Assembly: GCF_000002995.4 (NCBI RefSeq)
Contig: NW_025062475.1
Coordinates: 10,668,187 to 10,732,186, forward strand
DNA: 64,000 nucleotides
Source of the DNA: Brugia malayi
Taxonomy: Eukaryota > Nematoda > Chromadorea > Rhabditida > Onchocercidae
Direction of reading: 5' to 3'
Below, one piece after another: positions 1-64,000 of this stretch. Under the pieces are notes generated by a model, which was not told the DNA's origin, did no database searches, and saw only the letters and a list, made by a program, of their open reading frames with translations. Within the stretch, counting starts at the first letter, position 1, and the number at the start of each line of letters is the position of its first letter. The position numbers were made by a program, and so were the translations under genes.

Positions 1-47
1 CCACTTCCAGTCTTACAAGTAATATTAGCTTTTGGCCTAATTTCGGG

Positions 48-54
48 TATTTAA
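48..54 (+). promoter_or_regulatory. TATA-like box of histidine-rich peptide gene 1
   Basis: TATTTAA lies about 175 bp upstream of the start codon at 227. The three paralogues carry TATATAA at similar distances (about 180-200 bp) from their start codons. The shared spacing is the only support; no transcription start is known. Confidence 0.4.
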
Positions 55-226
55 GTTGTTCTCAATTCATTTCCACCGCGACATTCTCATTAATTCTTCT
101 CTTCCTCATTAAGTTAGAACAGGGCAATATTTTCTAAATATTTTTTTAAATTTTTATTTCTGTTCCTCACACAGTACTGTTGATTAAAGCTGCCGAATAA
201 CAATTTCAAGATTCTTTCAGGGGGAA

Positions 227-400
227 ATGGTATCACTAAGATTTGCCACAATATTATTGTTAGCTCTGTTGACAGTATCGGTGACAACATCTGACTGGTG
301 GGACGATGACTGGGATGAACCATGGCATCAGTATCATCACCATCACCATCATGGACACTTCCCTCATCAACATTTCCACCATCATTCAATAGGTCACTAA
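227..400 (+). CDS. Histidine/tryptophan-rich small secreted peptide, copy 1
   Basis: 57-residue protein. Residues 1-21 form a classical signal peptide (MVSLRFATILLLALLTVSVT). The mature part of about 36 residues begins SDWWDDDWDEPWHQY and runs into six consecutive histidines, then more His-rich sequence; 14 of 57 residues are His, 4 are Trp and none is Cys. The start was chosen because a good 3' splice site (TTCTTTCAG, ending at 220) sits six bases before the ATG and the paralogues at 54673, 55371 and 60855 start at the same residue. AATAAA motifs from 649 onward could end the mRNA, although they fall inside the neighbouring LTR. I recognise no named family. Metal or haem binding, or an antimicrobial role, is inferred from composition only. 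It is shorter than its paralogues because its His-rich tail is abridged. Confidence 0.75.
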   Translation: MVSLRFATILLLALLTVSVTTSDWWDDDWDEPWHQYHHHHHHGHFPHQHFHHHSIGH

Positions 401-633
401 GGATGGAACGATTTGTTTGCTGTAGATACTATTCGCTGTTTTTTTTTTTTTTGCATTTATCACCTGAAAGTGATAAATGATAAGGACATCCGTGTACTCA
501 TAAGACATTTGATTAAGAGAAGGGAAGAAGAGAGTTAACAACATCACTCGAATTTTCAGTCATGAACCGTGATAGCGATTATTGGGATGCTATGATTATT
601 TCATATTGTAGCGATTGTTGGGCTGATACAATG

Positions 634-1010
634 TGTAGCGAAACTGGAAATAAAATATATCAAATAAAATAAAATTGTATTACATCCATAAAACTAAAAG
701 TTGTCTTATTTCATGTAGACCATTTATTTTGTTTTCATCTTCCAAATAGATTGTTTACACGGTATTAGCTTCTTATTTAGTTGACCTCATAGCTATTATT
801 TCGTCATTAATTGTAAATTATGTTTGAATTTACACCATTAACCACTTTGGCTTAACTGACTTCCTTTATGGTTTATCAACTGGTGATTAGATTTACTTAT
901 AAACCAGGTCAAGATTAATTTCCCTTTCGGCAAGTCAATTTTTTGTAAATCGTGTACTTCGTTCATGCATACTGCTTGCTATACAAGGAGGTCACTCATG
1001 TTCAATTAGA
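634..1010 (+). repeat. BEL/Pao LTR A, 3'-truncated
   Basis: Starts TGTAGCGAAACT, close to the TGTCGCGAAAC start of LTR B, and contains the family block TGTTTACACGGTATTAGC. The first half is nearly identical to LTR D (56091-56641, opposite strand). The second half, with GCATACTGCTTGCTATACAA and GAGGTCACTCATG, is closer to LTR C (37015-37532). It stops after the promoter-proximal part and joins the pol remnant through an AT-rich stretch, so the LTR end, primer site and gag are missing. Confidence 0.7.
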
Positions 1011-1039
1011 ATATATTATATACATATATTATATATATC

Positions 1040-2205
1040 AAACCACCATTAACATTCCAGAAATTGATCGATTATGACACTGGAATTCATAGGAACACAT
1101 TCAAGAATAACTTAATCTACAGGATGACGAACAAGTTTTAGAAAGGTTCAAAGGAAATATCACAAAAAACAATGGTAGATAGCAAGTTGCTTGGCCATGG
1201 AAAGAATCCAGAATCAAATTAAACGATAATTTCGGATTGTGTCTTGGTCGCCTAAGATCCTTAACTAAACAACTTCAGAACGATGAACTCAAATATGACG
1301 AAACGATTCGCGATCAGTTACTATTTGGCATTATCGAAAAGGTATTTGCAGAGATGGACCAGTTGGAGTTACTACCAATAAAAAGAAACCGCAACGATTC
1401 CTTTGGTTAAAGGATATAAACGGACAAGTAATAGATGATAATATTGAATATTATCGATTTAAACGAGTCCCATTTGGAATAATATCATCACTACTTTTAT
1501 TATCCGCTACACTTAACTATCATTTGGAAAATTACGACAATGAACTCGTTAACGAGATTAGAAAAAATCTCTATGTCGACAACACTACAGTATCAACCAA
1601 GTGTATCTACGCAAATATCAAGAAATGAAAAACATCTTTAACGATGCCTCAATGAGTGTTAGAGAATTCTTATCAAACAACAAAGAATTCAATTCTAAGA
1701 TTCCCGAACAAGATCAAGCAGAGACAAACGAGTTTAAAAGGATTCTTGGTATCAATTGGAACCCAGGTGAAGACATTAATTCAAATAACCCTAAAACCTT
1801 GGAAGAATCAAGTACCAATAAAAAGAACAGTATTACAGTTCCTAGCTTCTCAATATGATCCCTTAGGATCCCTAGTTCCATGTACAATGCCGATAAAATT
1901 ATTTCGTAAAAATCTTTGGAAAAAGAAAGTAAGCTGGGGCCAGTTAATAAGTATGGAGGATCAGAAGAATTGGGAAGATCTTACATGTGCATGGTCAATA
2001 TATGTGAAAGATATACCACGTAATAGACACATCACTACCCGCACAAATTCATGTTTTCGCAGATGCATGTGCAGCTTCAGTATACTTCAATAAGGGGAGG
2101 ATAATAAGAAGTGCTCTAATCAAGTTACCATGAGGAAGATAAATATGTTTATATCCATTGAAAATTCAACAGGAAGATACGATCAAAAATATCGAAAGTT
2201 ACAAT
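1040..2205 (+). pseudogene. BEL/Pao retrotransposon pol remnant (reverse transcriptase region)
   Basis: The + strand translates in pieces to BEL/Pao reverse transcriptase. The piece from about 1110 to 1600 has DDEQVLERF, RVPFGII and the catalytic-loop position 1572-1583, which reads Tyr-Val-Asp-Asn where active enzymes have Tyr-Val-Asp-Asp. A second frame (1601-1858) carries [18 protein letters not shown], and a third (about 1830-2030) carries FLASQYDPLGSLVP, both recognisable from this pol family. Frame changes and the altered catalytic residue make it inactive. Bases 1040-1508 are almost identical to 35853-36330, so the two copies share a recent source. Gag, protease and integrase are absent here. 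Confidence 0.85.
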
Positions 2206-2230
2206 AAATGAAATTGATGAACGAGAGGAA

Positions 2231-2452
2231 ACCATAGCTCAACGAACTAGAAGTGCTACAAAACAAACCCATAGCTCAACGAACTAGAAGTGCTACAAAA
2301 CAAACCCATAGTTCAACGAACTAGAAGTGCTACAAAACAAACCCATAGCTCAACGAACTAGAAGTGCTACAAAACAAACCCATAGCTCAACGAACTAGAA
2401 GTGCTACAAAACAAACCCATAGCTCAACGAACTAGAAGTGCTACAAAACAAA
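2231..2452 (+). repeat. 37-bp tandem repeat, six copies
   Basis: Six consecutive 37-bp units beginning at 2231, 2268, 2305, 2342, 2379 and 2416, each containing CATAGCTCAACGAACTAG followed by AAGTGCTACAAAACAAA. The units are almost identical (one C to T change in the third). The array lies between the pol remnant and LTR B, in the 3' part of the decayed element. 37 is not a multiple of three, so it is not a protein repeat. Confidence 0.95.
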
Positions 2453-2513
2453 GTTCAACAAAAAACAAAGAATGACTTATAACAAATCACCAAATTAAAT
2501 TCTGCGTCGGAAG

Positions 2514-3023
2514 TGTCGCGAAACTCTAAAACATGAGAGTTGTGAATATGAGTAAGAAATATGTTCTATAAAATCTTTACAAATAATGTTCATATTTTGG
2601 ACTCTTTGTTTCCAGTCTTATGTTTAACCTGAAAATCTTTTGTATATTGTTTACACGGTATTAGCTTCTCATTTAGTTCACTTCATTACTGTGTCGCTAC
2701 TAATTGTAAATTATAACAACTTTTGCTTAGCTGATATCCTTTGCGGTTTGTCAATTAGAAATAGATTTTCTCTTTGTTAGACCGATCATATTATAAATCA
2801 TATACTTTGTTTACGCATACAGCTTGCTATATAAGGAGGTCACTATTCTTGAAAGGACATCGTGTGTTTTTTTACTAGGAATCAGGAGATTTCAATTTCA
2901 ATTGTTCTCTATAAAGTTATTGTACTTTTGCTTCTGTTCATAAAGGAATTATTATATTCCACTGTTACCACACATATTTACATCTACATCAAAGAATCTC
3001 TCTGCGATTAACAACCTCTCTCA
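2514..3023 (+). repeat. BEL/Pao LTR B (3' LTR)
   Basis: About 510 bp from TGTCGCGAAACTC to AACCTCTCTCA, giving the TG...CA ends usual for LTRs. It carries the family block TGTTTACACGGTATTAGC and the TATATAAGGAGGTCACT segment, a probable LTR promoter. The 3' part matches the reverse complements of LTRs C and D. With LTR A it brackets the deleted element 634-3023. I did not find a convincing target-site duplication. Confidence 0.8.
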
Positions 3024-3957
3024 AAATAATAAATTAAATTGTCAAATCTTCCACGACCACATTAGTTTCAGATAATGAATGAGAAATATAAATTCTAATG
3101 CAATTTAAAAAAAGAAAGAACTTATCGTCCATACTTACCTTCGATTTTCCCCAATATGGATAATTTACAAGACTGGCATAATTACAAGATTGATATTTCA
3201 TATCTAAATTAAAAGGTAAGGCTAAATGTAAGGGAAAATTACTCAGTGTAATTAAAAATAAGTTTGAATAGCAGAAATTAGAAGTTATCCAACTACCTAA
3301 TATCCAAAAAAGGAATCATCCTTAAACATGACATAACACTAGCAAACGCAACCTAATAAAATAAGTACCTATTAGAAGTTAAAAAAATATATTATTAAAT
3401 ATATTATAGATTGATACCTGACATGTAGAAATGTATAGCAAAAAAATTTAACATTTTCTTTACAGGTTTACAGATTTAAAGGAGCAATAAAAACAACTTT
3501 AACAAAAAAAGATAAAAATAATAAAGTAACGTAAACTTTAAATAACAAACAATAGTTATAGCAATTTTGAAAAACAAAGGAGTAAAAGCCATTAGTAATA
3601 ACTAGGTAAATTAACAAAAATGTCAAAGCGAACTCTTAAATAAAGCGAAACAAAACCTGGAAAACCGAAGTCGGTAATTCAATTCCAAGCAAGCTATGTT
3701 CGAATTTATGAAAAAAATCTCTTCCCACAAACTTCCTGATCTGGCACTGTAAGCAAATGTCATACAAAAACATAGAATGACTATAAAATTCCCAAATTGC
3801 TCTACTTCTTTCTCCTACACCTTGAATTCAATTGTTTCTACACAACAAAATATTCCAAACAACAGGAAAATTTTTTCAGTTTAAAAAATTTTTTTTTGAT
3901 TTTTCTCCTTTCAATTTTTAATTTTTTTTAGCTTTTTATTTTTTGTATTTTTTCTTT
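3024..3957. other. AT-rich spacer with one weak exon candidate
   Basis: No clear gene. On the minus strand, 3203 to 3139 has a TTTAG acceptor, an open frame opening with ATG (MKYQSCNYASLVNYPYWGKS) and a strong donor (GTAAGTATGG). No downstream exon is visible before LTR B, so it may be chance or the orphan first exon of a gene cut by the element. The right part is T-rich low-complexity sequence. Confidence 0.3.
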
Positions 3958-4759
3958 TCATATTTTCGTTCTCTTCTCCTCCCTCACTTCTAATTTTTTT
4001 TCTATTTTCACTTCTTTCTTTTGAATATGACTAACCTGCTTTGACGCATTTCCCTTTTTTGTTGCTGCAAAGAGAATGAAAAAAGATATTCTTCTTCATT
4101 AATAAAAGTATTTATCGTTGCTGGGATAGTTTATCCTTTCAATAATTGGTGAAATTAACTTGCTTAAGAGATGTGATCAGTTTAGCATAGTGAAAATCAA
4201 TTTTTATCAGAATGTTGAATGGCATGCATAAAAGACTGCAATTTTAAATTGTTAAGACTGGTCAATCGGATTCGAATGACCGATTTCCAAAAAATAATAA
4301 AGCCGCTGACTGCCACTCAAACCGGGTAGGTATTAGCAACAGAAACGATCAACCTTACATGCTAGTTAATCGGACAATCAATCGTTGGGGACAAAACAAA
4401 CACAAACATATAATAGTTGCATGCCTCTCCGTTTCCATCAAAATAATTCTTTTCACTTTTAGCTGAATAGCGATAAGCGATAAGTGTGGACAAATTATTA
4501 ATCAGTGATAATCAGAAAGATAAAGGGAAAATATATTATGAACATACAATTTGAATGTAATGCATGCATGTCAACGACAAATCCAAAATGTTTTTTTTTT
4601 GAAAGATTTGAAAGATTTGTTTTGGGAGAAAGATTTGAAAAATTTGTTTTGGGAGAGGTTTGCTGATCTCGAGGAGATTTGTTAGATGTAGATATTAATT
4701 ATATGGGGTAGCACAGGAGTATAATAATTCCTTTATCAACAGTAGCAGTAGTACAATAA
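3958..4759 (-). repeat. Element leader plus LTR fragment; duplicated at 36331-37123
   Basis: About 800 bp nearly identical to 36331-37123, differing by scattered substitutions and a few small indels. Bases 4654-4759 are the 3' part of a minus-strand BEL/Pao LTR, recognisable by TGGGAGAGGTTTGCTGATC. The rest (3958-4653) would follow the LTR in the element's direction, so it is probably its 5' untranslated leader, though captured host sequence is possible. The LTR here is truncated, whereas the copy at 37 kb is complete. Confidence 0.75.
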
Positions 4760-4790
4760 GTTTTACAGAATTGTGAGGAAAGTAATGATA

Positions 4791-4949
4791 GGAAGTAACA
4801 ATTTGATAATCGAAGTCCCTACCCTACAGCCAGGAAGTAACAATTTGATAATCGAAGTCCCTACCCTACAGCCAGGAAGTAACAATTTGATAATCGAAGT
4901 CCCTACCCTACAGCCAGGAAGTAACAATTTGATAATCGAAGTCCCTACC
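4791..4949 (+). repeat. 42-bp tandem repeat, about 3.8 copies
   Basis: Units start at 4791, 4833, 4875 and 4917, each beginning GGAAGTAACAATTTGATAAT and ending CCCTACAGCCA. The unit is 14 codons long and is open on both strands (+ strand SNNLIIEVPTLQPG). Nothing around it supports translation, so I treat it as a minisatellite at the edge of the truncated LTR. Confidence 0.95.
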
Positions 4950-5109
4950 TCCGTTGTCATATGATTAAGCCAATAAAACAAAAAAAAAAAAAAAACTCAG
5001 TAAAACGAATAAAGAGTGTATTCCAGGTGGAGGCAGAAGGGATGAGCGAGAGTGACGAAAATAGTATTGATGGCTGTGGAAACAAAAGACTGCGAAATAA
5101 TTCTTTACA

Positions 5110-5171
5110 TATATGTGTCTGTATGTGTGTGTGTATGTGTCTGCATGTATGTGTGTATGTGTTTGTGTGTG
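5110..5171 (+). repeat. TG-rich microsatellite
   Basis: Imperfect (TG)n/(TATG)n tract. It is what keeps several short overlapping reading frames open here; none of these looks coding. Confidence 0.85.
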
Positions 5172-6497
5172 ATTTCTGCTTGGATGATTTTGTCAATTTG
5201 CGCTTCCGTTGTGAAATGCAAAAGACGAAAGTTCTATGAGAGGTGCGCTAATTGATGTCATTCAGCATATGGTTAATAGATGGTGTATTGGTATCAGAAG
5301 ATGCATTTGATGTGTTCACTGATTAAATTCCCTACAACTATTCATATGACATCGATTTATTGAAGGTAAGCATTACTTAGTGATGGAAATATAAACGAAT
5401 ATGACATTAGACGTAGATGGATTGTTTCGGAGTGATTTATAGTTGTTAATGTCAAACTTCTTCGAAATTATAGTGGACAGTTTGTGATAGATAAGAAGTA
5501 AGACTTGATAAAAATGCGAAAACACAAAACTATCAACTGATTGTCGACTGCTGCACACTTTTAGTATTTTTTTTTTCTAGTAATTTAAGTAAAATTCAAC
5601 TTCTTTTTTTATTGGTCACATCTAGTTATAATCTGACATGTGGAAATTTCTCGATTTTAATTGTGATGATTTGGCACTATTTTCGTTAGAATCTGTTGAC
5701 TAGTCTATGCGAGTTGGCCTTATGGATCGAGTTTTGTTGAAAAGTACAACAGAAATTATAGTTATGTATTGGCGAATTCATTGGAGACAGTGAATTGCTG
5801 TGGTGTATATTACTGATTTAACATTTATTTCTATATTATATACCTATTTCACTTACTGACCTAATTCCATGTTCAATGTAGAAATCTTAATTCGTCAAAA
5901 ACTGATTGATTGGTTTTCATTGGATTGAGGGTGTGTATCTAACTTAACAGTTTTTACAAATTGTTTTTTAATAGTTTTTATAAATTTTTTAAATGATTTT
6001 TACAGATTTTTTATAAAAATTTATAAATTTCAAGGTCTTAATGATTTCCATTATCAGTAGAGATAAATAACCCGTTCTATATTTATTATTTATTTCAGTT
6101 GCTTGTTGCTAAAACGTAATCTTTCTGGCAGTTATAATTACTGTATTTGAGTATTTTATATTATGCTATTTCTGATGGTACAGCTTTATTACAGATTACG
6201 TGATTGAGGGGGTTGATCATTTGATTAGATATTTGCTGCGAGCTTAACCAAGTATTGTTGTCAATTTCTGTAGAATTTCATTTCTGAATAACATTTAAAT
6301 AAATTCTATGAAGTATAGTACATAGTATGATGATGGAGCATACTATTAATATACTTAAATCACTTCTTCATATTTATCTTTTAAAGTGTTACATTATAAA
6401 GAAAATTCGATTTCCGCGTATTAAGTTCCGGATTATCGTTTGTATTGTGGTGGGTTCTCGTATAATACAAATAAATGTTTTTAAATTAGATTTTCAG
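5172..6497. other. Intergenic, upstream of the first phosphatase gene
   Basis: AT-rich sequence without a supportable gene. The right end supplies the upstream region and the probable trans-splice acceptor TTTTCAG (ending at 6497) of the next gene. Confidence 0.5.
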
Positions 6498-6502
6498 GGA
6501 AA

Positions 6503-7533
6503 ATGAATATTTTAAGTCCAGAAATCACCCATATAATATTTGACTTGGATGGACTATTGCTTGATTCAGAAACAATTTATACCCAAGTCAATACAGAACT
6601 AATGAAAAGTTATGGTAGGGAGTACACGATGGAATTAAAGACAAAGACAACTGGTATGAAGATGGATGATGCAATTCAAACGATGCTTGAGCATGTATGT
6701 CTTTACTTTCTGTTCTTATTGTTATTCTAAACTCTCACGATCCAGAATCAGATCTAAGCAATTTGAAATTCATAATGCATTCTTTGTTCAAACTACATTA
6801 TCTTTTGCGGTCTTCTTGTCATTTGGAAAATTTTTCAAAAGTAATAAGAAAAATTCACCCAATTTTATTGCTTGAGTTTCAAAGTCAGTTTTCAGGAACA
6901 CTTGATTGGCACAGTAAATTTGAAAGAGTACAGAGAGAAATATTTGGACTTACTAGGTAAGCATCTCCCTGAAAGTCGATTATTACCCGGCGCTATGCAA
7001 CTGGCGAAACATTTTGCTAAACATAAAATTCCAACAGCAATATGCAGTGGATCTAATACTTTTGAATTCGATGCGAAAATGAAAAATCAAAAGGAATTGT
7101 CTGATCTCATTCCACTTCATGTAATTGTGTTAAAAATTTTTCTTCATCTCAAAATCATCTGCAAATACTAAAAATTTTAATTTATGTTACCCAGGAAATA
7201 TACAGTGTACCATGCAGTATATTGAAACCTCACGTATTTGTACAGGTTCTAACTGGCGATGATCCGCATGTTAAAAAAGGAAAGCCGGAGCCAGATGGAT
7301 TTTTGGAGACAATGCGGCGATTTTCAGTAAAACCGGAAAGCGCCGCTCATGTTTTAGTGTTTGAAGATTCGATAAATGGTGTTTATGCTGCGTTAGCAGC
7401 TGGGATGCATGTTGTGATGGTACCAGATTTGCGTTATTCAAGTCCTGAAAAATGTAGAGATAAAATAACTTTGGTATTGAATAGTTTGGAGGAATTTAAA
7501 CCAGAAATGTTTGGCTTACCACCATTTGATTAA
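6503..7533 (+). CDS. HAD-family phosphatase, pseudouridine-5'-phosphatase-like (paralogue 1)
   Basis: Three exons, 6503-6694, 6896-7120 and 7246-7533, joined in phase 0 to give 234 residues; human PUDP has 228. Motif I is FDLDGLLLDSE with nucleophile Asp14 and acid/base Asp16; motif II lies in AICSGSN (Ser); motif III is KKGKPEPD (Lys); motif IV is LVFEDSINGV (Asp pair). The helical cap lies between motifs I and II. The C-terminus FKPEMFGLPPFD closely matches PUDP (FQPELFGLPSYE). The family removes phosphate from pseudouridine 5'-monophosphate or similar small phosphates in the cytosol; substrate here is inferred. An acceptor TTTTCAG five bases before the ATG suggests spliced-leader addition. 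AATAAA near 7833 may end the transcript. Two paralogues (9174 and the minus-strand gene at 62172) share the exon layout. Confidence 0.9.
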
Positions 7534-9173
7534 ATTTAAGCGTTTTTGCGGTATTTTATGATGCTTCAGCTGTACTGATAAAGGATATCATAATTCGAGG
7601 TGTTATTATCCATACCTCAGTGCACAGTGCTGTAGATTGTAGGAGAGTCTTTTCTTGCTCGTAACGATGAGTGCAGAGCATCGCTAAAGAAACAACTCCG
7701 TGTAAGTTAATTGTTTAATCATTATTTGCTCTAAAGCTTGAGAATGTATTTTTACTTACATATATTTGTTAGGTATTAAATTACTACAAACCATTAAAAT
7801 TCGTCGATTGTTTAAATTATGAAAACTTTAGAAATAAAATTTTTATTTCTCAATAAGCATAACACTTCCTCAATTTTATCTCACTATATGTGGACATCTG
7901 TAATTAAAAGAAAATTTGTGCATTCACTGGTGTAACCATTCTAAGCACAAGTGGAATATTGGGAACAGTCATAGGTTGACTAATAGTCGCTATAATTTGT
8001 TTCTTATATGAATGTGAAGTTTGTAATCCTGCGGAGTCCTAAGATACGTAATCTTATCAGTATAGCTATGTAGCTGTATATCATATAACGTCCTCATTGT
8101 CAAAGCTTATGGAGCTAAAGGTTCTTGCGATATTTTTTCGCATTAACAATTTAGTTTGAATGGAAATATTCTCCGACGTTAGTAGTGAGAAATGAAGTTA
8201 GGAAAAAGACAAAAAGAGTTTTTGCTGTTCGACTGTAGTACGGTAACATTTTTGACTTCGAAAAGTAATTGATTTCAAAGCAAAGTAACTTCATTTCAGT
8301 TTGTTTCTTATATAAATATGGAGTTTGTAATCCTGTAGTTGTGTTGGGAAATTGCGTTAGTAAGCAATGAGATAGAAAAAGCAAAAAAGCATTAGTAAGC
8401 ACTAAGATAGAAGAACGAGGAATGAGAGAATGGATAGAGGGTGTAATAGCCTGTTAGTATTTCTCTCACTACATATGTTTTAAGCCTAGCATAAAAGTGT
8501 AAGCCAGTATTATCTCAGAAGAGAGCTGCAGCATTCTTCATCAGTTGACACTTTCTGGTGCAGCTATAGCTAGTGCTGACATTTCCGGCGCAGTGTGTCT
8601 GATTTCCTATCAGTGCAAGCATTACTGGTCTTTATTTTTCGATCTCTCATAAAGATGAACACCGAATCATGTGACGTAAGTTTTAAATGATCCATCTTTT
8701 ACATTATAGAATGTTTTTAGCCTCACTGAAAGCAGATTTTGAGAAATGAATTACTTAGATAAATGTAATAAAAAACGCAATTGCAAGCAAATGTCACATA
8801 TTGATTTACGCCACTGACATAGTAATACTTTTGACGATAATTCTGAATCCATAAATTACTTATCTGTCAGTTGTGTATACAGCATATGATGTTCAGGTTT
8901 GATAAGTACCAGTTCGTAGTGATTTGTTCTACACTTCAGACAGGGATTAGAAGTCTTAAGAATTTGAATATCTGAATAGAAATGTAGAAATGAATAAATA
9001 AAAGCACAGAAATGTCTCATTTTATGCAGTGTTTCAAAATTGAGCGTGGTAGATTGCTGGTACGTACATGTGGAAATATGAAAGATATATTATTTTCGAT
9101 AAAGATTGAAATTATGATGAAATATAAAGTGGCGCTCCACAATGACTTTCATTTTCACCACTTTTTGTTTCAG
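7534..9173. other. Intergenic between the two tandem phosphatase genes
   Basis: No independent gene seen. A ~35-bp stretch around 7998-8030 (GTTTCTTATATGAATG...AGTTTGTAATCCTG) recurs imperfectly at 8301-8335. The right half contains the candidate upstream exon of the next gene at 8655. Confidence 0.4.
8655..8675 (+). other. Candidate alternative first coding exon of phosphatase paralogue 2
   Basis: ATG followed by six codons (MNTESCD) and a perfect donor GTAAGT at 8676. It would splice in phase 0 to the acceptor TTGTTTCAG ending at 9173, adding seven residues before the usual start. This is inferred from splice sites only; the canonical ATG at 9174 suffices. Confidence 0.3.
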
Positions 9174-10524
9174 ATGGCTGTCATGAAGTCAATGTTGAAG
9201 ATAACACATGTGATTTTTGATTTGGATGGCTTATTGATCGATACTGAAGTAGTATTCTCGAAGGTAAACCAGTGTTTATTGTCGAAATATAATAAGGAAT
9301 TCACTTCGCATTTGAGAGGTTTGGTGACGGGAATGCCTAAGAAAGCCGCTGTAACATACATACTTGAACACGTTTGTTTATTTTTTATTCTCTGTTCAAA
9401 ACATTTTGTATAGCAAGCGACAATTCCATAATATTGAAAATATGTTGCTTCATCCCGTTTCATCCTCATTATGATTCCATTTTAATTCTATGTTATGAAC
9501 TTCATTTAGCCTGTTGCAAAAATTAAAATCACTTAAATTGCCAAAGAGATCTAAATATAAGACAACATTGTTGAAATTACTAGAGTAGTTTTGATGCTTT
9601 ATCTGCGTTACCTTAATTGTCCTTCAAAAAAATCTTCAGAAATTTGCGAATTCCTGCATATCACAATGGGAAAAAAGCTTCGAAAGATCAATTTTTAATT
9701 AGCTCTACTAATTGATTTTTTGATAAGATACGAAGTAGTTAATAAAAAGTTTGCTTAAAGGTTTTTTTTAGTAAATCTTGTAATTAAACATCGTTTCTAG
9801 GAAAAACTGTCCGGGAAAGTCGACGTTGACGAGTACTGTAGAAAGTATGATGAAATGGCGGAAGAAATGTTACCAAAATGTTCATTAATGCCTGGCGTGT
9901 TGAAGCTTATACGGCATTTAAAGGCTCACAGTATACCTATGGCTATATGTACTGGTTCAACCAAAAAAGAATTTGAGCTCAAAACTCAGTATCATAAGGA
10001 GCTTTTGGATTTGATATCTTTGAGGGCAAGTTTTTTTTTTTTTTGAGATTCAAATATATTATAAATTTTTTGTATGCTACATTATGTTAAAAAAGTTTCC
10101 CTTCTTTGCTCTCGTTTTGAAAGTATGTGTTCAGAAAACAGGCATTGAAGTTCGAAGTTTAACTGCTGAAGTTCTCAGACAATTAAAAAGAGGAAAACAA
10201 ATAATTTCATTCATTCAGGTTTTATCGGGTGATGATCCTGCCGTCAAACGAGGGAAACCGGCTCCAGATCCCTTCCTGGTAACAATGGCTAGGTTCGAAG
10301 AGAAACCTGAGAAAGCTAAAAATGTTCTCGTTTTCGAAGATGCAACTAATGGAGTATATGCAGCAGTAGCAGCTGGCATGCATGTTGTTATGGTACCAGA
10401 TTTAACTTACATGAAGATTCCTGATGAACTGCAAAATAAAATTAATTTGATACTTAGAAGTTTAGAAGATTTCAAACCAGAAAGCGTAGGATTGCCGGCG
10501 TACGATAGAGACAATAGCAAATAA
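9174..10524 (+). CDS. HAD-family phosphatase, pseudouridine-5'-phosphatase-like (paralogue 2)
   Basis: Exons 9174-9371, 9801-10025 and 10219-10524 give 242 residues. Motif I is FDLDGLLIDTE (Asp16 and Asp18), motif II AICTGST, motif III KRGKPAPD, motif IV LVFEDATNGV, and the C-terminus is FKPESVGLPAYD. The middle exon is exactly 225 nt, as in both paralogues. That length requires intron 2 to start with GC (AGG|GCAAGT at 10026), a GC-AG intron. The ATG directly follows a TTTCAG acceptor, so spliced-leader addition or the exon at 8655 would supply the 5' end. AATAAA at 10787-10792 probably ends the mRNA. It lies in tandem 1.6 kb after paralogue 1, in the same direction. Cytosolic dephosphorylation of a small phosphometabolite is expected from the family; the exact substrate is unknown. 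Confidence 0.9.
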
Positions 10525-11329
10525 GTTGTTGCTACCTTGCAGATTTTTTCTTGCAATTTCACAAAATGCAGGTATTCAAACTATTGTGGTTATCGGCGGA
10601 TTTTTCTAGAATTCTGTAAGATATAAAAATTTTCATGTATTGTTAAAGTAGAGTGATATAAAATTATCTTTATTTATTCATACCATTTCCATAGATTTTT
10701 TTGATATGATTTCATTCATCTTTCCAATCTGTAGTAGTTGTGTTTAGACCTTATCTGTGATGCTTATGTTGTGTTATTCAACTATTAATAAAGCTGTGTT
10801 TTCATTTCTCCATAACCAGTTCATCACCGTTAATACGATCATCTATACTGATTATTCCATCAGAAGAGGAAGCAATTATTTTAGATGTTCCCGTGAATGC
10901 TATTAGATATTCATATTGTATTCGATATTGCGATGCTGAATACATTCTACGTTCTCTGATGTTACAGGTTCACATATCCAATGCAACTTCACTATATTTC
11001 TCTTCCCTACCAATTAAGACGTAGTAATTAAAGTTTTCAGAAGATGTTCTGGGAAGTTCTGCTGTGTACAGAAATCTATTCAATTAAAATTTAACTAAAG
11101 TTTTTTTATCCAATCAGTCCGTGCACTTTTTTCAATAAAATGACTTGGATTGGATTTCTGTTATAGGTTTATGGATTACTTTGTTCCTTTTACAACTTGG
11201 ATTGTCCATCTGTGTTTTTTCAGCAGAAGTTAGAAGTCGTGAAGTAATTGCGGCCAGGTCAGTGTTTGACCGAAGTCACTTGGTCCTTAGATGGTTTATT
11301 TCTAGCGAAGTGCTGTGGATGTTGTACTG
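10525..11329. other. 3' region of phosphatase 2 and 5' region of ADAT2-like gene
   Basis: Contains the AATAAA at 10787 and, further right, a strong acceptor TGTTTTTTCAG ending at 11223 that may receive the spliced leader for the downstream gene. The ~0.8-kb spacing is longer than usual for a nematode operon. Confidence 0.4.
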
Positions 11330-11908
11330 ATGTCATTGGAAGAGAAATTAAACAAGGAAGAAGTTCATTTTTTGAATCGAGCCTTTGAAATAGCTGTAGA
11401 TGCAGTTGCTAATAATGAAGTTCCTGTTGGTTGTGTTTTTGTTTTCGAAGGTCAAGAAGTAGCTTTTGGGCGAAATGATGTAAATCGTTCGAAGAATCCC
11501 ACGTATCATGCAGAAATGGTTGCTCTTGAAATGATGAAACAGTGGTGCACGGATAACGGACGTGAGTTGGAGGACGTAATGCGCTGCACGACTCTATACG
11601 TTACCCTTGAACCATGCATCATGTGTGCTTCAGCATTATATCATCTGCATTTGAAAAAAATCTTATATGGTGCAGCAAATGAACGATTTGGTGGTTTACT
11701 TAGTGTTGGAACAAGGGAAAAGTATGGAGCTAAACATTTCATTGAAATTATGCCAAATCTTAATGTTAGTCGGGCTGTGAAGTTGTTGAAAGAATTTTAT
11801 GAGAAGCAAAATCCATTTTGTCCAGAAGAAAAACGAAAAATAAAGAAACCAAAGAAGTCACGAAGCATTGATGACACTTCCGATGACGTTACTGTTGTAG
11901 ATATCTGA
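11330..11908 (+). CDS. ADAT2: tRNA-specific adenosine deaminase 2-like subunit (ADAT2/Tad2)
   Basis: Single uninterrupted exon, 192 residues. The cytidine/deoxycytidylate deaminase fold is clear: VPVGCVFVF near residues 29-37, the zinc and catalytic motif HAEMVALE near residue 62, and PCIMCASAL near residue 96 with two zinc-binding cysteines. The flanking NERFGG and NPFCPEEK also resemble ADAT2. In eukaryotes ADAT2 is the catalytic partner of ADAT3 and converts adenosine 34 of several tRNAs to inosine. The C-terminus is a lysine-rich tail (KRKIKKPKKSRS) followed by an acidic end, likely tRNA-contacting or nuclear-targeting. The start is the first ATG in frame (MSLEEKL); the upstream codons contain no other ATG. 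It is unusual among its neighbours in lacking introns. Confidence 0.93.
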   Translation: MSLEEKLNKEEVHFLNRAFEIAVDAVANNEVPVGCVFVFEGQEVAFGRNDVNRSKNPTYHAEMVALEMMKQWCTDNGRELEDVMRCTTLYVTLEPCIMCASALYHLHLKKILYGAANERFGGLLSVGTREKYGAKHFIEIMPNLNVSRAVKLLKEFYEKQNPFCPEEKRKIKKPKKSRSIDDTSDDVTVVDI

Positions 11909-13168
11909 TTCTTTTCAACTTAGATCTTTTCGATCAAATGTTCATTTAAGTTATTGTTTGTGATTTATATTTTTGTTTCATTCGGAGTCAAACAAATTGG
12001 TTGTTGAAAATATTGTTTCGATTTCTGTACCTTAAAATAATATCGTGCCTTCATTTAGATTTTTCAATTTCTTAAATCCTAAAATTAGCACATTTGAGTT
12101 TTTCATATTTTTTTCCTAATTTTTTAAAGAAGTTTATTTTCCACTGCTGATATTTGTATTGCTTGATGATCAGTTAAATAATGAAGCTAGAATTTTCTTT
12201 TCATTTCATGTAGTTACGCAATTAATAGGTTCTTCATTGCTAGTTTAATTGAAACGCTATACTGGAAAATTCATTTTATTATTGCTTGCAAAGGAATTTG
12301 TTGTATATTTAGGTATTCATTTTGTGCAAGTGCAAATAGGTCTTTATTGACAAAAACTGAAAATTATATTTTTGAAGTTGTTCGGAAATTAATGGATTAT
12401 ATAAAGTCGTAAATTAAAAAAAATTATATATGATGGAGTGTTTTAAGACCATTTGATCACAGTGCTTATAAGCAGAATGGATGATACTTTTGCTGATTAT
12501 AGCTTCTTTTTTTTTTTTGTTTAGCTTAGACATAGCCAGAATTTTTATTGGATTAATTTTATATATCATTCGCGATGCATAAGAAGTAAAATTCAAATAT
12601 CTGATTTTTTAAGCTCCTTATTTATGTTCTACTGAGCGTTTTATTCATCTTAAGAATTCTAAAATTTTATCAAAATCAGGTTTTTGAATTATTTGTTTAC
12701 CTCGGAAATACACTTTGCATGTAATAAGAATACTTACAATCCTTACTGATAATTGCAACTATTTCAAATTGCCCACTTGGTATATTTAGGTTAGTTTTTT
12801 ACTTAATTAAGTGCATGTAGGTTAGTTTTTACTTAATTAAATGGTTGAAGTATAGATAAATTGTCTTCAAACAGGCTTTCATGGTTTTATTGGTACCATT
12901 GTTAATTGCAGTATATTATTAAACATCGGTTGGTCATTGTTGATTTTTGATTTCCGAGTAAACCGGTATTGTTATTTGTGGTTCTCACCTTTTTCATTGT
13001 TAATTTTTCCAGTTCATTGAATAATTGAAATTCCATTTGCTACGTGTTGTCGTGTTTTGAGTTTAAACTATTGGTTGTTTCTCCTCTCGAATTATTTTAG
13101 TTTCATCGTATCTTTTCTATAGTGATATCAGCATTATTGTTTAGATCTTAAAATTTAGCGAATTCAAG
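11909..13168. other. Intergenic; short tandem duplication
   Basis: No gene recognised. A ~30-bp direct repeat lies at about 12789-12841 (GGTTAGTTTTT plus ACTTAATTAA, twice). The remainder is AT-rich 3' and 5' flanking DNA of the two genes. Confidence 0.45.
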
Positions 13169-16100
13169 ATGGATGGGACTGAAGTAGCGAATAATGGAAC
13201 TCAAGAACTGCTGAAGTCTTCTTCATCTGATAAACGATTGAGAGTGCAAATTACGGAAGGAGATCTGGTATAATCTTTATAGTTTTTAATTGGATGTTTA
13301 CTTTCTTTGCTTTCTTAATCCTAATTACAAAACTACACTTTAGTCATTGGAAATCTGAATTGAATAACTAAGAATATTGTAGTGATTGAACGGTAACTAA
13401 TATGTAAGCATGGATTTTTCATGGATTTTTTTCTTAACCTTCAGATAAGCCAGGTCAGTTTTATCATGTTTTTGCAGCTAGAAATTAGGTAGTCGTTGAA
13501 GATGAGGAAAGCTTTATCTTGTTCTCAGAGTTAGACTAGATTTTGCCAGGACAAGAAAAATATGGCAATTAGTTTTTGCAGCTTTGTGTTAATCAGTGTG
13601 GTTTCTACGGTACACCACAATGGAAAGGGAGATGCTCGAAGTGTTGGCGAGCTTATCAAATGGAGGAGAAGAAAGCACAGTGCTATACTAAAAATAGGTT
13701 CTCAATAATTTTTTTCAAAAAATTCTGGGTTTTTATTTTGCTTACTGAGTTCCCTGCAAGTCAGTCTGTGTTTTTTATTTGTAGAGAACTTCTAAGTTTC
13801 GAGAAATTTGAAGGACGTCGGAAGCTATCAACAGAAAGTCGTTCACTTACGTTAAAATCGATTCTTCGAAAATCACCATCACTAACTGCTAATTCAAACT
13901 CCTCTCAAGGTTTGTCATTATTTGCATGTTATATTCAGCACTTCTGATAAGCTTGCGAAAAACAAATTTCATTTTTTTTTTCTCTTTTTTAAATATTTCG
14001 TTTGAGAAATGGTATTTACAACATCTGCATCACATTCTACACTACCATCTCCTGTTACACCAATAAGGTATTTCATTTTCTTTTTTCTTTGATAGCACTT
14101 ATTTGTATCTTTTTCTTTTAGTAGTTTCGTTTATTTCCGGTAATTTTTCTTCCATTTTACTTCTTAGCATGAACTTATAATTTAAAACATCTCCAATCTT
14201 TCTTCACTGCATATATATTAAAAAAAGAAAAAAGCAAGAGACGTAATAAGGGTGGATGAAAATTACATTAGTTTAAAAGAGAATAAAATCCAAAAGTTTA
14301 GTCGTTTCTTTACGCATATTACTGGAAAAATAATTGACTTTCATTGTTCTAATTTATGAAGAACATTTATTAATAACCAACTTCCAGACATCGTCTTAGT
14401 GAAGAAAGCAGCTCTGCTTATGATCGTTTTCACGAGTTTCTTCAAAATAATCTTCCGCAATCAGCTGCTCATGAAATAGCTCAGCAAACGCATCACGCTG
14501 TTGATAAAATTCTAGAAGTTAGCTTGATTTTCCTATCCAAATTTAATCATAGATAAGCAAAACACTGAGCAGGAATGCTTCAGTTCTCGAAATAAATTTT
14601 TTTTGAAATGATAAAATTTGAAGAGTTTTCTTGCTTACGACTACTTTTTGTAATTCTCTAGAATTGGGTTCGTTAAACTGGTACTTGAAATTGTGTAGCT
14701 TATTTGATTTCTAGCAGCAGAACGTTAATATGGATGACCTCTCAAGTATGGTGCAACATTTTTATCAGGTTTTAGCAGACAAAATGCGTCACAACCCCAT
14801 TATAAGTGGTAACTGTTTCGTTGTTAAAAATAAGTTTTTGAAATATTAATGTAGAACATAGAGAGCTTCATGAGTCTTAACATATTTTACGAAATAGTTC
14901 AGCAATTCATATATCTGATATGCCATGTTTCGTGAAATTTCAGGTTCATTGATTGATGTGAGTGTTGAAGAAGTAATGGGAGAAGTAGAGCAATATATAT
15001 GTGTACGGGCTTATAGCACATTGTTCTGCGCTAGGCATGTCATTTTGTTTTTTTCTGAACATGTATTTATTTAATTTTGTCCGGTTCATAAAATCTTTTA
15101 TGACTATTAAGATTACTTTTGTTATGGAGTAGAGTATCAGTAGAATTCTTGACTTTTTCTCATTTTGTTTAAAATTTTAAATATCTAAATTAGAATGTTT
15201 TTCTAGAGCTGACGAAGAAACTGCAGATCTATCTTTGCAAGATAGAATACGATCTTTGAATTGGGTTACAGCTGGTTTTCTGGAAACCACTCTTGATTTT
15301 AGTCAGGAATCGGTAAATTGCATCACTTCATCTGACGTATTCATTATTAAAAGACTTACATTTGAAAGTTTTTAATTGACAGGTTCGTGATAAATTGGAT
15401 GAAGCAATAACTGAGATTATTGATATGAACAGTCATCGTGGAGCAGCAGAAAAATTGCAATGTTTGGTTCGTTGCTCAAAAATGATCTTCGAGGCACTAA
15501 AGGAAAGTCGCTCAGGTTGGTGATATTGATCAGTACCAATGCTCTGGAACTTATTTTAATGTATCCTCGTAACATTGTAGTCGTTTTGATTAATATTAAT
15601 AGTTATGCTGAGATGTATTTTTAAATTGTTAAAACAGCTGTTAACGAGTCATCACAGAATGTAAAATACTTTTTACTAGTAGAATAAGTCTGTAATAAGT
15701 CAGAATAATTTCTGTTTTTTTTTTTCTTTTTTTTTAACAAATCTAAAAAAAATACATCTTAGTATAACTACTTTTTTTTTGTGGTAGTAAGATTTTCTTT
15801 TTTTTTTTTATAGGCCCACAAAACCAATTTTTAAATACATCTTTTTTATTAATTCTTTGGAATTGTTATTCCTTTCCATAACTGCGATATACGTACGGTT
15901 TATCCTAAGATGTTTTTTTATTTGTAGGCGCTCCGGCTGGTGCCGATGAATATTTGCCGGTTTTGATTTTTGTAATTCTAAAGGGAAATCCACCACTTAT
16001 TCAATCGAACGTCAAGTTTGTCAGTCGATTTGCTCTACCTGCCAGGGTTTTAAGTGGCGAGTCAGGTTGTTCGACTCTTAACTTTTTTGTAAAAGAATAA

Positions 16101-17200
16101 AAAAATAAAGTTGGAAATTGCTTTTTTTCGGGGGTTTTTTTTTTTAATTTTTTGAATTAATTGCCATTAGGCAAGTATATTAAATTGTTACCGATAAGAC
16201 GAAAAAATATTTTTGTAAAATTGGTGAGATCACAACTGATGCAAATAAAATTACTCCAATAATTTTCCGTCATCATGTGTTTCTGCTTTTCAGGTTATTA
16301 CTTTACGAATGTGAGTTGTGCGCTACAATTTGTGCAGAATATGAATGCCGAAAGCTTAAAAATGCCAGAAGAAGAATTTGAAGCGTATACTTCAGGTCAT
16401 CAAGTACCTCCACTAAACGCAATGAATATGGGATGTAACCAGGTGTCACCCATTTTTATATTCGGCAGAAATTTCTTTCTTTATTTATTTTTTGGATTAA
16501 TTTGCCAAAGACGAGCATTTTGAACTGTTACCAAATAGAAAAATTTCCTTTGATGTCTTTTTTTTAAATTGAAAAATTGGTTGATAAAACTTGACTGATG
16601 CATTTTTTTACTGATCAAAAATTTGAATTTTTTTGGCGTTATTATCAATAATAGTCTATTCGATTTATTTTCATAATTATATACACAGATAATTTTGTTC
16701 AGTCGATCCGGACTATGGAAAATTCCTTGGTACAGGTACGCCAACTACTTGAGAGACAGAAAAATTTGAAGGGACTCATGAACGACCTTGAAATACGTGT
16801 GAAAAGGTAGTACTACTTCAGAGTTATATGCAAAAATTTTTCTGTTTCATTTGCAATTGCATGTGTTTGAAATTGGGTAATTTCCTCTCTTTCATTTAAG
16901 GTGAGATTTTAATGAAATATTTTGCATTGCAGGGAAACAGATGAATTATCAGCAGAAGTAGATAAAATTCTCAATACATATCCATCAAAAGAACTAAAGC
17001 ATTTAACCGAGCAAGTTATGATTGAAGAAGCGAAATTACTTGAATCTCTTTCAACGCCATCGTCCATTTTACTCAGCACTTCGCAGTCTTCTCGAGAACT
17101 TGACATTGTTGATAAAGACAGTGGAGATATCGAAGATCATAGCGATTATGAAAAGGATGCTACTGCATCTCAACCATCATCTGTTCAGAATTTATCATAG
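13169..17200 (+). CDS. RABGEF1: Rabex-5/RABGEF1 homologue: Rab5 guanine-nucleotide exchange factor
   Basis: Thirteen exons: 13169-13267, 13582-13697, 13785-13909, 14007-14067, 14388-14517, 14715-14808, 14944-15034, 15207-15312, 15383-15515, 15928-16065, 16294-16442, 16703-16806, 16933-17200. All phases agree and give 537 residues (human 491). Exon 2 encodes an A20-type zinc finger (CVNQC, then CSKCWRAY), a ubiquitin-binding module. Then come the FEKFEGRR motif, a helical bundle (exons 5-7) and the VPS9 domain (exons 8-11: [39 protein letters not shown]), which exchanges GDP for GTP on Rab5-class GTPases at early endosomes. Exon 12 forms a coiled coil ([19 protein letters not shown]), as used by Rabex-5 to bind Rabaptin. 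Intron 7 begins with GC (AG|GCATGT at 15035); no GT donor keeps the frame. Exon 6 has a TAGCAGCAG acceptor cluster. AATAAA at 17389 is a likely polyadenylation signal. Confidence 0.92.
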
Positions 17201-19871
17201 TATTTTTATCTGTTCTGTTTCGATTATAAGATTAAAAGGACACAAGAACAATGTCAACTGTGCATCTTATTTTGCATTTCAACATGTTGGTATGTTTTTA
17301 CGGGTGAATCGCAGTTGTAAAATCTTAATATTTGTGGTTAAATAATAGATGAAAATTAAGACATTTCCCAACGTGAAATTGAAGTATTAATAAATAACTT
17401 TGTTTTCACATTATTATGTTCAGTTTTTGCTCTCTTCAGAAATCGCCATTTTTTTTTTTTTTTTTTTTTTTATTAATTTCCATCAGACAAGAATAAAACC
17501 ACTTCATTAAGAGCAAAAGGAACAACAAAACGGAATTTTACAGATTTATACTTTAGGTTTGTCGAATTCTGTAATCAGTATGACTGCATATGTTGTTCTT
17601 TGGCAAAATGCTTCTATAAGTATGATTTAATGTGGAATATTTGAACTAGATGTTGAATAATATGACCTTATCACCGTCATTCACTTTGAGACTTTCAGGT
17701 TGATCTTATAAGAATTTATATTTTATGCTACGAAGCTGTGTAGACTATTCAGTCTAAAAGTTCTACATGGAAAGTACTAGGTTTAATTCGCTATGGTTGG
17801 TAATGAAGTGGGTTTTTTCTCTGATTGCTATATTAAAGTCAGTACACTCGTCCGTTGTACTAATTAATGTTTAATTTTAAAGCTGCTCGATACAACCTTC
17901 AGTAATTCGTCATGAAAAATTGTTCATTTTAAAATGTTTCAAATCTTAGAAAATATTGCAAATAACGTTTTTGGAGTGGTCACTGATAAGCTTTTTTTAT
18001 TACCGAGTTATCAATTATCTAGGATAAAGTTAAATCATAAAGCGAGCATTTGGTCTTCAATCTGATGATAATCTGGGGATGCATTTGAATATCATTGGAT
18101 GAGAATTTAAGCTTTAGTTTTTTTAATTTAAATATTCAAGTTTTTTTTCTCTCTCTCATAGGCTTAAGTTTCTTTTTTTTTTTTTGTTTATTGCCTCATT
18201 TGTAGAAGAAATTAATTTTCAAGTACTTGTTAAGACAAGCATTGATTCCTGCTCATTTCCTGATATTTCCAGGAGCTCTGTTATTAGTTTTCTGATGGAA
18301 TTGAAAAAGTGCAGAATTAAATGAAACATAAAATACAAAATCTAAATAGGAATAATGAGTCGACCTATAATTCCTGATTCCTAATTTCGATTTTGATTTA
18401 AATTTACGACAGTACAAAGATTCTTTTTTTGTTTATCGATTTTTTTAAAATTATGTTGGTGGGTTTGGTTTGGTCATATAAACGTTACCAAAAAAATTAC
18501 CATAGGGAAGGATGAGATTGAAATTCTAGTTTAGGGACGAAATCTGGGACGAAAATTTTTACCCGTTTCAGTCATGAAAGGAAGAAGATAGATAATGGTT
18601 GCAAATGTATTTTTTGGTACTCTTATAACCAATGAAAAATAGTTCCGATAAAGTGAATAAATATGGATGAATTGAAATCCGAGACTTTCAGAAAAAAGTT
18701 TTATAATTTTGATGTACTTTTTAGGCTTATCAATAGTGATAGAATTTCCGAAGATCAATTACTTCTTGTCCTTGTCATCACCGGTATCATCACCATTAGA
18801 AATAGGGAATTTACCGCGGTGACAACTTTTACACTCCACTTATCAGTTATTTCCCACAATAATCATCAATTTCATTTTAAAAGAGAAAAAACGAATTTAT
18901 AACGAAGAATTTACATTATAATGCTTTTTTTAAGGATGATAATCTTATTTGTAGTTTTTAAAGTACTAATAAATGCATTGTCATTATTATTAATTATTAT
19001 TGGTATTATTAATTATTACTAAAAATTATATAAAATAAAAAAAAAAAATCACTATTATTGTGTGTTCTGTATCGATAATGATAAAATAGTCGGCATAGGC
19101 TTAATAATGTTTAAATGATGATTATTTCATATTATATTGCACCAATATTATTATTAATTATTAAAAAAATATTCGTTATTTAAATTAAACTAACACTGTA
19201 TTACTTTGACAATAAATAACAAAAACTTCTAAGATTTTTTCATTTCTAATTTGCGAATAACATGGAAAGGAATCATAAAGAAGAATTACTTTATACATCT
19301 TTAACCTTCTACCTGCAGAAATAAGGAAATAACAAGGAAATACTTTTTTACCCGCTACCTTAAATAAAAATATGATCACGTGTGTGAATTGTCAAATTTA
19401 AATGACACATACTTCTTCTAATTGCCAGGTAACGACTGCACTTGTACTGTCACTTTGTTTGAGTTGTCTCTCATTAGTTTCTTGATTACTCTGGTCTAAA
19501 TTAGTTTTCAGCTTTATGATTGAGATGTAAAAGTTTTTAAAATTTTTAGTTGTATAAAAATTATGTATAAATAAATAAAATATTAAAATTGTTGAAAATA
19601 TTTTACAAATAAAGAAAATTTTTAAATAGATATTGATAAAATTTGTTAATATATAAATCCTATAGTTTTTTGTATTTTCTCCAGAAACAATCATTTTTTG
19701 TTTGATATGATCGCTACATTAACAATAGATTAATCTTCCCGATGTCTATTTTTATCTTAATCAATTTCTATTCTGATCATCATCATTATTACTATTATCA
19801 TTATAATCACTATCCACTCTATTTAATAACGATTAAAAATTAAGTTTAAAAAAAAAAAAGAAAACTGAACC
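17201..19871. other. Intergenic, AT-rich
   Basis: No gene recognised. It includes a run of more than 20 T at about 17450-17472, other homopolymer tracts, and AT-only stretches near 18980-19060. Short reading frames here have no domain, splice-site or codon support. Confidence 0.5.
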
Positions 19872-22800
19872 TCAATGAAATATACAGCAGCTATAAGGAC
19901 AAGAAATGTATTGAAAAGGAAACATTGAGTGTTCAATAAATCTAATTGCAAAAAAAAAAAAAAAAGAAAAAGAAGAAAAACGAACTTTTAAGAGTAATTC
20001 GATGGAGATAGCAATGGAAATAAGCAGAATACCAGTAGAAATAGGAATGAAACAGAGAAATGCAAATGCTTCTTTCACAAGTAGAAGCATTCTGCGCAGA
20101 AGCGCTAATGAATCGTTGCCAATTTCTACTACTTGATATTCGGCAAATAGTGGTACTATCGCATTTCGCATCCTTGACAAATCCGCACTAAAATAACGCC
20201 TCAGATAAACTGTTACTAATTATTTGTTATTGTCATATAAAGCAAAATAAATCTCAGTGATATTCAAGGGCAAGCGCAAACTTGAAATCCTTAAGGAGTA
20301 CTTTAACTACACCTTTCGGTGATTATTTCACCGTCAAAAAGGCATAACTTATCATGGTTATTTATATAAATTTCAATGTTTTTAAATTTCAACTGCTGTA
20401 AATTCTGCAGTAAAGTTTATGAGCATAGATCATGAATGAGCAAAAAAAGTTCCTGCCGGAATTGTGCGCTACCTTCTTGAAATCAAAAACTGAATAACAA
20501 CGGCTCGAGCTCAGGAATTTAATACTTCGACCAACATATCTATCCTTACATACATGAGATGTACACGTCTGCGAAAAAAATTAATTTCGAATGTGAGGAA
20601 ATTTTATTACGCAGCGAACTGGTAAATGATTCCTCGACCTTTCCACATGCCAATGTTAATCTGTGATCGAATATAAGTTCGAAGAAGAGTTCCAGTCTGC
20701 TGAAATTTTTAAAAAATCAATGTTACAATTAAAAATCATTGGTGAAACTAAATTATCAACAGTATAGTTATCATAGTAATGTTAAGAAAGTGATCAGATA
20801 GTTAATACTAACCGGTTCAACTTCAATAGCGATACCATCATGTTCTATTGAGCTTTCACTAAGACCAATAACTGATTCTTTTACTCTTTTATCAGCATAT
20901 AGAAAATTAGGAAAAGAGAAAAGAATGGGCGGTGTACCTGAAAATGAAATTTCAATTTTATTTTATTATCTGCAAAAAAAAACAAAACAGGAATTTTTGC
21001 TTTTCAAGAAATTTAAGGGTTTTCAAGGAATCTTAAGAAAGTTATAATTTATTCGCCATTAACTCATATTTTAATCCTATAACCATTCATTCATTCAATT
21101 TTTCATTTAATTAGATCGAAATAATTTCAATTTTTTCTCCTAAATTCATATATTGTGTTGATATATACCATTGTAGCAATGGCTGAGATCCAGAAGTCCT
21201 TTTGGAGAACACTTCTCGTCTTCTGAAAAGAATGTCTTCCCGTTATTATGACAAAATCCTTCATTACCAGGTATCGTCGGATCCAGCAAATCTTCCTTTA
21301 CCGTGAAACGATATGCTAGTATATTTTTGTATTCGATTTCCTTCTCAAATGTTAGGTGTATTGATCTAAAATGAATGACAACCAAAAGTTGGAAAAAATG
21401 TTTTTAAAATCTAAATTGCACCAATTAGCTTACAAACACTATCGAATTCAAATAAAAAAAAAAAAAAAAAGAATCAAGAAGTCACAATAAATATTTTAAA
21501 GTTTCTATAAATTTAAGATTGTTTCATTCTTTTCTGTGCAAATTCACACTTTAACTAGTTCAATTGCTCTGCCATATTTATGTGCATAACAAAACAAATA
21601 TAACAAAAGGTAAGAGATAATATTATTTAAAGTAACAGCAATAAATTACAAACAGGTAGCAAATGTACCTGCAAAGATCCGGAGCAAACACATAAATTAT
21701 ATCAGTTTTTTTGATAAGTGGCTTGTAAAATTCACCATCTGTGCCATTAATTATCCTAAAAATTTAATCATCACATCGCATAAGATTTTTAAGGATAGCT
21801 GTAATATACTTTTCTTAATAGATACTAACACCACATTTTAATTTGTGAATTAATAAAACATTTAATGTTGTATTCATTGTAATTTTAATTTGTAGGAAAT
21901 GTATAATTACCTAGCTTCTTTATTATTCCACCAATCCGCAGGTAATGATTTTAAGCCATCCCAACTTAATATTTCTCCAGCAGTTCCACTACCATCATTG
22001 CTACCAGTGGTAACTTCAACAATTTTCTGAGCTCCATTCCTCTAAAATTGCCTGTTTTTTCAGTAATTAATCTATTAATCACAAACAACCTGATTTTACT
22101 TTAGCAAAAGCTGATTACGAAGTATGATTTGAAATCAATTTATCAATCCAACATCAGATTATCACTAATTCAGTCAAGTCTAAACTGTTAAAATATATCA
22201 TAATCTGTGACTAAAGGTATAGCTGCCAATGAAGCTTGATAAGTCTAAGTTAATACAAACTCAAACTTATCGTTTTGATACAAGTAATTCTACTAGTTAC
22301 AAATTTATTCACTTCAATGTAATATTTCATTTCTCTAGTGACTTGTCGATTGTATTGTACGTCAAATTTCTGCTTATTCATTTGCAGGATGTTAATAAAA
22401 ACGAAAGTCTAAGTAATAGATAATTATTAAAATCATTACTGAAATCAGGAATTATTTAATACTTACCTGCATCAGAAAACCAATTCTCTTCGGTACTTTC
22501 AATACCGATTTGCAAATTATATCCACAAGTGGTATTGCACATACCTTAACAAAATGTTCACATATATGTGTATAAATCGAGTATGCAAAGTATGCAAACT
22601 CAAAAATATCAAAACAATTAAATAAAAATAAAATTTATTATTTATATTTCACTGCGATAATACCATTCACTTAGCGATAAACCAAAGTACATATATATAT
22701 ATATATATATTTAAGAATTCTAGGAACTAACATTTGTAAGATATGGATCTTCGTACCCTTTAAATAAAATATCATCTACGGAAACTTTCAAAAATGGTTG

Positions 22801-23841
22801 TTGTGAAGGAAGAGCAAGTTGTGCCATGGTTGTAACCGGATTTGAAGCAATTTCGACAAATTTCTGAAAAAATTAACAAATATAAAACTTCATACGTTTG
22901 AGAATTTCAAATGATTATTCCATTTAATGAAAAAAATGGATCAAAACCTGAAAAACAATATTTGGAATCCAAATTTCCCGAGTTGGTGAACATTCTGCAC
23001 AGGAAGCATTCTTGTCAAAAGTGAAATTATGGACATTTTGGTATTTAACAGAACCATTACCAAATCCAAGAATTTTTTTTTTCAAACTCATTTCGTATGC
23101 ATATGGGCCTATTTTAATCATTTCTGGCTTATTTCCATCTAAAACCTATAAAAGAGACTTGTTTTTTATTTTATTTATTTATTTATTACCTTGTTTTTGA
23201 TTAAGTTACTTGACTTCAAATCTATTTAACAAATATGCTTAAATTAATTTTCAAATATTCAAACATATTTGTCTACCCGACTTTTTACCTTTTACTATTT
23301 AATACAATGAAAGATAGTAATAGGATGAAAAGTAGAAGATTATTTAACAAATAATAATTGAAAAGAACTTACTGAATATTTTGAAAGATAATTGAAAGCA
23401 ATATTTTGCAAAATAATATTATTTGTAATAAAAATGAAAAAACCTGTTGTGGATTTTTCACTGAGTAAACAAAAATCTCGGAACTGAATTTATAGTCGGG
23501 ATTTTCCCATAAATGATATAATTCATTGTTTCGCGCAATATTCTTTTGCTACAAAATGACATATTTAAAGGTCAAATTTAAATATGAGACCTAACTCATA
23601 AATTTGAATATTCATTGTTATAAAATAATAATAATTCTCAATCTCGATTGATTAGCGGTTTCAATGCTGAAAGACTTATCACTACTGTTACCTGATAAAT
23701 TTTGGCATTGATGAGATGTGGTGCCAGGAATGCCATCGATATACCAAAAAGGGTTAATATGACTCCAATAATAAAAAGTAATATTCGAGCAGTGCGACAA
23801 TACAATGTTTTTAGTTTGCATTTCTGTCTTTCAACTGTCAT
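19872..23841 (-). CDS. CD36/scavenger receptor class B family membrane protein
   Basis: Eleven minus-strand exons: 23841-23692, 23548-23444, 23145-22948, 22863-22732, 22544-22467, 22041-21911, 21755-21669, 21365-21169, 20937-20813, 20699-20611, 20187-19872. Phases agree; 535 residues. An N-terminal membrane helix (residues about 19-41, LLFIIGVILTLFGISMAFLA) precedes a large extracellular domain with family hallmarks: EIFVYSVKNP, IKIGPYAYE, LFKGYEDPY, NGTDGEFYKP, IYVFAPDLCR and a Cys-rich block from about residue 320. The last exon has PLFAEYQVVEIGND and a second helix (FLCFIPISTGILLISIAISI). These receptors bind lipids or lipoproteins at the cell surface. After the second helix the frame runs into a poly-T tract encoding phenylalanines. 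A 44-nt intron (19985-19942) with a strong pyrimidine tract could instead end the protein at 500 residues. The start ATG follows an acceptor-like ATTCAG about 25 bases upstream. Confidence 0.9.
22689..22711. repeat. (AT)n microsatellite in CD36-family intron
   Basis: Run of about eleven AT dinucleotides inside intron 4 of the CD36-family gene, close to the exon 4 donor. Confidence 0.85.
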
Positions 23842-26800
23842 TTTCACTCTTACAGAGCAATGATCTGAATATTATAACATATAAATATCGATTAGTTTGT
23901 CACAATCATATGTGACATCGATAAATCAATGATTGAAGCATGAAATGACAAATAGAATACAATCATTTTAGTATTTTTTATTTAATTGAGTAGGATTAAT
24001 TTTCTTAAAATATTAGTTAAATATTTCTTTTGCTATCAGTGCTATATCTCAATGGTAGCAAGGAAGCACTGCAAAAAAATTTGGCCCAAAAGAACATTGA
24101 ATTTCAGATACAAACTACATTTAAAAGCATTCATCAGTCATTTTTTAAGTGAAAATCTCATGAAATTTCATTGCTTTTAAGATTGATAACTCAGTTTCCA
24201 TATTGTGAGAGATATTAGCATGAGCATAAGTTATATTTAATGTCAAAGATGATATATTTAAATTTAAAAAGTAAAATTTGAAATCACTATGACTTGTATT
24301 TCTGTCAAAAATGATAGTAATATAACTCTTCGAAGAAAATATCTTTTAAATTAATGTAGAAATACTTTTAAGTTAATATTCGAGCTTCTCATCAATCGTA
24401 AATTACTAATTACTTATAAATAATATAGCAGAAAATTAGTGTATATCTTATTAAGAATTAAAATTCGACTGAAAAATATAAAATTATGGGCTTATTTTGC
24501 ACTTTTCATTTATAATTTCCTGAATTATAAAATTGGAAATTGATTATTCGTTCATCACTATAGCAAATAAAAATTTTAAACATATTTCTTGATGATAAAT
24601 AGTTTGTATGCTATTTGGAAAATGTAAACAGAAAGATTATAATGCAAGATAATTATCCAAAATTTTATGTGACTATTTTTTTTCAATTTCAAAAACTGCT
24701 CATCTTTGATTATAAGCTAAAAATTTGCACATCAAAAAATATGAAATTTTGAAATTTAGAAATTATTAATAAAAGAAAAATTTTGAATTAATTCACGAAT
24801 CAACATCTAGCAGTTAGAAGTCATCAAACTAATTCTTGCTGTAAATTTGGTTAACCTGCTAATACCATTTGTGCAATATCAAAATTTTTATGGTATTGGA
24901 ACTTTTCATAAAATTCACTTATTAGCTTGATAGCCACTGATTTGAACTGACTGCTTAGTATTCTTGGCCTGCAGAAGATAGTATCTTTTCGGTATGTCTG
25001 AAGTTTTCAAACATTTTTGACCTTCAAAATGAGCTGTGCTAGAATTCGTCTGTTAAATAAGTTACAATAATACTTACAAAGCTTGAATTTTAGAGAATTC
25101 GAATTTTACTATGATATCAATACTTTTCTCAAAAGATTTTGTACAGAATTTGAAAATTTGACAGAATCACGCATAGTTTTTAAAAAACTTTTAGATCTAA
25201 TTAAAGTAAATAGTAATGAGTGATTTGTCAAAACGTAAACAAAGTTATTGATCACTACTAATCACTACCAATTGTTTTCACACAAAAACGACACAGAGTT
25301 GACAGCTATCAAATATTGTAAGGAAATAAACATTAATTGAAATCGTAATTTTCAGCAGTAGATATATAATATAATTATGCATTGCTTTACACAATAGAAT
25401 TTAGTCCAATTATTGATTTAAACTTGAATTGATAAATAAATTGTGAGTGACTGAAAGAAATTTCAACTTCCTACCAGTAATTAATTGCAACGTTTGAATG
25501 ATTTGATTCCTGAAATAAACATTCGGAATTAGAAATAACAATGGACAAGTTTTGAAAAATCTACTTAAAATGATAATAAATTCAGTACGTATACAAGGAT
25601 ATAAGGCGCAACTGTTTGACTGACAAAAGTATAAACACTGTTGGAGATACATTCTATAAAGTGTGGAAATCAGCAGGAACAAACATTTTCGATGTTTCGT
25701 CGATGACGATTAAAGGGGACAAGAGGAGAGAGCAAAGGAGCAGATCTTGCATACTAGTTTCTGGATATGAAATGCATCAGGGTGCTCACAGTACTTCAAT
25801 GATAATAACATTTTCGTTTCAACCGGTTCTCCGAACTAATACTGTTACAATTGTTGAACAAAACATTATATTTTCAATTTCAATCTTCTCGCTGATAACA
25901 GTTATCTAAATATTTCAGTTTAACAAAGATTGCATTAATTTTAATTAATATTTCGAAATTTCGGTTATACTGAGCAAAAAAGTTGACATTCATAAGAAAT
26001 TGAGGTTTAGTAAAATATTAAAGCTGGCAGATTTATGATAACTTTCACAATTCTACCCTAATCTAAAAGATCAGAAAATAGAAAAAGTTGTTAAAAATTT
26101 CAGAATTGAAATTTTATAAATTTTAACGAGAATTAAATGAGCTACCCTGCAATGAATAAAATGATGATGATTAGAGATGATGATGCCCTTATTGTCATAA
26201 TGACTTCTAGACTCACCGAGAGTGTTGCTCAACTGAAAATAAGTGCCCAAAAAACCGGATTAGTGATGGTTACATCAAAATATTCAAGCATAGTATGTAG
26301 GGCAGGTTTGAGTCATTTTTTTTTCCACCACCATTTATTATCATAATATTATCAATTATAAACACCGATTGTTTTATTTTGCACTTGATGGCAAATTGTA
26401 TATTGTATGATATTAACTGCTAGAAGTGACATTTCAGAATACACTTGAATTTATTCAGAAATTCATCCTGTTTTCTTGTTTCTTTTTTCTTGATCAGTTT
26501 TCTATTTCATTGTGCGGTCAACTTTTAACTTTTAACATAATACTTCAAAATATTTGCAGAATTTAAAATTTGAATTAGAATTACTGTTGATCTGCATTTA
26601 CATGCAAATTTCAATTGATCACCTGATCATTGCAATGATGAGTAATGCAGCATTTTTATTCGACAAAAATGAATTGATAAAATGATTAAACATGCATGTT
26701 TCTTTCTTAATTTCTAAACAAATTTTGTGATAAGAGAAGCACTTTTGTGCCATAATTGCAAATCCAGCATTTTTAAATTAATTAAACAATTATTGAAATC

Positions 26801-29800
26801 GTTGCTGAACACAAAAATGTGACTTTTGCATCCATGCAAACTTTCATTAAGAGAAAAATACCAAAAATACAAAAATTAAAAATCTTTCAAAGATTAAAGC
26901 CAGTAGTGAAGTCAGAATTTTATGATTTTGTGATATTGATTTTTTTTAAAACATTTAATACACTTTTTTAAATTTACTTAAATAGCTATTCGCTGAAGAT
27001 ATTTTTATTGACAAAAAGTTTCGTGACATTTTGTAAAATGTTTCATCTGTTCCTCAAAAAAAAAAACTAATGTTTTATATGTCAAGTTACAATTATTGTA
27101 AGATAAAAAGTCAAATCTAGTCGTTAGATTTCATCAAATTTTTACTTAATGTTTTCTATTGAAAAAAGTTTTTCGTTTTCTCTTAAAATTAAATGAAATT
27201 CTAATTAATTTTAAAAAAGCGAAATGAAATTACGGGTAGTTGTTATCATTAACTAGTATATTATCATAACTCTTTACTGTGAATTGAAAATCAGATTCAT
27301 GTGAAAAAGTTAAATTAAGCTGTAATTGGTGGTACATTTCAAAAGTGCTTCCCGTAATACTCTAATCAGTAATGATTTTATTTACTTATCTAAGTTATCG
27401 AATCAAATCGATTCATATCAAACCGCTTTCTCCTTCAGTTTATTGAATCGATTTAAACTAATTTAGCTGTCAGCCTTTAATTTAACTTAGAATAACTTGC
27501 TAATAACAAATATCTAATACAATATAGTAAAAGTTTAGATAAAATATTTACTTTATCATCATAATGAAAGCATATTATTGCAACGGAGCATAGATGAAGA
27601 GCGACTTTTTTGATTAACACTTTTGTTAAAAAATAGGTATTATCAACAATTATATTAAGATGGAAAATTTTCTGCAATGCATCCGCTAAATTCAAAATCT
27701 GATTTGATGAGATTAATTAAAATTCAAAATATGTTTATCTTTTGATCGAGTATCACTAATAAGTACGATTGATAAACACTAAACATATCAGCATAATCCC
27801 TTAGCAAATTACATATATGCTGTATATAGAAATATGCCTTAAATATAATTTTTGTCCATGAATTTGATGAAAATTATTATTTTCCAACTTTTGGAACTGT
27901 TCACATTCAGAAAACAATCTCTAGTAGTAGTAACAACTATACCAATTTCAATAACGCTCAACCAATCAAATATCTGATAAGAAGATGAAAACTTTTTTCA
28001 ATATTTAATGCAATCAAACTATGATGAACAACGTTAGATTCTTTCAACTCTCATCATTTCTCATTTCTTTAAAATTTAACTGACAATTTTATTAGATATT
28101 TTTCAGAACAACTTGCTTTTTTCTTGCATTTTTCCTCCTTGACCATTTTTTGCACGCAATATGAATTCCGATAATTCATGTTTAGTTAATTAAACTACAT
28201 CATTATTACTTGTTTTAGTAGCTTCAATGTTCAGATCTTTCATTCTCCAAACTCACAGATAATCCTAAAAACATCAAATTTTAATATTTAAAATGAATAT
28301 TTGAAAGGTTAATTTTTTTAACCTAAATTTAGAGTTATATTTGGAATAAGATAATTTATAATACAAAGAATTTTCATGATTAATACAAGCATCACAATTC
28401 TTGCAAAAGAATTGTGAAACTTCATTTTTCGTCTTCGTTCATCAGCGGTAGATAAAAATTGTATTTGTTAAATGCAATTATAAAAGGTAAAGAAAGTTGT
28501 TCTACATATAGTCACTTTGTTTTTGCACTTTCTAATGATTCGGTTGTTGCAATCTGTTATTAATAATTAAATCCATTTATAATTGTTAGAAATTGAGAAA
28601 ATTTTCTCGAAAAGATTTCATTTCTTTTAAAAATTCATGACAACTTTTTTTTTTAAGAAAAAAAAATTCATGACAACTTTTTTTTTTTTTTTTTTTTTAA
28701 GAATTTTAAGAAACTATCACTGTTCTTGATATTCAATATCCATTTTGATTTTAAGTTTCTAGGCTTTATGTTTCAATCCACCGTTATGTAGTATTCATTT
28801 TTTTTTTGATATTAAATGAGATAATGAATAAATAATAGATGTACCGCCCTTGGATCAAATATGGAGTTTATTAATGGGAGTATATTTAGTGGTTGAACAT
28901 AGATTTCAGTTTTGGCTTCCCAAGTTTTTCTTATATTTTTTGCAACTATGTCTTTTTTCTTTTTTCTTTCTTTCATAACTTATTTAATTAAGGATATAGA
29001 AATTTCATTTAAACATGCCGTGTTCGAGATGACATTTTATGATCAAACGAATCAACACAAATGACAAATAAGATGACAAGTGAGAAAAATTTGAAGTTGG
29101 AAATCGAAAAAAAAAGCACATTTTAAATTATATTATTGCGACAGATAATGTTATTTATATGTAATCCAAATTAGGCCGTTAAGGTTTTGAATGATAATTC
29201 ATCAATTCATTATCAATTATTAATTAGTTAGACAAATTTTCAAACATTTTGAAATTACAGGCATTGGTAATGCATACTGAAAGGAAAGTTATATTCTTAT
29301 AAGATAATTATAAAGAAAAGTTCTATCATCACTTTTATGTCTTCCATTATTGTTATTAATTTTATTTTAGTGAAATCAAATAAATAAATTTCGTCTATCA
29401 CTTATTTCTCGAAGTCAACATTTGGAATTGTACATTAAAATTAAGAAAAAAAAACTTACTTCAAAGATTTTTTTGTGAGTAGAGAGAAAAAATCTACGTG
29501 TAAATCAGTTTCTCTTAAATTTTTACATTGAGATTTATTTAACTTTTGCAATTCAATATAGAATCAGTAAACACATTTCAGTAAATACGAGAACTTCGTG
29601 AGGCAAATTTGAGAGCAACTTACGAAAAAGCAGTTAGAGTAGTGCAATATCAATTCAAACTAAAGTATCAGCTCTAAAAAAAAAAAAAAAAAAAAAGAAC
29701 ATAAATCTTTTTTTCATTTTACAAAATTATTATAACTTTCAGTCATCCCAAAGGGTCCAAAAAAAATTTGATAAAAATAAAAATGTTAGCCGGTGGAATT

Positions 29801-31584
29801 GATAATATAAATAGCTGTAAAGAATGCCATCACTAATCATGATAAATAAATTATCTTCATCCATGCATCTGTGGCTAGAACAAATAATATTTAGATATGA
29901 TGATAAAAGATATTACAATTATCATCTTTTCCGTTTCTTTTCCTCCTTTCTTATCAAATATTCATTTTTAATTTTATTTTTAAATTTAGCAACCATAAAT
30001 ATTTATGTGACACAAATATAACGATAAATAAATTTTATTAAATATATCAATAAGAAAAAGTAGGCAACATTTCAATTTAAGTATTTCAATTTAATGCAAT
30101 TCATGTATATCTCATTTGGTCATAAAAAATAAATATGATTTAATCTTGGTAATATAGAAGAAAAGGAAGAAAGAAGTAAGCAATAATATTCACAATAATA
30201 TTATAATAGAATAAACTATCACAATAAAATCATAATAAAACCAATGAAGCATTTCTGGTAATAATGTAAAGGTGTAATAATAAGAATAATGTAATCATAA
30301 TAACGGATTAGCTTATTCCGCTAATTGTAATACATGAAGCAAGCAATGTTGTTGATGTTTTGACATAAATAAGCCATTGTGCTCTAACAATTAATCATTA
30401 TTGCAATTTAATAATCACAATGCTTAATTAGCAGTCACAATGAGCCAATTTTTCTGTCACTTCATTCTTCCTTTAACTTATTCGAGCCGCTTCAAAACTA
30501 TTTGTAAAAAAAAAATATTTTAGGCTACTGGCAATCAGCGTACTAGAAAAGGTGGTCGAACTAATTCAATCAATAATAGAAATGGAAACACTTCATTCAT
30601 TATTTCAGTATAATTGTTTTCGACTTTCGATCATTTCTTTTGATTGAGTGCAATTTATTATAAAGCTTTTTTTTTATAACAAAGGGTCTACCATATTTTT
30701 TAAAAAAACTTTATAATTTTCGGTACAATACTATAGCTTCTTACGACCAACAGAGCCTTTTCTTTGAGACAAACATCAAATAATTCAATTTTTGGATGTT
30801 TGAGATTTTTTGATGAATGCCATTTTAAAGCTGCTCTAAAATCTCCTTAATTTTGAATTACCATTGAACGTAGCTATAAACGGGCTAATTCTTCTTTTAT
30901 TCTGTTCTAATGTTAAATTACCAGGAGTCCTTTTAGTTCATGTTTGTAATGACAGACATTTCTCAGATGAAAACAAATGAAGTAAAGTCCAAATGTATCA
31001 GACTTAAAACAGCAAAAAATTTTGCAAATTAACTGATTCATATTTAAATCGCTTCATCTCAACACATGACATCTCTTATTAAGCGATTATTAAATAAAAG
31101 AAAAAAAAAAAAAAAAGAACCGACCTAACACATCCAAATTGCTAACATCTAATTCATTTCTATCCCACACAGTTTGCTTTTATTCTGTCAAATAAAATTA
31201 TGTCTGGAAGAAAATTTGAAATTAAATTTATCTTTTATGAGAAAAGCAATTGTCTTTTAGCAATTATTTCTAATTTTTCTTAAAAAAACCAGACTCCTTT
31301 CAAAATTTTCAAAGATTTTAATTTTGCACTACTTTTGAGTGCAAATATTCCTTGATTTTATACGCTTTTCAAAATTTTAATTTTGTACTATTTTCCTTTG
31401 CATATATCTTGATTTTATAAGCAAAGTTCAAATTTCCCTAATATGCGTGCTGATATCCTTTGCAAATGCACAAAAATATTTCAATTAATTTCGCATGAAA
31501 TATATTACGAATTTATCGTAACATGCAGTCATTTTGCATTATTTTACAATCATTGAGTAGTCGCCAAGAATATTTTTCTCTAAT
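23842..31584. other. Long AT-rich intergenic region with weak coding hints
   Basis: About 7.7 kb with no gene I can support. An open frame at 25586-25909 (+) follows a TTCAG acceptor-like site and is less AT-rich than its surroundings, but lacks an initial ATG and any recognised motif. A 69-codon frame starting at 26137 is similar. Near 30524, after ATTTTAG, a 29-codon frame (GGRTNSINNRNG) ends at a stop. A ~20-bp motif with a T-run (AATTCATGACAACTTTT) is duplicated at 28632 and 28667. The region may hold distal regulatory DNA of the flanking genes. Confidence 0.4.
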
Positions 31585-32816
31585 ATGAGGTAATTATTGA
31601 AGGATGCCACTCTATTTACATATATATATACTTAAAAGAGTTTTATAATTATTTACTAACTGCTCCAGACTTCTAAATTTCAGTTACTGGAACTTATTTG
31701 TGTTAACTACACGTGAATGGATTGTCGTGCTTTATGCTGTTACCATAGTATTTATAGTCATTTTTATGATTACTTTAATAATTTGCATCGTACGCAATTG
31801 TTGCTACATTGTTTGCACTAATGATGAAGAGGTTAAGTGATAAATCAATCATTAATTCAAATTTACATGAAATAAGTTTTAGATTAGAAACCACAAAAAA
31901 TACGGAAACTTTTTCTCCAATTAATTGATTTCCTATTTGAAGAAATACAGTCGGAAAAGTGATTTCTCGATTTAGTTTCTCTTTATTCTCCTATTACCTG
32001 TTACTATTACTATCTTCTATTACCTTCATGAATTCCTGTGAGTCTAAGAAAACTCTGCAACTAAAGAACCATCTAGCAAAGAATTACGCTGTTGATCTGC
32101 AAGCTTTTTACTATTGCTTTGTTTCATTCTAATTTGAAAATTTTTTTACAGACCACCCGTACTGATCAATGATAGCACTAACGAATTAAATCGGTTCCAT
32201 AAAATTTAAATTCATATAAAATACAGAAGTACAGCTGCTTAATTACAACTGTATATTTCAGGATGTTGAAAGAGATGTCATCATGACTGTACCGCAACAA
32301 GCACCTGTCGTCGGCCAATCATCTCATTCCGAAAATTCACAGTGCCCCGTACATGGCCAGAAAAAATGTATACACTCAACTTTCTTGCCTAGCTTTTAAA
32401 ATCAAAGCAAAATATGAAATTCTCTGGAAATGAAAAAAATCGGAAAAGTGAAATTCATCAATGATCAGAAATATGATTTATTTAATTGTCCGATTACAAT
32501 TCGCTAGCATTTAAAATAATGATTGCTGAATTTCCCATGAATAAATATTTATGAGATTGCTGTAAAGAAAAGCATGCTAATTGATTTCACTCTCCTTGGC
32601 TTAGACTATATTTTGGCGAATGCTAAAGTGATAAAATGTATTATCATTTTTAAAAAGATAGCTTAATCACCAAGACTGTCTACCGCTTTTATTGTTATCA
32701 GCAGCATTACATTAATTATAGCTATTTACTTTTTCATTTCAGATCATAATAATGCCAGAGTTCATAAGCATAATTTATTGGTAGATGACGGTCATATGAC
32801 GATAATGCATCAATAA
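31585..32816 (+). CDS. Small single-pass transmembrane protein, unrecognised
   Basis: Four exons built from splice sites: 31585-31589 (only ATG AG), 31684-31831, 32262-32367 and 32743-32816, giving 110 residues with consistent phases (donors GTAATT, GTTAAG, GTATAC; acceptors all TTTCAG). Residues about 13-37 form one membrane helix (WIVVLYAVTIVFIVIFMITL), followed by a Cys-rich juxtamembrane stretch (RNCCYIVC) that could be palmitoylated. The tail is polar, with QCPVHGQKK and several His. I recognise no family. With no N-terminal signal it would likely sit as a single-span protein. The five-base first coding exon is the weakest part, but it is the one nearby ATG that keeps the phase; earlier stops exclude simple extension. 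No long open frame marks this gene. Confidence 0.6.
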
Positions 32817-33947
32817 CAGAAAATCAAGTAATTAAGGATAAAAACCCGAAAGTGAATGATAGAAACATGCGAAACAACTGAAATATTTATTGAATAAATC
32901 TTCTCCTTTTTTTTTTTTTTTTTTTTTGAATTTTAATAATTTAGTGTAACGGGTCACTGAATATTCCTCTGAAATAACACAGGAAACCGTTCATATTTGA
33001 CCAGTAATTATTTTTTCACTGAAATTTTTTCACTTGAAAAATTTCAAGGTCCCTAAGATGTCATCATTTTATCTTAAAAAAAAGAAAGAAAAAAAGCTAA
33101 GAGAGGATTTTAAAGACCAAAATGTGCTCAAAACTAATTTACTAAATGATTTTGAACTTTATTTATTCTGTGTAACATCATCAAATTAATTACTAAAGTA
33201 ATTGCTGTTATTGGTAAATTCCAATTCCATGACTATCTAACTTAATGGACTCAGTCATTTTAGAAGTGTAACAAATTGATATAAATATGCAGTTTTTTCG
33301 AACTATAAAACATTATCATGATGCTTTACTGGATCCTTTTTTTATTGTATGCTTTTTCTTAGCTTTGCTTTTCCAAACAGTAGTTTCTTTGTTATTGTAT
33401 GGCTTTTCTGCACATTTACTAGCTGAATGCTTTTTTTTAGTTTCAGTTATTCATTTGAAACTTATTGCTTGTAAAGTAGCAAATGCGTAACGAGAAAATC
33501 AGCTATGTTTCAGTAGTCGTGCGACTATCTGTTAATTCGTAGTTTAAATCAGGTAATTATTTACAAATTAGCCACGATTCACGTGCTTATTTTATAAATA
33601 ATTGAAAATAAGTGGGTGACTAAGAAGAAAACTGTTTGCTTTTTATTCCTCATTTCATCGTTTTTGACCAAATTTCAACGATATTTACCATATTTTTGTT
33701 GCAAAATTAATAAACAGTTAATCGGAATCATAATCTAAAACTTTACCAAGTCACTTGATGATGAGAAGAGACGAAGTAATTTTATGTTTAAAAATTTCGA
33801 AGCTCTTCGCATGAATTTATGAATTTTGTACATCCGATTTGGAGTGTAACGAGAAAAATACACCTACTTACAACAGTTCTACAAGCTACCAAAAAACTGA
33901 CAGTTTCGGGAAAGCCACGAAATTTGAATAGTTGCTAGAAACGTCTA
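32817..33947. other. Intergenic
   Basis: Contains a T-run near 32908-32926 and AT-rich flanks. A 67-codon hydrophobic frame at 33287-33490 has Phe/Leu-rich composition typical of AT-rich random sequence and no support. The right end may be the decayed leader of the adjacent retroelement. Confidence 0.4.
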
Positions 33948-36330
33948 TTGGTGTCAGCCGGAAAATGTCTAAGCGCACGACCGGTAAAAGAAAAATTAGA
34001 AGCTCTTCTCAAAGAAGCCCAGGAAATGGATCTAACGCCTTCGGAGCAAATGTTGACCAGAGAAGAAACCTGTCAACAGCACGAAGTTCGAGAAAGAATT
34101 ATTGAAGAAAAAATATGTCTCAAACAGCATATTGGCACACTTGAGACAATTAAACTAATTGGATCCAATATATACAACAGGTTCCAATAACGGAGAACAA
34201 GAAGACAAATACGCCCAAATGGTCGAAGATAAAAAATGAAATGAAGTCATCATAACCATAAGTTTATAGAATGACTTAGAGTTAGCAATCCAACGCCTTA
34301 AAGAAGGCGAAATAAAGGAGCAACCAACCCAAACATCCAACAGTTAACTTATCCCAACTACTACTGTCTACCTTCAATGGTAATCTTAAATTGTGGAAAG
34401 GATTCTGAGTAGTATTGAAGCTGCAGCCTATTTGCAAAACATACCAGACATCCAAAAATTAAATTATTTAATTGCCTTGTTGGGTTATAACCCCAGAAAA
34501 TTATGATGTAATACGGAAAATCCTTATTGGAAAAAAATGCAATCCCACATCATTAAAAAAATGCTGCATATTTCATTAAAATAATCGAGAGTGGAAGATA
34601 ACAGTTGAAGCTACTGAAAGAATAATTCGATAACTTGATGCAATGGGTAAGAATCCCTAACAATCCAATTTCAAATTGTCATTGAAAATAAACTATTCGC
34701 CTGGATTCTGGACATAGTATATCAAAAAAAGGAGAAACAGAAATATGGTCAGTAACTAAGCTAAGACAACTCTTAACAAAATTATCTAAAGAAACGAAGT
34801 TACAAAAAGCCAATTCTTTGACATCATAAAAGAGCAAAAGGTAACTAAAAGTAAAATTGGTCCACGGAATAATCATAATCAAGGATTAGCCCGTTTTACG
34901 AAGAAACTTCGGCTTTAACTATAAGAACACTGAAAACATATGCAAAAGCTAATACGAAGATTAGCAAAACCCAAAGACCATGTGCATTTTGCAATAAGAA
35001 CTAGGGATAATGAATGCCAAACTTATCTTAGTCTATAACGAAGAGTGCAACGACTGAGAGAAAACAACGTCTGTATAAACTCTTCAACCAGGACATACGA
35101 CAGTCAATTGCAAGACAAGAAAACGTGTATGTTTGTACTGCAAAGGTCATCATAATACCGCGTTATGCTACACTAAGTATAACGATCAGGCACAATCACT
35201 GGGACCAATCGAAGAAGATACAAGACGGCAAAGCCAATCTAGTTATAAAGCATTCGATACGAAATGACAAAGAAGTTTTGCTCTTTAGCAAAAAAGTTGA
35301 AGTAATTAATTTAGATATGCCAAAAGTTTCAAATAAAATTGTAGTTTTATTCGAGCAACGTGTATATCAAAGAAACTAACAAGAAGATTACACCTAGAAG
35401 ATATTGATTATGAGCAAGTGGCATTCGCGGGATTCGACAATAGAAACCATCAAACATTACTTTTTGCTAAAGTGCGAATTGGAATAAAAACGATAGAAGC
35501 AGATATTATACATATTGTAGCCACAGTAGTCGACTATTTAACAAACAAAATAAGGGTAATATCTGTAGATCAAGACAATGCATCAGAATGTTTCAACTCT
35601 GTTTCCATTAACAGAGGAAATTAGCAGTTGGAAACCGCCTAACCTAATTATCGGAGTTGACTATTTCTTCAAGTTTATCTCTTTAGAGAAAGCCCAAATT
35701 ATAAATTCAGGGTTTTCTTTAATCAACACAATAGTCGGCCCTATGAATGCTGGAAGTGGATATATAAACAAGCATAATAATCATAAACGTGGTAATCACC
35801 TCAACAAGATGGTAACTCAAAGCACATGCTGTTCCTTTCAGAATGAGGATCAAACCACCATTACACCTATTAACATTCCAGTGATTGATCGATTCTGGGA
35901 ACTGGAATTCATAGGAATACATTCAAGAATAACTTAATCTACAGGATGACGAACAAGTTTTAGAAAGGTTCAAAGGAAATATCACAAAAAACAATGGTAG
36001 ATACCAAGTTGCTTGGCCATGGAAAGAATCCAGAATCAAATTAAACGACAATTTCGGATTGTGTCTTGGTCGCCTAAGATCCTTAACTAAACAACTTCAG
36101 AACGATGAACTCAAATATGACGAAACGATTCGCGATCAGTTACTATTTGGCATTATCGAAAAGGTATTTGCAGAGATGGACCAGTTGGAGTTACTACCAA
36201 TAAAAAGAAACCGCAACGATTCCTTTGGTTAAAGGATATAAACGGACAAGTAATAGATGATAATATTGAATATTATCGATTTAAACGAGTCCCATTTGGA
36301 ATAATATCATCACTACTTTTATTATCCGCT
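33948..36330 (+). pseudogene. BEL/Pao retrotransposon gag-pol remnant, truncated in reverse transcriptase
   Basis: Read in order on the + strand through many stops and frame changes. A gag-like N-terminal part begins at 33948 (coiled, charged; KEKLEALLKEAQEMDL). A core gag block lies near 34370-34500. A zinc knuckle sits at about 35120-35170 (CLYCKGHHNTALC). The protease/linker region covers about 35280-35900 (LIIGVDYFF, then GPMNAGSG), followed by the start of reverse transcriptase (DDEQVLERF, RVPFGII). It stops abruptly at 36330 within reverse transcriptase and joins a segment in the opposite orientation. Bases 35853-36330 nearly match 1040-1508. The copy cannot be functional. Confidence 0.85.
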
Positions 36331-37014
36331 TCATATTTTCGTTCTCTTCTCCTCCCTCACTTCTAATTTTTTTTCTATTTTCACTTCTTTCTTTTGAATA
36401 TGACTAACCTGCTTTGACGCATTTCCCTTTTTTGTTGCTGCAAAGAGAATGAAAAAAGATATTCTTCTTCATTAATAAAAGTATTTATCGTTGCTGGGAT
36501 AGTTTATCCTTTCAATAATTGATGAAATTAACTTGCTTAAGAGATGTGATCAGTTTAGCATAGTGAAAATCAATTTTTATCAGAATGTTGAATGGCATGC
36601 ATAAAAGACTGCAATTTTAAATTGTTAAGACTGGTCAATCGGATTCGAATGACCGATTTCCAAAAAATAATAAAGCCGCTGACTGCCACTCAAACCGGGT
36701 AGGTATTAGCAACAGAAACGATCAACCTTACATGCTAGTTAATCGGACAATCAATCGTTGGGGACAAAACAAACACAAACATATAATAGTTGCATGCCTC
36801 TCCGTTTCCATCAAAATAATTCTTTTCACTTTTAGCTGAATAGCGATAAGCGATAAGTGTGGACAAATTATTAATCAGTGATAATCAGAAAGATAAAGGG
36901 AAAATATATTATGAACATACAATTTGAATGTAATGCATGCATGTCAACGACAAATCCAAAATGTTTTTTTTTTTGAAAGATTTGTTTTGGAAGAAAGATT
37001 TGAAAAATTTGTTT
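36331..37014 (-). repeat. Second copy of the 800-bp element-leader segment
   Basis: Nearly identical to 3958-4653. It follows LTR C in that LTR's direction of transcription (minus strand), which fits a 5' leader. The junction at 36330/36331 with plus-strand pol sequence is abrupt and joins two element pieces head to head. Confidence 0.75.
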
Positions 37015-37532
37015 TGGGAGAGGTTTGCTGATCTCGAGGAGATTTGTTAGATGTAGATATTAATATATGGGGTAGCACAGGAGTATAATAATTCCTTTAT
37101 CAACAGTAGCAGTAGTACAATAAACTTGAGAAAAAATGAAGTACAAGCAGCGAAAATCCCTTTTTATAGTTGAACTCTCCCTCAGTAAAAACACACATCC
37201 TAATTGAACATGAGTGACCTCTTTGTATAGCAAGCAGTATGCATAAACAAAGTAAGCGATTTACAATAAAAACTTGCCGATTTGCCGAAAGAGAAATCAG
37301 CCTAATAAAGAGCTGTTGATCTGATTTACAAAAAATTGTTAACCTCACAGATTCAAACATAATGAGATCAACTAACTGAGGAGCTGATACCGTGTAAACA
37401 ATGTATGAAAGACAATCTGAACATAAGATTGGAAACAAAGAATTTAAGGTACAAACATTGCATTGCAAAAAGTTTATAGAATATATTTCTTATATTTTCT
37501 ACTCTCATATGATATTTTAGAGTTTCGCGATA
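37015..37532 (-). repeat. BEL/Pao LTR C, full length, minus strand
   Basis: About 518 bp. Read on the minus strand it begins near TATCGCGAAAC, where the family start is TGTCGCGAAAC, so the terminal base has mutated. It contains TGTTTACACGGTATCAGC, a TATAAAAA promoter motif (37161-37168 complement), and ends AACCTCTCCCA. It is the most complete LTR in the window together with LTR D. Confidence 0.8.
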
Positions 37533-40500
37533 TTACAATTTGGGACAATGAATTTTAACTGATGCTGCACAATGTCTCATCCTGCATTTATTCATGCCAT
37601 TTCAGTTTGCTCACTGAATTAAGGATCTAAACATCATCTAAACTTTTTTCTTATGAATCATCTAGTAGTAACGCAACTTGACACTTTTCTATCATCAAAT
37701 CAATTATACTTACAATCGATTCACCGACTGGATTTTGCCCTTGTGTATTTTTTGTTATGCATGCAATGCGATAAAGTCAGTGTGGGTTTCTCTAAAAATT
37801 ACCTTTGTTTGCTTTTTCATCATGCTAAAATTAATATAAATAAGGCATCTGGTGGTTTTTTCTATTTTGTGGTATGTTCAAAAAAGATTCTTTCATTATT
37901 AAGTGGCTTAATTTTAAAAAAGCTAGAATTTTACATATATGAAAGATGTTGGTTATTTTCAAATTAGAAAAAACTTTATTTCAAATTTATTAATAAAGTG
38001 CTAAAAGCATCGGTAAGAAAAAATAAGTCACTTAATAAAGTAATCATAGAAAATCCCTTACTATTGCTTTTTAAGTTCTCTAATTTTTTAAAGTTCTCTG
38101 TTAAAGTTGTTAAAGTTCTCTAATTCCGAAGCTAAAATATTTCAGAAAACTGAGCTTTATGTATCTGATAATAATCTAATATCTATATATTAAACATTTT
38201 GGCCAGTGTTAATACCAGATATGTTGTATACTTCTTAATAATTATATGATTCTGTTTTTCTTTTTTTTTAAAGGAATCAAACCAGTGTTTAAATCCAATC
38301 ATAATATTTATGCAAAGTGACAATGTATAAGGATATATTATTCCTTAAAAATGAGACCAAAAAAAAAAAACAGAAAACAAATACCGCTTGCTTGGCTCTA
38401 TTTTTAACTATCATTAATTTATCCGATGATAATCGAAACAATTATTCATTTAAATGGACTAAAATTATCAGCTGGTGTAGTTTGTGACCTCAAATACTTC
38501 GAGTTCAAATTTTTTATACACCAAGGATTTCAAGATTGGATAAATTATTAATAGTAGCAGTCGAAAAAAAACAAAAACAGTTCACAGTGACATGTCATTC
38601 ACAGTGAACTTTTTTTACAGATTAATCAATTGGCGCAATAATGAAATCTTTGCAAATTATAATTGTAATTCCGCGTTTCATTTTAAATATTTTAGCGGGA
38701 AAAAGTTATTTATAATAAGTATTTTGAGATGATTAATAGAGTTATACAGTGATGAATCAGAGTGTCAAATTTGTCGAGAATCACTAAATTTATGAAATAA
38801 GGTTGTTTGATATTTAGATTTATCATTGCTGACATATATATACTGCATCCGTAGACATACGACATTCCAAAAAATAACATAACAGATAACTGTCACATAA
38901 TGAGCAACTACTACCAGGAATCTGCCAAACCCACACAATAAACACATTTTTAGTTTAGAAAGATGTCTTTTCCAAGAAAGAAGAAGAAAACTTTGAATCG
39001 AAGTTGTGATTTGATTCATTATTATGCCATCATTTTCTAAGCAAATATGATAGAAAAGTTAGGAATACAACATAAATTTGGACATAGAGTTACAACATTT
39101 CGAAAAAAAGACATTTTCCAAACTTAATAAAATATAGGTAATATCAATGATGGGCAGATCTATGGAAAGTAAAGATCGATATAAGAAGAAAATGATATAC
39201 GAAATACTTTATATAGTATACTAATTATAATTATTTTTTTCATCCAGTTACACAAATACTTTTGGAATTTCGAGTTTTAACTAGATTAATTTAATGTGAT
39301 GTCATCCTATAACAATGTGGAACAACCTTCTTTTGCCAAAATAAATCATCTTTCGCTGCCTTTCTTGAGTATTTCTAATTTTTTACGATCGTATCCCAGA
39401 AATTTCTCATTTTTCCTGACGTCTTCTTTGAAGTATTTCAAAATAAGGATATTAAGAACCATTAAAAGATGTATATTAAGAATCACATACGTTAGTTTAT
39501 AATGTTATGCTTACAATATAATATAGTGCTAATTATCTTTTATTTTAATTTATTTTGCTTTTGCCCGTTAATTTTGATTCATTTTTCGAATAATGTTGTA
39601 GCGAATCGGAAACATTGCAACTTTTCCTATTATATTTTTGCATTATTTCCTTTGTAATTTGTTTATTCCTTTTTTAAACAATGAATTCTTCCTGCAAATT
39701 AAAGAGGAGAATCGATTATTGGAATGATTGCAAATCACAATGAGATTTCCTTGTTTTCATTCTGATGAAATGTTTTGAAAGGAAAAGATTGAAATTAGAG
39801 AGAAAAACAAATATCTGGCTGGATTATAAAACGATTAATCAAATTAGACTTATCATTGTCGATGCATACTATCGCTGCTAGAAGAGCGACCCAAAAGAAA
39901 AAACAAATGTCATCGTGGAAATTAGACTATGGAGGAAGTCTGCAACTGATTAGTGATATATAAATTAAATATTAAATTAGTCGATTTGAATGACTCCAGT
40001 CATTAGATCATACGATTGAGCGTAAATTATATCTCAATTTTGCATCTATTATAAATATTCCTCGAAATTTGCATATGTACTATATGAATGAGCACTACTT
40101 TGCACTCACTAGCTCAACAAATATCGTTCCTGAGGATTACTGGCCATTTTACAATGACATTTACCAAAAAATGAACGAGTGGGCAGCACCCCCAAGTAAA
40201 TGAAGTGTATGAATATGCGTTTATTTGACTTTTATGTAAATTTTTAAGTGTCGGCGCTTTAAATGATAGATGGCTTGATAATCGAAAAATATACAGACAC
40301 GAAGGAAATGTGCTTCCTTTGTCTTTTCTTCTTTTACACTAATAATCTTAAGAAAAATAAAAATTCTTAATTAACCAACCATTCATGAGAATAGTGAAGA
40401 ATGAACATAAAGGAAATGAATGCAAAAATTCAAATTACCAAATGGTCCGATACTTTTACGCTTTTTAAAATTTTTTTCTGCAAAGCAGAAGCTTTCTCTG

Positions 40501-42898
40501 CTTTGCAACAGCCTTCAACTTCTTGAAACTTTGTTACGCTGTTCTGATTGTTTATTACTGAGTGTCTTTGTCACACCAAATAAAAACTAATTTAAAATTG
40601 AAAATCGAATTAAAATTGATACATTAATTAACATTTACATAAACGAACAATTTATAAAACTGACAGCCATCACTGGCAATATGTTATCATTGATAATGTT
40701 GTTGTTAAAACTTGAAAATTTCTAAGTGAAAATTTCAGAAAATCTGCACCAATTTGAACTCAATTGCCCATTTTTCAATTTCAATGGCGTGGTCAATGAC
40801 GGATTGAAATTTTAATGTTCTAAATACTTTATTATTCACATTAATTATTTTCATTTCCTTTGTTTTAAAACTTTTTTATGTTGTTCGTTTTCATCTTGCT
40901 TAATTCTATTTATTTATTGCTGAAGTTTCTTTTACAGATCGGGTATCAACTTGTGTTTTAATTGAGTTTGTAATATTTCAAGTTTAAATGTATTTGAATA
41001 TTTAATATTTTTGTTATTTCGGTTGCAATTCAATTAACTGTGCTTATGTCATATGGAGTCTTCCTTTTGGCTTTTTTATACATTATTTATGCAATCTTCT
41101 TTTTGGTTAAATTCGAAAATTTTTGAAAAGTTTCTGTCACGGTGACATCATTGTTCATTGTATGCTCTTTTTACATGTGTCATGAGTTAGTATCCAATTT
41201 GGTAGCTGGGTAGTCATCTATTGTAAAATAAACTGATATTTTCCCTTAATGTTTATTTTCGTGCACTAAAATAAATGAAGTTGAGCATTCTTTAAGCTTA
41301 AATTCTTTAATCTGAGCTAAAATTTTTCCAATTTAGAATTTTTAAACTTTTGAATTTTAGACACTTAACTTTTTAGTTTTTTGGATTTCTTTTCTCTCTT
41401 AAATTTCCTGCTTTCATTTGTCAAATTCCGGAGTTTCTGAATAAGTTTTAAGTTTCTCAAACTTTAGATTAACTTCCGGACATTTCAAAAAAAAATGAAT
41501 TTTCTATTTCAATTTCTAATTTTGAATCATGACATTTGTGGAATTTTTAGATTTCTTCTTGAATTTTATCAATTTTCTGCTGTTTTTATTATCCTTTTGA
41601 GTTGTTATTTAAACAATTTACCTTCCTATTTTTTTTTAAATGTTTCATACCGTTTTTGGATTTTTTGCGAATTCAGTTTCTCTATTTCCATTTTTCATAT
41701 TCCAAATTATCACTATCATTTTAATCATTAACATCTTCAACAATTTTTTCTGCATTTTCGAGCCTTTTACCCCATTTTTAAAGTTCTTTACACCTTTAAT
41801 TTTCTAGATTTTATTTGTTACACATTTTCCAGTTTTGTATTTCATTAATTGCTTGTTTCCACTTGTTAAAAATTTTGGAATTCTTCTATTTTTAAGTCAA
41901 CTTGTAACTCTAAATAGTTTCTTTCTTGCGTGCTTTCCGAGTATTTTATTTCCATTTCTCATGTATTTAATTAATTTCATAGCTGCATGCAATGACGATG
42001 TGCATTTTTCGATATTTTTACCACGAAAATTTTCCGAGGTCTTTTCTCTTCAGTTTTCAAATTATCGTATCGATTTCTCATTTTATTCAAAATTGAAATA
42101 AACAATGAAAAACATGAAGAAAAAGCTGTTCCATTCCACCTCTTTTTACGTTCTATTGGTACTTTTCATAGTTTCAAATCAATTTCTACCAATTTTTATG
42201 CAGATTTTCTCTATCAATTAATCGATTTAAATCCATCGCTATGAAAATTTGTAATTTTTTCTTTTTTTGAAAGTCTTTCATTAAATTTACATCATTAACA
42301 TGAAACTAATTTTGCTTATTAATGTATGCGCTGAAATTATTTAATTTCTTTCAGTTAACATTGCTTTTGAACTATTAATTTTTCTTGAATTTTTTGTAGC
42401 ATTTCAAAGTTTTTCAGTTCAAAGCAATTTAAATTATTAAATTCAAAAGTGCAAGATTCTGAACTATCATCAGATTTCAGAATTCAAGCAATGTAATTTA
42501 TCACAATTAGTATTTTATCAATCACATCTGCTAACTATATCACAGGAAGGTGCACCTATTAATCATTCAACCAACACTAATTGATCCAATTTCCATTCAA
42601 AATTAAATATTTCAATATCTCTCTGGCAAAGTTAGATGTTCACGCTAAAAAATGATTATCATGTGATCGGTGTTTACATATCATATATTTCATTTTATCT
42701 TATCATGCAACATTTGCATTCTTCCATAACTGCGCGTAGATAGATGTTCAGAGAAATAGAAATATAGAAGAGTATTTAAAACAGACAGAACCAAAAATTT
42801 TCATAACGGTGCCACATGATTACTGGATTAGATACAAAGGCGGAAATTTGAGATGGCACTGTTTTTGCTGGTTGGTGAAGTGTTGTCCGGAAGTGATT
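37533..42898. other. Long intergenic region, mostly empty
   Basis: About 5.4 kb with no supported gene apart from the micro-ORF at 40075. The stretch 41200-42110 is strongly T-rich on the + strand and yields hydrophobic spurious frames. A minus-strand frame at 39019-38765 (84 codons, Cys-rich and hydrophobic) starts with ATG but shows no domain. Confidence 0.4.
40075..40203 (+). CDS. Possible micro-ORF or orphan exon, unrecognised
   Basis: 42 codons from ATG to TGA, with an unusual composition for this AT-rich region: VPEDYWPFYNDIYQKMNEWA is rich in Tyr, Trp, Pro and acidic residues, and the DNA (40120-40200) has visibly more G and C than its surroundings. An acceptor-like CACTCACTAG ends at 40110 and a donor-like GTAAAT lies at 40196, so it could equally be an internal exon. 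No neighbouring exon was found and no family is recognised. Confidence 0.25.
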   Translation: MYYMNEHYFALTSSTNIVPEDYWPFYNDIYQKMNEWAAPPSK

Positions 42899-43037
42899 GA
42901 ATGAGTGGATGGTGACGAGTGGGCCGAAAAGTTGAATGAGTGAATGGTGACGAGTGGGCCGAAAAGTTGAATGAGTGGATGGTGACGAGTGGGCCGAAAA
43001 GTTGAATGAGTGGATGGTGACGAGTGGGCTGAAAAGT
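42899..43037 (+). repeat. 35-bp tandem repeat, four copies
   Basis: Units of 35 bp (ATGAGTGGATGGTGACGAGT followed by GGGCCGAAAAGTTGA) start at 42901, 42936, 42971 and 43006. They differ by single bases (TGAATGG in the second, GGGCTG in the last). The array lies 0.3 kb upstream of the TMX2 start. An antisense frame through it (42776-43123) is a by-product. Confidence 0.95.
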
Positions 43038-43360
43038 CTTTTTAAATTTTGACTTTTATTTTGATTGTTGCTGTTAATGGAGTGAGTTCCATATTGTTTT
43101 GAAGTGTTATGTTGAACGGTCAAATGTTGTCTTAGTAAGTTCTTAAGATGTATCGCTTCTTTGTCATCAATGATCTTATATCATACACACATGCAGAAAT
43201 GTTATTTCTGTTTTTTATATTTATCTGAATTGTTCGAATAATAATCTTTCCATCTCATTTCAGATGTTGTAAACACTCTGCAATTGCCTACATATTTTTG
43301 ACTTCTTTCAGTTGTCTTTCTCAAAGAAGTTTCACAAATTTTAGCCTTCAGTAATTCGAT

Positions 43361-45312
43361 ATGCAATTTGCTAAAGCGCTAATAGAAGTAAAGAAATTAG
43401 CAACGGGTTATTATATCGGTGGCATTATACTGTCATTTACTTTTTTCGTTTTAAAAATTACAGTTGGCGTGTGTGCTCTCGTTTTTGATGAATGTGGCCT
43501 TGATCGAGTAAGTTTGTTTCCAAGTTTTTCATTTTTCCAACTTTTTTAAATAAGCATTCTGCAAATCGCACTAGTTCATCCGTTCTCATCGCATTTTATG
43601 CAAGATCTGTGGTGGATTTAGTGTTTTTATCCAAGATCCCTATGTATTTCGGTCTAGTGTTATGTTTTTTATCGTGTATATCAGCTATTTTGAGTTCATA
43701 AACTTCGTCGGCTGCCGTAAATACGCATTTTTCGAATCTCATTCACTGAATTGAATTTGTTGGCAGCTCATGAAATAAATAAATAAATAAATAAATATAT
43801 ATATATATATATGTTTAGTTAGATGTAATAAATATAACGTCAAATATACCTAATAATTCAGTTCAATCTTTCACTCAAATATTAAATCATTTCTGTTACT
43901 CATCCGTTATAGAGAGAACATGAAATTATGATATTCCTTGCTATTATGGTATTTTATAAGAATCGGAAAGCAGCAAACTGGATGCACTGTCTCGCGAATA
44001 TGTTTCTCTTTTGTAAATTAGCCAATATTTTCTTATTTTTACGAGCTGATCTTATTGCTGGTGTTGTCTACATCTGTGTTTGTCTCAGTAAGTTTATTTC
44101 TTGGGTTTTAAAATTTCCATATAAGCAGATGCTTAATATCAGTATATATGAGATCAGTTACAAAAGAATGTTCATTTTTGTCTAAATAAACTACAGAACT
44201 TGAAGTTGTTTGCTTACTCGTTGATGCATGATCTTCAACTGATCAAGGAAAAGGTGGAGGAAAGTATGAGCAAATAATTACTGGAAGAGAGTAATTGCCA
44301 AATTTTTTATTCCAATTAGTGTTTATCATTTTTCAGAATTCATTTACTTGAATTAATCCTATAAAATTATGAAGAACCCATAGCTTTTTTTATTGCTATT
44401 TTTGCAGTACATTCCGTTTTCTATCCAGAACCAGTTTGTGCAGAATCAGAAAGAACACTTATTTATAACAACACAGAGTTATATGTAAGTTTAGACATTT
44501 TTTTTTTAATATATTAAACAAGTTTTTTGATGAAATATGACTTTTTCAGGAGGAAATTCAACGGAACCCGAAAATAATTTGGCTAGTTTATTTTTATACT
44601 TCCTGGTCACCAGATTGTAAACACGTTTCTCACGTTTTTGCCGAGTTGAGCGACAGGTAAATAATTTCCTTTTTGAATTAATCCTATAAAAATTACAAAA
44701 ATTCGAATTCATCCGAATTTTTGTAGTTTTTAGAATTAAAATGTTAATATGACTTTTTGATCACAAAATTTTTATGATATTTTTTAAGGTTCCATTTGCC
44801 AAATCTAAAATTTGCGAAATTAGATGTGGGAAAATGGTCACAGGAAGCGAACAGGTTCCGTATCAATATACATCCAACCAGTAGACAGTTACCGACGGTA
44901 TATTGCTTTGGACTTGATTTCAAATCCTTAAAAAGTGGAAATGTTGGAATCGAAGGTGTACTTGTTTTTATTTCGAAAAATATCGTTTTACTCATTTTTG
45001 CAGATTTCGTTATTCAAACAAGGTAAAGAAGCACAACGACGACCTACAGTATATAACCGGCGTGCAGTGCCTTTCGTTTTTACTAAAGTAGGATAAATTT
45101 TTAGCAGTTCAAGCAAAGTTCATTCAATCAATTCGAAAATTTCCATGTTTTGATAAAATTGCTTCTATTGTCTGTAATTTGCAAATTTATTCTTCCAGGA
45201 GAACTGCATTCTTGCATTTGATCTCATTAATTTATATGAAGAATGCAAATCAAACATGACAAAAGGCGAAAAAGAACAGTTCATGAATGAACAGTCGAAG
45301 AAAGAAAAGTAA
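43361..45312 (+). CDS. TMX2: TMX2-like thioredoxin-related transmembrane protein
   Basis: Seven exons: 43361-43507, 43913-44087, 44408-44484, 44550-44656, 44789-44897, 45004-45087, 45199-45312; 270 residues. Membrane helices lie near residues 18-41 (GGIILSFTFFVLKITVGVCA) and in exon 2 (IMIFLAIMVFYKNRKA; LIAGVVYICVCL). The thioredoxin-like domain follows (IIWLVYFYTSWSPDC, LKFAKLDVGKW, RQLPTISLFKQGKEAQRRP, spanning exons 5 and 6). The active-site position reads Ser-Pro-Asp-Cys, matching the non-CXXC type of TMX2 (human Ser-Asn-Asp-Cys), so it is probably not a classic disulfide oxidoreductase. The C-terminus KKEK is a KKxx ER-retention signal. In mammals TMX2 sits in the ER, including mitochondria contact sites. 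The exon 5 donor at 44898 (GTATAT) was chosen because it restores the family alignment; reading on to a later GT would not. Confidence 0.92.
43773..43812. repeat. (AAAT)n/(AT)n microsatellite in TMX2 intron 1
   Basis: About six AAAT units followed by an AT run inside the first intron of the TMX2-like gene. Confidence 0.9.
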
Positions 45313-48300
45313 ATTCAAGTATTTTGTATTATTTGCAAAGAACTTCAAATGATAAGATTTGTCCATCAGTCATATTTTTAAAAAAATGTTCTATCTGTAA
45401 GCGTTGAGATTCGTCTGGTCCCAGTTATATTCAGTCATTTGTAGGATGTGCCATAATTTAGTACTTTATTATTCCATTGTTAATTGTATGTGCATAAGTA
45501 AATCTTGCTACAGTTTGAAAATTTGTTTTAATCATTCGTCAATTTGCTTTCGAATCTACTGCACGATACAATGAAAACAACGAGAAAATTGAGGAGAACT
45601 GAAGATGAACGTTAAAAGGTATTGAGCCTGAAGAATTGTGTGGGAATCCTTTTTGCAAAAAATTTGAGTTTGAGAAATTTTAGAAAGTGTAAGTGAAGCT
45701 AAGTAAGAATTTGAATGGATGAGATCATAATTTATTTATGTGTCTTATCAAAAGATGCTGGAAGTTAACCCTCTTTTTTTTTCCCTTCTTAACGATTATA
45801 AATCATTAGATTCAACGATAAAATGGGAAGAAGGAATATTTCAATATAAAATGAGAACGAATTGCACTAATCTACTCAATTAAGATCTGTTAATAGATTG
45901 TGTCAACTGCTATTTAGTTGTAACACAATTTAATCCTTCCCGGATTAAGTATTACATAATGGGCATATTGTGTGCATGCATATACTGATTGCTTGCATTG
46001 ATTTACCGTTTTGCATTTCTTGAATTCTTATCATGTCTTCATATTTTTCAGGCATAATGACTGTAAACTAAAGATTTTCATGATTATTTTTTTTTTTTTA
46101 CTGATTGCTGATGCACTTCAAGGGTTTAGTTAAGGGAAACAAGAAAATTATAGAAAAGATTCCATGTTCTTCCTTTGTTTTGATTTCAATATAACAAATT
46201 TTGTCCATGAAAATTTGACTCACTTTTTTTCGTAATAGAGGAGAATGTTCTACCACTTATTACCGATGTAACCTAATTGGTTAATTGCTGCTTACAGTTT
46301 GAGTAAGAAGGACCCTTGAAATACATTGGTATTAGCTGATGAGGGATGGTCGTTCGTTTAAATGAATGGATCCACTTCAATTGACGCAATTCCTTCCAGA
46401 GAGTTCATATGATGTATTTTGGATAAGTGCAATTGCTGGTTCAATCCTTCATGTCAACATTTTAATTAGAATTCTTTGTCATATTATTGCTCGAATTCAT
46501 TGCATTACCTATTTTATGTGCGGACAAAATTATTTTTACTAACTTGTGTTTTCTACATTTAAGAGATTTCTTTCTAACTTATTGAAAATTTCCGTTATGT
46601 CAAAATCTCGCAATCAAATACTGAATTTTTTACATCACACTAATTTGACTAATTATTTTTGTATGGTTGCAATTTTGCTGAAAAATAAAAGGGTTTTTTT
46701 TTAATCTTTTATGTGTCATAAATTCAAATGAATGAGTTGGAAGTGACAACCTGAATATCAAAGCCTTGCAACGATACTCTGAGGCAATATATTGCTTTTA
46801 ATAAGTTCAAAACATTAGTCAATATTGTGTCCGAAGCAAAAGAAAAATTTTTGCTTCTAATTCTCATGTTGTTTCATTTTTATTTCTCTGTATGAATAAA
46901 TGTCATTTCTGCAATTCAAGATCTTTAGATTATTACTGATAAAACAATATACTTATATTGTTAATTGATAAAATAATTATTGATGAAATAATAAAGTTTG
47001 AAGCATTAAACTACTTAAGGCTGAATTAGATTATTTTATGTTTAAATATTCATAAATCTTAAAATACGACCAGTTAGTAATCATACTTGAAAATTTTCCG
47101 CGAATATGCCATTCGTTTTCAAAAATAGTAGTAGGAATCAAATCATCAAACAAACAGCTATAATATTTGTAAAGAATCAATGTAAAGAATTTGTAAACAA
47201 TTAATGACCCGTTACTATCTTAACATATAATTGTCATTTTTTTTTTCCAGCAAATCCCAATTAATCAAAATCGAAATTAATGGACAGAGAAAGTGTGAAG
47301 TGCTAGTCATTTACACTCTAATGTAACTCATTTTGCATGAATATTCTAATCCATTTCTCCTTGCTCCTCTTGCAACTTGCCCTCCTTCCAATGTAAACAT
47401 AAGAAATGTAATAGAAAATAGTAATAGGAATCAAATCACCAAACAAACAGCTATAATATTCATTAAGTCAGTTAATTGCTTAATTGATAAAGTAGCTCAT
47501 TTTCTCTTTTGTAAATATCTCTACTATTAAAAAAGTATTAACTAAGCAAAAGGTATACAATCAGTAAGTAAATAAATCAATTGAGAAATAACAGAGTAAT
47601 TAGTTAAATGACTAAGCAAACTGTTATTCTTAGTATTAGTATTTCATTTCATAAATTTATGCTTTCAAATTAGGCAGACAAGAACAGTGCTATCAACGAT
47701 GTATACTTACACATTCATGGTAACCTTATCTATATACCATCTGGTCATATTAATCTTTTAGCATAAGTAATCGCTTAAGCAAGTAACCTTAACCCCAAAT
47801 TATTTGGTTATTAGTCCACAATTTATACTTCCTTTTGTATATGTCTGTACATATATACGTTTGAGAAGTTTCATTCTGAAAATCCATATATTTCGAAAGT
47901 AATCGTTATATTCGCTGTTTTTATTCATTTTTGTGAAATTCATCACCTATTTATAACTTTCTACTTTTTTTCATATGAATTTTTTCTATTTTACAAAAAG
48001 ATATTTTGAAAGTAATTGTTATATTCGCTGTTTTATTCACGGAGAAACACCTGCACAATTTAAATTACTGCAAGGTCGCTTATTAACTTTTCCATCAAGT
48101 TTGCGACGATTTCATTTTCACAATTTTAACTGATATATTCCCCGAAGTAATATTTTACCCTTGTGTAACTCGTTCTCAGAATATTTTGTATATACAAAAC
48201 TTACATTATTTTTGATCAAAAAATAAGACAATTATTAAAGTACTTTATAATCATTCCATCTAATCACTGCAACTGAAACTACCGACTTTTTCAAACAAAT

Positions 48301-48547
48301 ACAGTTTTGAAAAAATTTTAGTCGATTTTTATTGTCTAAACATTTATGTGTTATTTTGAATATTATCTTAATTTTTTCAAGTTGTACTTTAGAAAAAAGA
48401 AATTGGATGAGTTTAATTTTCTCATTCAAAGAACAAAGACCGAAAGTTATTTATTTTCGATTTATTTTTAATTCGCTTCAGTAAAGTGACTCATTAAGTA
48501 TTCCCTTCAATAAAGAAATCGCTGTTGTGAGCTTTCAATTTTTCTCC
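45313..48547. other. Intergenic, with two small repeat pairs
   Basis: No gene found. A ~45-bp sequence (AGGAATCAAATCA, then CAAACAAACAGCTATAATAT) occurs at about 47125-47168 and again at 47423-47461. A second pair (GAAAGTAAT, then TTATATTCGCTGTTTT) is at about 47895-47922 and 48007-48035. These may be remnants of a decayed element. The right end is the bHLH gene's upstream region. Confidence 0.45.
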
Positions 48548-49643
48548 ATGTCGCAACAATATTGCGCAAAAAGTGGGAAACAGAAACGACCAAGGAAACG
48601 AAGAGAACAAAATGTTTTGTTTTATGAATTGAAACGTAAGGCAGCAAATGAACGTGAACGAAAGCGAATGTACAGGTGAGAAGATAGAATAATTAAATTT
48701 CTTTGATGATAGATATATTCTGAATTTTTTATTTGCTAGATACTAAAATTCCAGTCTGTCAAATTTAATAAATGAAAACTGTCTTTTTAAATATAAAAAA
48801 TTTTAATCAGATTAAATTTTAGTATTAATGAAGCTTTTGACAAATTACGCCACCTTTTGCCATGGCTGTCACATGACAGAAAAATGAGTAAAGCCTCTAC
48901 GTTACGTGAAGCCATTCGATACATCAAACAGTTGAGCCAATTACTGAATGGTGAACCATCTAATCCAGAGAATACGTCGTACAAAGTTACAGTTAAATCA
49001 GAAATTGAACAATCATCGCTGATTATACCAAATTCAGATGGTATATCAATCCTAAATATTTTTAAATCAACTAGCTTTTATGATTACTGGCTTTCTAGCT
49101 TAATTCATGAAATGGTGAGATAAGATTAATTTCCTAGAACTTTAATTAAAATTCTAAGCTCCCTTTGATTTAAAACTTAATCAAACATCCAATTATTTTT
49201 ATAATTTGAATGCTTTCATAGGGTCAATTATATCAGATATCAATGAATTTTTTTTCGAGTTTTTATTCAATTTAAATTTTGAAAAAATGATGTTTTAATA
49301 AAAAAAAATTCAATAAAATAAAAATTTATTATGTAATATTATTAAATGTACAAAAATTGAAACTTCTTTCATACATAAAAGAAATGTAATTATTACTAGC
49401 ATACTTCTATAAGCGATTTTTGTTTTTTATTTGATTTCAGATCGCCTACCAATAAAATTCGTTGAACTTTCTTGTACGAAAATACCAGATGATTATGGTA
49501 GCATAATTAGAACGAAAAATGGTGCAGTACAGGGTAAATGTAGTAAAGTATGGATACCCAGTACCTGTTATGAGGACATGATGAGTCTCGACAGACATGA
49601 TGAGTTTCATCATCCATATCTATTACCATTTAATGAAGAATGA
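48548..49643 (+). CDS. Divergent class-II bHLH transcription factor
   Basis: Three exons: 48548-48675, 48823-49040 and 49441-49643, 182 residues. A basic N-terminus (KQKRPRKRRE) precedes the bHLH domain. The basic region KRKAANERERKRM (about residues 29-41) has the E-box-contacting Glu and Arg; helix 1 is SINEAFDKLRHLLPWL; the loop is SHDRK; helix 2 is MSKASTLREAIRYIKQLSQL. The domain resembles Ptf1a/Fer3, Twist and achaete-scute types (compare SKVETLR in these). Here the usual Ile/Val-Glu or Val-Asp before Thr-Leu-Arg is Ala-Ser, so subfamily cannot be assigned by eye. Such factors dimerise with an E protein and control neural or mesodermal fates. The C-terminal ~100 residues have no recognised domain. 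Exon 3 was joined by phase (donor GTATAT at 49041, acceptor TTTCAG). Confidence 0.85.
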
Positions 49644-51580
49644 TATTATTTAAACTATCAAATTTCATTCTAATGCAATTAACTCAAAAATAAAAACACA
49701 TTTTCTCGTATTCTGAATAATAAGCAAGTCAATGAATATGTTTAATAACGAGACAATTATATTAGTTGTTATTGCTGGTGCAAATAATGCTGCTACTGCT
49801 TATTAGTTATTTTAATTAATTATTAATTTTATTTCTATGTTTATCAATTAATTGCGGGTGGAATATGTTTTAAATTGAAACATAAAGATAGCATATATTT
49901 ATTACACTTTGAATAAACATATAAGTTTTGATCAAATATATCAGATATTAATACGAAAGAAATCATTAAAAAGAAATCTTTCGTTTCCTGGCTTCTCCTT
50001 TAAATAAATCATCCATAAAATCTGACATCTTCAATCACATATTGATATTATCATAACAAATGGAAAGGTATTCAGTGATTTGATAAATACAGATAAGAAA
50101 TTATGCAGTCATTTTCATAAATTCTCATCGGTATTTCTCAAAGACTTCAGGGATTAATTACTTTAATAATTATAAAATTCTAATGCGGCTACTCTTACAC
50201 TGAATAAACAAAAAAAGATGGATCAAAAAAAACCAATTCAATTTCTCTTGAGAAATGTAAATGTTTTACTAAAAGTATTCTTGGATTATAAGCTTAGGTT
50301 ATAAGTTATTAGAGGATGAAAAGGAAATTCCGAAAAGTAATAAAAGAAATTATTAGAAAGTATTCAGCAATGGAAAAAAAGAGTTACAAAGAAAAAAAGA
50401 CAAGTTTGCAAAAATTCCTTTTTTTCAAATATTTACGAAATATAAGTGAATGCACTGAAAACAAGACTATTAATCTCTGAAGAACAGGGACTGACTATTT
50501 TTCAAGCAAAATTGTTTTTCAGTATCAAAATGTAGGAATTAAGTGTTTAACCAAAGTTATTAGATAAACAAGAAATCGTCACTACACAAATAATTCAAAT
50601 GAAAAACAAAAAAACAAAATCAGATAATCTGTTGATCCAACTAAAAATCTTTTATTTTTACGACATGTTTTCTCTATTCAAATTGTTTGTTTCAAAAACA
50701 TCTTATTACTATATCAATAAGCGACAGCTAATTGAGAAGTTTAAATAAATGACCAAATATTTTGGATGTCCACTGAACTAAATAATTCACATGCAAGAAT
50801 TCAATTTCTTGATTCTCTAGATAAGTTCAAAAATTTGTTTTTTAAATTTGAATTTTGAGTAAATGTTGAACAAATATTAGATAACATATGATTTCAAGAT
50901 ACATTATCATTATTTATAAAAGCAATTTATAAAAAATTTTCGTAGCAATTAAACGAAACATTAAGAATGAATCATTCATACATTGTCATACATTGTTTAC
51001 TTTTTTTGCCTAATCCTAAATTGTGGATTTATTCCATTACCATAAATTCAAATAAACCAACACTTGCACTAATGACTTCTACTGTTGATTGAAGCATTTG
51101 GGATTTCAATCAATCGCTCTCTTAACAATCATTTAAATTTTATAAAAATTCCTTGTATTAACATGTATTAAATTTGTTTTGCTAAAATATTATCAAAATT
51201 AAATCTATCGTACATATTAGAATATTTTTGTAGCATTAACACAAAGCTATTTTAGCACTTATTAAAATATAGCACATCTAGAAAGATGGAATTATTTATC
51301 ATATGCATTACTTACGGATGATGCGGAATTGTTGTTTACAAAGTGAGTAATGACGGATCGTTTTTGCAAATATAAGCAAATGAAGTATGAAGCGGGAAGA
51401 GCGCTGGAGAAGCGAGAAAGGGGAGAGGAAGAAGGATGATTAGAAAAATCTTCTTAACAAATATATTATGCATATATTGCGATGATCAGTTTGTTCAAAA
51501 AAGAGTGGAAGAAGAAGGAAAAGGATTATTCGTTTATTTTAGAAAATTTTCAAATTCTCCTCAAATGCTTGAATAATAAG
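49644..51580. other. Intergenic
   Basis: AT-rich, no gene seen. A purine-rich patch (GAAGCGGGAAGAGCGCTGG region, about 51388-51435) lies roughly 150 bp upstream of the next gene and could be promoter-proximal. Confidence 0.4.
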
Positions 51581-53786
51581 ATGCCATTCTTGTTGAATTC
51601 ATTGTTTACAATTATATTTGTCTCACTTACTGCAGGTACATTTTAATTTTCTTTTAAATAATTGTAACGATCAGCGATAATAGTAATAATAAATAGTAGT
51701 AAATAATATTTCCTCATTAAAGTTTATGAGATTTTAAGCATTTCTACAATCGTTCCTTAAATTTTTTTCAGTTATTTAATGAACGAAAATTTCAAATGTC
51801 CGAAATTTCATTGGTTTTGATAGGTTAAATAACTTTGCTGTCATTCTTTCTTTTTCTTAATTATAAACAATCTTTTTCAGATTGCAAAGAATTACTTTGT
51901 TATTCGTGTAATTCACAGTTTGGTTCATGTGATGGAAATGGCTGCAGCACCACTTCTAATAGTTTTTGCGTTTATCGTTTGTTTTCTTTTTCTTTTCAAT
52001 CATTAAAGTAAAATTAATTTTACAGTAGATTGTGAAATTTTGAAGGCAATTCTCAAACATCTGCAGAAAAAAGATTTGCTAGAAGAAAAGAAAGGAATAA
52101 TTGCAGGTTGAATTTTAATTTTAGTCGAAGTGAAACTTCAATTGTGATTATATTTTAAGAGCAAATAATCAGTGCTAATGGTAATATCGTAAGGACAATA
52201 CGATCTTGTTTGGATATGAATGTTGTCACAGTTGGTCAAATTCATACAGGACAAATTGGGCAGTGTATTGAAACGTAACAACTTTACTATAAATTCACAG
52301 TTTAGAAGATAAAGACAATACTTCATCGTTTGTTTATGTTGAGCAGATGAGAGAAGCAAAACGAACTGAATTTGAATAAAAATGGAAAAATCTTTAAATC
52401 ACTTGTTTCTTTGATAATTGATGATACCAAACGATTAATCAACCATTTCTTGAAATTGTAAAAAGAAATTAAGACTGATGGTATTCTTTATTTTTTTTTT
52501 CTTTTTTTTTAAAAAAAAACCAATCAGAAAATTTTTTAGGTATATTGAGCAAGCAATAAGAGCAAATTTATGTTTCATTTTGAAATGTTTCAGAATTGAT
52601 CCAAACACTAATATGAAGTATAGAACTTATTTATGCAACAGCCGTAATTACTGCAACGTGGATTGCGATTCACAACGGTCCACGTTTACAGTCAATCCAG
52701 TTACACGTTAGAATTTCCTTCTTTAAATAATGTCATCGTTTGTTTAATCATTAACTGAAGATAACGTGAAGCGCTGAAAGTTTTCAGATTGAGTACACTT
52801 TGTTTGTTATGAGTAAATTTATTTGAGTAAAAAAAATAAACAAAAATTGATGCAAATAAAATATGAAGAATTAAATGATATTTAATCATTACAAGTTGGA
52901 AATTTCAGCAACCCGTAGAGATGTGTTAGAATGCTTCAAATGTAATAATTTTGGAACGGATTGCTATAGTAATACCTGTATGACTAATCATGGCGGATAC
53001 TGCTTTTTCCGCAAGTTTTTTAAATGAAATTTTGATTCCATTGCTAATTCTCCAGTAATTTTGACTATAATTTGATAACAATTCCATTATTTACATGCTA
53101 ATTGTTTACTTTGAAAATGTGTATAATTAGATGAGAATAAACTGAAGCAATAAAATTTAAGAAATAACAAATGAAAATTAAAAATGAATTGGAAAGTGAT
53201 TTATGTATTGCTACAATATTGAAATCAAATTACAGAAATGTTGAATGTTTCAATGAATAGTGTACGTACTCTGCATTACAATAAGCAATGCATTGATATT
53301 CCTCTTGCTAAAACACCGGATGGTAACAGTGTCACTGAAATTAACAAGTGTGTCATCAGGTATGCTTTTTAAAATTTAATAGTTCGAAAAAAAAATTAAC
53401 AAAGTAGTTATTATAATAGAATCAATGATTTGATAAAAAAAAAAAAAAAACTATGAAAAAATATTTGAGAATGTTTGAACAATTTGTTCAAATGATAAAT
53501 ACTGAAAGATAATGAATGTAACAATAAATGAATGAGTTTAAATTTATAACTTTACCTGATAATGTCATTAATTTCTAGCACCGATATGCTTGGAAATCAT
53601 TTCTATACATTAATCTGTAATGAAGCCAATCTATGCAACGCTAATTGCAATTGGATTCCAGCTGTTTCACCAGCACCTGTTGTACCTGTAGTATCGAGTT
53701 CGTCTTCAGCATATTCTAATGAAACAATTTTTTTCTATTACTTTTTGGTAATTTTTATAAATTTCACAAATAATTATCTAAGATGA
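51581..53786 (+). CDS. Secreted/GPI-anchored protein with two ET- or Ly6-like cysteine modules
   Basis: Seven exons: 51581-51635, 51881-51976, 52046-52106 (or from 52067), 52594-52706, 52909-53010, 53236-53359, 53579-53786; about 252 residues, phases consistent. Residues 1-18 are a signal peptide (MPFLLNSLFTIIFVSLTA). Two homologous modules follow, each spread over three exons with the same intron phases. Module 1 has CYSCNSQFGSC, then YRTYLCNSRNYCNVDC; module 2 has CFKCNNFGTDC, then FYTLICNEANLCNANC. The Cys pattern resembles the nematode ET module, related in look to Ly6 three-finger domains. A Ser/Pro-rich linker (VSPAPVVPVVSSSSS) leads to a hydrophobic tail (IFFYYFLVIFINF), suggesting a GPI anchor or a membrane end. 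Intron 5 begins with GC (GCAAGT at 53011), fixed by the matching module 1 phase. Exon 3's acceptor is uncertain. Role unknown; probably cell-surface. Confidence 0.7.
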
Positions 53787-54672
53787 TAATAATTGCAACC
53801 GATTGTTTAAATTGCAAATCATTTCGTTGAGTGCAAACTGATAAACACAGTTGATATTGAATAAAATATAACTTAATAAACCAAAACTCATTAAGATAAA
53901 TAAAAATCATTTATTTCAATGCAAGCTGTGAAAACTGGATCTGAATGCTAAATTTCATTAATTTAACTCCAATTCAGCTAACATTAGCGCAATTAGTGTT
54001 ATTTTGACAAATTTTGTAAAATACCAAAAAGATTCGTAATAAAGTAGCAGTTAATTATAATTATTCATATTAATAAGAATGATACAACCATTTGAACAGA
54101 AAGTTTAAAAAAATTTTTTTTTCGCATTTATCTGTCACTAATATTAATTAAAGACAATTTATGATATTAAATTAAAGGAATTAAGTGTGAATTAAATTAA
54201 AAGTAGTATGGAACTTGCAAATGATTTTCAAAGTAAAGTATGTGAGAACTCCGAAATATCAAAGAATTACTTGAAAAAATTTTTTAAGAAAAGTAACAAC
54301 TGAAATCATAATAAGTATTTATAGCATTATTTTACTTCGTATTATTTTACTATTTGTAGTAAATATGTCCTGATTTGAAATTATGAGGATTGCGAGATTT
54401 GTACTTCAAACTTTATAGTTAAATACTCAATTATCTATAAATAGCACTATCTTTGTTTTATCAACCCGATAACTGCTATTTGCAGTATGCTGCTGAAAAT
54501 TTAATCCTATTTGCAATTCTACTTTTCTTTTTCTTATCAGTTAATCAAATGACTGGTGAGTATGCAGAAGTTTTTATCATTTATCATTCATCGTATAAAG
54601 TGACAAGTACAGAAAAAGAACAGCGTTGACAACAAACACATCAGTCCCATGGCTCAATGAATCCTTCATGCT
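53787..54672. other. Intergenic
   Basis: AT-rich, no gene. Near its right end the sequence CATGGCTCAATGAAT occurs at about 54648-54662 and again at 54681-54695, the second copy overlapping the 3' end of the minus-strand histidine-rich gene. Confidence 0.4.
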
Positions 54673-54861
54673 TCATCCTTCATGGCTCAATGAATGATGA
54701 CCATCGTGTTGATGATGGGAGTACTGGTGGTGTCCATGATGGTGATGGTGATGATACTGATGCCATGGTTCATCCCAGTCATCGTCCCACCAGTCAGATG
54801 TTGTCACCGATACTGTCAACAGAGCTAGCAATAATATTGTGGCAAATCTTAGTGATACCAT
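54673..54861 (-). CDS. Histidine/tryptophan-rich small secreted peptide, copy 2
   Basis: 62 residues on the minus strand. The signal peptide and start of the mature peptide are identical to copy 1 (through WWDDDWDEPWHQY and six His). The tail then differs: GHHQYSHHQHDGHHSLSHEG, with 15 His overall and no Cys. The reverse strand of this locus is also open but reads Asp/Gly repeats from the His codons and is discarded. It is arranged head to head with copy 3, 509 bp apart start to start. A TATATAA box lies on the minus strand at 55046-55040. Confidence 0.75.
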   Translation of the reverse strand: MVSLRFATILLLALLTVSVTTSDWWDDDWDEPWHQYHHHHHHGHHQYSHHQHDGHHSLSHEG

Positions 54862-55370
54862 TTGCTCTTAAAAAGTTTTAAAGATTTAGAAGTTTTAGAA
54901 ATGTTTGCAACATTAATGGACGTTGCCGATAAGAAACATAAAAATTGAAGGAATATTCAAAGATACCACCTTGCTTCAATTCAATGAGAAAGAAAAGAAT
55001 TAGTGAGGATATCATGGTATAAATCAACTGCGAGCTGTCTTATATATCTGAAATGAGGTCACAAGCTAATAATGATACCTGCAGAACAGGAAATGGAAAA
55101 ATTAAGATCTGAACTATAAACAAATTCCCTTCCCATTAACCTAATTCTAAGCCTGTTTCAGTATTTGATATATAAGCATCTCTTTTCTGAACTTCCTTAT
55201 AGCAACCTGAACAGAAGACCTCTTCTAACAAGTACTCAGTAAGTTTCTCAATTACTCTTCTTTCCTTACTAAAATTTAATTATCTGAATTAGTATTTACC
55301 TAAACCATCTTTTCAATCATTTGTTTGACACAATTTGATGACTGAAATACTAATTATCTGTACTGAAGTG
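54862..55370. promoter_or_regulatory. Shared divergent promoter region of histidine-rich copies 2 and 3
   Basis: The 509 bp between two start codons hold opposed TATA boxes: TATATAA on the minus strand at 55046-55040 and on the plus strand at 55169-55175. The two core promoters are only ~120 bp apart. On the plus side a GTAAGT donor at 55239 and an acceptor-like CTGAAG ending at 55368 suggest a 5' UTR intron. Functional co-regulation is inferred. Confidence 0.5.
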
Positions 55371-55588
55371 ATGGTAGCACTACGACTTGCTGCGGTATTA
55401 CTGTTAGCTCTGTTGACAGTATCGGTGACAGCATCTGGCTGGTGGGATTTTGACTGGCATAACCCATGGCACCAATATCATCACCATCATCATCATGGAC
55501 ACTTCCCGTGGCATCAGCATTTCCATCATCATTCACATCACAGTGGTCATCACTCATTAGGTCATGAAGAATGGAAATGGGATTGAAA
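55050..55588 (+). repeat. Inverted duplication, left arm
   Basis: About 540 bp covering the promoter, 5' UTR and entire coding region of histidine-rich copy 3. It recurs in inverted orientation at 60853-61397 with few differences. Similarity stops just after the stop codon on one side and at AAATGAGGTCACAAGC on the other. Confidence 0.9.
55371..55586 (+). CDS. Histidine/tryptophan-rich small secreted peptide, copy 3
   Basis: 71 residues: signal peptide MVALRLAAVLLLALLTVSVT with probable cleavage after Ala21, then a ~50-residue mature peptide beginning SGWWDFDWHNPWHQY. Six consecutive His follow, then PWHQHFHHHSHHSGHHSLGH and the end EEWKWD. It has 19 His and 7 Trp, and no Cys. An in-frame ATG at 55338 would add 11 residues (TEILIICTEV), but the start at 55371 matches the paralogues, gives a clean signal peptide and sits just after a possible acceptor. 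It is essentially identical to copy 4 (one Gly/Ala change). Metal binding is inferred from composition only. Confidence 0.8.
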   Translation: MVALRLAAVLLLALLTVSVTASGWWDFDWHNPWHQYHHHHHHGHFPWHQHFHHHSHHSGHHSLGHEEWKWD

Positions 55589-56090
55589 TTTTTCCACAGA
55601 TTCATATTAAATATCGTTTCGTTGGTATCTTTTGGACTTTGTGATTTCTGATAAACAAATCTAAATGAATGATCTTCTTGTTATTGTCGTTGCAATTCTT
55701 AGTACATTCATTGAACTTAACGCCAACAAAATGTAAAAAATTTTTGAAATAAAAGGCAAATTAAGCACCAAAACAAGTGTACAAAGAAGCAAAAAGATTT
55801 CTGATTTTATTTAATAAAAATGCGATAAAAATTAAAATTTTGGTAGAATCAATTGATTGTTTCGACAAAGCTTTCCGTATGTGAATGGTGTGCAGTTCCA
55901 TAGTAATAAATGGTGCACAGTACTTATCAAATTAACAAATTTAGACAAAAAAAATTTTCATTTGAATTACTTTTCAGTTCAGAAATAATTATCTCTTACA
56001 AAATCAATCATTCAGTGCATTAACTAATTATTTTGAAATTTTCACTAATGCCTATCAAGAGTTTTGGAAAATTTGAAAATTTAATTATTT
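55589..56090. other. Spacer between histidine-rich copy 3 and LTR D
   Basis: AT-rich DNA with no gene; it would hold the 3' UTR of copy 3 (an ATAAAA-type signal near 55749). Confidence 0.4.
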
Positions 56091-56641
56091 TGGGAGAGGC
56101 TGCTGGTCTCGGGAAGATTTGATGGATGTAGATGTAAATATGTGGGGCTACAGAAGAATATAATAATTATAATAATTGCTTTGAATTGCAGAAGCAATAG
56201 TACAATAGCTTTATTGAGAACTGAAGTTGAACCCTCCTGATTCTTGGTAAAAACACGCAATATCCTCTTGAACAAGGATGACCTCCTTATGTAGCAAGCA
56301 ATATACGTAAACAAAGTATGTGATTTATAATATTAGGTTGACCTTCTGAAAGAGTAATCGGTCTAACAAAAAGCTGCTAATCTGATTTGAAGGAAGTCAG
56401 TTAAGCCAAAGTGGTTAATGGTGTAAATTCAAACATAATTTACAATTAATGACGAAATAATAGCTATGAGATCAACTAAATAAGAAGCTAATACCGTGTA
56501 AACAATCTATTTGGAAGATGAAAACAAAATAAATGGTCTACATGAAATAAGACAACTTTTAGTTTTATGGATATAATACAATTTTATTTGATATACTTTG
56601 TTATTTGGAGGTTTGCAATACTTATTTCGAGTTTCACGACA
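56091..56641 (-). repeat. BEL/Pao LTR D (3' LTR of a minus-strand element)
   Basis: About 550 bp; on the minus strand it starts TGTCGTGAAACTCG and ends GCCTCTCCCA. It contains TGTTTACACGGTATTAGC. Its first half is near-identical to LTR A. It directly follows the polyprotein C-terminus at 56642-56893, so it is that element's 3' LTR. Confidence 0.8.
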
Positions 56642-56893
56642 CTCCTTATTGAATGAGCTGAATGCTTTCAGGAAGTTGGATACCTGTGTTTGAACACAGG
56701 TAAGCAACAGGTTCATGTTTATCGATCTCTGAATTGATTTGTCGAGCACTGTTCGTTGAGAGTCTGAATTTCCTTCATCGTCGATTTTCAATGGACACAG
56801 CATCTTTCCTGGTTCATTGAGAATTTTTTTTTGTGGTAATTTTATTACGACACTAATTATTTCTTCATCCCTTCCTCTTTTAATTTCCTTCAT
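56642..56893 (-). pseudogene. BEL/Pao polyprotein C-terminal end
   Basis: Minus-strand frame containing KRGRDEEIISVVIKLPQKK and GKMLCPLKIDDEG, recognisable as the segment that follows integrase in BEL/Pao polyproteins (typically RGRDG...KLL.RPIN.LYPLE). The rest of the integrase is found at 59485-60450 on the same strand, so the coding region is split by a 2.6-kb insert. The frame itself is not disrupted here until it enters the LTR. Confidence 0.8.
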
Positions 56894-56910
56894 TTCATAT
56901 TAATTTTTGT

Positions 56911-57240
56911 GAAAATCTTACAATTTGTAAGAGCTTTTGTATATTAAACTTGGAAATAAATTTTAGTATTATCAAATTTCATTTTAATTAAGTGTTAAAC
57001 TATTAAAAAATAGCAACTCATTAAAAAAATAGATTACTAGAACTTAGTTCATTATTTTATATGCATAGTGCGGGAACTGGTCACATACATTGTGGTCATT
57101 TGACAGCATAAATAAAAAGATAAACTTTAATAATTAGGTTTTGAACAATATTTCACTAGCGAAATTAATAAAAATTTTTAATTTGTCGTAGTTTTAATTC
57201 ATTTTTTACAATTGAAATTAATTCATATTTCAATCTGATC
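56911..57240 (-). repeat. ~330-bp direct repeat, copy 1
   Basis: Shares most bases with 59150-59480, including CTTACAATTTGTAAGAG / CCTACAATTTGTAAGAG, TTATTTTATATGCATAGTGC and TTGTGGTCATTT. It lies at the left edge of the insert that splits the BEL/Pao element. There are no LTR-like terminal motifs that I can identify. Strand is nominal. Confidence 0.8.
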
Positions 57241-57985
57241 TTCCATATATAAGCCTAGTAGTTAATTGCATATAATCGCCTAACTTTTAATTGTAAGGGA
57301 TTTGGAAATTTTATTTTCATACTATAAAAAAAATAATGTATATATGTTAGTTGACAATTATTGCATGAATAAAACATTATTTACTTAAAACAAAGGTGAA
57401 ATTACTCAATCATTACTCAGTAATTATTCAATCGGTGTTTCGTTTAATCATCATTACCTAATTTGGAAGCTTTTAACCGGGATAAGTTTATAATTCATTA
57501 CAGTTAAGCTTAATGATTGAAATAAATTCATTTTTATTTTAGCATACTATCTAATCTTGCTACCTCTATTAGCAGCGTGAAAATGCTAATAGAATGTCTA
57601 TTTGATGTCCATGTTGACCAGTCAATATCATTTGCGCCAGTTTCAATTTCATTTTTATCACCAACAAATGCAAAACTTTCTTTTAATTGTTGCCGTCAAA
57701 TCTACAACAATTAGTAATAACTTAAATAGGAATTCAATAATTTCTATAAAAAGATTCTAACTTCGCCGTAAAATAAAAGGTATAAGAAAAGAGATATAAC
57801 TGTCATTTAAATTCATCCACAAAAAACAAAAAAATTGAATTATGAGAATATATCGAATAGTTGAAAAAAGAGAATAATTATAGATTGTTTCATTTAATTT
57901 TCGACTTAAATTAAAATTGCTGTGTACGCACTGGTCGAATGAATAAAATACTGAAAGTAATTTCTCTAAAATTAAATGGAACAAT

Positions 57986-58854
57986 CTATAATTTTTGGGT
58001 CAAATGGTAAGCCAGGTAACCAAATAGAAACAATGTAAATATGCCAAATGAGCCAAATATTGAGCCTTGAAGAAAAAAAAGTTATATTGAAAAAAATTTG
58101 AAATTTCCTAATTAAATTGAAAATTAACTTGATTTTCATTTTCATTTTTTTCTTACTCTGTGACTAGTAATTCGATATTGGTACATTTTAGACAGTTGGT
58201 ATTTATTGGCCAGCAAAAAAAAAGAAAAAAATTGAGCAGAGCAATTTAACTATAAACGGTGTACTATACGTACCAATAACTCTCAAAAATTCCGTAAACT
58301 AAGTTAAAATAAAATTCCTTGAAATTTCCCACATTTATCATCATAATAAAACCGGATTAAAGTACTTTCTAAAACGATATAATCAGGCCAATCAATCCGG
58401 ATTTTCTTGCCGAAAAATGAGTCTCGACAAGAGAATACAGTTATGCACCAATAATACCAAAAACAGTATCAATACTTCTCAAAATACCTAACCATGACGC
58501 TGGTAAGCCTTGCGATTTTGCGCAGCCAAAGGCTATCTTAAAAAATGACAAAAAAATGCTATTTTTACTTCATAATTTTAATCATTCTATATTTATAAAT
58601 TATTTTATTATTTCATTTTATTTTATTCAATAATTTTAAAAACTTCCAAAGCATATCAACAAATTAAAGTAGAAATTGATTTTATTAATTGTATTTAGCA
58701 AAATTTCTCGAAAAAAAAAGGGTACGCTATCAAATCCAAGCACAGTCATATACAATTGTTGATAATAAATGTAAAATAATGTAAGCCATTTGACAACTGT
58801 ACGTTGTATGAAAACTTGGATATTTCTTGCAAGATTCAATTTTTCTTTGTTTAT
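57986..58854 (-). pseudogene. Ferroportin (SLC40A1-like) pseudogene fragment
   Basis: Three minus-strand pieces resemble the C-terminal half of the iron exporter ferroportin. 58854-58726 contains LYMTVLGFDS (human LYMTVLGFDC). 58536-58444 continues in phase as IAFGCAKSQGLPASWLGILR then SIDTVFGIIGA, matching the segment after GFDC. It is then cut by an in-frame TAA (58443-58441), after which the same frame goes on as LYSLVETHFSARKSGLIGLI before a second stop. 58065-57986 encodes a last helix (IFGSFGIFTLFLFGYLAYHL) like the family's final segment. The N-terminal half and the stretch between the last pieces are absent or unreadable. Nonsense codons inside conserved sequence indicate a dead copy; a functional paralogue may exist elsewhere. 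The first two pieces are firm, the last is weaker. Confidence 0.7.
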
Positions 58855-59149
58855 CTGAAAGGTTTCAAAATTTCGAATTAGTTCAAATAATAATTAACCT
58901 TTAAACAAATGTTATTTGTTTCATTTAGAAAAAATGCCGTTTAATTAATTAAGTGATTCTTTCTATTACTCAAATAGGATTATGAAAAAAAAAAAATAGA
59001 AAATTTTAAAAACTGGAGATTTAGAAATTAATTTACAATTGAATTAAAAGTAAAAATTGAATAAAAAAATTAATTAATAGAATTTTTAATTATTCATAGT
59101 TTTAATCCATTCTTAAAATTAATTTTATTTCCAAATTTAAATATTGATT

Positions 59150-59480
59150 GTTATGAAAATCCTACAATTTGTAAGAGTTTTTGTATAGTAAACTAGAAAA
59201 TAAATCCTAGTTTTATCAAATTTCATTTTAATTAAATGTTTACACTATTAAAAAATATCAACTCATTAAAAAAAAAATAGATAAATAGAACTTAGTTGAT
59301 TATTTTATATGCATAGTGCCGGAAATGGTCATATGCGTTGTGGTCATTTTGACAATTGAAATCATAGAACAAACTTTAATAATTAAGTTTTGAACAGTAT
59401 TTCAGTGGCGAAATGAAATTTTTAATTTGTCATAGTTTTAATTCATTTTGACAATTAAAATTTCTATTTCAAATTTAATA
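59150..59480 (-). repeat. ~330-bp direct repeat, copy 2
   Basis: Same orientation and sequence family as 56911-57240. Just before it, 59083-59149 resembles the tail of the same unit (TTCATAGTTTTAATCCATT compared with TCATAGTTTTAATTCATT), so the right edge holds a partial unit plus a full one in tandem. Confidence 0.8.
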
Positions 59481-59484
59481 TTGT

Positions 59485-60450
59485 TTTTTTGGCTAATCTG
59501 GCCAGTTTCCAAATGCCACGGGAAATTTCTAGTTCATTGACCAACACAATTTCATCCTCACGGAGATCTCTCGCTACTACATCTCTCGGAGATTCTTTCT
59601 CGAAGACTAATCAGATACCCATTTCTCTATGCGTCCCAAAATGTGTCTAAACCTTGAGAGTGTTTGACCAACATTTAATAATTTTCTCTTTAGTATTTGG
59701 TTTGTGCGAGAAAATTCTTCCAGTTCATTGTCGTTAATTGCGGGAAATGTTGGGTGAAACGAAATTAACTGGGCATATGATTAAACAATCTTCAAAATTA
59801 GCGAACGAGTATTTAATATGTTTTCTATTTTATTGTTATTAATTCCCTTTCTCATTACAATTTTCTGCCATGGCTTTTCTCACAGTCCTTTTGGTTATTC
59901 CAGTCTTTATTTCATAAACTTCTTTATCCCATGGAACTCTCAGTATGGTTTTTTCCCATATCATTCCATAATGATTTGGAAAACTAATTGAAATTGGTTG
60001 TCATTATCACTCAAGATTAATTTATGGTAACCTCTTCGGACAAACGAATCTTCTTAATAAGTGCAAAAAGATTTCGCTCGATAGATTTTCTACCAGTTCT
60101 AAATGTACTGCTCTTGTTTGAAACATGTGAAAAGCGCCATCCATCGATCTCAATTTTAATAGAAAAAGGACTCATATAATCTAATCCAACTTATTCAAAT
60201 ATTCGAGAACGTGTGATTCGAGTTTGTGGAAGATTCGGCATGGCCGGGAATTTAAATGGTATCTCTCGCAAAACCATACATTTGTTCAATATTTGCTTAA
60301 TTTCGGTTCTACCTTTGGGTATGTAGAATTCTGTTCTCAATTTCAACTGCGTATGTGCAGTTGCAGCATGGGTAATTCCCCGTGTTGTTGTTATATAACT
60401 AACTCAGATATTGGGTTGTATCGTGGAAAGTAAATCGAGTGTAAAATATC
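59485..60450 (-). pseudogene. BEL/Pao integrase remnant
   Basis: Minus-strand sequence reads in broken frames through integrase landmarks: FYIPKGRTEIKQILNKC, then PAMPNLPQTRITRSRIFE, VGLDYMSPFSIK, RRGYHKLILSDNDNQFQLV, GITKRTVRKAM and finally ISRGIWKLARLA near 59490. Stops and frame changes interrupt the order, so it is inactive. Its C-terminal continuation is at 56893-56642, beyond the insert. A 69-codon plus-strand frame at 60224-60433 is only the antisense of this remnant. Confidence 0.8.
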
Positions 60451-60852
60451 TTCATTCAAGAAAATTTTAATTCGAAAATTTTCAGCATAATCATAATTTT
60501 TTTCTTGCCTTCATCGAATAGATCTTTCGGATAACATTTACTGGGTAATCGAAGGGATGATATATCGTAATCGGTTATAGTTGCATTAACTTATGGAGAT
60601 GTCAATAATGAGTTAGATAATTAATGTTTATATACTATGGGTTTTTAACAATAGTTCTATGTTGTGGTTCAATAGTGACTAATAAAGGAAAAAGTGAGTG
60701 ATAACTTATCATTGACTGATTAAATGTATTTATTTTTGCGGCAGAGAAGTCACTTTTATATGAATAACTCATGAAATGCGCCAACATAATTTATTTCTTT
60801 TCAATAATTAAAAAACAAAGATAAAAAAATTAACGATTTAATAAATTTCAGT

Positions 60853-61397
60853 TTTCAATCCCATTTCCATTCTTCATGACCTAATGAGTGATGACCACTG
60901 TGATGTGAATGATGATGGAAATGCTGATGCCACGGGAAGTGTCCATGATGATGATGGTGATGATATTGGTGCCATGGGTTATGCCAGTCAAAATCCCACC
61001 AGGCAGATGCTGTCACCGATACTGTCAACAGAGCTAACAGTAATACTGCAGCAAGTCGTAGTGCTACCATCACTTCAGTACAGATAATTAGTATTTCAGT
61101 TATCAAATTGTGTCAAACAAATGATTGAAAAGATGGCTTAGGTAAATACTAATTCAGATAATTAAATTTTAGTAAGGAAAGAACAGTAATTGAGAAACTT
61201 ACTGAGTACTTGTTAGAAGAGGTCTTCTGTTCAGGTTGCTATGAGGAAGTTCAGGAAAGAGATGCTTATATATCAAATACTGAAACAGGCTTAGAATTAG
61301 GTTAATGAGAAGGGAATTTGTTTATAGCTTTTTGTCAGATCTTAATTTTTCCATTTCCTGTTCAGCAGGTATCATTATTAGCTTGTGACCTCATTTT
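60853..61397 (-). repeat. Inverted duplication, right arm
   Basis: Near-identical inverted copy of 55050-55588, carrying histidine-rich copy 4 with its promoter. It includes the TATATAA box (61272-61266 on the minus strand) and the GTAAGT donor (61202-61197). Confidence 0.9.
60855..61070 (-). CDS. Histidine/tryptophan-rich small secreted peptide, copy 4
   Basis: 71 residues, identical to copy 3 except Ala for Gly just before the first Trp pair (SAWWDF versus SGWWDF). Signal peptide, six-His run and EEWKWD end are conserved, so the open frame has been kept since duplication. TATATAA at 61272-61266 (minus strand) is in the same position as in copy 3. It lies about 0.4 kb from the BEL/Pao integrase remnant. 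Function unknown. Confidence 0.8.
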   Translation of the reverse strand: MVALRLAAVLLLALLTVSVTASAWWDFDWHNPWHQYHHHHHHGHFPWHQHFHHHSHHSGHHSLGHEEWKWD

Positions 61398-62171
61398 GGA
61401 ATACTAAAAAATGCTGATGAAGAGTAGAATTACTCTCATAACGAACTTTTCTTATATTATCATATTTAATCTTCTACAAAACTTATGCATAATGTGTTTT
61501 TCAAAACGAAAAAATTACATCCCATGAAAACTTTTTTTTTTTCAGAAACCAAAGTTTTTAATTCACATCTTCCGTCTCCAATCATCACCAGCAATTCCTT
61601 CATGAACCAGGAAATCATTAATTTTATAGGTAAATATGTAAGACAAATTAGGAATTTGGAATCTTTGCTTGTATTTTCTGGATATAAAAAATAAAATTCA
61701 AAAGAAAACAAATTTAATTAGATAGTATTTGAAGTTCAGAAATTTTAATTGCTGAAAATTTCTTCAAATTATCAAATGCACTTATTTAGAGTGCAAGTGG
61801 TAAATTACAGTGTAATTTTATTTTTTAAATGACGTTTTCACTTATTGCTGTGTGTAGTGAAATTAAAATGTGTTATACGATTTTTTCAATTACATTTGAA
61901 AGAAACAAGTAAATATTTAACAACGAAATTGATTTGATCAGCTTGTCTAAAGAACTTTCTCATTTGTCAATTTATACAATCATCATCGTAGTTTTGAATT
62001 CGATAAATGCTAATATAAGTAGAAGTGTCATATATTATGAAAATTTACAAATTTCAATGAAAACAATTAATACAATTTCACTATCAATTCTATGCACATA
62101 ATAATAATCATAGCATTTTTAAAAATATTTCATTGAAAGCTTGAAGTGAAGAGAAAATAAAATAATTGTAG
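61398..62171. other. Intergenic
   Basis: AT-rich spacer holding the upstream region of histidine-rich copy 4 and the 3' region of the minus-strand phosphatase. A frame overlapping 61466-61711 on both strands has no support. Confidence 0.4.
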
Positions 62172-63493
62172 TTACAAATGGTCGAAAGCTGGTAAGCCTA
62201 CTGATTCAGGCCTGAAATCTTCTAAGCTTTTTAGCACTTCCACAATTTGCTCCTTCCCTTCATCAGGTACTTTTACGTACCTCAAATCGGGCACCATGAC
62301 AACATTCATTCCAGCACGAATAGCAGCCAAAACACCATTTGGAGCATCCTCGAAAACCAAAACATTACTGGGTCCAACTGGTGGATTCCGGAATCTTTGC
62401 ATTGTTACAAGATATGCTTCTGGTGATGGTTTACCTTCTTTTATTTCTGGATCGCTACTGCATTTCACCTAGAATTTGAATGACTGATTGATACTTATTA
62501 GCATGGAACATGGAATACAAACTTGAGTTTAATGTTTTTGGAAAATTTTTCTGAAAATTCATTACAGCACGGGAGATAATTCTTTGTTCCCTCCCGTGTA
62601 TACCGATATTATATCTAAATTAAATTATTTTGCAAGTGCGAAAATAAAAATTTTTCAAAACATGAAAGAAGTATCAGTTATCGATATTACTTCCTTCAAG
62701 TAAAAACGAAAAAAAAAGGTTATTTCGTAATAGGACAAAAACTAATGAAGTCAGACTAGCGATTTTTATTCGGAAAGTCACTGAAAGAAAATTATTTTTG
62801 TAATACATTGCATTTGAAATTAGTGAGAAATTAAACAGGTGTAAAAAATTTTTCCAAAATTTGCTAAAGTACATTCGAGAAATTAATAGTACACCTGCAG
62901 AGGTATTAAATCGATAAGATCTTTATGATTCATTGTTTTAAATTTGAATGAATAACTACTGGATCCAGAACATATTGCCATCGGTATATTATGTTTATGA
63001 AAATGTCGAACCAATCGTAACGCTCCAGGCATCTTTTGACAATATGGTAACTTTTTGAGAAGTATTGGATTGTACAAATTATCGTATTCCTTAACACTCA
63101 CTTTGTCTGTTAAGCCAACCTTCAAAATTCAAAATAAGAAAAAGGTTGAATAGTTACACAGTAATAAAAATTATTGTTTTTATGTATGACAACGCTGAAG
63201 GATAAAATTTCTAAAGTAAAAAATTTTCAAAAATCCTAAATTTGTTTAAAAATAAAATGCAATTATAATTTATTGAAATGAAAGGGTAAAGAACGAACCT
63301 TATCGAGTAACATTTTGATGGAAGGTTCATGTTTCATACCCATTGTAAATGACTTCAAATCCAGTGTAAATTTTTTTCCGTAATGCTTCATAGCAAATGT
63401 ATGAGTTTCTGTATAAGTTGGCTCCGTATCAATCAATAAACCATCCAAATCAAATATTACATGAGTAATTTCTAAGGCTTTATTTCCTGGCAT
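62172..63493 (-). CDS. HAD-family phosphatase, pseudouridine-5'-phosphatase-like (paralogue 3)
   Basis: Minus-strand exons 63493-63299, 63119-62895 and 62468-62172, all phase 0, 238 residues. Motif I FDLDGLLIDTE (Asp15, Asp17), motif II AICSGSS, motif III KEGKPSPE, motif IV LVFEDAPNGV; C-terminus FRPESVGLPAFDHL. Exon 2 is 225 nt as in both other paralogues, and here intron 2 has a normal GT donor. The stretch before motif III reads KCSSDPEI, where paralogues 1 and 2 and human PUDP have GDDP, so the loop near the active site has changed. It lies about 52 kb from paralogue 2 and in opposite orientation. Same expected reaction class; substrate may differ. Confidence 0.9.
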
Positions 63494-64000
63494 ATTTTTA
63501 GTTCTTAAATTTTTGCATATGCGTATTCACTATGATATATTCATACCACATATACAATATATAAAAATGCCTGAAAATTTAAAAAATTTTAGAACAATCC
63601 TTTCCCAACTAATTTGTTTCATTAAAGAAATATTCAAACAAGAATACAATAACACATTTTGAAACTATGAAAATAATAAAAACAAACTATCAATGTGATC
63701 AAATAATTCATCCATTTTAATTTCAAAGAATGAAATAAATCATTCAAATATTTCATTAGTCGAAGGTTGTCTTGCCAATTTTCTCATTAGGAAATATTCT
63801 TAAGAATGGAATGAATGAATGAATAAAAATAAAAGGAACATCTGTCACATAGTGTCACATAAGGTAATAAAGGAGCTTTTCTGTCATATGTTTGAAGTCA
63901 GAACTACCATGTATTAAATGATCTAACAATATTATTTCATTGACTCCTTATCAGTCATTATCTTTCTTGAAATGAGCAACTTCTTACTACTTATACTTCT
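63494..64000. other. 5' flank of phosphatase paralogue 3
   Basis: AT-rich, no gene visible; contains the upstream region of the minus-strand phosphatase and the window edge. Confidence 0.4.

Follow-up and report, generated by a model that had tools for sequence, protein, structure and literature searches.

What a set of very small genes, dense in histidine and tryptophan codons, contributes to a filarial nematode, and whether they are genes at all, is the question raised by a 64,000-nucleotide stretch of the Brugia malayi genome (contig NW_025062475.1, positions 10,668,187 to 10,732,186; hereafter the window). An earlier note, made from the letters alone, had described four such genes there as a family of secreted peptides that either bind metal or haem or act as histatin-like antimicrobials.

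Family organization

All four genes were found with open frames at the positions and on the strands given in the note (Table 1), and a recount gave precursors of 57, 62, 71 and 71 residues that carry 14 (S5), 15 (S7), 19 (L5) and 19 (L7) His, 4, 4, 7 and 7 Trp, respectively, and no Cys, as the note had it. The family itself is larger than the four members claimed. A genome search detected seven copies, all of them open, in a single 78-kb cluster composed of four long (71-72 aa) and three short (57-62 aa) genes; three of the seven lie 0.3-17.3 kb to the left of the window (C135:10650963-10667910). Six copies form three long/short pairs in head-to-head orientation, and recent duplicates are nearly identical in sequence. 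The left arm of the inverted duplication that links unit C to the solitary copy D stops 2 nt past the L5 stop codon, and the four 3' flanks are unrelated. Scanning the surrounding 142 kb for similarity to the leader revealed no eighth copy, the seven copies scoring 80-95 and the runner-up 30. Within the same 142 kb, at least 20% His occurs in 7 of 226 ATG-initiated ORFs of at least 50 aa, and all seven are members of the His/Trp family. Twenty first-order Markov controls combined gave no ORF with at least 20% His, controls that are imperfectly matched because they yield fewer ORFs (mean 108.5 each versus 226 observed).

Table 1. Family genes and associated features, numbered from the first nucleotide of the window
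Feature	Position	Strand	Remarks
TATA-like box TATTTAAG of S5	48..55	+	-179 from ATG; putative function
S5, short type	227..400	+	unit B; 57-aa precursor
Long partner of S5	just left of window	-	unit B
S7, short type	54673..54861	-	unit C; 62-aa precursor
TATA box TATATAAG of S7	55039..55046	-	-185 from ATG; putative function
Inverted duplication C/D, left arm	55051..55588	+	promoter and L5
Conserved non-coding block of long genes	55130..55250	+	TATA box, presumed non-coding exon 1, GTAAGT donor
TATA box TATATAAG of L5	55169..55176	+	-202 from ATG; putative function
Presumed 5' UTR intron of L5	55239..55368	+	GTAAGT...AG; predicted from sequence
L5, long type	55371..55586	+	unit C, head-to-head with S7; 71-aa precursor
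Inverted duplication C/D, right arm	60853..61396	-	promoter and L7
L7, long type	60855..61070	-	solitary copy D; 71-aa precursor
TATA box TATATAAG of L7	61265..61272	-	-202 from ATG; putative function

Peptide sequence and predicted properties

The seven copies and the Loa loa protein LOAG_17952 (P0005) share the leader MV.LR.A..LLLALL.VSVT.S, the core WWD.DW..PWH.Y and a run of at least five consecutive His, the three features by which the family is defined in the present analysis; Cys is absent from all seven copies. The core as first described, WW..DW..PWHQY, is present in all four window genes. Exactly six consecutive His, also claimed, holds for these four, but one left-hand long copy reads HHHHHR and the Loa loa protein has seven. 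The common leader of 22 residues resembles a signal peptide, its character and cleavage position being judged by eye, and the family peptides are probably secreted, as had been proposed.

Properties of the mature part were computed for L3, L5, L7, S5, S7 and two Loa loa proteins, leaving out L4, in which one Arg replaces His, and S6, whose protein is identical to S5. The mature parts comprise 36-51 residues with 35-39% His in the types computed and an acidic Trp core, and the net charge of the five Brugia types at pH 7.4 is -4.1 to -8.2, becoming positive only at acid pH. Among the computed peptides, the short type contains neither Lys nor Arg and the long type a single Lys near its end, and Tyr occurs only once or twice in each. 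Copy L4 has one further Arg. Structure prediction gave a mature part without a fold and without a helix past residue 29, at low confidence (shallow alignment of 7 sequences, pTM 0.31), which weakly suggests that the mature peptide is probably disordered.

Putative promoters and a presumed 5' UTR intron

Each of the seven copies has a TATA-like box, and the similar spacing noted earlier for the window genes is confirmed by the distances in Table 1. The motif TATATAAG, a pattern picked after the sequences had been inspected, occurs nine times on both strands of the 142 kb, and five of these occurrences precede family genes. In the long genes, the promoter and presumed exon 1 are 98% conserved between units versus 66% in the surroundings; units A and C differ at 2 of 121 positions in this block and at 128 of 374 in its flanks (Fisher p = 5e-16, with block bounds chosen post hoc). 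In a genome search, the sequence at 55060-55260 had no matches other than the four long copies, and the presumed L5 intron ends two bases ahead of the ATG. A bacterial promoter scan was discarded as uninformative for nematode DNA.

Selection on the copies

The paralogues are under purifying selection. Their dN/dS is 0.12-0.26 for the whole gene (8 of 9 pairs computable) and 0.07-0.16 for the mature part (7 of 9), calculated with gapped codons omitted on nine chosen pairs out of 21 possible, the ratio being undefined for pairs without a synonymous difference. For L3 versus L5 the values are 0.16 (whole) and 0.08 (mature), and for S5 versus S7 the value is 0.13. The Ka/Ks check that the note had suggested is thus passed, because these ratios are far below 1. 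Neutral simulations of three gene pairs point in the same direction for L3 to L5: whichever of three ts/tv ratios was set, not one of 2000 runs showed so few amino acid changes, all 18 aligned His were retained in 0, 0 and 2 of 2000 runs, and a stop codon arose in 87-94% of runs at the observed distance. In S5/S7, 13 of 14 His are retained, which is unremarkable under neutrality (411-539 of 2000 runs). Other parts are better kept than the Trp core, where L5 and L3 differ by five nonsynonymous changes in 37 sites. Signs of gene conversion are present in units A/B and absent from unit C; gene conversion among copies is able to imitate constraint.

Relatives in filariae

A search of 5.8 billion proteins yielded a single full-length relative, LOAG_17952, a hypothetical protein of 71 aa that is 71% identical to L5, so the depth of conservation spans two genera only. 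The two proteins agree in leader and core, in having a His run and in ending with WKWD, but the run in LOAG_17952 has seven rather than six His; its mature part is likewise computed to be anionic at pH 7.4. A second Loa loa protein, LOAG_11164 (63 aa, hypothetical), has a leader identical to that of LOAG_17952 at 18 of 21 positions (pairwise E = 5e-13), but its mature part is rich in Arg, Gln and Lys, with a pI of 11.9, 2% His and a computed charge of +11.6 at pH 7.4. In the family profile search it reached an E of only 0.033. A search for its relatives returned LOAG_11164 alone, the Brugia genome yielded no similar copy at the sensitivity of the genome searches used, and no literature naming either Loa loa protein was found.

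The view that this is no named nematode family agrees with the scans of Pfam (P0001-P0005; nothing near cut-off, the top match by bits being Metal_resist at 13.7 versus 29.2) and NCBIfam (P0001-P0006; best 14 bits versus a cut-off of 272). A PDB sequence search gave one chance-level match (E = 0.73), Rfam had no match in the window at gathering scores, and, judged by titles and the beginnings of abstracts, none of the literature matches listed describes the family. Two metagenome proteins, P0007 and P0008, matched at E = 1.2 and were discarded, their resemblance being put down to unrelated His-rich sequence. Two exons of a mitochondrial-type AsnRS were uninformative as to species. So far, this family of short, probably secreted peptides has been found in filariae alone.

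Possible functions

Composition and nematode precedent make metal or haem binding the best-supported function. The specific proposal, a secreted, probably disordered and pH-switched peptide that binds Zn, Cu or Ni, perhaps haem, seems to us evenly balanced between right and wrong. The peptides would be made in quantity, as the TATA promoters and copy number suggest, and would bind extracellular metal by means of their natural His run together with the HH.HH..HH clusters. Acidity would govern this binding: most of the 14-19 His are uncharged at pH 7.4 but gain a charge at pH 5, so that the computed net charge shifts from -4/-8 to +7/+14. Once loaded, the peptide could serve the worm as a buffer or store of metal, or withhold metal from others; alternatively, it could act as a zinc-dependent tether to glycosaminoglycans, as reported for p43, and the Trp/Asp core may anchor it to a surface or partner.

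Precedents come from Trichinella and Trichuris, whose dorylipophorins Ts-PCHTP and p43 end in a tail that is naturally rich in His; the Brugia precursors share this plan of a nematode protein with leader and His-rich C-terminal part. Ts-PCHTP is reported to bind Fe, Ni and Zn and to be located in the cuticle, with the statement that it is not excreted, while glycosaminoglycan binding by secreted p43 is described as zinc-contingent. Both are Cys-rich proteins of clade I nematodes, Ts-PCHTP having poly-Cys domains and p43 being a lipid carrier, whereas the Brugia peptides have neither Cys nor a known fold. A His-rich composition is in itself no proof of a metal role.

A secreted structural peptide that becomes part of the eggshell, the microfilarial sheath or the cuticle, cross-linked by His/Trp/Tyr oxidation or quinones or hardened by metal, would suit the TATA promoters, high copy number and low-complexity composition expected of a bulk product, and the reported occurrence of Ts-PCHTP in cuticle favours it; it is nonetheless unlikely, as the peptides are very short and the scarcity of Tyr and lack of Cys leave the usual dityrosine or disulphide cross-linking hardly available. 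An antimicrobial or immune role of the histatin, hebraein or mosquito HHH type, active with zinc or at acid pH, has been proposed for His-rich secreted peptides of vertebrates and blood-feeding arthropods, and in LOAG_11164 the shared leader precedes a mature part that is cationic. We consider this role improbable here, since all five Brugia types computed and LOAG_17952 are anionic at pH 7.4, the mature part is conserved rather than diversified, and the low-confidence prediction places no helix past residue 29. None of the five types has the net positive charge at neutral pH that marks histatins; the earlier histatin-like reading is weakened, and a classical cationic antimicrobial is unlikely. 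Histatins, clavanins and shepherins, covered in a review of zinc and antimicrobial peptides, are likewise short, secreted and His-rich, but they are cationic or built of Gly-Gly-His repeats, unlike the anionic, Trp/Asp-rich Brugia family. Aedes salivary HHH peptides and Simulium H-rich acid proteins are also described as secreted and His-rich, the latter even named "acid". They belong to another phylum, follow another repeat plan and are likened here by description, not by sequence. We know of no Trp core in either group.

Filariae are unable to synthesise haem, hence the further reading of a peptide for haem carriage or detoxification, which we regard as quite improbable. Loa loa lacks Wolbachia and still keeps the gene, so the family is not tied to symbiont haem; on the other side, HHPHHDGHH-like clusters resemble those of histidine-rich glycoprotein and Plasmodium HRP2, and haem binding is mentioned in the literature for proteins of this kind. 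Frames born of a CAT/CAC simple repeat and spread by duplication would be consistent with the codons of the six-His run, mostly CAT and CAC in alternation, and with the near identity of recent duplicates. Such a non-functional origin is very improbable given the seven open copies, the frequency of stops under simulated drift, the L3/L5 dN/dS and the intact Loa loa relative, and a microsatellite origin as sole explanation was rejected on the neutral simulation.

Significance for filarial biology

The two Loa loa leaders raise the speculative and rather unlikely prospect of a filarial family defined by one secretion leader that carries differing mature peptides, anionic His6 metal-gripping ones and cationic Arg/Gln-rich ones such as LOAG_11164. 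Such a family might compete with host S100 proteins for metal where worm and host meet, and, if this reading is true, it would constitute a hidden part of the filarial secretome. The promoter/exon block of the long genes lends itself directly to work on filarial TATA promoters. If expressed, the Brugia genes would encode secreted nematode peptides of very small size and very high His density. Such natural His6-tagged products would tend to escape both standard gene prediction, as short ORFs, and trypsin proteomics, because mature peptides with no or very few Lys or Arg give almost no usable tryptic fragments. In nickel-column and anti-His-tag experiments with filarial parasites they could turn up as markers or as contaminants, and they would point to extracellular handling of metal or haem as a filarial process.

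Gene copies and their arrangement

The tiny leader-bearing His/Trp-rich peptides of Brugia malayi almost certainly represent a real, selected gene family. The four open reading frames in the window are intact and translate exactly as the earlier note had claimed, but the family is larger than the four members then counted. The same seven copies emerged from every whole-genome search (86.8 Mb, 139 contigs), and none beyond these was found among the best-scoring candidates, to which scoring was limited. All seven (7/7) keep an open reading frame. The long form (L) has 71–72 amino acids and a C-terminal WKWD, and the short form (S) has 57–62. Long and short copies are arranged head-to-head in units A (S6/L4), B (L3/S5), and C (S7/L5), and L7 stands alone as D. 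The supposed rule of exactly six consecutive histidines fails in L4, where Arg replaces His to give HHHHHR. The family has no name in the sources searched, as had been supposed for nematodes, and has so far been seen only in filariae.

Locations of family copies and other features (C135, contig NW_025062475.1; the window spans C135:10668187-10732186)
Feature	Location	Strand	Remark
S6, short	C135:10650963-10651142	-	unit A, left of window
L4, long	C135:10651645-10651860	+	unit A, left of window
L3, long	C135:10667695-10667910	-	unit B, left of window
S5, short	window 227 (start)	+	unit B
S7, short	window 54861 (start)	-	unit C
L5, long	window 55371 (start)	+	unit C
L7, long	window 61070 (start)	-	solitary copy D
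Unrelated 3' flanks	window 55587 onward (L5), 60854 backward (L7); C135:10651864 onward (L4), C135:10667691 backward (L3)
HAD-like hydrolase-resembling exons	window 7105-7530, 8994-9410, 10024-10521	+	apparently tandem; middle one under Pfam cut-off
TAD2-like tRNA deaminase exon	window 11306-11905
A20 zinc-finger exon	window 13573-13944
Tandem repeats	window 2192-2487, 4748-4949, 42897-43071		units 37, 42, 35 bp

Selection on the coding sequence

Nei–Gojobori counting between paralogues gives the Ka/Ks values that the earlier note had proposed as a check. They lie far below 1 for L3/L5 (dN/dS 0.16; 17 synonymous changes over 41.8 sites, 15 nonsynonymous over 171.2) and for S5/S7 (0.13), and neutral simulation agrees; the pairs L3/L4 and L5/L7 are too recent for such a judgement. 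Conservation is uneven across the peptide. Between L3 and L5 the ratio is 0.08 in the mature part and 0.33 in the leader, the leaders of L5 and S5 reach 0.52, and five nonsynonymous and four synonymous changes separate the Trp cores of L3 and L5.

To allow for possible inflation of synonymous changes at His codons by transition bias, neutral evolution was simulated at the observed distance under three ts/tv rate factors (1.5, 3, and 6; 2000 runs each). From L3 to L5, 0/2000 runs per setting had 12 or fewer amino acid changes (observed 12; neutral mean ~22), a stop was gained in 87–94% of runs, and 18/18 aligned His were retained in only 0, 0, and 2 runs. From S5 to S7, the observed conservation was matched in 1, 5, and 4 of 2000 runs, with His retention (13/14) unremarkable under neutrality (411–539/2000). 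From L5 to S5, none of 2000 runs per setting was as conserved, and His retention of 14/15 arose in 19–46/2000.

Duplication history and possible gene conversion

Units A and B form an inverted duplicate of 1136 bp with 99.8% identity, C and D have 544 bp in common at 97.2%, and A aligns with C at 81.3% over 877 columns. A blended 132-base query matches S5, S6, S7, L3, and L4 at 97–98%, and L5 and L7 at 86%, figures that lean towards the first five, from which it was built. The dS between the partners L3 and S5 is 0.22, compared with 0.58 between the long copies L3 and L5, and the unit C partners L5 and S7 stand at 0.51. Since the reduction is seen in the former partners and not in the latter, these counts suggest gene conversion between partners in units A and B only.

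The members of each inverted pair (A/B and C/D) are convergent, facing one another. Their arms are 97–99.8% identical until, 2–3 bases past the stop codon, the 3' flanks of the four long copies diverge. No convincing similarity was found among these four flanks (weak matches had E of 0.003 or worse, AT-rich and out of register), and the flank of C is single-copy over its first 300 bases. One boundary event would be enough to account for the diverging flanks if a single ancestral palindrome had undergone conversion between its arms.

Putative promoter and 5' gene model

Each copy carries a TATA-like box (-179 to -202 relative to the ATG), bearing out the similar spacing reported earlier, and the long copies have an extra TATAAA at -252 to -256. 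Downstream of the nearer box, all four long copies carry CA/GTAAGT (slash at the putative junction) and then an AG two bases before the ATG; on these signals, the long genes would have a short intron preceded by a non-coding first exon. No CAGTAAGT donor was found upstream of the short genes.

In the block 55130–55250, A and C differ at 2/121 aligned positions, compared with 128/374 in the remaining intergenic region (Fisher p = 5e-16, which is optimistic because the block bounds were picked after a sliding comparison). Searched against the genome, a 201-base query spanning this block hits the four long copies and nothing else. The simple reading is that constraint has kept the block; the alternative is that a conversion tract lies behind the likeness of A and C.

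In S7, three ATGs lie between the TATA box and the start codon (window 54862–55046, minus strand). These would precede the gene's own ATG unless the leader region is spliced or trans-spliced.

Relatives in Loa loa and annotation

LOAG_17952, annotated in Loa loa, is the only full-length protein relative found (71% identity). The protein search gave no Brugia entry for the family, so its genes are probably unannotated there. A second Loa loa protein, LOAG_11164, reached E = 0.033 in a profile search and E = 5e-13 pairwise (20/41 identities over the aligned stretch), and its N-terminal 21 residues agree with the leader at 18 positions. Unlike the His-rich peptides, its mature part is Arg/Gln/Lys-rich, with a pI of 11.9. 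No copy of this type was found in the source genome among the best candidates scored with LOAG_11164 or a leader-plus-core query. His codons (CAT/CAC) are one base away from those of Arg (CGT/CGC) and Gln (CAA/CAG); given these steps and the HHHHHR change of L4, drift between His-rich and Arg/Gln-rich mature types is conceivable.

Other features of the window and genome

A 203-bp segment next to unit B (window 664–866) recurs in inverted orientation, at 99% identity, 0.8 kb downstream of L5 (56390–56592), which makes the cluster a recent mosaic. A dispersed repeat (1044–1508 plus 3957–4759, and 35864–37123) is 98–100% identical between sites, its left copy being interrupted by ~2.4 kb in which part of a Pao/BEL retroelement peptidase (1656–2090) lies.

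Elsewhere, tRNA-synt_2 loci with repeated exon patterns occur at C137:10.85–10.89 Mb, C137:13.60–13.62 Mb, C105:8–11 kb, and C138:5.73 Mb. Two cytosolic AsnRS-like exons, one on C137 and one on C138, match PDB 2xgt, presumably Brugia malayi AsnRS, almost exactly: one of them is identical at 64/64 residues and the other at 58/60, with one of the two differences at a presumed exon edge. The repeated loci and these near-exact matches suggest a multi-copy AsnRS family. A DHFR exon of the genome matches PDB 8e4f, presumably Wuchereria bancrofti DHFR, at 76/79 residues. Taken together, the AsnRS and DHFR matches indicate a Brugia genome.

Peptide properties and possible function

With leader cleavage set by eye after VTA or VTT, five mature types (L4, with its one Arg for His, lies outside them) have 36–51 residues, 35–39% His, 4–7 Trp, 5–8 Asp/Glu, and 0–1 Lys/Arg. 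The charge calculated for them runs from -4.1 to -8.2 (net) at pH 7.4 and from +6.6 to +14.2 at pH 5. AlphaFold2 places a helix at residues 2–29, mostly leader, and nothing regular beyond (pLDDT 52–60, pTM 0.31); as the alignment is so shallow (seven sequences), this is weak evidence that the mature part is disordered. Trypsin is predicted to leave the short mature peptides uncut and to split the computed long ones into a 48–49-residue piece and WD, a near-lack of sites that would help explain such peptides going unseen.

Chemically, a run of six His is near certain to bind metal. The most likely work of the peptides is extracellular metal binding, a reading given about an even chance. In Trichuris p43, a relative of the Trichinella His-tailed protein Ts-PCHTP, a discussion passage describes glycosaminoglycan interaction as contingent on zinc. 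Analogues in blood-feeding arthropods include the Aedes HHH salivary peptides, candidate antimicrobials according to their authors, and, in Simulium, acidic H-rich proteins that were suggested by their authors to bind matrix or chelate zinc. The title of a cited reference describes host calgranulin C as filariacidal, and a review passage states that the S100 family to which it belongs binds copper. Speculatively, the worm peptide might compete for metal with host proteins like calgranulin C.
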